A DNA stretch of 64,000 bases from Gordionus sp. m RMFG-2023 (lineage: Eukaryota; Nematomorpha; Gordioida; Chordodea; Parachordodidae). Made by a program: the position numbers and the translations under genes. Each line of letters opens with the position of its first letter. Within the stretch, counting starts at the first letter, position 1. The DNA is taken from positions 22,793,366 to 22,857,365 of the forward strand of contig NC_088777.1 of NCBI RefSeq assembly GCF_954871325.1, written 5' to 3'. This document shows positions 1-64,000 of this stretch, piece by piece. A model generated the notes under the pieces. The model did no database searches, had not been told where the DNA came from, and was given only the letters and a program-made list of their open reading frames with translations.

Positions 1-1478
1 TCATAGGTATGTTTTTCAGAAACTTGCAAGCCCGGCCCCTGGGCCGGACCGTATTATAATTTTTTTAAACATACCCGGGCTGGGCCCGAAATTTATTTTA
101 AAAAACACCCGGGCTGGGCCTGAAGATTTTTGGAAAAATATCCGTGCCGAGCTGTATATTTTAAAACTAAATATTTGAAATCGCCATTATAAGCTATAAA
201 AATCAAAAATAAATATAATTTATTTTAAAAAAATTCGGGCCGGGCCTAAAAAATTTATATTTTTAAAAAAAAAACGCATACCGAAAAAATTTTTAAAACA
301 AATTTGGGCTGTGCCCTGCAAATGGTACCTCTGCAGGGCTCTGTTATTCTTCTTAAAAAAGAGAATGTTCTCTCATTGGTTTACTAATGGGAAGAGTTGG
401 TAATATATATATATTACCATTACGATATATTGGGAATATAATCTAAAATGTGTTTGAAATAATGCAAAGCATCCATAGCATTTTTTGGGACTGTATCAAC
501 AATAGTTAATCTTTTAATCATAGTTATTCAGCTAATAATGCATCATAAGATATTTTAACATCTTCATGATAAAAATCTAAAATATATATTTTTTTCTATC
601 ACCATCTGAAAAGGTTGGGAAGGCTTTTGTGGAAGTAATATCTGTGGATTTGTAAGTGCTGCATGATGAAAAAACCAATTATTTATTTGGCTTATAAATG
701 TATCTAGGAGAGGGGACATTTTTTTTTATAATACTCTTCTACTGATCCTATATTAATGTTTTGACGATGAGCTTGCTTGCTGCAAGTCGAGGGGGAAAAA
801 TATTAAACACGTATAACTCTGCTTTTGACTCAACAATAACATATAAAATTCTCATCAACATTATCTCTAATTTCCTTGAGTTCTAATAAAATGCTCTCGG
901 CTATTCTCATCTTCTTAATCAAGTCAATGTCATGTTTTTGAAAAGTATTACATAAAATAGTTGTATAATTAAATAATACATTCTAATGAGAAAAAAAAAT
1001 TGGAATAAGTATTGAATCCAATAATTTTCTTGCTTCTGAGGAAATATTTCTTTCAAACCATTGTGATATTTCAGTAATAGCATTAATAATCGGCTCTTCT
1101 AACTCCATAAAAGCTCTTACTGCTTGATGGTGGAGACTCGATCTCGTTGGGCTTGCAATTTCTTTCTCCCTTGTACAAGGAGTTTCAGAGATAATTATTA
1201 TTTGACTAGAAATTTAGATGAATATTAGGCCACTAAAATTTGAAAATAATAGGTAAATTACGCCAAGGAAAACTTGAAATCGAAATTAATTGATAAAATA
1301 ACTTAGTAGATGAATGTGATAAATAAATGTAATTAAATATATATATGAGATAGGAATAAATATTAACAAATATAAATTAATATTAATTAACAATAATATT
1401 TTTGAAAAATATAATCCGGCATCTGAAAATTTTGGCTTTGGGGGGGGGGGTCCCCCCTCTTCGTTGCCTACGCGCCTG
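1..1478. mobile_element. hAT-type element, copy 1 (left end outside window)
   Basis: This stretch is a close copy of 28088-29491, sharing the same block order from the first base of the window to the right end. The right terminus, ending at 1478, reads inward as CAGGCGCGTAGGCAACG and is followed by a G/C run; the other copy ends CAGGCGCGTACGCAGCG. In the other copy both ends and an 8-bp target duplication are visible, which places the family in hAT. No open transposase is visible, so it is probably a non-autonomous or decayed member. The left end lies outside the window, so its target duplication cannot be checked. Confidence 0.8.
17..343. mobile_element. GC-rich MITE nested in hAT copy 1
   Basis: An about 330-bp block rich in GGGCCGGGCC-like runs stands out from the AT-rich surroundings. 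Its ends read inward as CAGAAACTTGCAAGCCCGG and CAGAGCCCTGCAGAGGTACC. An equivalent block sits at the same place in the second copy (28106-28442). I saw no clear 8-bp target duplication, so the hAT-MITE assignment rests on end similarity to other blocks in this window (23900, 56383, 58927, 60934). Confidence 0.6.
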
Positions 1479-2569
1479 ATCTCAGGAATCTATAAAAAAA
1501 TATTTTAAAAAATAGATGATATTAAAATTTGGTTGACAAAGACCTATAAAATACATTATGTACTACTTAGTTATTATGTCCATCCAAGTGTTTAATTATA
1601 TATAAAAATTATGGTATTTAATTAACAAATTTACAATATGTGATATTTTGTGACTTGTTTTGAAATGCAGCAAAAACCACATAAGGTTGATAATTTCAAA
1701 AAAATTTAACTATCTAAGAAACTCCTGAGCTCCTCTTAAAATAAATGAAAGTGACCCTGTTAATATCGTTATTATCCCCATAAATCCGGATGCGACGAAA
1801 AGAAATATTAACGAAATAAAGAGCTATTGCAAATTATTTTGTTAAACTTAGATTTAATTAGAATATATAAGTTTTTTTTTAATTTAATTTTTTTATAAAA
1901 CTAGTATTTGTATTTGCTTTTTCGCAATACCTCAAGAAAACCATTTAAAAAAAATATGTTAGGTAGGGGAAAGTAAACATCCATAAAAAATTTGAATTTT
2001 AGTCTGGTCGTTTTAGCCTTTAATAGAAATGGATTAAGAAAATGTAATTATAGATCAATAAATATGATTAACAACACTATTATAGAATTAGTATTTTATT
2101 CTTTTTTTTTTAAATTTACAAGCTTTTATTATAGTTTATAGCTGTGCATCTTGCGTATAACATACTTATTTTTTCTGTATATATTTTTTAATCACGATGA
2201 TAATTGATCTAAGTCTAATCAGATCTTTTGGTTACCAATTTGTCTATCTAGTTTAGAGTCTAGAGGGATAAATTATACAATTCCTTCCTTAATCAATAAA
2301 CATATTTAATTAATAATGCTAATCTGGTCTAGCTTTTCAATATAAAAATCTAATCTCAACGTTTTATTCATATTTTTTTTGAAAAATTACAAGGCCCAAT
2401 ATTAAATATAAGTCTTACTATTTAAATTTATAAAAATTTTTATACTAAAGAGATACCATCAATTGAGACATCTAATCATTTTGCTTACACGCGGTATGAA
2501 TCAATAGCTTTGTCTCAAATAGCGCATGTCTTAATAAATACAACAGGATTAATGGTGGAAAAGTAATTT
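1479..2569. other. AT-rich spacer, no gene seen
   Basis: About 1.1 kb of A/T-rich sequence with no supported exon, RNA gene or recognised repeat. A first exon of the peroxidase gene could lie here or to the left, but I found nothing I can defend. Confidence 0.5.
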
Positions 2570-4118
2570 ATACTTCATAAAAAACCGTGATCGAGCAAAT
2601 CTCGGAATACAAAATGTACAATGTCCAATGAAAAAAATGTTCGAAGATAAAATGTAGGATGGAAAAATTGTCTAAAGGCAAGATCCGGTGGGAAAAGGTC
2701 CGACGAAAAATTTCCGGTGGAAAAAATGTCTTAAATTATTTTAAAAATTCATTTATAAAATGTTATGCTCGGCTTAAATAAAAATTACTTAGGTGACATC
2801 AATACATGAATCATTTTTATTATAAATTTAATTATTTTATTAATATTAAAAAGAGTATGTGTGTATATATATTGTAATCGTTAATTATTATAATAAGCAA
2901 TTAACGACTATACATACTACAAGTAGTTAATATTACATCGCTTGAATTAGAACCACACCAACTTGTCTTAACAATAGAGGTAAAATATAACAGATACTTA
3001 TTGGCCGCTTCACATCATAGATACGCAATTATTTATAAAAACAATTATTTATCAAAGATTTTGTTCTCTTTCTAAGAGGACCGCCATAACTCGGCTTTCC
3101 GTTTATTGATAACCTCAAAATTCTATTTTATTTGCATTTTTGGTTAAAGATTTTAATATGAGGTTAAAAATTTACCCGTGACCTTCCATGATGAGCATGT
3201 GTTTGATAATTTTTTGCTATTTTATAATTTTCGATATGTAGAAGAGTGTAATTTTTAAAATCATATCACCCTATTTGGAAAAAAGAGTGAAATAAAAAAG
3301 TTATAGAATTTAGGGTTGTCATTATTTAAAAGATAATTACCTAATGAATTTCTCTTTACCCCAGTTATAGCCAACACCTTAAGCCATATAGCACTCAAAG
3401 GTCTCGTTCTACTTTATGTCATCGGGAAGAAACTAAGAAATCTAACGGGCAATCCCCTAAAATTCTACTATTTGAATTCTAAATGAAATTCTTATCAGGA
3501 GGAGTTTTTATGCTCTTAGTTACGCTTCATATTATTAAATTTACTTTTACATAATATATTTCTTTAATATATTTATTTAATATATAGTTATAAATATAAT
3601 ATTTAAATTTTAATATAAAAAGATTAACGATTTGAAGCCGTAGGTCCTTATAAATTGCATATTTTAAAAAAAACAATCAACTATAAATAATCAAAAACGA
3701 ATTTAGATTTAATAATAAATTATTCATATTCGTTAATTTTGAATAAATAATATAATTTACTGTATTCGTACGAATAATTAAATATACTATTCTTTTTTGA
3801 TTGGTATAATTACGAATGACCAATTATTTGATTCGTTCAAAAGAATCAAATACGAATAATTTTCGATTCACATTCATTTTTGAGTACTCTATTAATATGT
3901 ACTATTCTTTAAATATTAATGAAAAAATAAAATTCTCATTACAAATATTAATTTGATGTCACATAAGTAAGCTTAAATTTAAGCTTGATGAAAAAAATAT
4001 TTTGTATATAAATTTTCAATAAATAACAAGATATTTTCCATCAGACATCTTCTTTTCTAACATTTTCGGACCAAAATACTTTCAAGCATTTTGTCTATGG
4101 AACATTTTCCCAGGTCAT
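2570..4118. mobile_element. Foldback-like element A with minisatellite arms
   Basis: The left arm (about 2575-2735) is a degenerate tandem repeat with units near 17 bp, such as GGAAAAAATGTC and GGGAAAAGGTCCGA. The right arm (about 4025-4118) is the same repeat in reverse orientation. Just inside, the two flanks also match as an inverted pair around GGCTTAAATAAAAATTACTT and GTGACATCAA (about 2770-2805 versus 3950-3990). The centre is AT-rich with no open frame. Long inverted arms built of short direct repeats are the hallmark of Foldback (FB) transposons of Drosophila; that family assignment is by structure only. No target duplication was found. Confidence 0.55.
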
Positions 4119-4229
4119 TTGCTTTAATGACTAATTATATATATGAGACACCCCATATTAGAAATAAATATGTATATTATAGAACTTATAAATATTTTAA
4201 TTTTACATTAAAAAAGATTTAATCTTAAG

Positions 4230-4733
4230 AATCAGGATCTGGAACTGATAAAAATAATACCGGTCCCAAAGTTCTTAATTTTCCCTCAATTGGACCAGTG
4301 TGGTTTGGCCACAAATGTTGAATGCGATACTTCGACAAGATTTCGTAAAATCGATGGAAAATGTAACAATCTAAATTTTCCTTTTTATGGCTCGGCAATG
4401 ACGGAGTTAAAAAGATTTTTACCACCTAAATATCACGATGGTAATTTTTATTTAATTAAATAATATTAAATTTTTAATTAAATCAACAGAAAAATGGAAT
4501 TCAATAAATATATTTTCACATAATATTGGTAAATATTTATTATTTATATATTTTAGAAGTAAATGTTCCTCGAAAATTTAGTATAGTGGGTAACTATTTG
4601 CCTAACCCTGCAAACATTAGTTGGCATGTCAATAAATTTTTTCCCAATTTAATTTATACAAATCTCACTTTGGCTTTTTTGAATTGGGCGATATTCATTG
4701 ATCATGATATGAGTCTTATCCCACAATCACGAG
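4230..4733 (+). CDS. Peroxidase exons 1-2 (N-terminal catalytic part)
   Basis: The first visible exon carries the family's RKIDGKCNN segment and LKRFLPPKYHD, which correspond to the usual YR..DG.CNN and F.R.L.P.Y.DG of animal peroxidases. A 116-bp intron follows, then LPNPANIS and the distal His motif in WAIFIDHDMS. In myeloperoxidase numbering the residue equivalent to Gln91 is Ile here, while Asp94 and His95 are kept. The first exon begins in phase 0 after an AG at 4228-4229 (an AG at 4215-4216 is also possible), so at least one more upstream exon is expected. Confidence 0.85.
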
Positions 4734-7700
4734 GTTTGTTTTATTTTTGATATTAGATTTCTAATATATTATTTTGCTGAATGGGTAGTTAGATTAAATA
4801 TCCTATAATCACTTAAAAGCGTAAATCCTCAGCTCAGATTAATTTATTGGGGTTAAAGAATTTATAGTTAAAACTTAAAATAATGAAATACTTAAAGTAA
4901 TATTTAAAAAAAGAGAACGCAGTAATTAATTAGGTTCACAGGTAAATAAATGATATGTTAAGAATCTAGCCAAGCAAGATCTGAATATAATTTAAGATGT
5001 AAGATATCTTTATGAAATGATCCCCTGACGTCATTTTTAAAGCCACTTTACGCGACTTTATCACGGTAACACTTCATTACGATGACACTTTATCATGAAA
5101 AGCATTTCCGTACTATACTTTATCAAAAAACTCTTAATCACATATAGTTTATCATTCGATATTTTGATTATTTTTATTGAAAACATTATTTGTTTCTTCA
5201 AATTTGCTTATCTAAGAGGGGCAAAAATTTTATGAGCTAAGGAAAAAAATTATTTACAAGACCAAGGATGGGCCGATAAATTATATTAATTAATGAATCA
5301 TTTAAGATTCATTTATTGATGAATTTATAATTTTCCATAAGACGATTTAAAAATGCTGCACAAATTATTTAAAATAATAAAATTTTAAAAATCCTGGTCA
5401 GACCATAAAATGATGACACCTTATTACACCACATAAAATGCCAGTTTGAAAGTCGAATATTTTTATTTAAGTAAAAAAATTTTCTCCTTGTTTATTTAAA
5501 TGAAAATTTTAAAAGTCAGGGTAAATATTCACAAAGTTAAATTATATTAAATTTTATATTATTTATGTTAGAATCTTATATTTTTTATAAAAAATTTTAG
5601 ACCCAGGTAATATTCTTTTGGAAAATTGTAAGGCCAAAGAAGGAATATTTACGATTCATATTTTAAGCTGTTTACTCGCGAATTCCATTTTAAACACGTT
5701 GAACCTAGCTAATTTTATGAATTCTATTAAGTCTTAGGTAAATTAAGGATTTTAAAAGGGCCTACGAATTATTTCTTGGGACGGCTGGTATATTGTGATG
5801 TATTTATAACTAATAAAGAATAAATTTTATAATTTTTAAAAGAAATTCAAATAAAAAATTTTAACTCCATTTTTATATTAATTAAGTTTTTATTATGGAT
5901 TTTAAAATTTTGGTCACTTTCACTTTCCAGATTTTTAAAAGTTGATGTTAAAAAATAAATTTGGATATGTTTTGTAAATTATTTTAAAGGGAATTATAAA
6001 TTTGATCAGCAAATGGAAGCTAAATGATTCATTAATTAACCCTTTTGTCTACTAATCTGTCAAATAGTAAATTTTCTGACCTATTTTACCGCGTAAATTA
6101 TTTTGGCGCTAAAATTTTAATTGTGTCTTATAAGTAACATTCATAAAAATCATTTTTTTATAATAAATTCTTATATTTATTTAAAGTGCAAGTATTTAAT
6201 GTCAGCTATTCCCTATATTTCAAAATTGACATTTTTCGTAATTTTTAATTACATTTTTTAATATTAAACTTTAATATTATTTTTCAAAAAAATATGAAAT
6301 AGATAACTAAAATACTCCTATATTCTTTTCTGTTTTTATATTTTAAAAGTTTAATTTAAAATTTTTTAATCGAATATATATGTATGTTACTAATAAGACT
6401 AGATTTCATCATCTGATTATTCTTCTGATAAGAGCTTTTTAGAAGATAGCCACGATAATGAGGATGATAATTCAACATTTTCAGATAATTTTACTATTAT
6501 AAATAGACGAAGAGATATAATATAGAAGGAAAAAAATTTAAACATCCCTAAAACTATCTGAAATTCAATGAAAAACTTTATCCAGCGAGATACTGGCTTT
6601 ACATACTCCCTATCAATGTTTATCATATTTTTTTGAATATGATAATTCTATCGAATCAACCAATATGCTGCAATAAAAAATATTAACAAACCTATAAAAA
6701 TATCTATAATGGAATTAAGGAAATTCATTGGGATTAATATTATCATGTCGATTGTCCAATTACCGTCCATAAGGGACTATTTGGAAGATGTAATTGGCAA
6801 TGACTTATAAAAAGGACTATGACTGGCTTATAAAAGTAGTCTCAATTGTGAAACACTTTCAAGATAGGTTTCGTACAATTCCTAAAGAGGAATGCTTATC
6901 AATCGATGAGCAAATTTACTCAACTAAAGCTCGTATATATTTAAAACAATATATGCCAATGAGGCCTCACAAATGGGGCTTTAAATTCTTCATTCTATGC
7001 GGTGTATCAGGATTTGCCTATGATTTTGAACTATATACTGGGCAGGAAAATGATTTTGAAAAGAGACCAACAACAGAACCAGATTTAAGAGCGTCCAGCA
7101 ATATTGTTGTGCGTCTATGCCGAACAATACATATAAATCAAATTTTTATGTTATATTTTGACAATTACTTCACCTCAATTCGATATATTTGGCAAAAAGA
7201 GGCATAATAAATATATTATATATTTAATTTTTCAAGTATATTTATAGGTATATACAGTCTTGGTACAGTAAGGAGGAATATGATCCCAAATTGTGAGCCT
7301 ACAGAGATCGAAATGAAAAAAGAGATCAGAGGGTCATCCTTTGAATACATGGCACATATTGAAGGGGTAGATATAAATTCCTTAGTATGTAAAGATAATA
7401 AAACGGTAACCTTTTTGTCAATATTGTACGGGAAATTACCTCAGAGTCCTATTGAAAGATATGATAGCAAAACCAAGAAAAGACTAAATATAGCTTGTCC
7501 CATGCTTGCAAACAATATAACAAACATATGGGAGGGGTTGACTTGTTAGACAGCAATATTGGAAGATACCATAATACAACCAGATCTAAAAAGTGGTATA
7601 TAAGAGTCTTCCTACACCTTATTGATGTAGCAGTTGTAAATTCCTGGTTATTATATCGGCGTATGAAGGTGAGAAAGCCAAATCAAATGACTTCTGTTTT

Positions 7701-10700
7701 TTCTCTATCGGAATTTCGCCAAGAAGTAGCCACAACAATGTGCCAAGTTAAAGCTACAATAGAAATGAGACCCGGACGTCCTTCTTCTATGGTCGTAAAT
7801 CTAATAGAAGGTGATTATTTATTTATTATTGTATTATATTTTCATTTAGATAAAAAAAAGAAGGGGGCCTACGTCTTTCGTACCGTCCATAGATATTCGC
7901 ACGGATCAAATTGGACAATTCCCAGAGTGTGAATAATTATCAAAGTTGCAAAAATCTACTATGTATAAAGGCGTTACACATGTAAAATGTTCGAAATGTC
8001 AATGCGTACTATGTTTCCATGCAAAAAAAACTGCTTTATTTTATTTCATACCAATATATACAATTAGACCTGTGCGCCGACAAAATATCGGCGGCCGGCG
8101 CAATTTTTAAAAAACCTAATAATCGGCGCATATATAAATTTTTATAAGATACATTTTTTTTATTGCATATTAATTTTTTAAAAAAACAAATAAATATACA
8201 CTATTCTACAGATATCTCGGCATATATTTTAATATTCATTTAATAGAAAACTTATTATATCCAAAATCGATTTCGTAATTTAATTATCATGTATAAAAAT
8301 TATTTTATTTAAATTTTTGGGACATAATGATGATCACCTTGAATTTAACGTCAATCCAGCGGTAGAGAAAACTCTTTCACTAGGTGTGCTAGTCGCCAGA
8401 ATACAAAGAATTTTTTTGGCGAGCCTGGAAAGATTGGGAAGTTCACTCTTCTTTTCTCTCCAAAAATTTAGAACGTCCATATCTTGTGAATGTCGTTTTC
8501 CAAGAAACTGTGTGTTCTAAAGTCACCTAACTTGGAATCATAATTTATATTTGTTGAATGTTTATTTGCCAATTTTGTCAAATAACTTGAATTTAATAAT
8601 TCATCTTCATCCTCAGTAGCTATATTTACTACCTGATTATCATCATTCTCTATAAGTTTAAGATGTTTTATTATAAATTCTGAAGCTGAGCAATTTTGCT
8701 CTATTAAATATTTTGACACAATTGTCAATTTTTAAAATCTTGGATCTAAAAGAGAAGCCAATACCTATAAATAAAAATAAAAGAATATACTTATATAATA
8801 TTACTTGCAGATTACAAACCGGAAATCGTAACGCAAGTCTTTTTTGCATATTTTCCTTAAGTGAAATAATTTAAGAATTATCACTATCATTTACTATTAA
8901 ATGTGTTTCAATTTCACTTCTAAAAAGTAACGCTAAGTTTAAAGTAGGCCCTTTTAGTACTGAAAGAAATTCGACAGTTTCTTTAAATTTTGAAAAATGC
9001 TAATAGTTCTTCTACCAGATCAGATTCATAATTTGATAATTTGGGAAAGTGCTTCCCAATTCTTTTCAAAACATTATTAATTAAATTCTTATTTAATAAA
9101 GATATGTTTCTAGCATAATTAATATACTATGCCAACGTGTTGGGATATTTAATTTTAAGGTTTTCATATGCGTGGAATTATTGTTACTATTATCATTGGA
9201 ATTGCCAATTTGAAACCGGGTATCCGGGTATGGATCAATGTTGCCATGATCTAACATGTCTGATGTTAAATCTATTGTACTTAGGCATTTTATTTGATAT
9301 TCCTCGAATTCAAATTCAACCTCTGCAGTTTTATATCTTAGAGCAGTAATAATTTCTCTAATTCTTTTGCAAAAAATTTCATGACTATGGATTTTTTATT
9401 ATCCAGAGTTAGGATACTAAAATTATTTAAATTATTAAATTAGATGCATCCATTTTAAAAATATGTAAAATTATTGTAACTTTTGGAATTTTAGATTTTT
9501 GATTGATTGAATTCTATAATGACGTGGTCAATATAATTAAGATTTTAAAATAGTAGAAAATAAAAATTCATCAAAATCCTGATTGACATTAAAAAATTAC
9601 AAGAGTAATGTTTACCAATTATTAGAATAAAAAGGTAGAAAGAAATTTCTGCGCCGGCCGTGTGCCGCCGATATGAAAATTGTCAGCGCGCCGGCGAACG
9701 GCGGCGTTTTCGGCGTATGGCCGGCCAGTGCACATGTCTATATACAATACAATAAATTGTTTGTTAAATACACTTTGTTAATTATATGTAATATACATTA
9801 TTATAGTCAAAATAAAAAAAAAATTTTTTGATCAATTATCGATTAATATGTTAAAGGGAATACCTGAGAATTTTTTCTATTATTGCAAACATTATGTGAT
9901 AAAGGGTTAATAAAATTTAAAATTAATTTTAAAAAAATTCCTTTTGTAAAATAAATATTTTGCCAAACCCGACTCAGCTTTTAGACATATATTTGGGAGC
10001 ATTTGTCCTAACTCACAAGATTTTCACCTTTCTTAAATAAATGAGGAAACAAAAATTTATTTCAATAAAATAATTGGGCTTTCAAAAAGTCATTTTATGT
10101 CGCATAATAGAGTGTCATATTTGGAATAATTTATAAAAAAGTCTGAAAATTTAACCAATTTTGCAGATAAAGTATCGCATGATAAAATCTAGGTTGATAA
10201 AGTTTCGTGTTACGAAATGCCCTCGTGAAAAAGTGTCGCGTGAGTCGTATCGAGTAGGCTTATGGAAAATTATTCGATATTCGAATTAATTCAAAATTTA
10301 TAAGAATATTAAAATATTCAATTTTATAAGAATTTGAATCGAAAATTTTATTCCTAGATTTTTGAAAATCATAAATTTTATTAAATATTAGAATTTTATC
10401 ATTAATTTTTGAAATGCTTTACTCTCAATCATGTTTACCTTTGAATAATTTTTGAAATTAAATGTATTATATATAAACCATTCGACAAGATAATTATATA
10501 TTATAAAATTTAAAAAAATATAAGGTTATATGAATTCAATGTTAAATTGCTCAGCTTGCGATAGTGAATATTTTATTAGTAAAAACTGCATGCCCATTCA
10601 ATCTCATTTGTCTCGCCAAAAAAATCCTTATGTAATAAATTTATGCGATTCATTCGTTAGATCATCTGCCGCCAATACCAAATTTGGTATTTTTTTAAAT

Positions 10701-13700
10701 TACAAATATAATACAAAATAATTTTATAGGTCCCCGGGAACAACTCAATGAAAACACTGCATTTATAGATGCATCGATGATATATGGTTCAAATAATTGT
10801 ATCGCAAAATATTTGAGGAAAAATGTGGGAGGTTTTATAATAAATGTGACTGGATTGAAAAAAATAATTTTATGTAGGTCGTTTGAGATCTCAAAGCCCT
10901 GCTCTGAACATTAATAAAGATTCAATCAAAATTGCCACCGATCTTTTTGAAACGCAATGCCAAACGATTTTGAATATAGACTGTTTCTTAACTGGTATAT
11001 ATTAATTCATTTACTTTACAACGAAATCAAACAAATATTTTTACACCTATAAATAGGTGATCCCAGGGCGAATACACCTATGGTTGCGTCATTTTATATG
11101 CTTTTTATCAATGAGCATAATAGAATAGCTAATGAGTTATCTAAATATAATCCAAGTTGGAGAGATGAAGAATTGTATCAGGTATAATTTTCTCACCTCT
11201 ATAAATATATTGTGTTTGAATGTTGATATGAACTATCTGATATTTTTTTTTAAAATAAGATTAAGCTAGAATTTGATAGATGCTTCTTAGATTATTGTCT
11301 ATAAGTCTCCATTGTTCTAGTCACTTTTGCTTACTATTACAAAAAATATCTATATTAGAGACCTGAGACTCTAACTAAATCCTTGGCGGTCTAATAATTA
11401 AAAATTTGGAAAGGGTTGGCCTAATTTTTTTCCTAGATTTAAGAGTAAGACAATAAATTTAAATTATATAAATTAGTCAGTTGAAAAACACGCTGAATCA
11501 TTTATATTTTTGGCTTCTCTTTAACATTAACAAAATGACCAAATTTGTGTAAAATCCGAGAAGTGTCTGGTAAACTCGGGTAAGGCTAGAAAATAAAATA
11601 CAGACCTATACCCCTGTATATTAGATTTCTGCAGGTATCTCAATATACATATAATTTATTTGGTAAATGAATGCATTTACGAATTATAAGTGAAAATTTC
11701 TCATTAGGAAATATATTATCTAAGAGTGACAATCATTGTATATAAACGTAGCCATGATTTTGTGGATTAAAAAATTTCCCCATAAATTTTATTGAATTTT
11801 ATTCCCTTGGTGTTTTAAAATAATACGAAACCCTTAGTTATTTGCGGGAATAACTGTAACTAATTGCATTTGAAGTTTTGGAATTTCACTTTTTAAAAAT
11901 ATTTTAAATAACATTGTAGATGCGATGGTTTATTTATAATCATATTTATTCACTATAGGTAATGATTATTTATATGATGAATGGTTGGAAGCATTACCAA
12001 GTCGTAACCTAGGTAACCTCTTATCAGGTGAACAATTAAGAGTTGCCATAGGCCATCGACTTGGATGTAACATTGTTCAATCACATACATGCATCAAATG
12101 TAAAATATTAGTTGACTCCAAAGGGAGATATGGTCTAAATTGTATATATAGTCAAGGCAGGCATGCAAGGCATGCAGCAATTAATTTAGCTATTAGCCGT
12201 TCTCTTGCCAGGGCTCGAATACCAAACATCCTGGAGCCTACAAATTTATCATTAGATGATGGCTTAAGACCAGATGGCTTAACTTCCGTGCCTTGGTCTT
12301 AAGGGAAATCCTTAATTTGGGACTTCACATGCGTATATTCTTTTCCAAAAAATTTAAATTCTAATCCGGAGAATAAAAAACAATGAAATATTCCAAATTC
12401 ACAAATTATATACCGATCGTTATCTCTTCCCTTGGACATATGCCAAACGGAACTTTAAAGTTCTTAAAAAATATAAGCTATAAGATAAGAGTCCTTACAT
12501 CAGAACCAAAAGAATACTATTTTTTAAAACAAAATCTACAAATAACTATTTTAAAATATAACTATTCATGTTTTTTGGGAACTTGTAGTCCCACCTCCGT
12601 TTTTATAAAATAGTGTTTTATTCTATTTTATATTTGTTATATTAATTTTAATATAATATTTGAAAGTAGTAATAAAAGGAATATTTGAAAAAAAAATTAT
12701 ATATGAAATAATATAGCTGCAAAATATATTAAAGTTTTAAATTTGAATTATTAAATATATCTTATAAAAGAACGTAGTTTCACATCAAATAATATATCCT
12801 TCTATAAAAATGGGTTCGGGTTTGGGTTCAGTGAAAAATCTTTGAACCCGGTTCGGGTTTAGGTGGGTTTAGGGTTCGGAGACCAGAAAAATAAACTTAT
12901 TAAAATTAGTTAAAATAATAGAAACATCATTTTTTTAAAAAATTTATTTTAATTAGTATCGCCATAAAAGTAATTATCATCAATATTTTATATATAATAT
13001 CGTTGGTCTAGAATTTGAGTGCTCCACTCGACATTTTCAAAATTTTTAAGTTAGAAGTGGATAATAACTTATTTATTCCCAATATATATAAAAATATTAA
13101 TTTTTGCCAAAGTTATTGTCAACATTGATCAATAAGTTTTTCCTAAATTTAATTTTAAACTTTAATGCTGTTTCTCATTTTAAACATTTGCGTAAATGGA
13201 GCACTCCAATTCTAGACCGACGATATAAATGCTACAATACAATTTAAAAAATTATTAAATATAACAAAAATAATTACAATAAAAAAATGACCCCAAATTT
13301 TTTTTTTAAAAATTAATTTTTTTTTTGAATAAAAAAAACAATTGTTTTGAATAAGAACTCTTTTTAAATAGGAAATCTTTTATAAATAAAAATCTTAAAT
13401 TACATGTTTTTATATTAAATTTAAAATAAATAAAATGAAAGTTTTAAAATTAAAAAAAAAACTTGAACCCTGTGAACCCTAAATTTAAAAAAAGGGTTTG
13501 GGTTCGGCAAAATATTAAGGGTTCGGAAGGGTTCAGTGTTTGGGTTCTCGTCCCTGATATAAAACGAATTTGGATATTATAAATAAAGACAATGATAATT
13601 TGTAATATTATAAATAAAGACAATTTAACAAAAATTGTTACGTAATAATACTACAAATATTATATATACCACTTATTACCTTTGTATATTAATTTCCCAC

Positions 13701-16700
13701 ATTTGAAATTACTTTTTATTAAATTTAAAGGCTTTATAAATCGTTCCGGACTTTTGTTTAGTCTAGGGAAGCTTACATTTATAGTAGGCATATTCAAAAT
13801 CGAATTGAATTAACGAATACGAATAATATTCGACAAATTATTTGAATTTTGATTGATTATTTGAATTAATTATTCGGAAAAATTATTAATATTAAAGTAA
13901 TTAGTTACTCTTGATTTACTCTTGATTTTATTGTAGCTAATAATTTGTTACTTATAAAAACTTTTAAATAATGATTATTTTATAAAAGGTTTCTTTTTTG
14001 TTTTTTATAAAAAAATATAAATTTATTATTAAAAAAAATATTCTGATTTCATCATAACAGTGAGAAAAAAAAATATAGCATACAATTTTTTTTAAAAAAA
14101 AACCAATTCTAGAAATTTTAAGAAATTTAACAACCAACGACTTCATAATACAAGGTATAATAATGGGAATATAATTAGTGCAAATGATAATACGAGGAGG
14201 AAGGGGGGGGGGTAATTTAAAAAAAAAAAGGGAAGAAGAAGAAAATCTAGATTAATCGGGCTCCTCGGGGAATGAACCTATGAAGCATGTGAAATTAGAT
14301 TTTATAATCTGAATTCCTATGCGTTGACGTAAGTAGACGCCTTCTTTTGGGTCTCCTGATTTTGTTCTTAAGGTTCTGCCAATCTTTTTGACAACTGGTA
14401 CGAATTTATACTCATCTGGAATATCCACATATTTATTTGTTTTAAAATCTTCGGTGTATTTTAAAATGTCTTTATTGATGTTGGAGGGTGAGAGGGGGTC
14501 AACGCAGGAGAAATCCCAGGCTAGAAATCGGCCATTCTCCCAGGGAATTTGTGTAATTCCATCGGGTCGTCTCCCATCCGTAAAGAGACCTGAGGGTTCT
14601 AAAGTGGCAGGAAAGCCTGCTGACTGTAAAGCTCGTTTTATGAGAGCATTACATCTGTTATGCCGGATCGAGCGTCCACTGCTAAAAATGCATTGGACGC
14701 AATGACGACCAGTTTGACTAACTGGCCTTTTGCACTTGGCGCACTTATATGAAACTGAGGTTGTTGCATTTAATCGAATGGCTACAGCAAAACTGAATTC
14801 TTGATTTGAAAGTTCGAGATCAAGATTTTTAGAGGGGATGGCGTCCAAGTATTCATGTCCTGAACCTTGGTTGAGGGAAGCTAATAGGGCATGATCTTCA
14901 GATTGCAGTGTCGAAAAGAGGTAATCAACGGACCTTGCAATCATCGGATTATCCCAATCCTTTTGTTTATGGGAGGCTGGTGGTAGACATTCATCTCCAA
15001 CTGAGGCTTTCCAAATGACATAAGCTTCGTCAAGCAGTGCATCTGGCAAGGTCAGGTGATCAGTTATTATTTTGGAGCTTGCCAATCTGGACGAGATGAA
15101 ACCACTAATTGATAAGGCTATGGGTGATCGTAACCCTAAGCCTCCTTTATTGCAGGGGAGAGTGGCTTGATGCCACGAATTGGAGATAAATTTGAGGTTA
15201 GTTATTTTTTCCATGATGTTTTTAATTATGGATTCATATGCTCTTAAGGGATTGGGATGTTTAAAAACAGCAGTAGACCGTAGAGCATATAGGATCTTTG
15301 GTATATTGAAGAAATTTTTAATTAAGAAGAAAGATTTATGCGTGGGAAGTTGCATAAGTAGACCCTCCATATTGTTCAAATTATTCGAAGTAGCCTGGAA
15401 AAAGGCTTCAACTGCTAAGCAACCCCCAACTGGTGAGCCAAGATGTGTTAGTTCTTCGGCCATAACCTCTTTAAAGGCGTGACAGTTGGGAGATTGAGAG
15501 GTGAGCTGACAGAATTCTGTTTTGTCGACGTTTAAGAGAAGGCCTATGTCTGGCCCATCCTTTTGCAAAATTTCTAGGGCTTTGTCTATCTCTTCTGGGC
15601 TTTCGCTTATAATCCCGTCATCTATGTACCAGATATGAAGATCTAACAGGCAACTGCTTTTAATTTTTTTAACTAGATTGTCTATTCCTAGACAGAATAA
15701 TATCGACCCTAGAGGATCACCCTGTTGAATTCCTTCTGAAGAAGAAAGCCTATATTCACCATATTGTAAGATGGAGGGATTCGCATAGCAGCTTAAAATG
15801 TAGCTGGAGTAGCATGGGAAGCTATTGATAAAGGATTTTAGGAAGACGGATCGCTTTATTGTGTTGTATGCATTGTAAAAATCGATTTTAATCAGGTGTT
15901 TTGAGGATTATTTTGTAGATATATTCGGGTTATATGAGCGGCAGACTCGCAGCCGCCTTTGACACCAACCCCTAGTTGAGTTGATGTGAGAACTGTAGAG
16001 ACCTTCTCATTGATTCGAGCCGAGATCAATTTTGATACTAGTCTTCTAAAAAGGGTGCCTATGGCAATTGGGCGCAAGTCTTTGTTTGGTTTTGTAAGAG
16101 CTATTAGTTTTGCTACAAACATAATTGGCTGGGCGAAGATAGGAACGTCACCATGTAAGATCCTGTTACAAAGGAGAGTTATACTGTTGAGTAGGGTAGT
16201 TTGAGAATTTAGAAGAGGGATTGTTAGGTCTTGAAGATATATCGGTCTCATGCCTTCAAAACCATGTGCAGAATCTTTTTGGAAGGTTGAGATTGCTTTT
16301 CTTACTTCCTCTGGGGTAAATTCTATTGGATAAGATGTGGGATTTAAACCAGGAAATTCAGTTGAAGATGCCTGATGTGTGGGGTGCTTCATAGCCAATC
16401 GGGTATAAGTTTGAAAATTAATGGGGGCTAGTGTGTCTGATGAAGAGGCCAGACGGAGTGCTCCTTTTATATCTAAATTATCGATTTTTTTTCCAACTAA
16501 ATTTACTTTTATCTTAAAAGGATTTATGGATAACTTAGGTGTGGAAGTTATGTCCATTGAAATGTTGTCTAGATCATTCAACCTGTTCTTAATTTGTTGA
16601 GTGAGGGACAGCTTGCTTTTGTCAGTTGGAACCTGAAAGGCATGGAAGCCAAATAAGAGAAACTCTTTCCAGTGCTGTGGGGAGTTAAAATTGGTTAGAA

Positions 16701-19700
16701 GGTTATTAATAGTTTTACTATATGATTTAGCCGCAAGAAGCCTGGCTCCCCGGGGGATTCTTGAGATAATATGAGATTTAGGTAAATTTGTAAATTCATC
16801 GGAGAAGGAGGGTATTGGTAACTCATTGGAAGTACAGGGTGAGTCCTCATTAACAGATAAATTATTAATTGTGGTGAGAGCTGGGATATGTGAAGGGGAT
16901 GTTAATGTTAAATGCAATAGAGAAAATGGAGGGGGGATAGGATCTGTAAAAGGTGACTGATGTGATAAATGACACAAGTTACCACTTTTACCGTGCTTCC
17001 TTAGGGTTCCGTTTTTGTTGATTAAGGTATTTAGCCCACAGTTTGGACATTTTTTTTTAATTGGGATATGTGTAGAAGGGGACATTTACGTTTATAGGGG
17101 GAGGGGCAAGGTGGGAAAGGGAATTGAAATTTTTGTGTTAGTTTTTCTTAGAGGAAGGGGAATAAGATGGATATATATACATTTTAAAAAAAAAATAATT
17201 TTTTAAAATAAGAAGAAAAAAAAAGAACTCGAAATAAAATTGTTGAAGTTTATCGTTAAATTGATTTTATTTTAATTAAATGGATGTTAAGATTATGTTA
17301 TTTAAAAAAAATTAAAAATATAAAAATAAATAAACAATTAGAAATTAACATTGACGTAAATGGTGGTAAGTAAAAATGGTGTATAATAATATACTTGAAA
17401 TGAAGCAAAATTTTTCATGGAAGAAGGTAATGTTATCAGTGAAACAAAAAAAAGGGGGCACGGAAATATCCGATATGAGAAGGGAACTCATTTTTTTCTT
17501 TTTTGAGACTCTGAAGAATTATCGATTGAGAAAAGATAAATATAATTTGAATTATTTGAGAGATTAGTGTAGTCATCTAGATATGTTTTCGCAAATAATT
17601 CGGAGAATTAATCAGTTGACTATCGCTTTGGTTGAAGATAGACTATGGTCATCTGTAAAGGGCTTGTAACCATTCGGTTTTATAATGTTTATGCCGAATA
17701 AATCGAATAAATAGAATTAAGAATACGAATGATCGATATAGTCCGGAAATCCCGAATATTTAATAAATATTGCAATATATCGGTAGAAATAATCGAATAT
17801 TTAATTCCCATACAAGTAAGGTATATAGGTTTATATTCTTCATGTAATAATAATTAATATAATATCGTATAAATTAAATATTAAATAAAATTTTTGAAAA
17901 TATAACAAAAATATTAAAAAAATACAAATAAATGCTTTTAAATTTAAAATATTATTTTGATTTAATATAGAATTCTTATAGAAAATGCAAAATTTTATTA
18001 ATTTTTTGAAGAATATCACTATTTGCTTTAAAATTTAAAATATTATTTTGATTAATATAGAATTCTTATAGAAAATGCAAAATTTTATTAAATTTTTTAA
18101 AGAAAATCATGTTATTTTGAAAAATTATTTAAAAAACAATGTTTATGTATTTGATTTTAACAAGTTACAAGTATCTTATATTTTGAATCTTTTATATTTT
18201 TAATAAGATATTTCTAAGATCCTTTTTTTACAAAGAATCTGTATCTAGATTTTTTTTTGAGGACCTGCACAACTCTGTAGACAGTCATATAAATAAGGAT
18301 ATGAAATTTTGTCAGATTTGAAGGAATAGTATATCTTAATCGATTTTAAATATGTGTTCATTTAGGTCTATAATTATTAAAAGGAGGATTAATTAATTAT
18401 TGGATTAAAACCTAAGTTTAACATTGGGCAATACAAATATACAAATGGTATATTGGAAATCTCTACCTTAGTAGAATAAAGGATCATACTAAATTTTGCC
18501 GAACCCTACAAATAGAAAAGTAAAAATCAAAGTCGGATATTTTTAAGTAGAGTCCCTAAAATAAAATTTTGAATTTTAAAAGAAGGAACAAAAATTTCGT
18601 AGGGATTTTAGAAATTATTTATTATAAAAATTAATAGCTATTATATTAGTGAATATTCTGAAATCCATCTATTGTATCCAGTGACTACATAAATGGAGGG
18701 GTGTAGGAGCCACATTTGCCCCAATCTTCCAGGAAATGGGTTCCTAATATAGTAGTGAGTAAATAATAAGGGAGAGGGTATGAGGGTAAATTTAATCATG
18801 TTGCCACTAATAAAAATTCTCATGTAGATGCATAATAGAATTTTATAAATAATTGTTTTAATTTAATTATAGATCACATGTAAAAAAAAATAACGTTTCA
18901 TCTTTAAACTTAATTAAAAAAATTATACTAAAATTCAATATTAGGAGACTCGCAAAATTATAGGCGCGATGGTTCAGCACATAACTTTCAATGAATTTTT
19001 ACCAAAATTAATGGGCAATGAGAATATGAAAAGATACAACTTATATTTAGAGGACATGAAGAACGCTGAATATTATGATAACTATAATGACAAGTGTGAA
19101 CCTGGTATAAGGAACTCATTTTCAACAGCGGCGTTTAAATTCTTTGATTTAATATTATCTAAAACAAACTCTAATTTAAAAGAATCTCAACCTTCTAGGT
19201 ATATTAAGATTGCAATGAATATTTATGTTTTGACTTACGGAGCAATTATAATTACATTTTTATAGTTATTATATTAAGCTAAAATATTTATATATATTAA
19301 AATTCTTTTGAACAATACATTGATCTAACGTAAAATGATGATTCATAAAATGCATTAAAAAGCATGCATCTATTAAAGTCCATCATCGTAAAGCATTTTG
19401 GCAAAATGGTCAAGAGCCATTGGCATATATCGCTTTCAGTATATGTACACTTTTAATAAATGAATCCTCAGTTTGTTAGTAATGTTATTATTTTGATGCT
19501 TATAAATATTTCTATTTTTATGAAATCCATCTATGTGTATTTTTTAGATTTTTTGTTGGGGGGGGGGGGAGGAGGGGGGCTGTAAAATATTACGAATCTC
19601 AACTAGGCTGGGCTTAGAAATAAAAATTAATTACAAGTGGCTCTGCTTTATTTTATATACACAATTGCTAGGCCGAATTTTAAACTACATCGATTAGGTA

Positions 19701-21494
19701 ATTGAAAACAATATATATAAAAGAATTTCTTTCCAATTTTCCTTTGAAACAATTTTCAAAATACAGCCAAAATTTTGAATATAACAAAACAATATTATTA
19801 TTTATTTTGAAAGTGCTAAAAATGGGAAATTGTTTCAGTTTTTGTCGCAAACAGATGATAGCCATGGAAAATTAGAATGGATAATAAAGACAATTACATC
19901 AACAAGAATTGATGATATTAGCTTTGGCCAAAGTAGTTATAATGAATCTTGATAAAAAATTTTAAAAAAATAACAATAAAATTTATATAACCAACTTTTT
20001 ATAGATGCTAATATCCTCAATCAACTACTTCCAGCGAAAGGAAAACTATTAGATCCAATCAGCTATCATATTCAAAGAGGAAGGGACCACGGCTTACCTT
20101 CTTACATTGATTTTATAAAATTTTGCAACATTTCTATTAATTTAAAGGACTTAAAGAAACAAAATGAAGAGTTAAAATATTCAAATCTCTTATCTTTGCT
20201 TGTTAATTTATATGAGTAATATCTAATTTTGTATATATTTTATAGTAATGTTTTTTTTATTTAATAATTATCTTTTTCATTTGAATATTATAGTCACATT
20301 GAAGACATTGATGTTTTTATGGGCGCACTAGCTGAAACCCCATCATCAGGTGCAATAATTGGCCCAACTTTGAGTTGCCTCATAGCTACACAATTTTATT
20401 ATATTAAGAATTGTGATCGATTTTGGTATGAAAATAATTTATCGAACACGGGATTCACTTTAGGTAAAAATTAACAAAAAAACAACTAAAATATTCTGAT
20501 CTATAGATCAATTAAATGAGATAAGAAAAATTTCGTTAGCTAAAGTAATATGCAATAATCTAGATACCATACATTATACTCAACCCCAAGTCATGGCTCC
20601 ATTCAATTTAAGGTATATTAAACAAAATTTCAATTATTTGAATATTATACGATAGAAATCGTAAAGTTAGTTGTAAAACTCTTTACAATATCGATTTACG
20701 AAAATGGTCCAAATCAGGTATAATGATATTTTTTGTATATTAAATATATATTTACTACAATATACTTCCAGAGGTATGTTACGAAAAAGGATTCGAGATA
20801 GAAAAGGGCGCGTATCATGTCATATCTCCTTGTAACGTATGTTATTGTCCTTTCACTGGAAACAAAGTATTTAATCAATAATAATAGTTTTACAATAATG
20901 ATAAATACAGGCTCGATGTAATAGTGTCAAAATCGAAAATTGTTTTCAACTATTTGTTCAACATCCGCGAGAAAAAATTTTGGAAGATGAATCATGTCTG
21001 ATTCAATGTAGTTTTGTTTTCCAATTGCCCATAGGCAATGAAAATCCTGCCCAAATAACAAATGCTAATAATAATACATCCTCGTTTTTGGATCCTATTA
21101 AAATAAAAGGTTATTAATATATGATATATATAGACCTGTGCGCTTTTTTAAAATGATTAACTTGTGGCGGAATATCGAATTTCACGCCGTCTTGAAAATG
21201 AGCAGTGGCGCGGCGGCGTCGAATATATTTTTGACTTGTTTGTTTTTTACAAAATATATTAATTTATTAAAAACAACTTTTTTGAAAAAAATTTATTATG
21301 CAAACTTTGAATTTGTATATTTTATAATAATATTACTCAAATTATAAGTATCAATTTAACAATGATATTATGTTAAATTATAATGTATAAATTATTTTTA
21401 TTTAGATTTGAAGAGTATAATAAAGAAAGCTCAAAGTAAGCCTGCTATTAAAAACACAAGCTCGCTGAATATGCTCCTAACTGAAACACACTAG
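4230..21494 (+). CDS. Peroxidasin-like animal haem peroxidase, 15 visible exons
   Basis: Exons: 4230-4440, 4557-4733, 10525-10686, 10730-10831, 10878-10994, 11057-11181, 18945-19198, 19814-19932, 20005-20215, 20294-20463, 20507-20612, 20656-20717, 20772-20866, 20911-21109, 21406-21494. All introns are GT-AG and phases agree throughout, giving about 732 codons without a break. The haem peroxidase domain fills exons 1-12: IDHD (distal His), TAFIDASMIYGS (calcium site), GDPRANT (catalytic Arg), NEHNRIA (proximal His), HIQRGRDHG. Exons 13-14 hold a Cys-rich segment spaced like a von Willebrand C domain, the usual C-terminus of peroxidasin, a secreted enzyme that uses hydrogen peroxide to crosslink extracellular matrix. 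The Gln before the distal His is Ile, and the Glu three residues after the catalytic Arg is Thr. No signal peptide, LRR or Ig domain is visible; the 5' end is probably to the left. A chorion-peroxidase relative is the alternative. Confidence 0.9.
6400..8030 (+). pseudogene. piggyBac-family transposase, decayed
   Basis: Translated pieces match piggyBac transposase in order: an acidic N-terminal stretch (6400-6500), a segment at about 6705-6790 (ELRKFIGINI, VQLPSIRDY), then 6794-7204 with the first catalytic Asp in SIDEQ, PHKWGFKFF and the second in YFDNYFTS. After two in-frame stops at about 7205-7210, the same frame resumes with LGTVRRNMIPNC. A frameshift near 7500 leads to NKHMGGVDLLDSNIGRY with the third Asp. 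SKKWYIRVFLHLID follows, and at about 7945-8040 a Cys-rich tail (CSKC, CVLCFH) in another frame. All three catalytic Asp are still present. The stop-bearing 40 bp could be an intron remnant but lacks a clear GT donor. Confidence 0.88.
8065..9740 (-). mobile_element. hAT element with GC-rich ends, copy 1
   Basis: The ends are inverted repeats: TAGACCTGTGCGCCG at 8065, and the complement of TAGACATGTGCACTGGCC ending at 9740. Both are followed inward by CGGCGGCCGGCG-type runs. An exact 8-bp target duplication, TATACAAT, flanks it (8057-8064 and 9741-9748), as hAT elements make. It lies in the peroxidase intron, just after the piggyBac relic. A longer sibling is at 26940-30830. The internal transposase relic is on the minus strand. 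Confidence 0.92.
8310..9360 (-). pseudogene. hAT transposase relic (copy 1)
   Basis: On the minus strand the C-terminal hAT dimerisation region is readable at about 8470-8330 ([20 protein letters not shown], then VFSTAGLTLNSR), ending at a stop. Upstream are SEFIIKHLKLIEND (about 8728-8640) and, near 9350-9140, a stretch corresponding to the TRWHS segment of copy 2. Several stops and frame changes separate the pieces, so it is inactive. Copy 2 (27400-30550) preserves the same protein in the opposite orientation and confirms the reading. Confidence 0.8.
10525..11181 (+). CDS. Peroxidase exons 3-6 (calcium site, catalytic Arg, proximal His)
   Basis: Four exons separated by introns of 43-62 bp. 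Exon 3 gives NCSACDSEYFISKNCMPI and LCDSFVRSSA, a conserved Cys pair and FVRS. Exon 4 gives the calcium-binding loop TAFIDASMIYGS. Exon 5 starts at RLRSQ. Exon 6 holds GDPRANTPM, where the catalytic Arg is kept but the haem-linking Glu of the RxxE motif is Thr, followed by NEHNRIANEL with the proximal His. The next coding exon is 7.8 kb away. Confidence 0.9.
11182..11961. other. Peroxidase intron 6, proximal part
   Basis: AT-rich intron sequence with no readable exon or repeat that I recognise, up to the LINE fragment that begins near 11962. Confidence 0.5.
11962..12614 (+). pseudogene. LINE 3' fragment: C-terminal endonuclease region of the reverse transcriptase protein
   Basis: The translation aligns block by block with the end of the LINE protein at 14252-17085: EALPSRNLGNLLSGEQL, a CIKC zinc-knuckle start, ILEPTNLSLDDGLRPDG, then after an in-frame stop GKSLIWDFTC, and after a frame change PKEYYFLKQNLQITILKYN. 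RPDG plus WDFTC matches the PD-(D/E)XK restriction-like endonuclease of early-branching LINEs (R2/CRE-like groups). No reverse transcriptase part is present, so the copy is 5'-truncated, as LINE insertions often are. It is in the same orientation as the host gene. Confidence 0.82.
12800..13556. mobile_element. MITE-like block with GGGTTCGGG repeats, interrupted by a smaller MITE
   Basis: Both ends carry repeats of GGGTTCGG and GAACCC (12808-12885 and 13465-13550) around AT-rich sequence. The right end reads inward as CAGGGACGAGAACCCAAAC, a hAT-like terminus; the left end is less clear. The centre is interrupted by the inverted-repeat element at 13001-13222. No target duplication found. Confidence 0.5.
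13001..13222. mobile_element. Small inverted-repeat MITE
   Basis: The two ends match for about 28 bp: CGTTGGTCTAGAATTTGAG at the left, CGTCGGTCTAGAATTGGAG at the right on the other strand, then GTGCTCCA in both. The flanks are TA-rich (TAT and ATA), so the exact target duplication is ambiguous. It interrupts the GGGTTCGG block. Confidence 0.7.
14252..17085 (-). mobile_element. Near-intact LINE (non-LTR retrotransposon) of R2-like type with restriction-like endonuclease
   Basis: The minus strand encodes one long protein with a single frame change near 15895. The first part (17085-15892, starting at an ATG) has an N-terminal zinc finger (CPNCGLNT...H...C) and the reverse transcriptase start (AHGFEGM, DLRPIAIG, GVGVKGGCESA). 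The second part continues with IKIDFYNAYNTIKRS, EGIQQGDPLG and the catalytic WYIDDGI, then a thumb region, a CAKC...HCVQC knuckle, and the endonuclease RRPDG with LAWDFSC, ending at 14252. Total about 945 codons. Only this one break was found, so insertion was recent. It lies antisense in peroxidase intron 6. A pyrimidine run follows the stop codon; no clear poly(A) tail or target duplication was found. Confidence 0.9.
17206..18944. other. Peroxidase intron 6, distal part
   Basis: AT-rich intron sequence. It contains a block with repeated GAATA/TCGAATA motifs (about 17670-17815) whose reverse partner is at about 13790-13870, so the LINE may have landed inside an older inverted-repeat element. 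An about 86-bp tandem duplication is listed separately. Confidence 0.45.
17939..18111. repeat. Two-copy tandem duplication, about 86 bp
   Basis: The segment TTAAAATATTATTTTGATT...GAAAATGCAAAATTTTATTA occurs twice in direct orientation with few differences, inside peroxidase intron 6. Nothing suggests function. Confidence 0.8.
18945..21494 (+). CDS. Peroxidase exons 7-15 (C-terminal catalytic part and VWC-like domain)
   Basis: Exon 7 opens with ETRKIIGAMVQHITFNEFLP and includes NSFSTAAFKF. Exon 8 starts at 19814 after GAAAG, the only upstream AG that keeps the frame. Exon 9 has SYHIQRGRDHGLPSY, exon 10 IEDIDVFMGALAE and IGPTLSCLIATQF, exon 11 IRKISLAKVICNN, exon 12 SCKTLYNIDLRKW, the usual end of the catalytic domain. 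Exons 13-14 carry nine Cys (VCYEKG, PCNVCYC, RCNSVKIENC, ESCLIQC), a VWC-like pattern. Exon 15 (21406-21494) adds a short basic tail ending in LLTETH; its acceptor follows a T-rich tract and its phase fits, and AATAAA follows the stop within 10 bp. If the last intron is not spliced, the protein would instead stop at 21117. Confidence 0.9.
21131..21300. mobile_element. hAT terminus fragment in the last peroxidase intron
   Basis: TAGACCTGTGCGC at 21131 is the same terminus as the hAT elements at 8065 and 26940, followed by GC-richer sequence (GCGCGGCGGCGTCG near 21210). No matching right end is seen nearby, so this is a fragment or a very diverged MITE. It accounts for the GC patch within the 296-bp final intron. 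Confidence 0.55.
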
Positions 21495-21501
21495 TTTTCT
21501 A

Positions 21502-21507
21502 AATAAA
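21502..21507 (+). terminator. Polyadenylation signal of the peroxidase gene
   Basis: AATAAA lies eight bases after the proposed TAG stop of exon 15. In AT-rich DNA the motif is common by chance, so its value is mainly its place right after the stop. Confidence 0.4.
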
Positions 21508-22302
21508 ATCAAAAGCTTGAGCCATGCTCTTATTTTCCAAAAATCTAATTCATTAATTGTCTCTGAAGCATCAAGCGAAATATGAATAACATTCTTTTTC
21601 TAGACTAATAAAAGCGTTCATTCTTACTCTAAATTCTGATGATGAATGTTTCATTTTTAGTAGTTAATTTCTTAAGAAAATCGAATCCTGAAGTTATTTC
21701 TGCTATATTGTCTATGAGTTTGTAGAGAATAGATGCAGTGTGTTGCCAAAATTGTACTGGCGGGATAACATTTTTTCTTTATATCCATTCACTATGTTTA
21801 TCGACTGAAAGCGAGAGTTTAAAAGTGTTCCTGTTACCTAAGTATAATGAATATAACAAAGAAAAATGTATTTTAAAAATAAATTAATTTAAGCATTTTA
21901 AAATAATACCTTAAAATCGGTTATTGGAAATATATGATTGAATTTATTATTCCTAAGGGTTTTTATTGCACATATATTGTATTGCAGAACCATCATTTTA
22001 TTTTGCTATCAAATAATTATTAATCAATCCTAAATAATAAGAATATAATCGTTTTAGTTAATGCTATATCCTTTTAAGGATAATAATTAACAATGAAAGT
22101 TAAATAATTTAAGAACCTGATCTAAGCTTAAATATATGGCCCTGACTGACCCTATATCAATTATACTAGAAAATATTTCATTTATTGCGATTAACACATC
22201 ACAAAAATGATATATATTTCTATAGTTTGATATGAATCTAATAATAAGCAATTAAACCAAAAAATTGTATTCGAATGATAAAATATATTTTTTTAAATAA
22301 TA
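21508..22302. other. Downstream of the peroxidase gene, no gene seen
   Basis: AT-rich sequence with no supported exon or repeat. It ends at the TA that precedes the pogo-like terminus at 22303. Confidence 0.5.
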
Positions 22303-22439
22303 GGGGAGATTGGGGTAAAATGGTTGGTATTTTTCATTTTTGCCAAAAAATTTTAAACATAAACAAACAGAGCAAATTATAGATTTATATATAGACAAAT
22401 TCCTCATCTCATCTACAAAATAAAAAAGTGTAGCTCTTT

Positions 22440-23590
22440 GTCTTAATGCTTAGTTAAATTTATGAAGAGGTAGGAAAGTGACAATTAACAACCTATATTT
22501 ATACCCATTTGCGTCAAAAAAATTCAATATACTTCAAAAATAACGATTATGACAATTGTCACTAATCTAGGGTACATCTTCACTAATATTTTATTTGAAC
22601 ATGTTAGGAATATTTATTTTAGCCCATTTACATCAAAAAAATTTTAAAAACTTTAAAAATAACGATTATGACAATTGTCACTTTTATATGTTACATCTTA
22701 ATTGAAATTTTAATTTAACGTGTTAAAAATACATATTTTTGTCCATTAGCGTCAAAAAAAATCTAATATGTTTTATATTGATTATGATAGTTACCAATTT
22801 ATCAGTGAACTTCACTGAATTTATGATTTAACATCTTTTTTTACCCTTTTGTGTCAAAAAATAATAACGATTATGACAAATGTCACTTTCCTATATCTTC
22901 ATGAAATTTAAATTTGACATTTTTAAAATATATTTTAACCCATTTGGATCAAAAAAAATCAAAAAACTTTAAAAATAACGATTATGTCAATTGCTACTTA
23001 TCTTTACATTTCACTGAAGCTTTATTTTAACATGTACGCAATCTATATTTTTGCTCATTTGCGTCAAAAAAATTCAAAAAATTTAAAATTACGATTATGA
23101 CAATTGTTACTTGAAATTTTAATTTAATATGTTTACAATCTATATTTTAACCCATTCGTCAAAAAAATTCACAAAAACTTTAAAAATGACAATATGACAA
23201 TTGTCACTTTTATATGCTACATCTTCATGAAATTTTAATTTAACATGTTTACAATATATATTTTTACACATCTGCGTTAAAAAATTCAAAAAACTTTTAA
23301 AATAACGATTATGACAATTGTCACTTATATATATAGTACATCTTCACTGAAATTTTAATTTAACATGTTGCAACCTATATTTATATCCATTAGCGTCAAA
23401 AAAAATCTAATATGTTTAAAAATTTTGATTATGATAATTGCCAGTTTTCCAAGAAATATCTTTATTGTATTTATTTTTTAACATCTTTACAATATAAATA
23501 TTATTTTACCCTTTATGAAAAAGTTTCAAAAATGTTAAAAAATAACGAATATGACAATTGTCACATTAAAATATTTTCATTAAAAAAATC
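22440..23590. repeat. Tandem array of about 115-bp units with a GACAATTGTC palindrome
   Basis: About ten degenerate direct repeats, unit spacing 93-123 bp. Each contains AACGATTATGACAATTGTCAC, or a variant, preceded by CCATTTGCGTCAAAAAAATT and followed by a T-rich piece ending in AACATGTT. The palindrome starts at about 22551, 22670, 22782 (decayed), 22875, 22987, 23099, 23196, 23312, 23435 and 23552. No open frame spans the array. It begins about 140 bp inside the pogo-like left terminus. Confidence 0.85.
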
Positions 23591-23899
23591 ATATAAAATA
23601 ACTTAAAAAAGATATAAATATTTTTTAAAAAATTATTTGGAAAAAACCACATCTTTTAATATACTAAAAAAATAGATAATTTTACAAAGATGATTAAAAA
23701 AAACTATAAAAAATTTAACTAAAAAGATTGTTTATTGATAATAAATTTCTCAAAAGAATTCCTCAAAAATGATTTATTTACAAAGAAGATTTAAAATTCT
23801 TATCAAATCAAAATATGTTCAAATTATAAGGTAAAATCTTTGTTGAAATTGAAGATAGAAATATCAATAACAACTTAAGCTATGGTGGTTAGACCAAAA

Positions 23900-24085
23900 A
23901 TAACTTTAAAAAAGCCCGGGACAGGCCGGCCCTGAGTATATAAATCACGGACTATGTCTAAATATTTTTTAAAAAATCCATGCCAGGCGTAATTTTTATT
24001 TTTGAAAATAGGATTCTGGACGAAATTTTTCTATTTTAAAAATTCGGGCCATGCAAATTACCTCTGCAGCTATCTGACATTAATA
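23900..24085. mobile_element. Short GC-rich MITE relic
   Basis: GCCCGGGACAGGCCGGCCCTG at the left and GGGCCATGCAAATTACCTCT plus GCAG at the right resemble the ends of the GC-rich MITEs at 17-343 and 28106-28442. It is strongly decayed and no target duplication was found. Confidence 0.45.
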
Positions 24086-25189
24086 TTTTAAAAAAAACAC
24101 ATTTAAAAATTCATAAATAATACTTAATATTAATATAAATCACCTTTAAAAATGTTTAATAAAAAAAATTAATTAATATTTACATCAAATTCTATGAAAA
24201 AATAAAGAAATAAAATGTTGAGTTAATGAAAGATTATTTATCTAAATATCTTTAGCTTAAAAGAAAAAAATGATTTATATTTTAATTTATATACCTATAA
24301 AATACATAAAATAACATGTACAAATAAAATTTAAAAACAAAAAAATAAAATATTATAAAAAAGGTGAATTCCATATCAAATCAACCAAGGTTTCAACCCG
24401 ACCCCCTTCAATTTTTCTTAAATTTTGTATACTGGTAGTATATACTATAATTAAGAAAAAAATGAAATTTTACCTTCCAACACTGTTTATCCGCTAAGAT
24501 ATGGCCGTTTAAAGCGCGGAAAAATGGTACATTTTTGACAAAATGCACCTCATTTATTTTCAAATATCTCGAGAAATAATTCAGTTAGAAAAATAATTTA
24601 AATTTGATTTTGTAGCTTAATAAAATTCTTTAAAATGACATAAAAATAAATATGATGGAAATTTTATTAATATCGAAAACCGGATGTGTAAAACCGGAAA
24701 TGGCCATAGAAAAAAAAGGAATTTTTTTTTCAAAATTTTTTTCTGTAGATAGATATCACACTGCTTTATATTTGTACAAAATCCTAGACTGGGATGAACA
24801 TGGATTTAGGAGTTATCACTCTTTATATGGCTAGAATTGAACAAATTTAACATTAATATCATCATATTTTAATTTAATGAATAGTTATGAAATAATGTTA
24901 ATTTAAAAATTATGTCTAAATGACAGGCCCTTACTTTTTTTTATCTTTATCAAAATTTTTGAGAAATGGCTGGAATAATAAGCTTTGTTTAACACTTTAG
25001 TTAAATTTTGTCTCGAAGTTACTTGACAAAATAATTCTAAACATATTTATAACTTTATTTGTCTTAAATTGCATTACATATAATACAATCAAAAATTTAT
25101 AATTAAAATATATCATATATTATAATCATCCAAGGAATTTTATTAAATTATGACTTTTGTTTTCGTCTAGGGGAATAAAAGCTTGGAAC

Positions 25190-26340
25190 TTTATGTTCTA
25201 GAAATTCTCTTTGCTCTCAAAAATCTGCTTTCAAGATGACTTTCTATGTTCATATATTCATGATTGCTCACAAATATATAATTTACCCCATAGATATTAT
25301 TTCTTGCATAGTTAATTAAATCTATTGTTGTCAATATGTGATGTTCATATGGACGTTGCAAGCTTGCTCGGGCTGCTAACCGTTTAGTAACGGCCCCCAA
25401 AATGTCGCATGGGCTTTTACCCTGTTCGGTTTCAAAAAATGTCACTCAGCCTTTATCCCAAAATCATTTTCATGATTGTAGAGATTAATGAAATCTTTTA
25501 TTTTTATATTGGTTACTGCTCCATCAGAAAAATAATAAATTTTAGCCACTCTACAGTGTTGTGATGATTTAATGAAACACATTGACGATTAAATTCAAAC
25601 CCATTCATATAAAATTTTAATATTTACAAAAATAATTAAAATAACAAAAGGAATAATAAAAGGAATAATAAAAGGAATAATAAAAGGAATAATAAAAGAA
25701 ATTTCAATAATGCTTTGTCTACATTTTAATTATTTTTGCAAATATTATAATTTTATATGAATGGGTTTGAATTTAATCGTCAATATGTTACATTGAATCA
25801 TCACAACACTGTATTAAATCTTTCCTTCAAGAATACGATCAATTTTTAAAATAAATAAAATGCACATGCGTTGTGCTTTAAACAATCTGATATAACCACT
25901 AAATATTTACATGTTTTATTATGTTGTTCTCACGGTAATAAATTATAAAAGAGTTGATTAAGGCTTGATTATTGGTCTGATTAAATACTTGTGCATGTTC
26001 TGCACTACAAATGCATAGTTTTCTCAAAAGTATGCAATAACTAAGAATTCGCCAACATTTAAATTGAATTTTAAAAAGTTTCGAATTAATGATTATCGTT
26101 AAGCTATAAACAAATGAGGAATTAAATTGTTTAATTATTCAATTAAATAATCTACAAATTTGTCAGCTGATTTTGTCAGTGTTTCGAGGGTAGTTCGATC
26201 AAATGCTATCCATTGTTTGAATTTTTTATAATCTATAGAATTCTCGTCAAATAATATATTAAGCCTTTCTTTTAATTTTGGATATATGGGGGAAAATTTA
26301 TTGTTAAATTTCAATTTTGGTAGATTATTTTATGCTAAAT
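25190..26340 (-). pseudogene. DDE/RNase H-like transposase relic of the hairpin element
   Basis: Read on the minus strand, blocks appear in this order: KFKQWIAFDRTTLETLTKS (about 26250), GEFLVIAYFxENYAFVVQ (about 26040), SDCLKHNA (about 25890), then beyond the MITE KIYYFSDGAVTN and DFINLYNHENDFGIKAE (about 25540-25450), and FFETEQGKSPCDILGA with KRLAARASLQRPY (25445-25330). These match, from memory, a protein family common in arthropod and other invertebrate genomes with the motifs FSDG and HGKGPCDG, in which three spaced acidic residues suggest a DDE fold. Frame changes and stops (one at the residue before HFF, normally Trp) show it is dead. I cannot name the superfamily with confidence. Confidence 0.65.
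25554..25811. mobile_element. 258-bp mariner-like MITE, copy 1
   Basis: Terminal inverted repeats of about 100 bp start with CAGTGTTGTGATGATT and are flanked by TA on both sides (25552-25553, 25812-25813), as for Tc1/mariner insertions. The centre has five tandem AAAGGAATAAT units. It interrupts the transposase relic of the hairpin element. A second copy is at 41639-41854. Confidence 0.85.
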
Positions 26341-27640
26341 AAAATATTTAAAATTATTTTGTCAAGTAATTTTAATTTCGAGATAAAATTTAACTTAGGT
26401 TTTAAACAGCTCATTATCCCAGCCTCAAATTTTTTTTATAAAGATAAAAAAAAAGTAAGATCATTTAGGCATAATTTTTAAATTAACATTATTTCATAAC
26501 TATTCATTAAATTAAAATGATGATATTAATGTTAAATTTGTTCAATTTTAGCCATATAAAGAGTGATAACTCCTAAACCCATGTTCATCCCAGTCTAGGA
26601 TTTTGTACAAAATATAAAGCAGTGTAATTATCCATCTACAGAAAAAAAAATTTGGAAAAAAAACACCTATTTTTTCTATGGCCATTTCTTTTACACATCA
26701 GGTTTTCGATATTAATAAAATGTCCATCATATTTATTTTTATATCTTTATAAAGAACTTTTATTAAGCTGCAAAGTAAAATTTAAATTATTTTTCTAACT
26801 TAATTATTTCTCGAGATATTTGAAAATAAATGAGGTGCATTTTGTCAAAAATGTACCATTTTTCCGTGCTTTAAACGGCCATATCTTAGCGGGTAAACAG
26901 TGTTGGAAGATAAAATTTCATTTTTTTCTTAGTTATAGTTAGACCTTTACGCCGGCCGGCCGTTGGCCGGCCGCCGACCTTTTTTGGTTACACCAAAAAC
27001 GTCGCCGTTAAGAAAATCACGCAGGCGCGCTGCCGATTTTCTTATCGGCGGCGCACGGCCGGCGCAGAAATTTCTTTCTACCTTTTTATTCTAATAATTG
27101 GTCAACATCACTCTTGTAATTTTTTAATGTCAATCAGGATTTTGATGAATTTTTATTTTCTACTATTTTGAAATCTTAATTATATTGACGTCATTATAGA
27201 ATTCAATCAATCAAAAATCTAAAATTCCAAAAGTTACCATAATTTTTCATATTTTTAAAATGGATGCATCTACTTAAATAATTTTAATAATTTTAGTATC
27301 CTAACTCTGGCTAATAAAAAATCCATAGTCTGGAAATTTTTTGCGAATTAGGAAAATTATTATTGCTCTAAGATATAAAACTGCAGAGGTTGAATTTGAA
27401 TTTGAGGAATATCAAAGAAAATGCCGAAGTATAATTTAACATCAGACTTGTTAGATCTTGACAGCATTGATCCATACCCGGATACCCGGTTTCAAATTGG
27501 CAATTCCAATGATAATAGTAACAATAATTCCACGCATATGAAAACCTTAAAATTAAATATCCCAACACGTTGGCATAGTATATTAATTATGCTAGAAAGC
27601 ATATGTGGATTAAATAAGAATTTAATTAATAATGTTTTGA

Positions 27641-29491
27641 CAGGCGCGTACGCAGGAATTTGGTCTGGGTGGGGGGATAATAAATTTTTTTAAGAAATAA
27701 TATTTTTAATTAAAAATACTAAGCATAAATTTATTAGGATTAATAACTTTTCTAATACACAATTTTAAACTAATGTGAATTAAAAAAATTATAAATATAA
27801 ACCGGCATTTAAATGTGAATCATAAAATATAAAGTGAATATAACCCATGATATGAATCACTTAAATGACCCAAAATTGAAATTTGAATTTTTTGAGCTTT
27901 TAAAATATATAAAGTATAAAAAATTTAAATGTTGTAAATATAAATTAATACACAAAAAGTTTCTTAGGAATAATTGTATTTTGTATGTTTTGAGCTAATT
28001 TTTCAATTATCAATCCTTGCTTGGCGTTAAATGTCTATGAATATTCAAAAGATCCAAATCATTCAATCTACTTTCAGATGTTGTAATTCATAGGTATGTT
28101 TTTCACAGACTTGCAGGCCCGGCCCCCGAGCCGGACCGTATTTTAATTTTTTTAAATATACCCGGGCCTGGCTCGTAATTTTTTTTTTAAAAAACACTTG
28201 GGCTGGGCCTGAAAATTTTTTAAGAAAATATATCCGAGCCGAGTTGTATATTTTAAAACCAAATATTTGAAATCGCCATTATTACCTATAAATATCAAAA
28301 ATAAATATAATTTATTTTAAAAAATTCGGGCTGGGCCAGCCGGGCCGGGCCTAAAAATTTTTTTAAAAAAAACCCGGGCCGGAAAAAATTTTTAAAAAAA
28401 ATCTGGGCCTGGTCCTGCAAATGGTACCTCTGCAAGGCTCTGTTATTCTTCTTAAAAAAAGTGAATGTTCTCTCATTAGTTTACTAAAGAGCTGCTAATA
28501 TATATATAACCATTTTAATAATTGGGAGTATAATCTAAAATTTATTTGAAATAAAAAGCATCCATAGCATTTTTTGGGACTTTATCAACCATAGTTAATC
28601 TTTTAATCATAGTTATTCACCTAATAAGGCATCATAAGATATTTTAACATCTTCATGATAAAAATATAACAAATATTTATATTTTTTTTCTATCACCATA
28701 TGATGTTTTATAATACTCTTCTACTGATCCTATATTAATGTTTTGATGATGAGCTTGCTTGCTGCAAGTCGAGGGGGACAAATATTTAACACGTATAGCT
28801 CTGCTTTTGACTCAACAATAACATATTAAATATGAAATTCTTCAACAACACTAGCTCTATTTCCTTGAGTTCTAATAAAATGCTCTCCGCTATTCTCATC
28901 TTCTTAATCAAGTCAATGTTATGTTTTTGAAAAGTATTATATAAAATAGTTGTATAATTAAATAATACATTCTAATGAGAAAAAAAATTTGGAATAAGTA
29001 TTGAATCCAATAATTTTCTTGCTTCTGAGGAAATATTTCTTTCAAGCCATTGTGATATTTCAGTAATAGCATTAATAATCATCTCTTCTAACTCCAAAAT
29101 AGCTGTTACTGTGGCGGAGACTCGATTTCGTTGGACAAGCTTGCAATTTTTTTCTCCCTGTTGGACAAGGAGTTTCAGAGATAATTATTATTTTATTAGA
29201 AATTTAGATAAATATTACGCCACTAAAATTTGAAAATAATAGGTAAATTACGCCAAGGAAAACTTGAAATCGAAATTGATTGATAAAATAACTTAGTAGA
29301 TGAATGTGATAAATAAATGTAATTAAATATATATATATATGTATATATGAGATAAGAATAAATATTAACAAATATAAATTAATATTAACAATAATATTTT
29401 TGAAAAATATAATCCGGCATCTGCATTTTTTGGCTTTGGAAGGGGGGGGGGGATTTGTCCCCCTGTCCCCCCCCCGCTGCGTACGCGCCTG
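27641..29491. mobile_element. hAT-type element, copy 2 (complete ends)
   Basis: The ends read CAGGCGCGTACGCAGGAATT and, inverted, CAGGCGCGTACGCAGCGGGG, a 15-bp perfect terminal repeat. An exact 8-bp duplication, TGTTTTGA, flanks it (27633-27640, 29492-29499). Its right 1.4 kb is the sister of window bases 1-1478. No transposase frame is readable, so it is non-autonomous. It sits inside the transposase gene of the hAT element at 26940-30830. Confidence 0.93.
28106..28442. mobile_element. GC-rich MITE nested in hAT copy 2
   Basis: A counterpart of 17-343: it starts CAGACTTGCAGGCCCGGCCC and ends with the complement of CAGAGCCTTGCAGAGGTACC. Its presence at the same site in both copies shows that it entered before this family spread, and is now part of it. 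Confidence 0.65.
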
Positions 29492-31279
29492 TGTTTTGAA
29501 AGAATTGGGAAGCACTTTCTCAAATTATCAAATTATGAATCTGTCCTAGTATGTTATTTTACAGACGTATAACGTCAATCAGATGGATTGAATACATCTG
29601 ATTGGGGGAAAAAATATTATTATTTAATGTAAAAAAATATAATAATATTTTTTTTTTAATTATGGATTATTAAAGTTATGAAATTTAAAAAGAAAAAAAT
29701 ATAATTATTATGAATTTATTTTTTTCTATATATATTTTGGGATTATAATTATTCTTGTTTTTATAAGGAAAAAATAAAGGTTTTGAAATAAAATAAAGTG
29801 ATATATTTTTTCTACGATAATTCTGTTTCTATACGTCAAAAGAATCTGATCTGGTAGAGGAACTATTAGCATTTCTTTCAAAATTTAAAGAAACTATCGA
29901 ATTTCTTTCAGTACTAAAAGGGCCTACTTTAAACTTGGCGTTAGAAGTGAAATTGAAACACATTTAATTGTAAATGATAGTGATAGTTCTGAAATTATTT
30001 CACTTAAGGAAAATATGCAAAAACTTGCGTTATGATTTCCGGTTTGTAATCTGCAAGTAATATTGTATAAGTATATTCTTTTATTTTTTATTTAAAATCT
30101 TTTAGATCCAAGATTTTAAAAATTGACAATTCAAAATATTTAATAGAGCAAAATTGCTCAGCTTCTGAATTTATAATAAAACATCTTAAACTTATAGAGA
30201 ATGATGATAATCAGGTAGTAAATATAGCTAATGAAGATGAAGATGAATTATTAAATTCAAGTTATTTGACAAAATTTGCAAATAAACATTCAACAAATAT
30301 AAATTATGATTCCAAGTTAGGTGACTTAGAACAAACAGTTTCTTGGAAAACGACATTCACAAGATATGGACGTTCTAAATTTTTGGAGAGAAAAGAAGAG
30401 TAAACTTCCCAATCTTTCCAGGCTCGCCAAAAAAATTCTTTGCATTCTGGCGACTAGCATACCTAGTGAAAGAGTTTTCTCTACCGCTAGATTGACGTTA
30501 AATTAAAGGAGATCATCATTATGTCCCAAAAATTTTAATAAAATAATTTTTATACATGATAATTAAATTACGTAATCGATTTTGGATATAATAAGTTTTT
30601 TATTAAAGGAATATTAAAAAATATGCCGAGATATCTGTAGAATAGTGTATATTTATTTGTTTTTTTTTAAATTAATAAGCAATTAAAAAAATTTATCTTA
30701 TAAAAATTTATATATGCGCCGATTTACGCCTGTTTTATTGACGGCAGCTAAAAATCGGCGCGCCGCTGGCCATCGATTAGATTTTTAAAAATTGCGACGG
30801 CCGCCGATATTTCGTCGACGCACAGGTCTAGTTATAGTATATACTACCAGTATACAAAATTTAAGAAAAATTGAAGGGGGTCGAGTTGAAAATTGACTTT
30901 TTTTTTGTTGATTTGATATGGAATTCACCATATGAATATGAGGGGTATAATTTTATAAATTCTAAATTTATGTTTTTTTCCATTTATAACATGGGTATAT
31001 AAAAATAAATAATATTAAATAATAATTTATAATATAACATTAAACAAATAAATTATAATAATAAATAAAAAATATAATTTAATATCCATAGTCTATTTTT
31101 AGAATGAATATTTTTAAAGTAGATCTTATACTCAAAATGATTGAGCAACTTGTGAATAAGTTTTGCTTAAATAACAATTATTATCGTCAGGAATACAATA
31201 TACTTTTTACAATTTCATAATGCGGGTAGAAAAAAAACAAGAGTCTGCCATACCGATGTAATATGTGTCGTAGATCTTT

Positions 31280-31925
31280 TTTAATTATGAGATCTTCCTT
31301 TGGCTTGAGCCTCAGTCAATTTTTGACTCAAAAACAAGCTGAATTTTGGGCTAAGCCGGCTTGGCTCAGACGTTTAAAAATAAATTTCGGCTCAAAAGTC
31401 GGCTTGAGCCAAGTCATGAGCCGACTCGAGCCAGTCTACTAATTTCGCTCAAAGAGCCGGCTTGAGTCAATTTTAGATTCAAAAACTAGATGAGTTTAGG
31501 GCTAAGCCGGCTGAGTCAATTTCGACTCAAAAACTAGATGAATTTAGGGCCAAGCCGCTTGGCTCAGCCGTTTAACAACACTACTCAAATTATTTTGGCT
31601 TAAAAGACGGCTTGAGGCTCCTTAGCCGGCTTGAGCCGACTCGAACCAGCCAAAAATAGCTCAATGAGGAGGCTTGAACCTTAGTGAATTTTTGACTCAA
31701 AAACTGGCTGAGTTTAGGACTAAGCCAGCTTGGCTCAGCCGTTTAGCAAAACTAACACTAATCTCAAATAAATAAATTTCGCCTCAATGATTGGCTTGAG
31801 TGAGCCAACGACTGAGCCAGCCGGCTCAATGAGTCGGCTTGAGCCTGAGCCAAACTTTTGGCTCAAAAACTGGCTGAGTTTTCGGCTAAGTGGGCTTGGC
31901 TCAGCCGTTTAACAACACTACAAAT
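31280..31925. repeat. GC-rich degenerate tandem repeat (CGGCTTGAGCC type)
   Basis: Repeated pieces such as GGCTTGAGCC, TTTTGACTCAAAAACTGGCT and GGGCTAAGCCGGCTTGGCTC recur irregularly about five times. The block ends at CAGCCGTTTAACAACACTA, whose complement TAGTGTTGTTAAACGGCTG is a terminus of hAT type, so this is probably a MITE with internally amplified repeats. The left boundary is unclear. Confidence 0.65.
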
Positions 31926-32388
31926 AACACAGAAACCATTTATTAATGTTCCTTTTTGATCAAAATACCTTATTAAAAAAAATTATCTTTTTGCAGCTTA
32001 AATCAGATAGAACATTTTAACCGTTCTACCCATAATAACTTTACCCCAAGGTGATACATATTATATAAATCGTTATTGCATAACTTTTAATTAAGCTATA
32101 AACTTCTGATAAATTTTATTTAGTTATGATTTAAGAAACATGTCTACATATTTTTTAATTATGAGCCTTAATATATTTTGCTAAAAGCAAAATTAATTAG
32201 TGGGTATTTTTATAATTTTTAGGTAAGAACTAATTTTTGGTAAAATATGCCAAACTAGCAAAGTTTTTAAAAGGTATATATGTAAGAAATTAGATATAAA
32301 AATGCACGTTTTTATTCTATTAGGTTAAAAAGTTATTCGCGTTAACATTGTTACCCCATCAATAGCTTTACCCCGGTCTTCTACCTGT

Positions 32389-35300
32389 TATTTGTATATT
32401 TTTAATATAATAACATCTATTCAAATTATTCTGATAACTTCAACTATTTAATATGTTTCTTTATAAAAGTTTTCTATAGCAAATAATATTTAATTTAAAA
32501 GATTAGTATCTCATTTTTAATAAATTAAAAATATCCTTTTATAAATGTATTCACTATTCGACTAATGTAATTATTATAATTCAAATTCACAAATATAATA
32601 AATTTACTAATAATAAAAATTGTATATCACGCGGCCACGTCGTCAAATTTTTACATCGGGCGGTAGTGGGTTTTCTCTGCGGTGTACAGGTCAAAATTAT
32701 GTCTAGTTTTTATATAAATGTTATTATTTACTTAGAAAACATGAAATATCTGCCTTTCCTTGACTTGACTAGACAAAAGAGGGTAATTGTTCCCGGAAAA
32801 TATGGACTAAATGTTGAACAACTTTTTCACATTTAACTACAAATGGCATCTTATAATGCTGACTCGATAATTTATAAATTTGATAATAAAACATTTTTAT
32901 TATATTATAATGTTAATGATTACTAATTCCAACCATATGCTGATATTTCCTTACTTTTTAAATCTACCATTCAAATCTATGCTTTTGTTTCTATTAATTT
33001 TAATTAAAAATATTTTATTTCACTCTAATAATATGTATTGTATAATAACGCCAGATATCCTAACTGCAATGGAACCTAAAAAATAGGGTTCTTGCGTTCT
33101 CATATTTTACCGTCGCTAAGAACGAAATTATCTGAAAATACTTTAAATGATATTTTAATTTCAAGATTAAATATATAAAAAATTCAACATGTATATTTGA
33201 TATAAATATAGTTATATTTTATTTTTAAATGGAAAATATTGTTCAATGTAAATTTACTTTAATTATTACAATAAAAAAAATCTAAATTTGTCACACATTC
33301 ATATTAAATAAATTATGATAAATCTAGAATCATTTAAGAACCATGAAAAAAAATCAAAACCTATCTCAAAGATTCGTTCTCTGCATAAAGAAAAATTTGT
33401 AAAAATTAAGTTTAATAAATAAATATATTTGAAAAATAATAATTTTGATTGAAGGGAAAAGCAATAAAACTATCATACCTGGTTTCTTATTCATAAAATA
33501 AAACTGAAAAGATGGGGTCATATATGGGCCTCCAAGTTGGTCCAAGAGGGTTTTTGAAGGGGAAATTCACGACGGACGATACTATAGGGTGCCAAGGATA
33601 GGAAAGCCTTTTTCAAAGTTGAATATCATATAACCAGTACATTAATCTAAATTTTTAAAAAATCAGTCACCAAGATAATTCGTGTTTATATCCAAATCTT
33701 TAATTCCTTTTATTTATATTTTGATTATAATTTAAAACCAGTTTGATGCACCATTTCCACTGATAGCGCATCCGATGTCAACTATCCCCTCACATTGAGA
33801 CCCCACATAAGGTTAACCTGACGTAGGTATCCCCTCCAAAAATAAGTTATATCAAATTTTTAATATTAATAAACGAGTGTTTTTAATCTTGTTTTGACTA
33901 ATATTATATCAGTTATTACCCCCTTGGCTCTACATCTAATCTAATTAAAATAATCAAAAAAGGTATTAAAAATTTTAGATTGAATGCGAATCGAAAAAAT
34001 ATTAAGATCGAATTGAAATCGGAGAAAAAAATGAGGTAACAGGGAAATAAAAGTCACCAAAAATTGAGTAAAATGAAGAAAATCTTTAAAAAAATCGATA
34101 AATTTTAAAAAAAGTAGTGAAAAATTAAGTTAAGATAAAAAAGACTAGAAATAAATTACGCAAAAATCAAGTTGAAATGAGAGAAAATCGAAAAGTGTTA
34201 ATATAAATGAAGCCACTAGGAAAATTTGTACACAAGGCCGCAGAACCATTCGACTCCTTTTTAGCATAAATGCCATTTTTCATTGGCCTCATAAATCTTA
34301 TCATTTACAAGTGCCAAAAGAAAGGTAAATTATTTTATTAGGCGTTTGCTCAGAATTTTGTTTCTATCAAATAAAAATATTTTAGGTACGTCAAATTAGA
34401 TTTGTACATTCTGCTCACAATTTTGTTTTTCCCTAACATATTGTCGATTTTCCCTTTTATACCTTTATAAAGAGTTGATAAAATATTTAAAAAATTTATT
34501 GATTATTATAATTTAAATTTTAATAATTTCAAAATTTTATTATACATCACTATAGTTCATTCTTTCATCTATTAGTATTAGCAGGTTGATAAAGCTTTTA
34601 AATGTGAAACAATATTGTCCTGTTTATAGCAATATTTTTTTTAATTATCTAAATGCACATCTAATATATTCATTTTTATAAAAAATTAATGAAATTAGAT
34701 TTTGACTTGACTTGTATAAACTTAAATTATTTTTTTTCAATAATATTGAATATTAAAATATCAGATTTTTGTTATTTATTACTTATTATAATAACTAAAA
34801 AAAATTAATATAATTATAATATAATATATAACAATTTAGCTTTCATTTATACAATTTATCGTTTAAAATATAATAATTTGTTAGTACATTAGAATAATTT
34901 ATATTTATTATCTAATCACAAATTTAAAAAAATATTGTCTATATTGTGTTTGAAAAAATTCATTAATTATTCATCCTTTTTATTTTATCATCTATAATTT
35001 ATCTCTATTTTTCGAGTGCAATTTATATATTTTTTCATATATTTACAAGCAAACAAGTCTCGCATTTTTATGAATTTTGTTTTTACCTTTTGCAAATCCT
35101 TTCATTATATAATATCAGACTAACGATACTTTTAAACGTATAGAAACCGATACCGATAAAAATTCTAACAAAGTCCGTATCTACCGATAAAAATACATTT
35201 TAAAAAAATATTATTCATATTAAAAATGTTTACAAAATAACCACTAGTATTTGATTTTAACAATAAAAATTTTAAAGTTTTTATCTTGGAGGCATCCTCT

Positions 35301-38300
35301 CATTTCAGTAAAAACATCTTTAGCCACTGTCAATCGGTGGGCTGGGAAAAGTGCTATATGTTTTACATGAACTAGATTTTATGGAAAACTTGAATGGTTG
35401 ACACTTCTTAACTATCAATGCTCCTCTTTTTTCTCTATTATCTGATTGGTCTTGATTTCAATCCCATATTTTTAATTATAAGCTAATTTTGAAATCGCTT
35501 GCACAAAATTATGAAATATATTTTTAAAACTTTTATCTTTAAATATCATATTTTTTTCCTTAATAAAAAAGCTTCATTTTCATGGTCCTCTACTCTCTTC
35601 ATTACTATATCCCTAAAGATTTAATTTATATATTTAATGATAGAATAAAAAATAAAGAATTTACATTCATTTAAATAAAAAAATCTGATTCAATTCTCTT
35701 TCTATATTATCAAAGGTAGGTCTTCCTTTAATTTTTCATGAGTTACAAAATTAATAAACTCCCTCCTTAATTATTTATTTCTATAATTCATTTTTTCTCC
35801 TTCCATTTAAGAAAGTGCATGAAAAATCTATGAATATACAAAATTGAAAAACGAGACATATTTCAAAGACACTAATTTGTATCAAATCTATGTTTCACCT
35901 TTTCTATTTCCAAGTGTGAAATCATAATCATGAGAGTAAAAAATCATCGATTTTAATAGTTTTCAATTTCACCGTAATCAATCCATCTTATTTTGTAAAC
36001 ACATTTTTCAAAAGTTCTATTAACATGTGCCCCACTACTAACTTATAAAAGTATCAAGGGGGGACATCATCAAGTTCATATTGATTTTTTATAATGATGA
36101 TATAGTAATTTTTGCTATTCCCGATTTTTTTTTATTATTATATATATTTTAAATTTATTTTATACTCATTACAATATATATATGCATATTAGATATAGGT
36201 TAAAACGGAAAAAAAAAGAGGTAAATATATATTTTAAAAAAGACTAAAATAAATGACTAATTAATATTATAAACGATGGGTAGGCTATGAATTGATTAGT
36301 TGAAAGGCAAATTTAAAATATTCATTAGGATCGCCTGTGAGATGGGTAATTTTTCTTCCTATCTTCTATAGGAAGGTAAGTCTCTCGTGGCCAAAGTTTC
36401 ACAGCGAATTTAATATTGTTTAGCTCAGAATATTTGTTTATTTTTTTTATTTTCGCTACCAAAAATTGAGTTTTTGTGGATGTTAGATTTAGTGAATATG
36501 TCTACACAGATGTAATCCCAAGTGAGAAGGATACTCCTTTCCTCTGTAATTAACGTTAAAATATTTGGTTTCTTACCATCTAAAATATTAACTAAGAGCT
36601 AAAGAATAAGCAGTATAATAGATGGTGCCCATCTTTAACTCTGATGCTAAAAAGAGAACAAGGGGAAGGAGATAAGATCCTTAATGGGCAGGACTGACAT
36701 ACAGCCTTAATATTATATTTTCTAGCGGGTCTCGGTTTTAATTTTTTTTAATGGGCTTAGGACAGGCATGGGCTCGAATTTTTTTAATTTAAATTTAGGT
36801 TATTTAAAACAGTTACTAACTTAAAAAAACATTGCAATTTTCTTCTAATAATAATAAATTTTATTCTGAACAAATTGCTTAAATAAACATTAATATTTAT
36901 TTTCATTAAATACAATATATTAAATATTAGGACTTTGGCAACTGTTTGTAAAAACTTTTTTATTTGGTAAATTTTCTATCAAAAATTTCATTTCTTATAA
37001 ATTACCCCAACCCTCCTTGCCACGTGTTGGTCAACAAATTTGTTAATTAATGTTATCAAATATATATGTTCACTTAAATTATTATACAAATTTGGTTAAG
37101 TAAATTTCGGAATCATTCTTATTTTATTCAAAACAATAAAGAGGATTATAATATGATTTGATTTTTTAAAATAGTCTCTTCTACTTGTAGAATTTGGATA
37201 TTGAATTAAAAAAACACTATTTTGTAGGTTTGTCGGGTGTAAAAATTCTAAAGTTTGGCATGCTGACAACCAATTAATTAGTTCATTATTCGTAACTATT
37301 AGTCGAGCTTCATTTTTGAATAGGCCCTAATCTATAAGAAAAATTATAACGCGTTAAGTTAATCTCTCTATAAATAATAACATATAGAATCAAAAATTAT
37401 TGTAAATTCACAGGATTTTGAAGATTATATATAAATAGATTATCAAATACTCTTAAAATGCATAGGAATATAATTGCAGAAAAAGAAAAGATGGCAAAGA
37501 AAGTAATATCAAAATTAGTTAAATTTTTAACCTGTTGTTTGGATCAGCTTTCCTTTGTTAGTGATTAACATCACATTTTATTGCAATAAAAAAATTTTAA
37601 TTTTCTTACGAATTATTTTATAATATTAAAAAAGATAAATAATTCGATTCGAATAGTAAATTTTATTATTCGCATGAAGAATAATAAATTCATCGATTCA
37701 TTTAAATGAAGTGGATACTAATGATGCATTATCTGTATTCGTTTTTGAATTTGATATCTTGCATATCTGTAATACTTTAGGCTTCTTTACTTTATTTGCA
37801 TATCTGTTAAATTCTTTTCTACCCCTTTATTATAGACCAGAGCTATTCGGGGCAAGGGTTTTGTCGCTTCAGCGGATTTTATTTAAAAACCAGGCATGTT
37901 TAGAATTTAAATTTAATTATGTAATAGAATTGTATAAAATGGATATTTTAAACTAAAAATATTTTATACCCCTCAGTTATTAATAATTTTTTATTATAAA
38001 AATGTGTGTTTTTTAGGTAAAAATCAAAATGAAAAGTTTAAAAATAATAAATTTTAAATTTTAAACCCTCTTTTCGCATTTCAGAAAGTTTCATAATCAT
38101 ATATCAAGCTTAAATATATTTTTAAACGGTTAATTATAGTAGTAAATATGGGCTAGTAGAATCAGGGCTAGTCGGATCAATAAAATTATGCTTACATATA
38201 TGATATATTATAATACATTTATATAATGATATATTATAATATATTATAATATATTTATATAATATTATAAAATAAGTATTATTATATATTTAAATCAATT

Positions 38301-38406
38301 TCATATGATAATACATAAGTATTAAAAAAATTTATTAAAAATTTTACACATTTTCTATAATTCAAATAATGTCATATTTTGTCATTTTTATGTAAATGGT
38401 ATATTA
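32389..38406. other. 6-kb AT-rich gene desert
   Basis: No exon, RNA gene or complete element that I can support. A GC-richer patch at 33510-33610 and a short GGGCTAGTAGAATCAGGGCT motif near 38150 (related to sequence near 39400, 41510 and 52390) are the only things that stand out. Poorly conserved exons or regulatory DNA could be hidden here. Confidence 0.45.
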
Positions 38407-39150
38407 CAGAGTTGTTATCTAATGTATAAATTAAATTATTTTTTAAATATTAATAATATTTGTTAATTAAAATTCAATAAAAATAAAATTTTATTTTATT
38501 TAAATTTATTTATTAATAAATGTTGAGCCGAGTTTTATATTGGTTTTTCATCTAATCATTTTAAATATTAAACATCAAGTTTTTCCTTTTTATATTGAAA
38601 ATTTTTTGAAAATCTTGTAAGTCATATTAATATTCATTTTATAGATATATAATAAAAAATAGTTTTCGATATTATGGATTTAGTGATCATAAAAGAAGAA
38701 ATCGAATTTCCATTTCCATCATACAAAAAATATTACTTCTAAAAGATGTTGATCCAAATGATCAAACAAATTTAAGGGCAAAATGCCTTTTGTGTTTAAA
38801 TAAAACTATTTCATTTTCAAAAGTTAGCAGCTTCAATCTAAAAAAGCATCTAAAAGTTAAAAGAAAATTGTTTGATAGATTCTAATTTAGAAAATTACTT
38901 TTAAAAGTTAATAAAAGATTATAAATATTTTGATAGATCATTTAATATAAATAATACTTTTTGATAAAAATATGATTTTGTTTGGTATACCTTCTAAAAA
39001 AATAAAAATCAAAGGAGCGGTTATGGAGTGGCACTCTATTATTTGGAGCGAGCTAGCTCCTTTTAAAAATGTAGTAGCAGGAGCGCGAGATAGCTCATTT
39101 TGAGAAGGTAGAAGCGGGAGCTCTTTTAAAAAGGAGCGTTATCAACTCTG
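38407..39150 (+). mobile_element. hAT relic with BED zinc finger
   Basis: The ends read CAGAGTTGTTATC (38407) and, inverted, CAGAGTTGATAACGCTCC (39150). Flanking 8-mers GTATATTA and GTATATTT agree at 7 of 8 positions, as for an aged hAT target duplication. Inside, the plus strand at about 38747-38865 encodes DPNDQTNLRAKCLLCLNK and SSFNLKKHLK, a BED-type zinc finger (C-x2-C...H), the usual N-terminus of hAT transposases. The catalytic part is missing, so this is an internally deleted copy. The sequence between finger and right end is rich in GGAGCG and GAGCTAGCTCC motifs. Confidence 0.78.
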
Positions 39151-39204
39151 GTATATTTATATTAATAAAACATCGTCCATGAAAATAAGGGAATAATAAT
39201 ATTA

Positions 39205-39420
39205 ATTATCTTATGGGAGACTTAATAAAATAAATGTTGGCTCAAAAATTTACTTTTACTAGAATCAATCTTGAAAGAAAAGTATAAAATAATTTAAAAA
39301 TTTATTAATGTACAAGGTTAGTTAGAGTTTGGGCTATCTTATGATATTTTGTAAATTCAAATACCACATTTATTTTTGGACCTATGATGATTTTGACAAA
39401 GATTGGGCCGACTAGACAGG
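39205..39420. repeat. Partial copy of the repeat family at 52046-52930
   Basis: TTATGGGAGACTTAATAAA, then CTTTTACTAGAATCAATCTT and GGGCTATCTTATGATATTT align in order with 52690-52880. The block ends with TTGGGCCGACTAGACAGG, a motif also seen near 41520. Only one arm is present here. Confidence 0.65.
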
Positions 39421-40149
39421 TCTCCCCTAAAATATTTTTCCCATTATTTTTTTGCTGCCAAATACAGCCTTTTGACATAATTAATTAATTATATTTATAT
39501 ATTACACGTTGATTTATTTAAAAAACAGGCATTATTTCTACAATAGGCAAAAATATTAATTACTAATAGTCTTTAATTTTTTTGTTTGAATATTTGCATT
39601 ATATCTAATGTTTCTTTCTACTCTAAGTTAATTTTTTGGAAAATAGCTTAACCCAAATGGCAGAAATTTCATAAAATATGAAAAAAAAATTTTGCCATAA
39701 TTTTATAAATTTTAAATTTCATGGCAATAATTACAATTTTATAATTTTTGACAGTTTGCGAGATTTTAGGATTTTAACAATTTCACGGTATATTCAGTCA
39801 CGTTTTTTCAGCGGGACAGAAATTTATTTAACGAGATTGCGCACCTAAAAAGGGACGTTTTGCAGGTCAAGCTAGAGAGGGCAACTTTATATTAGTAAGC
39901 CTTATCATCAGCTTTATCGGAAATATACTAGTTAGAGTTTAAAGGTAGGATATTCAAGAAAAAAGGAAAGTTAAATCCAAATTTTGTTTAATTTCATATA
40001 TTATAGATAAACCTGCCTCATCATGATTTGGAGCCCTACAAATTTTAAATAAATTTGTCCAGACCAGGATTTTTAAATTTTGGAATTTCATTTTTAGACC
40101 TGAGCTCGATAACCCCAAAATTTTAATTGATTTTAAATTAAACATATTT

Positions 40150-41420
40150 AAGAACGCGTTCCTTTTTTTTATCGAACCCGTTCGAATTTATTGTTTGTTC
40201 AATTTGAATTATTTTTTTTATTTTTATTTATTTGAAAAATTTAATATTAATCGAATTTTTTAATATATTTTATAATCAGGTGTTTTTCTTTTTCATATTT
40301 CAATTTTTTTAACACGCCATTATTATAGTTTATTAATTTGAATATTATTGTTTATATTTTAAATTTAATAGATTAGCATAATCATGGATATAATTATTCC
40401 ATCATCTGATTTGGAATGGCTCAAATATGATAAACATTTTACAGTAACTAACTAAATTGAAGGAACTAATTCAATACTAACCAGTAAATGGTGCCCAAAA
40501 AGTATTATAGTTTCAAAATCTTTAAGCTCCAATTAAAACGATATTTGCTGTAATATTAATTATTTTATATTATATAACTAAGTAAAATCCTTAAATTCGA
40601 AGAAAATATGATTTGGGCTATTTGACCCCAACAATAACGATAGTTAAGTCAAATAAAATTAGTTATGGTCAACCAATGATAGACGCAGTATTAAATGGTA
40701 TTCATAAAAGGTATTAAACCTATCACTCACTATTAAATTAATTACATTTTTTAAAAATTTAAACATATATACGAAGATTAATATGTTTTGCTGCTATTAT
40801 ACATCTTGTAATTAAGCTTCAATGGCTATGGATAAAACTTCCACAGAAAGAACCTATAAAAAATTAACTTATAGCATTATTGAAAAAATGCATTGAAAAC
40901 CCTAGAAATGTTAATGCAAGAACTGTTAATTTCGAGATATCCTTTTTTTTGAAATGGAAGTGGAGGACAGGTTGGAGGAGGATAACTTATCTCCATTTTT
41001 TAAAGCAAAGGACAAAACAATAAATGTTTTTAATATATTTCCCGCTCTAAAAGAATTGTTTATTAAGTATATTAACGCAATACCCTCATTTACCTCTGTA
41101 GAGCGCGTTTTTAGTATAGCTAATCTCTTATTAACTGCGCTTTAATGTCTATCAGATAAAAATTTTAAAAAACAAATTGTTATTAATAATTAATAAGAAT
41201 TTTTTTTTATAAATAACAATATCTTTTTATTTATTTTTTACTTAGCAAATATATTGTGTTAAGAAATATAAGACATTTATTTATTTTAAATTAAATTTAA
41301 AAAAAATTTATCATAAAATATTGAACGAACGAGAACGCGTTCCTTTTTTTTGAAAGTGAATGTGAACGCGTTCGATTTTTGTCCATGAACGTTGAACGCG
41401 TCGATTTTTAAAAATGTTTA
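40150..41420 (+). mobile_element. hAT relic with GAACGCGTTC ends
   Basis: GAACGCGTTCCTTTTTTT at the left (40152) and several GAACGCGTTC or GTTCAACG motifs in inverted orientation at the right (41325-41405) frame a plus-strand hAT C-terminal region at 40954-41190: FPALKELFIKYINAIPSFTS, then VERVFSIANLLLTAL, then a stop where the family continues with a short tail (CLSDKNFKKQ). The S..ERVFS motif is diagnostic of hAT. The upstream catalytic part is barely readable, and exact ends and target duplication are not resolved. Confidence 0.7.
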
Positions 41421-41638
41421 CAGCACTTTAAATAATATAAAAATTATCAATTAATATTTCCTAAACCCAAGGAATATTCAATCCTGGTTCAAATTTTATT
41501 TATTTTTAGGCTCAAGCGGTTTTGGCCGACTAGCAGGTCTCCACTCCGAGCTACAAATTCAGCGAGTTCTATTTTCTTTCACTTTCATATTGATAAGATT
41601 ACAGTGGATTAATAAGAATGCCTAATTTAAATAATTCA

Positions 41639-41854
41639 AAGTGATGATTTAATGAAACATATTGACGAATAAATTAAAACTCATCCATATAAATTTATTT
41701 TCTTTGCAAAATTAATTAAAATAACAAAAGGAGTAATAAAAGAATTTTCAATAATGCATTGTCTATATTTTAATTATTTTTAAAAGAAAATAATTTTATA
41801 CGGATGGGTTTTAATTTAATCGTCAATATGTTTCATTAAATCATCACAACACTG
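41639..41854. mobile_element. Mariner-like MITE, copy 2
   Basis: Same sequence as 25554-25811, e.g. GTGATGATTTAATGAAAC at the left and ATCATCACAACACTG followed by TA at the right. The left tip is decayed. The central AAAGGAATAAT repeat is reduced to one or two units, so the repeat number varies between copies. Confidence 0.8.
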
Positions 41855-42553
41855 TATTCAAGGTCATGTAATCACCTTCGAATATAATATTTTAACAAGA
41901 ATTCTCACCTTTATATAAGAGATATGCCGTTGTCCTTTAATTTTTTTTTGGTAACCCATAAAATTTATTACAAAAAAAGAAATTATGTACGACACGGATT
42001 ATATAATTTGAGGAAACAAATCACTTCTAATTGACCAATTTAAGTTATCATCTCATTAAAAAGTTAATTAAGTTTTTTTAATAAAAAAAATCAATATAAG
42101 TTTATTTTACCTCATGAAATTATTTATATATTATCACAATATTAATATAAATATTATATTATAAAATGAATTGATAATTAACTTTTACTTTTTTATATTT
42201 TATAAATAATTATCCAAATAATTTATATTATTAGATGCTTTATAATATTATATATAATATTATATATAATATAATATATAATAACCACAATTTGCTCTTA
42301 TTATTATTAAAATAAATATCATTATAAATTATTATTTTTTAAACATAAAAAATTAATATATATTTATTAATTTTTTTCTTTTCTAAAATATTAGATAAGA
42401 TTATAATTAATAAAAAAATTTAATAATTAATCTCTATATTTTGTTAATTAAATAAATTAGTGTATAATATATATTATGATTAAATTTTTTATATTAATAT
42501 AAATTGAGATTATGTACCTAATATTTAAAGAGCCATGGTACCTTTTAAATTAT

Positions 42554-42762
42554 AGTTTAAACTTAGCAACATTTTTTTAGGTTTAAAAATATTTATAAAG
42601 AACCTTATTAAGATGAGCACGTCTTTTATTTTGAAATCTTGCGTATTAGCTTTACACAGAGACTAAACTTAGCAACATTTGGTTTAAAAATATTTATAAA
42701 GAATTTTATTAAGATCACGCCTTTTAATTTGAAATCTTGCGTAATAAGTTTACGCGGAGACT
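42554..42762. repeat. Two-copy tandem duplication, about 105 bp
   Basis: TAAACTTAGCAACATTT...TTTATAAAGAA...TTATTAAGAT...GAAATCTTGCGTA...GAGAC is present twice in direct orientation, with small indels. Noncoding. Confidence 0.8.
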
Positions 42763-43076
42763 TCTACAACCTTCCTTAAACAAATGAGATTTGCCCCCTT
42801 CCTTCCCTGTAGCAAATAACCCTCCAAAAAGAAGCAGCAGCTCTTATAAAATTTGTTCATTTCTCCCTTTAATTTTATAAATATAAAGTCGTCTTTATTA
42901 CAAATAAAAGCAATGATATTTAAAATGTAACTAAAAACAAAAATATAATTTTTAAATTGTATAAATTAAATTAATAGTATATAGTCCCGTCAAAATGACC
43001 GGGAATGAGAATTTTATCCTTAATTTGATGATGAATTTTTTCTTTTCTATTTGTTACCCATATCAAATTTTATTTT

Positions 43077-43520
43077 TACCCCCTCCACCTTCCCCCAGTT
43101 TAAACAAATAAGACCCAAAGTGATTGATTACTATTATTTGAGTCAAAATATTTTTTAATTAGCATTTTTAATACCCATGTTAATATTTTGTGTTGATTAA
43201 AATATTCCTGCCCCTCCACCCCCAGGCCTAGATCTTTTACAAAGACTAATAATTATCATTAAAATCAATTAATTACCTTTTATATGATACCTATATTAAA
43301 AAAAATTTATCCCCCCCCCCCCCCTTCTCCCAGACCAAATTCAACCCATTAAGATCAAAAGTGAATACCATTGTTTGAGTCAAAACCATTTTTAATGCTT
43401 TTATTTAATACCCATAATATTTTGTTTGATAAAAAAATTCCTGACTCTCCAAGACCTAGACCCACCCACTTGGAGTGATAATTATCATTACAATCAAGAC
43501 ATAAAAATTACATGTAATAC
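43077..43520. repeat. Two-copy tandem repeat, about 240 bp, with C-rich tracts
   Basis: Two diverged units share a C-rich start (CCCCCTCCACC / a run of C at 43311), TTGAGTCAAAA, TTTAATACCCAT, ATATTTTGT, CCTAGA, and ATAATTATCATTA. No coding sense in any frame. Confidence 0.65.
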
Positions 43521-43942
43521 ATGAGATAATTGGGAATTGTCTATAAATATTTTTACAGGATGAATGAATTTGAGAAAGAAAGAAAACTCACAAAGAAATT
43601 AATTAATTTGGGAAAGCGAAAAAGTCACAAAATAATTAATAAAGTAAAATAATGTTTAAAACCTATAGAATTAGGATCATCATCAACACCATTCGAATCC
43701 AAATAATGCAGTATTATTATAAAAAAAAATTAAACAATTCTCTGAGTCTAAAAAGTCCTGTCATTCTTTAGCTTTTATATCATAGCATTTTGGACTCCAA
43801 TACAAAATTTGCTTCTGTCATAAAAATTTTGACTGCCACTAGATCAAAATTTGGTTTTATCAAGAAAGTTAAAACTTCCGTATTTTTCAAATAGGATTAA
43901 ATTTATTTGACCATTCTTGCAGGGAAATAGAATGTGTATGAT

Positions 43943-43995
43943 CAGGCACGTAGCCAAGAATCTTCTAGGAGAGGGGGGTGGGGGGGGGGGTTTAA
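43943..43995. mobile_element. hAT-like terminus
   Basis: CAGGCACGTAGCCAAGAATC followed by a G-rich run resembles hAT ends of the CAGGGGCGTAGCCAGG type and the terminus at 27641. The partner end was not identified. Confidence 0.4.
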
Positions 43996-45810
43996 AATAA
44001 AATAATTTTATTATGCGCATTAAAAATTTATTAGAACTAATCATATAAAATTTATTAGAATTATTCATCATATAAAATTTATTAGAAAAACCAATCATAT
44101 TTAAAAATATGATAATTTCACAAAAATAAAATATTGGATAATTCAAAATATTAAGAGCAAATATAACACGGTTATAAAATATTATAGCTACTAGTAATCA
44201 CAATAAAATATAAAATTAAACATTTATAATGATTTAAAAAGTTAATCAAAATATCATCCATAAATGAAAATTTAATCTTCTTTGCGATTGGGCCAATTTT
44301 TTAATTGTTCTATGTTGGGGATTAGATCAAAACAAGTAAAGCTAGTATATTTAATTAATTTTGAGATGTCTTAATTTTGATAGTAAAGAAGAAGGTCCTA
44401 TCATTTGTGCTTGTACTAATTGGTATCATTGCCAAAAAGATATACAATTATTTTATCTTAAAGTATGCAATTTCACTGTATTTCTTGGAAGATTATCTTC
44501 AAAAATCAATCTTTCATTCATACAATTTAAATTCTTAAATTAATTGGCCTTCAAATACATTTATATCCTTTGAATAAAATTTAACAAAATATTTAATTTT
44601 TTAAAATCAAAATTTGATATATCCTCAGATCAGGAGGAGTTATAAAATATAGTAAATTGAATAGAGACGTTTGATAAATCGGAAACATTGATTTGAGTCA
44701 AAATTAAATCTAAAAGTGGAATAAAAACGGTTATTTTATAATAATCCTCAATTGAATCCACATTAATATTGGAACGATTTGTTTGTTGGTAAAGGTAGTG
44801 GCTAATGAATCTCAAATCATACAATTTTATTTTTTTTCTTTAACATCATTTTTATGTATTTAGATTTGAAAAGTAATTGCAAAATATATTAGTACTATTC
44901 TGAGGTTTAAAATTTCTTAAGGAAGCAATCATTCAAATGTTATGCATCCCTTTGAAGTTTAGTGAATTTACTTCGTGTGCATTCCGTTGTAGGAACCACT
45001 ACATAATACTCACCCTGCCCCCTTCTTACCCCCTACAGCCTAACCAAATAAAAATTAGCAAAAATAAGGAGATCCAAATCAATATTAGCAAAACGAAAAT
45101 ACAAATCACTATTTTCAATTGACTAACTTGTGTCATACCTCCTCCATATCATTCTCCCTTTGGTAGAAGTCCCTAGTTTTGCGATTATATTTGCGTTTTT
45201 TTAAAAGATATTTAAGGAAAGACATTTCGTATTGAAAGAAACGCTGTAACATTAATTTTATTGGTAATTATATTATTAAAATTGCGATTTCATAAATCAA
45301 AAAGGTCTAATGGCGTAACTATGTTCAAATCAACTGAGGGGAACTGGAGAAGGGAACTTTTTTAATATTAAAAATAATCTAAAAACACTGGGAATTTTCT
45401 TGGCCAAATTAAAATTCCATTTGAGACAGAAATTTAGAGCACTAAAAGTCAAAATTTCTAAAATTAAAAATAATTAATCATTTTTAATTAGAGATAATTT
45501 AATTTTAAGAAAAAATGACTTATATACTTTTATTTTAATAAAATATACACAAAAACAGATAAAAATTAACACTGACCGATGTGGAGAAGTGACTAGCCAA
45601 TGCATTAGGATAACGCTCCCCTCCTCTCCCCCCAATATTTACAGATGCCTGAATTGGGTATTGGATATGTAGATATTAGGTAAGGTTAACTACCTGATTA
45701 TTAAATTTATTTCACTAGTAAAAAAATTTAAATATTGACTTGTAATATAATTAAAATAATAGTAAAGTAACTGACAAATCAAATAAATTCATAAGAATCT
45801 GAAATCCTTA

Positions 45811-46097
45811 CAGTCCTCGGAACCAGAACCGTCGAAACCAGAATAAATATAGGAATATAAACCAATTCCGGAACCCATTTTAAAATTTTCAGAAACTGGA
45901 ACCGGTTCTAAAAAAAGTACAAATTATAAATATACTGTTTAAAATAATAAAGTTTAAACCAGAGTCAGAACCTGGAGCCCTTAGAACCGCATAAAATTTA
46001 GAAACCGTAAACAGAACTTACTTTTAAAAATTATGGAAACCGGACCCTTTTTAAAAAATATTCAGAACCTAAAACATTTTGGCTAGTTCCAAGGATA
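45811..46097. mobile_element. Small MITE with AGAACC-rich interior
   Basis: The left end TCCTCGGAACCAGAACCG and the inverted right end ATCCTTGGAACTAGCC match with a few changes; the interior repeats GAACC/GGTTC motifs. Target duplication not resolved. Confidence 0.5.
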
Positions 46098-47380
46098 ATT
46101 ATTACTGAGATTCTAAAATTTATACGGTCTAATCATTTATTTTACAATAATGAAAATGATAGTGGAGGATAAAATTATTTGCTTATTTTACAAGACTAAA
46201 AAAATGGCATAAACAGGTAATTCAAAAAAATATTAGGTAAATATAAATATTGGTATATAGAGGAGCAATCATTAGAAACAATGTGACAAACTCCTTTCCC
46301 CTTCCCAGTAGTTATGTTACTGCTATCATGCCAAGCAAGTATTATATATTTTTTTACTTATTTTATGCTTTCTGAGGGCTCAAAATTTTTTTTAAAAAGG
46401 GTATTTTTTAAAAAAAATAAAAATTTTCAGAGGGATCTTCAAATTTTTTAGGGGGCTTGCTCCTCTGTGTACCCCCTCCCTTGTGAGGCTACTGTTAAGT
46501 CATAAGGGTAAAGATATGAAACTCAAGATCTGTTATAATTAGTTTATTATATATCATAAATAACTACATTTAATTTGCTTAAAGGATAACTAATAACATA
46601 TTTATTATCGAGCTTATAAATACAATTACATAAAATATGAATTTAACTAATTGTATAATATGTTAATTGTTTTATGACCTATTATTTATCTTGGATAGAT
46701 GTTTTTTATATTTATTAAATAAATATCGAAAAAATAAATAATCATAGAAATGTAGCACTTAATTTAAAAGTGTATATTATTTTTTTTGAATCAAGAAAAA
46801 TCATTTATATTACAACTATTATGACAATTATTTAGAATAGATAGCAGCTCAAAATTAAACTCTTATTGGTTTAATAACGAATTCACTGAGATATAATATA
46901 CATTTCTTTGTTTGAATATTGTAGATTAGGTGCCAAGGGCTTAAAAAAAATTATTGAGAAAAAAAAGATGGTATACAATTAATCGTTTCCAAAATTCATA
47001 TTATAAAGAATTCAAATAATATATACTTTCGATTTTATAATTTTATTGCACAATTTATATGCTAAAATGTTAGTCTCTAATATATAAATAATTCATAACA
47101 ATTTGATCTTTGTATATATCTTTAAAAAATGTATTTTTTTTTTTATAGTGTGAACGAGTTTACTTTTTTTCGAATAAACATTATTCACATTTAACAACCT
47201 AATAAGGGAAAACACAATTTTTACACATTAAAAGTTATTATGGAGGAAATACACAATTTTTTACATTACGAAAAATTATGAAATTATCCTTTAAAATCCC
47301 TCTTTTAATTTTTCAACCAATATCATACTTATGAGATAAAATTAATGTTTTCTTTTTTACTTTCTCAAAAATTATTCATT

Positions 47381-47862
47381 TTACATAAGGTCGTTGGCTT
47401 TATTGGCAGCTGAAAATTTCATTCTCTTTTGTTTTTGCCTCTGATTACAAAACCAAACCCTGACTACATTCTTCTTTAACTCTAATTTATCAGCGATTGC
47501 GCTTATTTTATCTCCCGAGGGCCTGGGTTGAACCGAGAAATATGCTTCTAGAGATCTTTTTTCGGGGGCTGCAATAGACGTTCTTTTCCTTTTATTATTA
47601 CTACCATTATTATTATTGTTATGATTGAAATTACTGCCATGATTATTACTATTATTTTGATTATTTATTGAATGGAAATTATGAGACTTTGACGAGTTAT
47701 TAGAGAGTGAATTATTTTCCTTTTTGTTGTAAACAATTTGCTTGTGATTATTGCGGTTAGACGAGCTACTATGAATGGAAGCTTGGTTAAGGTCCAAGTT
47801 GTTTATATTTGAACAGGGATTCTGAAAGTTAAGCTGAGATCCGGTGTTTTCATAATAAGATT
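47381..47862 (-). CDS. POU4: POU4 exon 3: linker end and homeodomain
   Basis: The acceptor GAAG at 47866-47863 after nine T's is the one that keeps the phase-1 join and gives EESYYENTG-type residues; later CAG sites at the TCTCAG and TTTCAG would break the frame. The exon contributes 159 residues: about 90 of Asn/Ser-rich linker, the complete homeodomain, and a tail FSAANKANDLM. It ends at TAA 47383-47381. Confidence 0.92.
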
Positions 47863-50800
47863 CTTCAAAAAAAAATTTTTTAAGATTTAAAAATATATAT
47901 AAATGCAGAAAAAATGGAGTGAAGAAAGAAACAAATATTTCTGTATCAATGAGTTTAAACTATATAAATATTCAATTCTAATAAAAACTTATAATTATTT
48001 GAAAAATTATCTACACATACAAACTAAGTTGTCCGACCGGTTTGTAATAAATCGTTAGAAAGGAAAAATATAAATTTACTTAAGTATTATCTTTAATAAA
48101 AATTTACTAGGGGAGACCGGGGATAGTGTGTTCCCGGGGTAGGTATTTCCTTCTCAAATAATTTAAAAATTAATAAAGTTTAAGATTTGTAATTTAAGCC
48201 CAATATGTATTATAATAAGGTGCTTAAGTAGGTCCAAAATTGTTTCGGACAAAATTGCTCATGAAAAATTTTAAATGCAAATTTAAGTTTCAACATACCC
48301 AAAGTAACTTTTTTAAATTTTACATTTTCACGAATAACTTTTTTTATAAAAGTTGTTCAGACTTAATATAAATTCTAAATGATAAAAAAATCTCCATTTT
48401 ATCATATATAAAAATATTGACAATCATTATGTTATTTTAATATTCTAAATTTAATTTTTAAATGATCCTGTGGACCTGGGGAAGGTATTAGCGGGGTGCG
48501 TCTTTTCCTTTTACATACATTCATTAAAATATTGGTTCTGATTTTGTAAAATGGTTCGAACATATATTAGAAAAACTAACAAAGAAAATAATGATAATCA
48601 AAAGGCAAGTATTCTTCAAATGCTGAAATATAAGATACCTTTGACAGTTATAACCATGAATACGAATTTAAGTTATGGGAGGTATATTTATATATTTAAA
48701 TTAGTATATATTTAAGAAACTAAGCATTAAGAAGTATAATAAATTGTTCAAAAGAAATGAAGATTTTCAAGAGCGATATCTTTACAGATCAGTATTTTCT
48801 CCTATTCAAGAAGCTAAATTAACAGATTATTTAATTAAAGGATCAAGATTATTTTCAGGATTATGCCCTAATCAAGTATTTTAATCCTTTGTTATATCAT
48901 ATATCTCTGTAAAATGATTTTTTTTATAATCTTTAAATTTATGCCATGGTATTTCTTTAGTTAAATAATAATAAACTTGAGAAAATTTTTTTAAATTATT
49001 TACATTATATGTTAATGAAACATCTTTATTAATTTTAAAATACTTTAAAGTAAGAATTTAACTTATACATTAGAATGATATTTATTTAAGTGTGTATGAT
49101 ATATATGTAAATAAAATGATGCTGCCATGTATATATATTAATTTTAAAATGATGCTGCCATGTATTAATATTAATTTTAAAATGATTTATGTAGCATTAT
49201 ATATATTATATCATGCATTAAATCATATCTTACCTATATATTAAAGATTTAATTATGTGTGTATGATATATATTTAAAATAAAATGAAGCTGCCATGTAT
49301 ATTAATTTTAAAATGATTTATTCATTGATTTAGCATTAAATTATATCATGCATTAAAACATATTTTGGTTCTTACCTATACATTAGAGGTTTAATTATGT
49401 ATGATATATTTTATTATATTAATTATTAAATAAATTCAGAATAAAATTTAAGAATTAGGATTTTAATTAGATTGCCTTAATATATAAATAATTTAATGTC
49501 TTATGTTTAAATTTAGGTTAGAGTTTTAGCTTATCAAATGGCCAAGAGGTATAGTTTACAAGTACCAAAATCTTGTGAAATAACTCAATCAGCTGGTGAA
49601 GACTGGGTTGGAGCATTTATTAAAAGAAATCCAACCATTTCTTTGAGAACACCAGAGGCTACAACAAGTATAGCCAGGGCTACCAATTTTAATATGAAAA
49701 TGGTTGATTTATTTTTTAATTATTTGACTGTCACAAGGGAAAATAACTTTCTACCATGTGATATATATAATATGGATGAAACTGGTTAATTAAAATATAA
49801 ATGATAGCAAATCTTTAATATTTTCATAGGATTAACAACAGTTCAACGGCCTAATAAAGTTATTGCAAGGAAAGGCGAAAAACAGGTTGTGGCAATTACT
49901 ACATCAGAATGTGGTACACTTATGACCTTGGCAATTGCTGTCAATGCTCTAGGAAATTCTATTCCACCTATGTTTATATATCCCAGGAAAAAATTTTATG
50001 ATCATTATTTAAGAGATGGCCCTGTAGGATGCATTGGCGTGTATAATGGTTCTGGGTGGATGCTGGCTGAAGATTTAATATATTTTTAAAATCATTTTAT
50101 AAAATACACTAAGCCCAGTCAAGATAAAAAAGTTTTGCTTATATTAGATAATCATAAATCTCACCAATCTATTGAAGTCATTGAGCTGTGCTCTGACAGT
50201 GGTATAGTTCTATTGACTCTCCCTCCCCTCTTCACCTTACAAAAAAATAGCCAGATCTAGGGCTAATCTGAAAAAAAAATCAAACCAATAATAAAAAAAG
50301 TTTAAATATGAATGCTGGCAAAAAAGAATTTTGTTTAGTGTGCCACAAAAACTATCAAACTCACCACCATAATGAAGATTGGATTGTCATTTATGGGCAC
50401 ATGGATCATGTTGTGATTTTAATCCATTTTTTATATGTAATAAATGTGTTGTATGTTAATATTATATGTTTGTTATGATTTTTATATGAAAAAAATGAAT
50501 AAAATGCTTAGAAAATGATAGTATAAAACATGCCCCACAAAAGGACAATACATCCCCCGTCTCTTTTTCATGACTCAAAAATTTTCATTTTTTTTAAATT
50601 TAAATTTAAAAAAATATATAATATTTTTTTATTAGATATTAATTTCTACCGTAGATAATTATATAAAGAATAAAATAACATCAAAATTATTTTGATAAAT
50701 TATTTCTCCTCCTTTTCACAGCCTCTCAATTTTTTATGGACAATATAACCCCGGTCTCCCCTATAATAAATATTTTGCATATATCATAAATAAGAAAAAA

Positions 50801-53800
50801 TAAAATTTTAGTCTTCAACTCCAAATAGGAACTGGGAAATGAGCCCGTAAAAATTGAAAATTATAATTAATCAGAAATATAATTATAATTATATAGCCTA
50901 TGTATGAGGCCTAGCTAATGAAATATTGTTCAATAGGGTATTATTTTTGACCTTTTCCTCTTTAACCACCTCCTAATCTGAGAGCGCTGTGTTTGTTCGC
51001 CAAACTATTCATAAGGATACTCTATTTAATCATCTAATACATATCATGTAAATGCTAATCAATTTTATCATCTAATATGAACATAGTTAATAGATAAACT
51101 GGAACTTATTCAATATTTTGATGGGGTTAAGTTAAGCAAGCCAAGTTTGTATCTTAACAATAAGTTGAGGAGGAGGGTAGGGTAAAGTAAATATATTAGA
51201 GGATTACCAATTACATTATTTGCTTGCGCTATAATAATATAGTAGTAATAAATAAGTGTATATACAAAAGTAGGTACATGAATTTACCAACATAAAATGC
51301 GTATCACGTCAATACCGCGAAACTTTTACCGCGAAATGTATTATCGCGAATGTATTATCGCGAATGTCGATTACCGCGAAAAGATATTATAGCGAATGCA
51401 TTACCGCGAATGCATTATAGCGAATGTATCATAGCGAATATATTAGCGCGAATGCATTACCGCGAAAATATTATAGCGAATGCATTACAGCGAATGTAAT
51501 ACCGCGAATGCATTATCGCGAATGCATCATAGCGAATGTATTATAGCGAATATATTAGCGCGAATGCATTATAGCGAATGCATTACCGCGAAAACATTAT
51601 AGCGAATGTATTACAGCGAATGTAATACCGTGAATGCATTATCGCGAATGCATCATAGCGAATGTTTTATAGCGAATGTATTATAGCGAATGCATTATAG
51701 CGAATGCATTACCGCGAAAACATTATAGCGAATGCATTACAGCGAATGTATTATCGCGAATGTATCATAGCGAATGCAATATCGCGAATGCATTACAACT
51801 AACATTATCACAATGCAATAGTGATTTATATTTGACAAAATTATATTTAACCCATTTATTAAGTTCCAAAAAACCAGAGAACTAGCTTAATTGTCCATAT
51901 TGATTTAAAGTAGCGTTTTAAAATTATTTACCTCTAAAACACGTCACTTGTTATTTATGAAATTCGTATTTTATTAAAAAATATGTGGAATTTGGTATAC
52001 TCAATTTTTTTAACGATTAGATTAAGTCGTTTTTTACAAAAGACCCTATTAATAAATATTTTATATTTTAAGATTGATTCTAGTAAAAGTTAATTTTTGC
52101 CCCAACAAGCCCCAAACCCCAGGTTTGTAGATTATATTGGTTTATTAAGTCTCCTATAGGATAATTGTTATTATCAATAATACACCATTTGTATATAAAT
52201 AATTCACAAAAAATTTCAAAATGTGATAAAGTTTTAATGAATTTTTTAATTTTTTTTCTAATTCTTTTGATTATCAACCACCAGAAAAGGTGAAAGTTAA
52301 AGGGAAAAAAATAGAATTTAAAGCTATAATAGCCAATGAATACTTATTATATCATATTTTTAACCATAATATAATTAATTCGACCTAATTCTACTAGCCC
52401 CTTGTTACTGATATGATTAACCCTTTCCAGCGCTAAAAAAATATGTTGATAATTTTAAATTTTTTTAAATAAGATTAGATGAAGGGGAATTGAGACCTCT
52501 ATCTTATTAAATCTTTTGTAATCGTCAAAATTATTAATTTTATAGCTTTAAAACATAAAATCTTATCTTTTTTAAATTTAAACATTGTTAAATTTAAAAA
52601 TAATAAATGCCAACTCCTGTTTCAAATATAAATCTTAAAATGATAAAAAATATATTTAATTATATAATGGTGTATTTTGATAATAACAATTATCCTATAG
52701 GAGACTTAATAAACCAATGTAATCTACAAGCCTGGGGTTTGGGGTTTGTTGGGGCAAAAATTAACTTTTACTAGAATCAATCTTAAAATATAAAATATTA
52801 AAAATATTTATTAACGTATAACTTAAGTTAAGTGTTTGTTGGGCTATCTCATGGTATTTAATAAATTCAATTATAAATTGTCAAGCTTATGATGATATTG
52901 ACAAAAACGACTACTAGCCCTATTCCTACTATTGGAAAAAAGTTGATAATGAGATCAAAAATTTTGATTATTTACTGGGCGGCTAAAGAACGTCGCGTTT
53001 GAAATCTTATTAACTCCGAAACGTGTCATTCGTTTTTTATGAAATCTCCTGTCTTAATATTCTCAAAATATATAATTTAAAGTGGTTTTTAGAAAATTAA
53101 GATAAAAAAAATGTAGTCGTACATATATATTTTTAAAGATTTCCTTTAATTCATAAACTATAACATAAAAACAAAATATTTTAAATTTTATAAAGTGGCT
53201 TTTAGAAAATTAAGATAAAAAAATGTAGTCGGACATATATATTTTTAAAGATTTCTTCAAATTCATAAACTATAACATAAAATATTTTGGCATTATTAAA
53301 CAAATCTCATTATTAAATACCACTAACAATATAAACATACGATAATTTTCTAAATTATGTATTTTATCAAAGATCTGATAATGATAAAATTTTGACATGA
53401 GAATAAAAATTGGAATCAAATTTAATTCCTGAATTCTCTAGGAAAAAGTGGAATATTAATCCAGTTCACCAAGCTAACCCCATGGTTATCATATAACTCA
53501 TCAATCTCCTTTTGTTTTTCAACTAAGATTTTATCAAGCAAAACCATAGATTCGTAATACGAATTCCACTAGAATTTATCAGATACCTACCCAATTTCTT
53601 GATGTTACCTGCCATATTGGTAGACATTTTTTGTTTATTCCACAAAGTAAGACATTTTGGAAAGAACTTTGTGATATTATTTTATGTTATCAGCTAAAGC
53701 TAAAAAATTTATAATGCCCATAATTATGGGAGACCGGTCTTATAATGAACCCAGGGTTATAGTGAGAGTGGCTTTATTTTCTAGAGTATTAAACTCTAAG

Positions 53801-56800
53801 AGATAATTTTTTACCAAAACTATATACTTATATATTGCATATGCGGCTATAATTTTTATTTCTAACGGACCGCTTGAAGAATTTTTAATATGCTTTATAA
53901 TATTCGTACCTTCAAACGTAACTTTTTACACTTTTACTATTTTTCAAAAATAAAGATTAATATATAATTTTACCACACAATAATCATCTTATATAAAAGA
54001 AAAAATCCTATTTTATAGAATAACAAATTACCCGAACAAAATTGATAATATAAATACTTCAAAATATGATCTTAATCAAAGTGGTGCTACTGGGGCTATT
54101 TTTATGGGGTTAGGTCGAACCTTATTTTTTTGCTATTTTTTAAAAATTTGACATGCAAAAAAAGCCAAGGAGAGACCAACTAAAAGAAAAAAAATCGAAA
54201 AATGTTATTATATGATAAATAATTGTTTGGTATACAAATAAATTATATCAAGCATAACAATCAAGACTGCTTTCAATGTCAGTTATTAGTTACATGGCTT
54301 TGCAATTTTATTGTTTTTTTATTTGCAAAGATTGTGAATGTTTTAAATGATTTTATATAACACTTTTATGTTTTAAATCATTAAATATATCCTAATAAAA
54401 AAATATATAACTTTTATATATGGAAAATTAAGCAGAGTTTATAATAGCCTCGACCAAGGGCTTGTTCGTCCCCGAGTAGGGTTCACTCGGTTACCAAAAA
54501 AAATTCCAGGAAAAATGATATTTTGAAAAAATGATATTTTGAAAAAATTATTAGAGATGTATTTTTGAAATTTAAACATATCATAAAACTAATAGAGCTG
54601 AACAAAATGAGATATTTTTTATTAAAAATGATAAAGTACTTATAATTTTCTTAAGGTTTGCCTTTAGGGTTCGCCATAACCCCGTTCTCCCCTACAAGTT
54701 TTCAATAAATTAAAAAGAAAAAACTTGATGTTTAATATTTAAAATGATTAGATGAAAAAGAGAAATCTATTTTATTACTTAGAATCTTTTTTATATATTT
54801 TGAGTCAAAAAAAAGAAAAGCCTTATCCTTAATTTCAATAAAAAAATGTTTTTAGAGCCAATCCCCATTTTAACTTAATTTTCAGACTCAACTAAGTTAG
54901 TCGAAAAGTCGATAAATATAAAATTGTAACTTTCATGAAACTCCATTCGCGATATGATAATGCATTCGCTATAATGCATTAGCTATAATGCATTCGCTAT
55001 AATGCATTCGCTATAATGCATTCGCGATAATTCATTCGCTATAATGCATTCGTTATAATGCATTCGCTATAATGGATTCGCTATAATGCATTCGCTATAA
55101 TGCATTCGCTATAATGCATTCGCTATAATGCATTCGCTATAATGCATTCGCTATAATGCATTCGTTATAATGTATTCGCGATAATTCATTCGCTATAATA
55201 CATTCGCTATAATGCATTCGCGGTAATATATTCGCGAAAATGCATTCGCGATAATTCATTCGCTGTAATGTATTCGCTATAATACATTCGCGATAACATT
55301 TTCGCAGTATTACATTTTCGCTAATACATTCGCTATAATATTTTCGCTGTATTATATTCGCTATAATGCATTCGCGGTAATGCATTCGCTATATTATATT
55401 CGCGATAATGCATTCGCTGTAATGCATTCGCTATAATATCTTTTCGCGGTAATCGACATTCGCGATAATGCATTCGCGATAATATATTTCGCGCTAAAAT
55501 TTTCGCGGTATTGACATGTAACCCATAAAATGCGTTTTACCAGATGATTCGTCATTTTTTCAAATGTATACAATACCGATACATTAAAAATTAGTTATTT
55601 GTTTTGGAAATTTTATAATCAACAGCCAATATATATGTCGTATTGGGATATAGAATCCGAGGGGATTCGGAATCTCTCAATTTTAAATAAACATATGAAA
55701 TACTTTTGATTTATAAATTTTAAAAAATACACAAAAGTTGAAGTAAAAAATGTTTGAAATTTATAGAATAGGTACTCTATACATGCTGGAATATTTTTTC
55801 GGTCACCAAATTTAAAATCACCCTCAAATTATTTAAAATTGAGATATTTCGCATGGATTCTGTATCTCAAGACAACGTTAATTCCAAGTCAAATCAACAA
55901 ATATTTGGTAGTTTTCGTGGGAATTTCTTTGATAAATCGGTATATGCAGTTTACTATAATGAGTAAAATTGTCCAAATTTTAAAGTTCAATTTTGCCGGC
56001 ATGCCGAGATTTGACTCATTAAATTTGTAAATGGAAAAGTTGATATTTTTGATCATCATTATCTCACATATAAGCAAAGATCATAAAAAACTACAAACAG
56101 ATTTGATATCTCATATAGCTTTCAAATTATTTTTTATTATTTATAATTTTTTTAAAAAAATAGCGTTTTACCGGCAATTGAATGACGGAAATCAATCCAT
56201 CTCAAAAATGACCTTGAAGTTTTTTAAAAAAGCAAAATTAAGCCTTATTATTAAGGCAAGCATAAAATTAATTTGTGATCTCAAACAGTTTTTGGGATAT
56301 TTATTAAATTTTATTTTTTCTAAAACATGATTTTTTTAATTTACAAATTTCGAAAATTAAATACGTTTTTTAAAATATAAACCAGAGACCTGCATGCCTA
56401 GCCCTGTATTTTTTAAAAATATACCCTTACCGGGCCTAATTTTTTTTAATCGTCATATCTACAAAAATTACAAATAATTAAAACATATTTAAAAGCAATA
56501 TAACACACATTCATTAACTTATATTTCCTATTTCTATTTTTTCGATCCTTAGAAAATATTATTTAAATTAAATATTCAACTAATCATTACTTTAGATGAT
56601 ATTAAAAGCAACAAAAATACACTCAATATTTAAAATAGAATACAATTAAAGGGAAAATTGTATTTTAGATAAGTATCATTATATCCCCCTTTTTTATCCC
56701 AAATTCAGGCAAATAAATATGTTTCCAGGGAGAGAGCGCAAAGACTATACCTATATAAAAGACTATATTAAATTACAAGAAGAACAGGAAATAAGGGAAT

Positions 56801-59800
56801 TACCATCGATGTGGTAATTCAAACTAACTCCTTTTATAACAAATGGGGAGATAAATTTTTTAATATTCGCTGAAAAACGCTAAAATGCTTAAGGTAGGGG
56901 AGACCGGGGTACATTGAGTACAGGGGAACGTTAGGACATTCTAATTATAATTTGAGCTATTATTTTATAAGACTGGAAATTTGAGCCTAACATAGATAAT
57001 TTAGTCATACATGATTGGCTAAAAAAGATTTGAAAAATATTTAGTATTTTAATTTTTACAGAAGAAAATGTGTTTTGGCATACCAAAAGTAATAATAAAT
57101 ATTTGCAAACTTTATCGTTTATATTTATAAATAAAGCTTCAAAAATCATAATAAATAGATTTTAGGAAAGCCTAAACCCAATTTTCCAATCTGGCAAACT
57201 TACAGAATCAATAAACATGAATTAATATGATTTTGGATGATATTTATAAAGTTAGTGGGCTCGGTCATAGTTGGTCATAGTATAGTTGGGACACGCCATT
57301 TTAGCTCATTTTATAAACAATTTTATTATTTTATTATTAATTTAGTATTGTGAATAATGAATAATTAAATACTTATCTTTCGCTATGTTTATGATTAAAA
57401 AAAAATTTTTTACATTTTTTTCTTTACAATTTTTTTTTTCCATTAAAATAAATTTCCTAAATTTTGCTAAAATTTTTTTTATATAGTTATTGATTATGAA
57501 TTACAATATTATCAATAAAATCATATGTGTCATAGTCTCTAGTCTTACTGGATTACTGATTTTAAATTTTTAAATTTATTTAGACCTCTATTTCACGAGT
57601 GTCCCAACATATGTGTGTCCCAACGAACACAGAGTCTGTCATAGTTGGGACAAAAAATTTTTTTTTAAATTCAATTTTCTAAAAAAATATAATCTTCATA
57701 AAATATATATTAATTATTTCAAATAGCCTATACTTCTGGGATTCAGAAGATGCTTTAATTATTCAGATTAGTCTATTAATATTAAAATTATTAAGGTTTG
57801 AACGAAAAGTGTCCCAACCATCCCCGGTCTCCCCTATATTTCAATTTTTTTTAAAACCAAATAGAAAATTTTTTTACACCCTAACCGATATTTTTTAAAA
57901 AAAAATATGTGGGGGGGGGGGAATTTTTTGAAAAAAATCAGAGCCGGTACGTGACGAATTTTTTTGGAAATTCGGCCTGGGGCATGTATTGGTACCTCTG
58001 CATGTCTCTAATATAAATATAAATAATGTCTAAAATATATTTCTAGAAAATTTTAAAAATTTAACATACAATTTTATTAAAATTTCTAAAAGATTTGAAA
58101 CTTTTTGAATCTTTAAACAAATTTTGAACCTAGTATAAATTTTTAACGGTTGAGTTCTAAATATTTATATGGGGTTTTTTCATCGCTATTATGCAAATAA
58201 ATGGTTGTCTTATTTTTATTGATTGTAATTTTTAAACCTTGGGCTCGAAATAAAAATTTCGGATATTATGGTTTTGATCTTGTTTATAATTACACTTTTT
58301 CAAAATAATAAATGGTCTTTTATTTTCATTAGAGTTGTTAATGCTCCTTTTAGAAGGAGCAACTCCTAGCTTCCGCTTCTGATGAGTTTTTGAAATGAGT
58401 GCGCTCCTGTTTCAAATTTAAAAAAGGATCGTCGATTTAGTCTCTCTTTTGATTTAAAGTACACAAAACAAAATTATATGTTTTTATCTACATTATTTAT
58501 ATGATAGATACTGATATATTATTTTACCATGAATTGTCTTTGAACCTCTGAAAAAGTTAAAAAATAATTATAATTTTAATTACCGAAATTTTGATTGATG
58601 ATCTGTGAATTGTTAACGGAAGGGTTATTATTGTTGTTGTAATTGACCAAATATTTACCGGGATAAGTGTGGAGACTAGGAATGGGGACAGGTGAACACG
58701 ATGAAGAAGAATGGTCACTTTTTGATCTAACCACGTTATTATTCATAGTTTTGTTACTCCCATTGAGATATTTATTATTGTGATTAACCATGGCTACTTC
58801 AGCCTCCGCTTCGCTCAACCAAGCCTGAAGGATAGGTTTCAACGCTACCATGTTATTATGACTTAGTGTCAGTGATTCAAAACTTTATTTTAAATCAAAT
58901 AAAATTTTTAGATATCATAACTATGTTAGAGCCCAAATTCGGCCCGAATCTAAACCCTGCTCTAGGCCGGGCTAGCCAAAATTTAAAAATACATCGGGGC
59001 TTGGGCCTGAAAAATTTATAAAAATCTACAAAAATAATGTTTTCTCTTGTTTAAATATAGGGATTTATCAGTGACTGTGATAAGGACAAGGCAATCACCG
59101 ATTTTTAATAATTTATCTATTTAAAATGTATTTAATTAAAAAATTTTAACCGAAAGGGTTAGAAATTCGGGCTCGGAAGAGACTCAGATCTAAAAACTTT
59201 AATATAAATCGGGTCTGGGGAGAGCCGAGAAAATTTAATTTGCAGGGCTCTAAATCTATATAAGTTCAAAAGTAAATTATTAAGTGATTTAGTCAAGCTG
59301 TGCGTTATGGAATTCGTTTAAAGCAATCACCGATTTTTAATAATTTATCTTTTTAAAATGTATTTAATTAAAAAATTTTAACCGAGAGGGTTAGAAATTC
59401 GGGGTCGGAAGAGACTCAGATCTTAAAATTTTTATATAAATCGGGTCTAGTGAGAGCCGAGAAAATTTATTTTGTAGGGCTCTAATCTATATAAGTTCAA
59501 AAGTAAAATATTAAGTGATTTAGTCAAGTTGGGCGTTATGGAATTCGTTTATATATCTTGAATGCTTTCGTAAATTCTATCTAACTACACATCAAATTCT
59601 TTATTATTTTCTATTCATTCAATCAACTTACCAAATTTCTAATAGAAACTTTTATTTAATTTAACTTCCTATGTTTCCAAAACTTAGAATTATTTTATTC
59701 CCAATTTAAACTCAAATATTTTTTGTTCAAATAAATTAATATTTTATTTAGAATAGGTGTTTTTCTTATATAGTAATTAGGATATAAAAACCTACATTAT

Positions 59801-62800
59801 AATAATATTTTTTATTTTTGAAAATTAAAGTAATTTTTAAGGGTTTACAATCATGGCTATGAACTAGACCCGAATCCAGAGTTGTGAATCTGTGGGTATT
59901 TTATGAGAATCTGAATCTAAACCCGAATCCGTTTTCAAATTTCTTAAGAAGCTGATCCGACGGTTTCATACTTTTTCAAAATTTAATGGAAAAATATTGG
60001 AAGATGTTCTAATTGTGCGATTGAATAAAATTTTTAATATTGCTAAATAAAATATCAAAGATATTATTAATTATGTAGATTTAGATTATTATGAAGATAA
60101 TCAATATTTATAAAGTTTGAATGAAATATTATACAACTTTAAAAAATGATTTAATATAGATTTTTAAAAAAATTAAATGACATTTTAAGATTTTTGATTT
60201 CCATTTTAAAAATTTAGGCTGACATTTTAGAAATTTTGATTGTCATTTAAAAATTTGATTGACGTTGAAACTATGTCATGTTTTGATCTAGTTTTGAACC
60301 CGAACCTGGCCAAAAAATTTTGTGTGTTTGAAGCACTTCTTTACGTCAAAATATTTGTTGCATAAATTTTGTTGAAGGACTATAAAGTCCTTTTTAGACC
60401 TTTGGCCAGGTACCTTTTGTAAAAAAAATGGTTTTACACTTTTTCTACAAATTTTAAATTTCTAAAAATACCAATTATAGTTATTATTTATAAAAAATTA
60501 TTAATACTTGTTTATTTTAAATTCTAGTTTGTAATGACTTATTGCATTTATTATTTAGGAAAAATGACTGGAGGGGGTGGGAAGGGGGTGTAGTAGAATA
60601 TTTTTTATTAGCTTTAATCTCCCAGATGGGGAGGGGAGTACTATTTCTTATCTTATGCCTGTTATAATTTAAATCCTCAAGTATAGAAGTAAAATAACCT
60701 TTTTTTGCGAAAAATGCATTTCCAAATTTTTAACTTAGAAGTTATTTTAAAAATTTTTTAAAAATACAATAAAATTAGGATTGCATTATTTATAATCAAT
60801 GACATATTATACTTATACCTAGATGGATGATTTATTCTTTAAAGCTCATTCAGGCATAGCTGAATAAATCAGCTGGCGACACCTTATTTTGGTTTCTTAT
60901 ATAACAATATTATAAGTAAATATAACTCGAAATTAGTGATCTGCATCGGGCGGCCCGAAATTTTTTTAAAAAATTTTGCCGGCAGACCCGAACCCGAAAT
61001 AAATTTTAAAAAGTTTTAACGGCCGGCCCGGCCAGAACCCGATTTTTTTTTAAAAAAACTAACCGGCCCGGCCTGGCCCGAATTTATTTAAATATAAAAT
61101 TTAATCTTTATAATTACTCAAAATAAGTCATATATGTTATATGGCGTCTAGTTTCTATTAATAAAATCTAATATTTTAATTTTACATAAAAATTCAACAT
61201 TAAATGATAAATTTAGATATATTTAAAAAAAATTCCAAAGCTTGACTCGACCAGGCCCGAATTTCTTTAAAAAATATTAAGCCCAGCCCGTACCCGATTC
61301 AGATCTCTACTAGAAATATTTTTTAAAAAAAGTTTTCATAAAATTTTATTGTAAAGTTTTTATATTGTAAATCAAACTGGAGTAACCAGCTGATTTGTAT
61401 TTATAACATTTAATGAATAAATCGACAGTCTGGGTAGTATTATCATTGACTATAATATAAAAAGTGGAATATTCAGGATTTTAGTAAGTGAGAGGGGGGG
61501 GGGCATTCGAAGTGGTTTTCTGCCATAAATTTTAATGGATTTGAAAGTATTGCTTAATAATGACATATTGCAATTGTTTATTTAGAGATGGGGTTAGTGT
61601 AGGGAGATATTTTTATGTTAGCTTAAAATGATATTTACGTAAACTGGCTTTGCTAAGGGGAAAGACCCCTTCCATCACCGTTAAGCCAATAAAAACAAAG
61701 ATTCTATCTACCAGTCTGGGTTATTGTATAAATTAGCATTTCTAAAAATAATTATATAAAAAAGAACCAATCTTAAAAATAGAGTGCTGTATAAAATTAA
61801 AAAATGCATATTAAACGTAAAAATGATTTACCGACATATTGTGCTCTGAGATAAAGCTCCAACACCGGGTATTCTAAGTTTCGCCAAGGCATTTCCCACA
61901 TCGGCTTGAGTTACTCCTAATTTGATCCTTCTTTGCTTGAATTTTTCTGCAAAAGCTTCCAGATCTTTTGGGTCATTGCTATCGTTATTTATTGAGCAAT
62001 TTTCATCATTAGCTATTATATTGTCTCTATTGAGCCCTTCATTTTTTGTAATAGTTTCGTTGTTGCTTCCTAAATTTTTGCTTATATTTATCATCTTAAC
62101 GGTAGAGTTAAAGTCGAGAGAAGATTTTAATTTATTTTCGTTGTAAGATTTACGATCTAATGCTTTCTGTTTCTTGGAAAAGTTGTAATGATTCTTATTA
62201 GGCATAAAAATATTGACTGGTGGAACGTGAAAAAAACTAGTTTCATTGTAATAACTATCTTGCTGAGGATTGTTATCTGAGGTTTTTGAAGTTTTATCAA
62301 AAGCTGAACTATTCTCGTAAATTTCCCCATAGTTATTACTAAAACAATTTTCGCTATTTTGAACCTTGAGATTTTCGTGCTCCCCAGATGTGGTAGGGAT
62401 TGTTGTTTCATCCTTTGCATTTAATTTGGGAAATATTTTTAGTGGATGGTGGCCAAAATCATACGTGATTGAGTGATTATTATTGTTATAAAATGATGTG
62501 CTATTAAAGGGTAGAAATGGTTGATGCAATCCAGGTATAAGATTACAAGCTCCACCCATTACATGAGAGCCCACAATCGATGTATCTGTCAGTTGATCTA
62601 TGCCGTTATTCTCGGCTCCCACTTCATTTCTTGAACCCCAGTTAGCTACACTGTTACATTCGCTCATTGAAGAATTAGGGGGTATTTGATGAGAATGGTA
62701 ATAATTGGTATAATTTTTGTAATTATAATTGTAATAATATGGAGTATAATCATCTCCATCTTTCCTGGTTGGAACATTGTAATAACTACTGTAATCAATA

Positions 62801-63402
62801 AGATCTAATTTGTTCTGATTACTAATGTTACCAATGCGTTTCCCGTCTTTTCGTTCTAAAGCGCCTCTAAAGAGACTATCCTGATGATCGGTTTCATCAT
62901 TATTATTAAGAGCGAGATTATTAGAACTCGTAGTTCCTGAATGATGGCCTCTTATAAATTGTTGATCACTTCCATTGTTAATATTTTCTAGGTGAATATT
63001 ATCTAAAATAGGAAAAACATTTTTTGGGCCTGTATCATTCGTACCGTTTGCCGTATTCAAGAACAAATTTTCGTTAATTACTTGCGGATAGTAATAATGA
63101 TGATAGGAATTGTAAAATTGACGAGTTAACGATTGATTGCCTATCATATTGGTGTTTGAAGTGATAAAATTTTGAGGAGTTAAATCAGAATTATTTTCAG
63201 TGCAAAATTGGTTAAAATTGGTAAAATTAATGTTGATATTATTATCGTATTCTAAGGTGAAAGGTGTGTACGAAAAATTTTGAAAAGGTATCCTGTCCTT
63301 TAATTTATAAGAAATAGATAAAGTAGGTTCTACAGACTTTTTAGAAAATAGATTATTAGATGTGTTGCAATTAGTTGCTTCGTTTTTGATAGCCACACTC
63401 AT
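47381..63402 (-). CDS. POU4: POU class 4 (Brn-3/unc-86) homeodomain transcription factor
   Basis: Three exons on the minus strand: 63402-61832, 58882-58584, 47862-47381; GT-AG introns of 2949 and 10721 bp with phases 2 and 1 that join exactly. The 783-residue protein has an Asn/Tyr/His-rich N-terminus, a POU-specific domain (about 480-552, split by intron 1 at CR|FESLTLSHNN) and a POU homeodomain (about 714-772, KRKRTSIAAPEKRSLEAYF, helix 3 RVWFCNQRQK). The GALSQSTICR and KRKRTSIAAPEKR segments are diagnostic for class 4, nuclear DNA-binding factors that specify sensory neurons in animals. Odd points: the linker between the domains is about 160 residues of Asn/Ser-rich sequence instead of about 20, and I see no POU-IV box. 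The ATG is directly preceded by an in-frame TAA. The class is certain; the symbol denotes the class, not an orthologue number. Confidence 0.97.
47863..48107. other. POU4 intron 2, exon-3-proximal stretch
   Basis: AT-rich intron with the polypyrimidine tract of the exon 3 acceptor; nothing else seen. Confidence 0.5.
48110..50761 (+). mobile_element. pogo-like DNA transposon with transposase, in POU4 intron 2
   Basis: The ends are GGGGAGACCGGGGATAGTGT at the left and, inverted, GGGGAGACCGGGGTTATATTG at the right, with TA on both sides (48108-48109, 50762-50763), the target of Tc1/mariner/pogo elements. It is 2.65 kb and carries the transposase relic at 48551-50420 in the same orientation. Shorter elements with the same ends, at 53727-54692 and 56897-57834, are likely mobilised derivatives. 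Confidence 0.9.
48551..50420 (+). pseudogene. pogo/Tigger-type transposase (DDE_1 family), internally deleted
   Basis: The protein reads in blocks separated by introns. 48551-48681 starts MVRTYIRKTNK, a psq-type helix-turn-helix. 48717-48875 gives IQEAKLTDYLIKGSRLFSGL, then an intron to 49517. 49517-49784 gives VRVLAYQMAKRY, SAGEDWVGAFIKRNP, LRTPEATTSIARAT and NMDETG with the first catalytic Asp. A 45-bp intron follows. 49830 onward gives TTVQRPNKVIARKGEK, MFIYPRKKF and LLILDNHKSH with the second Asp. After LLTLPP the part with the third Asp is missing, and the text resumes with a basic segment and a Cys/His tail (CLVCHKNY...). A stop at 50087-50089 and the uncertain first junction add to the decay. 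The gene is dead. Confidence 0.87.
50764..51290. other. POU4 intron 2 spacer
   Basis: AT-rich sequence between the pogo-like and foldback-like elements. No feature seen beyond the 12-bp direct repeat at its right edge (51291-51302). Confidence 0.5.
51303..51795. repeat. Left minisatellite arm of element C
   Basis: About 34 units of 14 bp. Most of the variation is in the three bases before GCGAA (ATA, ACC, ATC, ACA, TAGC). The array has no spacers of the kind seen in CRISPR. Confidence 0.9.
52046..52807. repeat. Inverted repeat (about 145-bp arms) holding two copies of a protein-like tail
   Basis: Left 52046-52190 and right 52672-52807 are inverted copies with about 90% identity (GCCCCAACAAGCCCCAAACC and its partner; TCTCCTATAGGATAATTGTT in both). 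Read outward, each arm encodes the same peptide ending at a stop: NNNYPIGDLINQYNLQTWGL then GLVGAKINFY on the minus strand, and NNNYPIGDLINQCNLQAWGL then GFVGAKINFY on the plus strand. Most differences between the two peptides are mild substitutions. I do not recognise the protein. A third, more decayed copy is at 39205-39420. Confidence 0.8.
53090..53290. repeat. Two-copy tandem duplication, about 107 bp
   Basis: AAAGTGGTTTTTAGAAAATT...ATGTAGTCGTACATATATAT...AACTATAACATAAAA occurs twice in direct orientation, inside element C. Confidence 0.8.
53727..54692. mobile_element. Non-autonomous pogo-like element nested in element C
   Basis: The left end TGGGAGACCGGTCTTATAAT and the inverted right end GGGGAGAACGGGGTTATGG match the termini of the pogo-like transposon at 48110. 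TA follows the right end; the left flank TTA is compatible. The interior (966 bp total) has no readable transposase. Confidence 0.75.
54945..55523. repeat. Right minisatellite arm of element C
   Basis: About 40 units of the 14-bp repeat in the orientation CATTCGCTATAATG, inverse to the left arm. Variant units (CGCGATAA, CGCGGTAA, CGCTGTAA) mirror those of the left arm near the tip. Confidence 0.9.
55536..56382. other. POU4 intron 2 spacer
   Basis: AT-rich sequence. Open stretches on both strands around 55840-56330 show no recognisable protein and are probably chance. Confidence 0.45.
56383..58010. mobile_element. hAT-type MITE interrupted by a pogo-like MITE
   Basis: The left end is CAGAGACCTGCATGCCTAGC; the right end, inverted, is TAGAGACATGCAGAGGTACC. 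Flanking 8-mers ATATAAAC (56375-56382) and ATATAAAT (58011-58018) agree at 7 of 8 positions. It is about 690 bp without the nested 56897-57834. The ends resemble those of the GC-rich blocks at 17 and 28106. Confidence 0.75.
56897..57834. mobile_element. Non-autonomous pogo-like element (938 bp)
   Basis: The left end GGGGAGACCGGGGTACATTG and the inverted right end GGGGAGACCGGGGATGGTTG are flanked by TA (56895-56896, 57835-57836). The interior repeats GTCCCAAC and TAGTTGGGAC motifs. Same family of ends as 48110-50761. Confidence 0.88.
58330..58440. mobile_element. hAT terminus fragment (AGAGTTGTTAA type)
   Basis: AGAGTTGTTAATGCTCCTTT followed by AGGAGCAACTCC matches the GC-richer right end of the hAT relic at 38407-39150. 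The partner end is not clear. Confidence 0.45.
58584..58882 (-). CDS. POU4: POU4 exon 2: end of POU-specific domain and start of linker
   Basis: The acceptor AG at 58884-58883 gives the codon join CG|T and the text FESLTLSHNNMVALKPILQ, then WLSEAEAE, the last helix of the POU-specific domain. The rest (about 65 residues) is Asn/Ser-rich linker with a Pro-containing patch (CSPVPIPSLHTYPGKY). The donor CGGTAATT at 58585-58579 is required: reading on meets TAA. Confidence 0.93.
58927..59252. mobile_element. GC-rich MITE-like block in POU4 intron 1
   Basis: TAGAGCCCAAATTCGGCCCG at the left and, inverted, TAGAGCCCTGCAAATTAAA at the right. The target duplication is unconvincing. Its right half is part of the tandem duplication 59091-59554. 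Confidence 0.5.
59091..59554. repeat. Tandem duplication, period 232 bp, highly similar
   Basis: GCAATCACCGATTTTTAATA starts at 59091 and again at 59323; the two units (through GTTATGGAATTCGTTT) differ at only a few positions, so the duplication is young. It duplicates the right end of the MITE-like block before it. Confidence 0.9.
60934..61309. mobile_element. GC-rich hAT MITE in POU4 intron 1
   Basis: The ends TAGTGATCTGCATCGGG and, inverted, TAGAGATCTGAATCGGG. Flanking 8-mers CTCGAAAT (60926-60933) and CTAGAAAT (61310-61317) agree at 7 of 8. The interior has repeated GGCCCGGCC-like runs. Confidence 0.85.
61832..63402 (-). CDS. POU4: POU4 exon 1: N-terminal region and most of the POU-specific domain
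   Basis: It starts at ATG 63402-63400 (MSVAIKNEA), directly after an in-frame TAA, so this is the start unless an unseen exon splices in. Residues 1-479 are low-complexity, rich in Asn, Tyr, His and Ser, with few Pro/Ala runs. The POU-specific domain begins at DLEAFAEKFKQRRIKLGVTQ and stops in the codon for R of STICR, with the donor CGGTAAAT at 61832-61826. I could not find the N-terminal POU-IV box typical of bilaterian class 4 proteins. Confidence 0.95.
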
Positions 63403-63774
63403 TTATGAATGTATATTTGATTTTGCGAATCATCTATCATATTTGATAAATATTTTAACGATTTCTTCATATTGCAAATTTTGATGAGATGGATTTATTG
63501 ATATCTAATCTATTCTATAAAGTAAATATGTGATATTTAAGAGACAGATTTTTTTACTCTGTCACCTAAGGGATCTTTCAGACACAACGCTTTTTTTTCA
63601 AAACGGTAAAAAATAAACATAGCTTAGTGGTTTAAGTTTCAAAGAATATAAATTGTGCTTGTTTTTAGTTTTGAAAAAAATAATGTCATGTTTAGAAAGT
63701 CCATAATCACTTATTTTTTAGTCATTTTTAATTGCTCATATTGGTTTCTTAATTTGGACTTACAGGGTTTCCCA

Positions 63775-64000
63775 TTCAAAAAAAGGAAAAGTCCCAATCA
63801 AAAAAGGAAAAGATTCAATCATAAAAGGAAAAGGTCCGATCAAAAAAGGAAAATGTTCAATCAAAAAAGGAAAAGATTCAATCATAAAAGGAAAAGATTC
63901 AATCATAAAAGGAAAAGGTCCGATCAAAAAAGGAATAGGTTCAATCAAAAAAGGTAAAGTGTCAAACAAAAAAGGAAAAGGTCCAATCAAAAAAGGAAAA
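63775..64000. repeat. 18-bp minisatellite upstream of POU4, continuing beyond the window
   Basis: At least 12 units of GGAAAAGATTCAATCAAA and variants, including GGAAAAGGTCCGATCAAA. Because the unit is a multiple of three, both strands stay open, but the products are simple repeats (RKRFNH; FPFMIE) and are not believable proteins. The GGAAAAGGTCCGA unit also occurs in the left arm of foldback-like element A (about 2692), so this is probably the arm of another copy. Confidence 0.85.

Follow-up and report, generated by a model that had tools for sequence, protein, structure and literature searches.

Foldback (FB) elements of Drosophila have long inverted arms that consist of short direct repeats, and to our knowledge they have long been known without a transposase. 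For FB4, long inverted arms like those reported below are described together with a target-site duplication (TSD) of 9–10 bp and a likely MULE (Mutator-like) affiliation, and the transposase is described as unknown (PMC8277862), whereas in the hairworm family presented here a transposase lies inside the arms. Among known systems, the nearest counterpart is the Mutator/Foldback family Tm1 from root-knot nematodes (Meloidogyne), the layout of which is nearly identical (PMC3169594). PMC6446971 gives a TSD range of 8–11 bp for the Mutator superfamily and, for its Phantom group, terminal inverted repeats (TIRs) of up to 613 bp and a minisatellite after the transposase frame of aphid members. Some Phantom members share the FLYWCH domain with the hairworm family, and the TSD of the group is either not indicated or 8–10 bp; the Phantom table row there is without Nematomorpha and paired inverted minisatellite arms are not given as a group character (PMC6446971).

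Here we describe a 4,224-bp copy of a foldback transposon at 51300–55523 of a 64,000-nucleotide stretch of the hairworm Gordionus sp. m RMFG-2023 (hereafter the window). Its two inverted arms consist largely of 14-bp units. The copy is very probably a non-autonomous, internally deleted Mutator-type (MULE) foldback member of a Gordionus family, and the hairworm genome carries hundreds of copies of that family.

Structure and insertion site of the window copy

The two arrays in opposite orientation, the shared tips and the shared order of variant units, all of which had been pointed out in a preliminary description, are present in the sequence (Table 1). The arms are 85% complementary across 499 nt without gaps, and near both tips ATGTCGATTACC is followed by AAAAGATATTATA, as read by eye. 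The termini of the copy differ, with CGTATCAC at the left and GGTTACAT at the right. A second determination of the left arm boundary ends a few bases before 51796. The window copy aligns to two separate stretches of an 8,359-bp copy, L029, at about 89% and 94%, and the transposase stretch of L029, which lies between them, is absent from it; the window copy is a non-autonomous internal-deletion derivative of longer, transposase-bearing copies.

Table 1. Features of the foldback copy and of its host gene in the window
Feature	Position	Strand	Remark
Exon-like frame with homeodomain (PF00046), host POU gene	47381..47959	-	one side of the apparent intron
Left TSD copy CATAAAATG	51291..51299	+	9 bp
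Left arm	51300..51796	+	GCGAA-core units, spacing mostly 14 bp; outer 620 bp with 33 cores
Left terminal motif CGTATCAC	51300..51307	+	in complete copies, lies 3′ of the transposase
Tip sequence GTCAATACCGCG, common to both ends	51308..51319	+	
AT-rich core, without long frame	51797..54956		
Internal-deletion junction relative to L029	52656..52668		approximate; ~4.3 kb including transposase missing; short AT-rich microhomology
Right arm	54957..55523	-	GCGAA-core units, spacing mostly 14 bp; outer 620 bp with 37 cores
Right terminal motif GGTTACAT (minus-strand reading)	55516..55523	-	in complete copies, lies 5′ of the transposase
Right TSD copy CATAAAATG	55524..55532	+	9 bp
Flank CGT, by chance the element's first three bases	55533..55535	+	makes an apparent 12-bp repeat
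Exon-like frame, start of POU-specific domain (PF00157), host POU gene	61828..63402	-	other side of the apparent intron

The 12-mer CATAAAATGCGT, reported in the same description to lie directly outside both ends, is indeed found at 51291–51302 and 55524–55535 and nowhere else in the window, and none of 100 shuffles contained it twice. Its interpretation as a 12-bp flanking duplication, unusual for DNA transposons, had to be corrected: the TSD proper is the 9-bp CATAAAATG, because the additional CGT at 51300–51302 is the element's own left terminus, present in other copies. Nine bp is a usual Mutator/FB size, within the 8–11 bp Mutator range and fitting the FB-like duplications of about 9 bp. 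The proposal that other copies should have flanking repeats of constant length was borne out, since 12 of 18 two-ended copies have an exact 9-bp TSD, while three have 8 bp, one has 9 bp with a single mismatch and two are without a recognisable TSD; a 12-bp duplication occurs in none of the 18 except as the chance match of the window copy. A foldback class that makes 12-bp duplications and is moved by an unknown transposase would describe the 12-bp flanking match literally seen in the window, but it is highly improbable, given that CGT is the element end in other copies, that CGT follows the right-hand repeat in 0 of the 11 other copies with an exact 9-bp repeat, so that none of them reaches 12 bp, and that a MULE transposase lies inside the arms.

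The copy apparently sits within an intron of a POU homeobox gene. Its earlier placement inside POU4 is supported as to a POU gene, with class 4 as a candidate: the homeodomain has a class-4 look, and in a sequence comparison its frame matched structures of POU factors from several classes, class 3 best.

Copies and empty sites in the Gordionus genome

A genome search at up to three mismatches returned 461 left and 334 right tips, and reversed-pattern controls returned 0 and 1, respectively. Among the matches listed, the left 20-mer tip was exact at 79 of 100 places (100 of 461 listed) and the right one at 74 of 100 (100 of 334 listed). Tip pairing was scored on 100 left and 100 right tips from these two sets; 58 of the 100 listed left tips faced a right tip within 15 kb, where about 0.3 would be expected, and no other tip arrangement occurred within 15 kb among the matches listed, so that the inverted pairing anticipated for copies elsewhere is present. 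The copies compared in detail were the best matches to the left arm of the window copy, taken without random sampling, and the right tip was not found at 4 of the 20 loci compared. The joined flanks of the copy L023 had 549 candidate matches, of which 40 were scored, and every one of the 40 continued across the junction, and the 9-mer was single in all seven paralogous empty sites examined (of the 40 matches).

Each arm by itself is a 14-bp tandem array, as would be the case if two independent local satellites had come to lie in opposite orientation by chance. The probability of this explanation is close to nil, however, since it is refuted by the empty-site alignment and the tip pairing, and it is likewise at odds with the hundreds of tips, the 58 facing pairs with no other arrangement among the matches listed, the exact TSDs and the internal cores common to different copies. 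Foldback elements are defined by long inverted arms in which short direct repeats follow one another. This family has such arms, and together with the genome-wide tips, exact TSDs and empty paralogues they uphold the original view of a foldback-type mobile element.

Transposase of the family and its relatives

The element had been described as not tied to a known transposase. This no longer applies, because in longer copies the same arms enclose a FLYWCH domain and a MULE (Mutator) domain. A frame of L012 contains PF10551 (MULE; 1.3e-16) and a frame of L017, which matches L012 at 98% in DNA, contains PF04500 (FLYWCH; 5.3e-10). FLYWCH lies N-terminal to the MULE domain; the two occupy separate frames in L017 and L012 and are united in one protein in the Gordionus relatives P0001 and P0038. 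Neither a THAP domain or P-type transposase nor a PHD finger, the latter a feature of Rehavkus, was found in two family-1 segments (the family of the window copy) or among the listed domains of P0001 and P0038, all of which have MULE and FLYWCH as their only Pfam matches. The residues D28, D89, E223, C110 and H113 are invariant across 10 aligned transposase sequences. No unbroken FLYWCH-plus-MULE frame was present among the family-1 frames examined (those of seven elements and of L029), and stops fall within the matched transposase stretch at 5 of 10 close places. The family is very probably of Mutator type (MULE) and probably of Phantom type.

Among the matches listed, 10 places reach at least 89% identity; a left tip or a left arm lies no more than about 4 kb from each of them, and at 6 of these 10 the transposase lies between both ends. 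At five loci (seven rows) with transposase stretches of 78–86% identity, there was no tip within 10 kb among the tips listed. In a sister family, the transposase frame is 56% identical to that of family 1 and comes with arms related to those of family 1 and with the same two ends. Tips of the sister family number 673 in the genome, with 0 in controls. Among the matches listed, 25 of 68 C1 rows with less than 78% identity have an exact sister tip 2.4–3.3 kb upstream on the same strand; none of the 68 has one arranged otherwise, and at 43 of them an exact sister tip is absent within 6 kb. Two sister-family copies were followed. One of them is bounded by two arms and shows the end-motif pair of family 1; for the second, the opposite arm was not found in about 14 kb. 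In a third transposase family (L032), a 15-bp array of another sequence, possibly a terminal arm, was observed upstream of the frame, inside a tandemly duplicated unit; it was left out of the evidence considered here.

If the arms belonged to one element and the MULE gene were merely a nested passenger from another, nested inserts such as the piggyBac-type one in L011 and the poly(A) one in L017 would offer precedents, and the left arm at C1:50483266 is accompanied by a transposase in flipped orientation. Nevertheless, in 9 of 10 close copies the left tip and the transposase are on opposite strands, the sister transposase has its own related arms with the same end pair, and the TSD length and domain pair fit MULEs, which leaves the passenger explanation quite improbable.

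The poly(A) insert in L017 is about 1.55 kb long with frames of 187 and 321 aa, for which a Pfam search gave no match even at E 10 and a PDB search gave weak short matches, the best at 1.5e-5 to a designed protein, with no single stretch passing. Host-gene capture of the Pack-MULE kind was considered for this insert and rejected on these results and its retrocopy-like features. The insert is more likely a 5′-truncated processed retrocopy nested in the element, because, as read from its sequence, it has an AATAAA-like signal and an A-run at its end and shows neither an evident intron nor a clear target duplication.

Arms and their possible function

The arms of this family contain about 20–41 GCGAA cores each. 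Family 1 and the sister family have the unit core in common and differ in the remainder of the unit, in a count that itself required GCGAA. Computed on the outer 480 bp per arm, left–right arm likeness was 0.817 within one element (n = 18) and 0.821 between elements (n = 62 sampled pairs), and therefore no sign of homogenisation between the arms of an element was seen. Arms and cores do rearrange, because one core is flipped and L029 contains an inverted 1.19-kb duplication.

We lean towards reading the arms as arrays of putative transposase-binding sites. It could also be that the element is as described and its arms are long mainly for hairpin formation or recombination, which the foldback structure, the flipped core and the inverted duplication in L029 would suit; this is rather unlikely, given that arms of the same element are not more alike than arms of different elements and that the core persists in the sister family where the remainder of the unit has changed. 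With binding-site arms, longer copies would supply the transposase, the FLYWCH finger of which is predicted to bind the core TTAT(C/A)GCGAA many times per arm, and the bound transposase would pair both ends and cut at the terminal motifs, with insertion following at a 9-bp stagger. Deletion derivatives would arise by gap repair after excision, unit slippage would lengthen and shorten the arms, and the arms would stay long because many weak sites sum to a specific end.

Comparison with known systems

Because the enzyme that moves it is of a type already known, the element adds a relative to a known kind and does not found a new class. Our literature searches turned up no earlier description of such elements from hairworms, and the family appears to add this animal phylum to the hosts of such elements. 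In one genome, foldback tips by the hundred coexist with longer copies that carry transposase domains and with a sister family diverged in both arms and transposase, and this genome therefore offers a good natural system for studying the function of minisatellite arms.

Tandem repeats within or next to inverted ends are known from several other elements. Galileo, of the P superfamily, works alike in that further THAP transposase binding sites are reported in the tandem repeats of its long foldback-like TIRs, but its transposase is P-type with a THAP finger (PMC3688188), whereas that of Gordionus is a MULE with FLYWCH. Tetris of Drosophila virilis is also foldback-like with tandem repeats inside its TIRs; unlike in the Gordionus family, its units measure about 220 bp, and it apparently does not encode a transposase (PMC4079207). 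Rehavkus shares the 9-bp TSD and has a minisatellite next to one TIR, but carries a PHD finger and has that minisatellite before the 3′ TIR, whereas the Gordionus family has FLYWCH and arrays in both arms (PMC6446971).

Tm1 agrees with the Gordionus family in its mostly 14-bp tandem units, 9-bp TSDs, short terminal motifs that are asymmetric and lie outside the inverted repeat, FLYWCH plus MULE transposase and many transposase-less derivatives (PMC3169594). The two differ in the number of units per arm (1–9 in Tm1 versus about 20–41 cores), in abundance (39 and 22 annotated Tm1 elements versus hundreds of Gordionus tips), apparently in unit and end sequences (motifs A1, A2 and C of Tm1) and in host phylum (PMC3169594). 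The best match between Tm1 and Gordionus units, 10 of 14 positions, was reached by 1.5% of shuffles, and five other unit pairs were matched by 6.6–71% of shuffles (both strands), so homology of the Gordionus 14-bp unit with Tm1 motif C is suggestive only. A speculative and doubtful extension is that the 14-bp arrays are putative binding sites co-diverging with the FLYWCH–MULE transposase, and that the layout of two different ends, 14-bp units, a TATCGC-like core and a 9-bp TSD came from the nematode–hairworm common ancestor; if so, foldback arms would be an old, selected device for transposase recognition and not a by-product of slippage. The Gordionus family joins the known Mutator/Foldback kind.

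Ends, duplications and copy number

The window sequence bears out the arrangement first seen at this locus: two arrays of mostly 14-bp units lie in opposite orientation, share their tips and the order of their first variant units, and are flanked on both sides by CATAAAATGCGT. A tip search across 20 fetched loci and the window gave CGTATCAC and GGTTACAT as the two termini of the element, each with GTCAATACCGCG next inward. The 12-bp length of the duplication in the window proved illusory, since CGT is the element's own first three bases and occurs in the right flank by chance. The 20 loci were picked as the next-best matches to the window left arm (40 scored of 1,082 candidates) and are therefore a non-random sample; in four, the right tip was absent from the fetched stretch. 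Among 18 two-ended copies (16 of these loci, the window copy and the L029 copy), the target-site duplication (TSD) was an exact 9 bp in 12, the window included, 8 bp in three, 9 bp with one mismatch in one and unrecognisable in two.

Tips of this family (family 1; left denotes the end 3′ of the transposase) occurred genome-wide 461 times for the left and 334 times for the right at up to three mismatches, the reversed-pattern controls giving 0 and 1. Among 100 listed left and 100 listed right tips, 58 left tips face a right tip less than 15 kb away, at spacings of 1.4–13.3 kb and against a chance expectation of about 0.3, with no other arrangement among listed pairs within 15 kb. Both the constant-length flanking repeat and the inverted pairing, which the preliminary description had proposed seeking in other copies, were thus recovered.

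One copy (L023) lies in what we take, from its coding pattern, to be a hAT-type transposon. When its flanks were joined with a single TSD repeat, all 40 matches scored, out of 549 candidates, spanned the junction, and CCCTTCCAG was single and uninterrupted in all seven of these empty places that were fetched. Compared with them, the L023 host copy lacks a short stretch two bases ahead of the repeat and differs at one base immediately past it.

Transposon copies and other features, with locations and frames
Feature	Location	Size	Description
Window	G000:C3:22793366-22857365		287-Mb assembly
Foldback element copy	window 51300-55523
L029 element	L029	8,359 bp	longest copy fetched; TSD AAATTGCTG
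L023 copy	L023		TSD CCCTTCCAG
Long frame	L012	260 aa	strand opposite left tip
Long frame	L019	264 aa	strand opposite left tip
Long frame	L029	258 aa	strand opposite left tip
Inverted duplication	L029 element 707-1888 and 4683-5829	1.19 kb	94% identical
Flipped transposase	C1:50483266-50484039		flipped relative to nearby left arm
Nested insert	L017 (C1:8052115-8062114), element ~1278-2825	~1.55 kb	two long frames, of 187 and 321 aa, that overlap; terminal A-run, no evident intron
Nested insert	L011 (C2:25557718-25567717), element ~1841-3326		piggyBac-type (PF13843); TTAA duplication at flanks
Third-family unit	L032 (C3:2957000-2963300)	~3.8 kb	tandemly duplicated; intact 414-aa FLYWCH-MULE frame; upstream, 15-bp tandem array of other sequence (TTCTCTATAAAA type), bounded by 39-bp inverted repeats
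Transposase relic	window 6794-7932		piggyBac-type (PF13843), split over at least two frames
Overlapping frames	window 14252-17085, minus strand		two frames; reverse transcriptase domain (PF00078) in the downstream frame; resembles a copy of a non-LTR retrotransposon
Tandem array	window 63779-64000		21-bp units at window edge; frame reads a repeated KRKRFNQ-like stretch

Transposase and deletion derivatives

The absence of a known transposase tied to the element, as initially supposed, does not hold, because longer copies contain a Mutator-type (MULE) transposase. No frame of at least 100 aa was present in 12 of 17 elements. The L012 frame matched the MULE domain (PF10551, 1.3e-16), and a frame in L017, whose DNA is 98% identical to L012 just upstream of the MULE frame, matched the FLYWCH zinc finger (PF04500, 5.3e-10), this stretch having the opposite orientation in L017. 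Across ten aligned sequences, the catalytic D, D and E and a C..H pair did not vary. Searching the genome with the L012 frame gave at least 154 matches (147 of 1,403 candidates scored); among those listed, ten places reached at least 89% identity, each with the left tip or the left arm no more than ~4 kb away, six enclosed by both element ends and nine with the transposase on the strand opposite the left tip. The tenth, the flipped copy on contig C1, looks as though arm-to-arm recombination had turned its core round. Five further loci at 78–86% identity had no tip within 10 kb among the 100 left and 100 right tips listed.

Two parts of the window copy, its left third and the remaining two thirds on the right, match L029; the ~4.3 kb of L029 between them, transposase included, is missing. 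The junction lies at short AT-rich microhomology and breakpoints differ in other copies; this pattern is usual for deletion derivatives of a cut-and-paste element, and we infer that the internal deletions originated by gap repair. The window copy retains part of the L029 inverted duplication, here an inverted pair of 148 bp. The L017 insert looks like a 5′-truncated processed retrocopy of a host mRNA nested in the transposon, and the empty site of the L011 insert is present in L012.

Arms and related families

The outer 620 bp of 18 elements contained 29–38 GCGAA cores on the left and 20–41 on the right, TTAT(C/A)GCGAA being the most conserved part of the unit (GCGAA was imposed by the counting method). 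Likeness between elements was 0.946 for left arms and 0.903 for right arms (62 sampled pairs each), and that of left to right arms was 0.817 within elements (n = 18) and 0.821 between them (n = 62). The two ends are therefore distinct lineages, and since likeness is no higher within elements, arm-to-arm copying is not evident.

The genome search with the L012 frame also found many places ~54–56% identical to the family-1 transposase. In both fetched copies of this sister family (L030, its frame 56% identical to that of L012, and L031), a 14-bp-unit array with the family-1 core and the tip GGTTCCATGTCAATTCAGCGAAA lie upstream of the transposase. The 20-mer sister tip occurred 673 times at up to three mismatches (controls 0). 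Among 68 listed C1 matches below 78% identity to the L012 frame (five at or above 78% left out), 25 had the exact tip 2.4–3.3 kb upstream on the same strand, a placement with a chance of about 0.003 per match; no exact tip lay in any other arrangement up to 6 kb away, and the remaining 43 matches had none in that range. One copy traced to its far side, an element of ~11 kb whose flanks agree at 8 of 9 bases, has an opposite arm ending in CGTATCAGGTCAATTCAGCG, so that the end pair GGTT.CAT (5′ of the transposase) and CGTATCA (3′) is kept across both families; a second copy showed no opposite arm across ~14 kb.

L032 represents a third family, and a protein search with its frame returned 139 hits, 120 of them listed. 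A quick tree was built from 94 rows, comprising the L012 and L030 frames and the 92 listed hits that reached 380 aa, apart from one fusion; length excluded the shorter Gordionus hit P0002. In this tree the four Gordionus rows, two of them near-copies, group together (SH-aLRT 94).

Proposed working and comparison with known elements

Family 1 inserts with a 9-bp TSD, has distinct ends with arrays in both arms, carries a MULE transposase in longer copies and includes deletion derivatives. By analogy, the arms are somewhat likely to serve as binding arrays for the transposase zinc finger, which would bind the recurring core throughout the two arms and gain specificity from many weak sites acting jointly. 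A comparable working was proposed for Galileo, for which further THAP-domain sites within tandem repeats of long TIRs were reported (PMC3688188).

Among the papers listed by our search of mostly non-subscription literature, none dealt with an element of this sort in hairworms. The new foldback class with 12-bp duplications suggested by the preliminary description is not upheld, given the 9-bp TSD and the MULE transposase; a real transposon family of an already known sort is well supported. Tm1 of root-knot nematodes has units of 13–15 bp, mostly 14 bp, asymmetric 7-bp ends, a 9-bp TSD, a FLYWCH-MULE transposase of Phantom type and derivatives without transposase (PMC3169594). In the closest unit pair, family 1 and Tm1 motif C have 10 of 14 positions in common, a match that 1.5% of shuffles equal; five other unit pairs are less alike (6.6–71%). 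Family 1 shares the Tm1 layout in units, asymmetric ends, TSD, FLYWCH-MULE transposase and derivatives, but has much longer arms, a higher copy number, different sequences and a host of another phylum.
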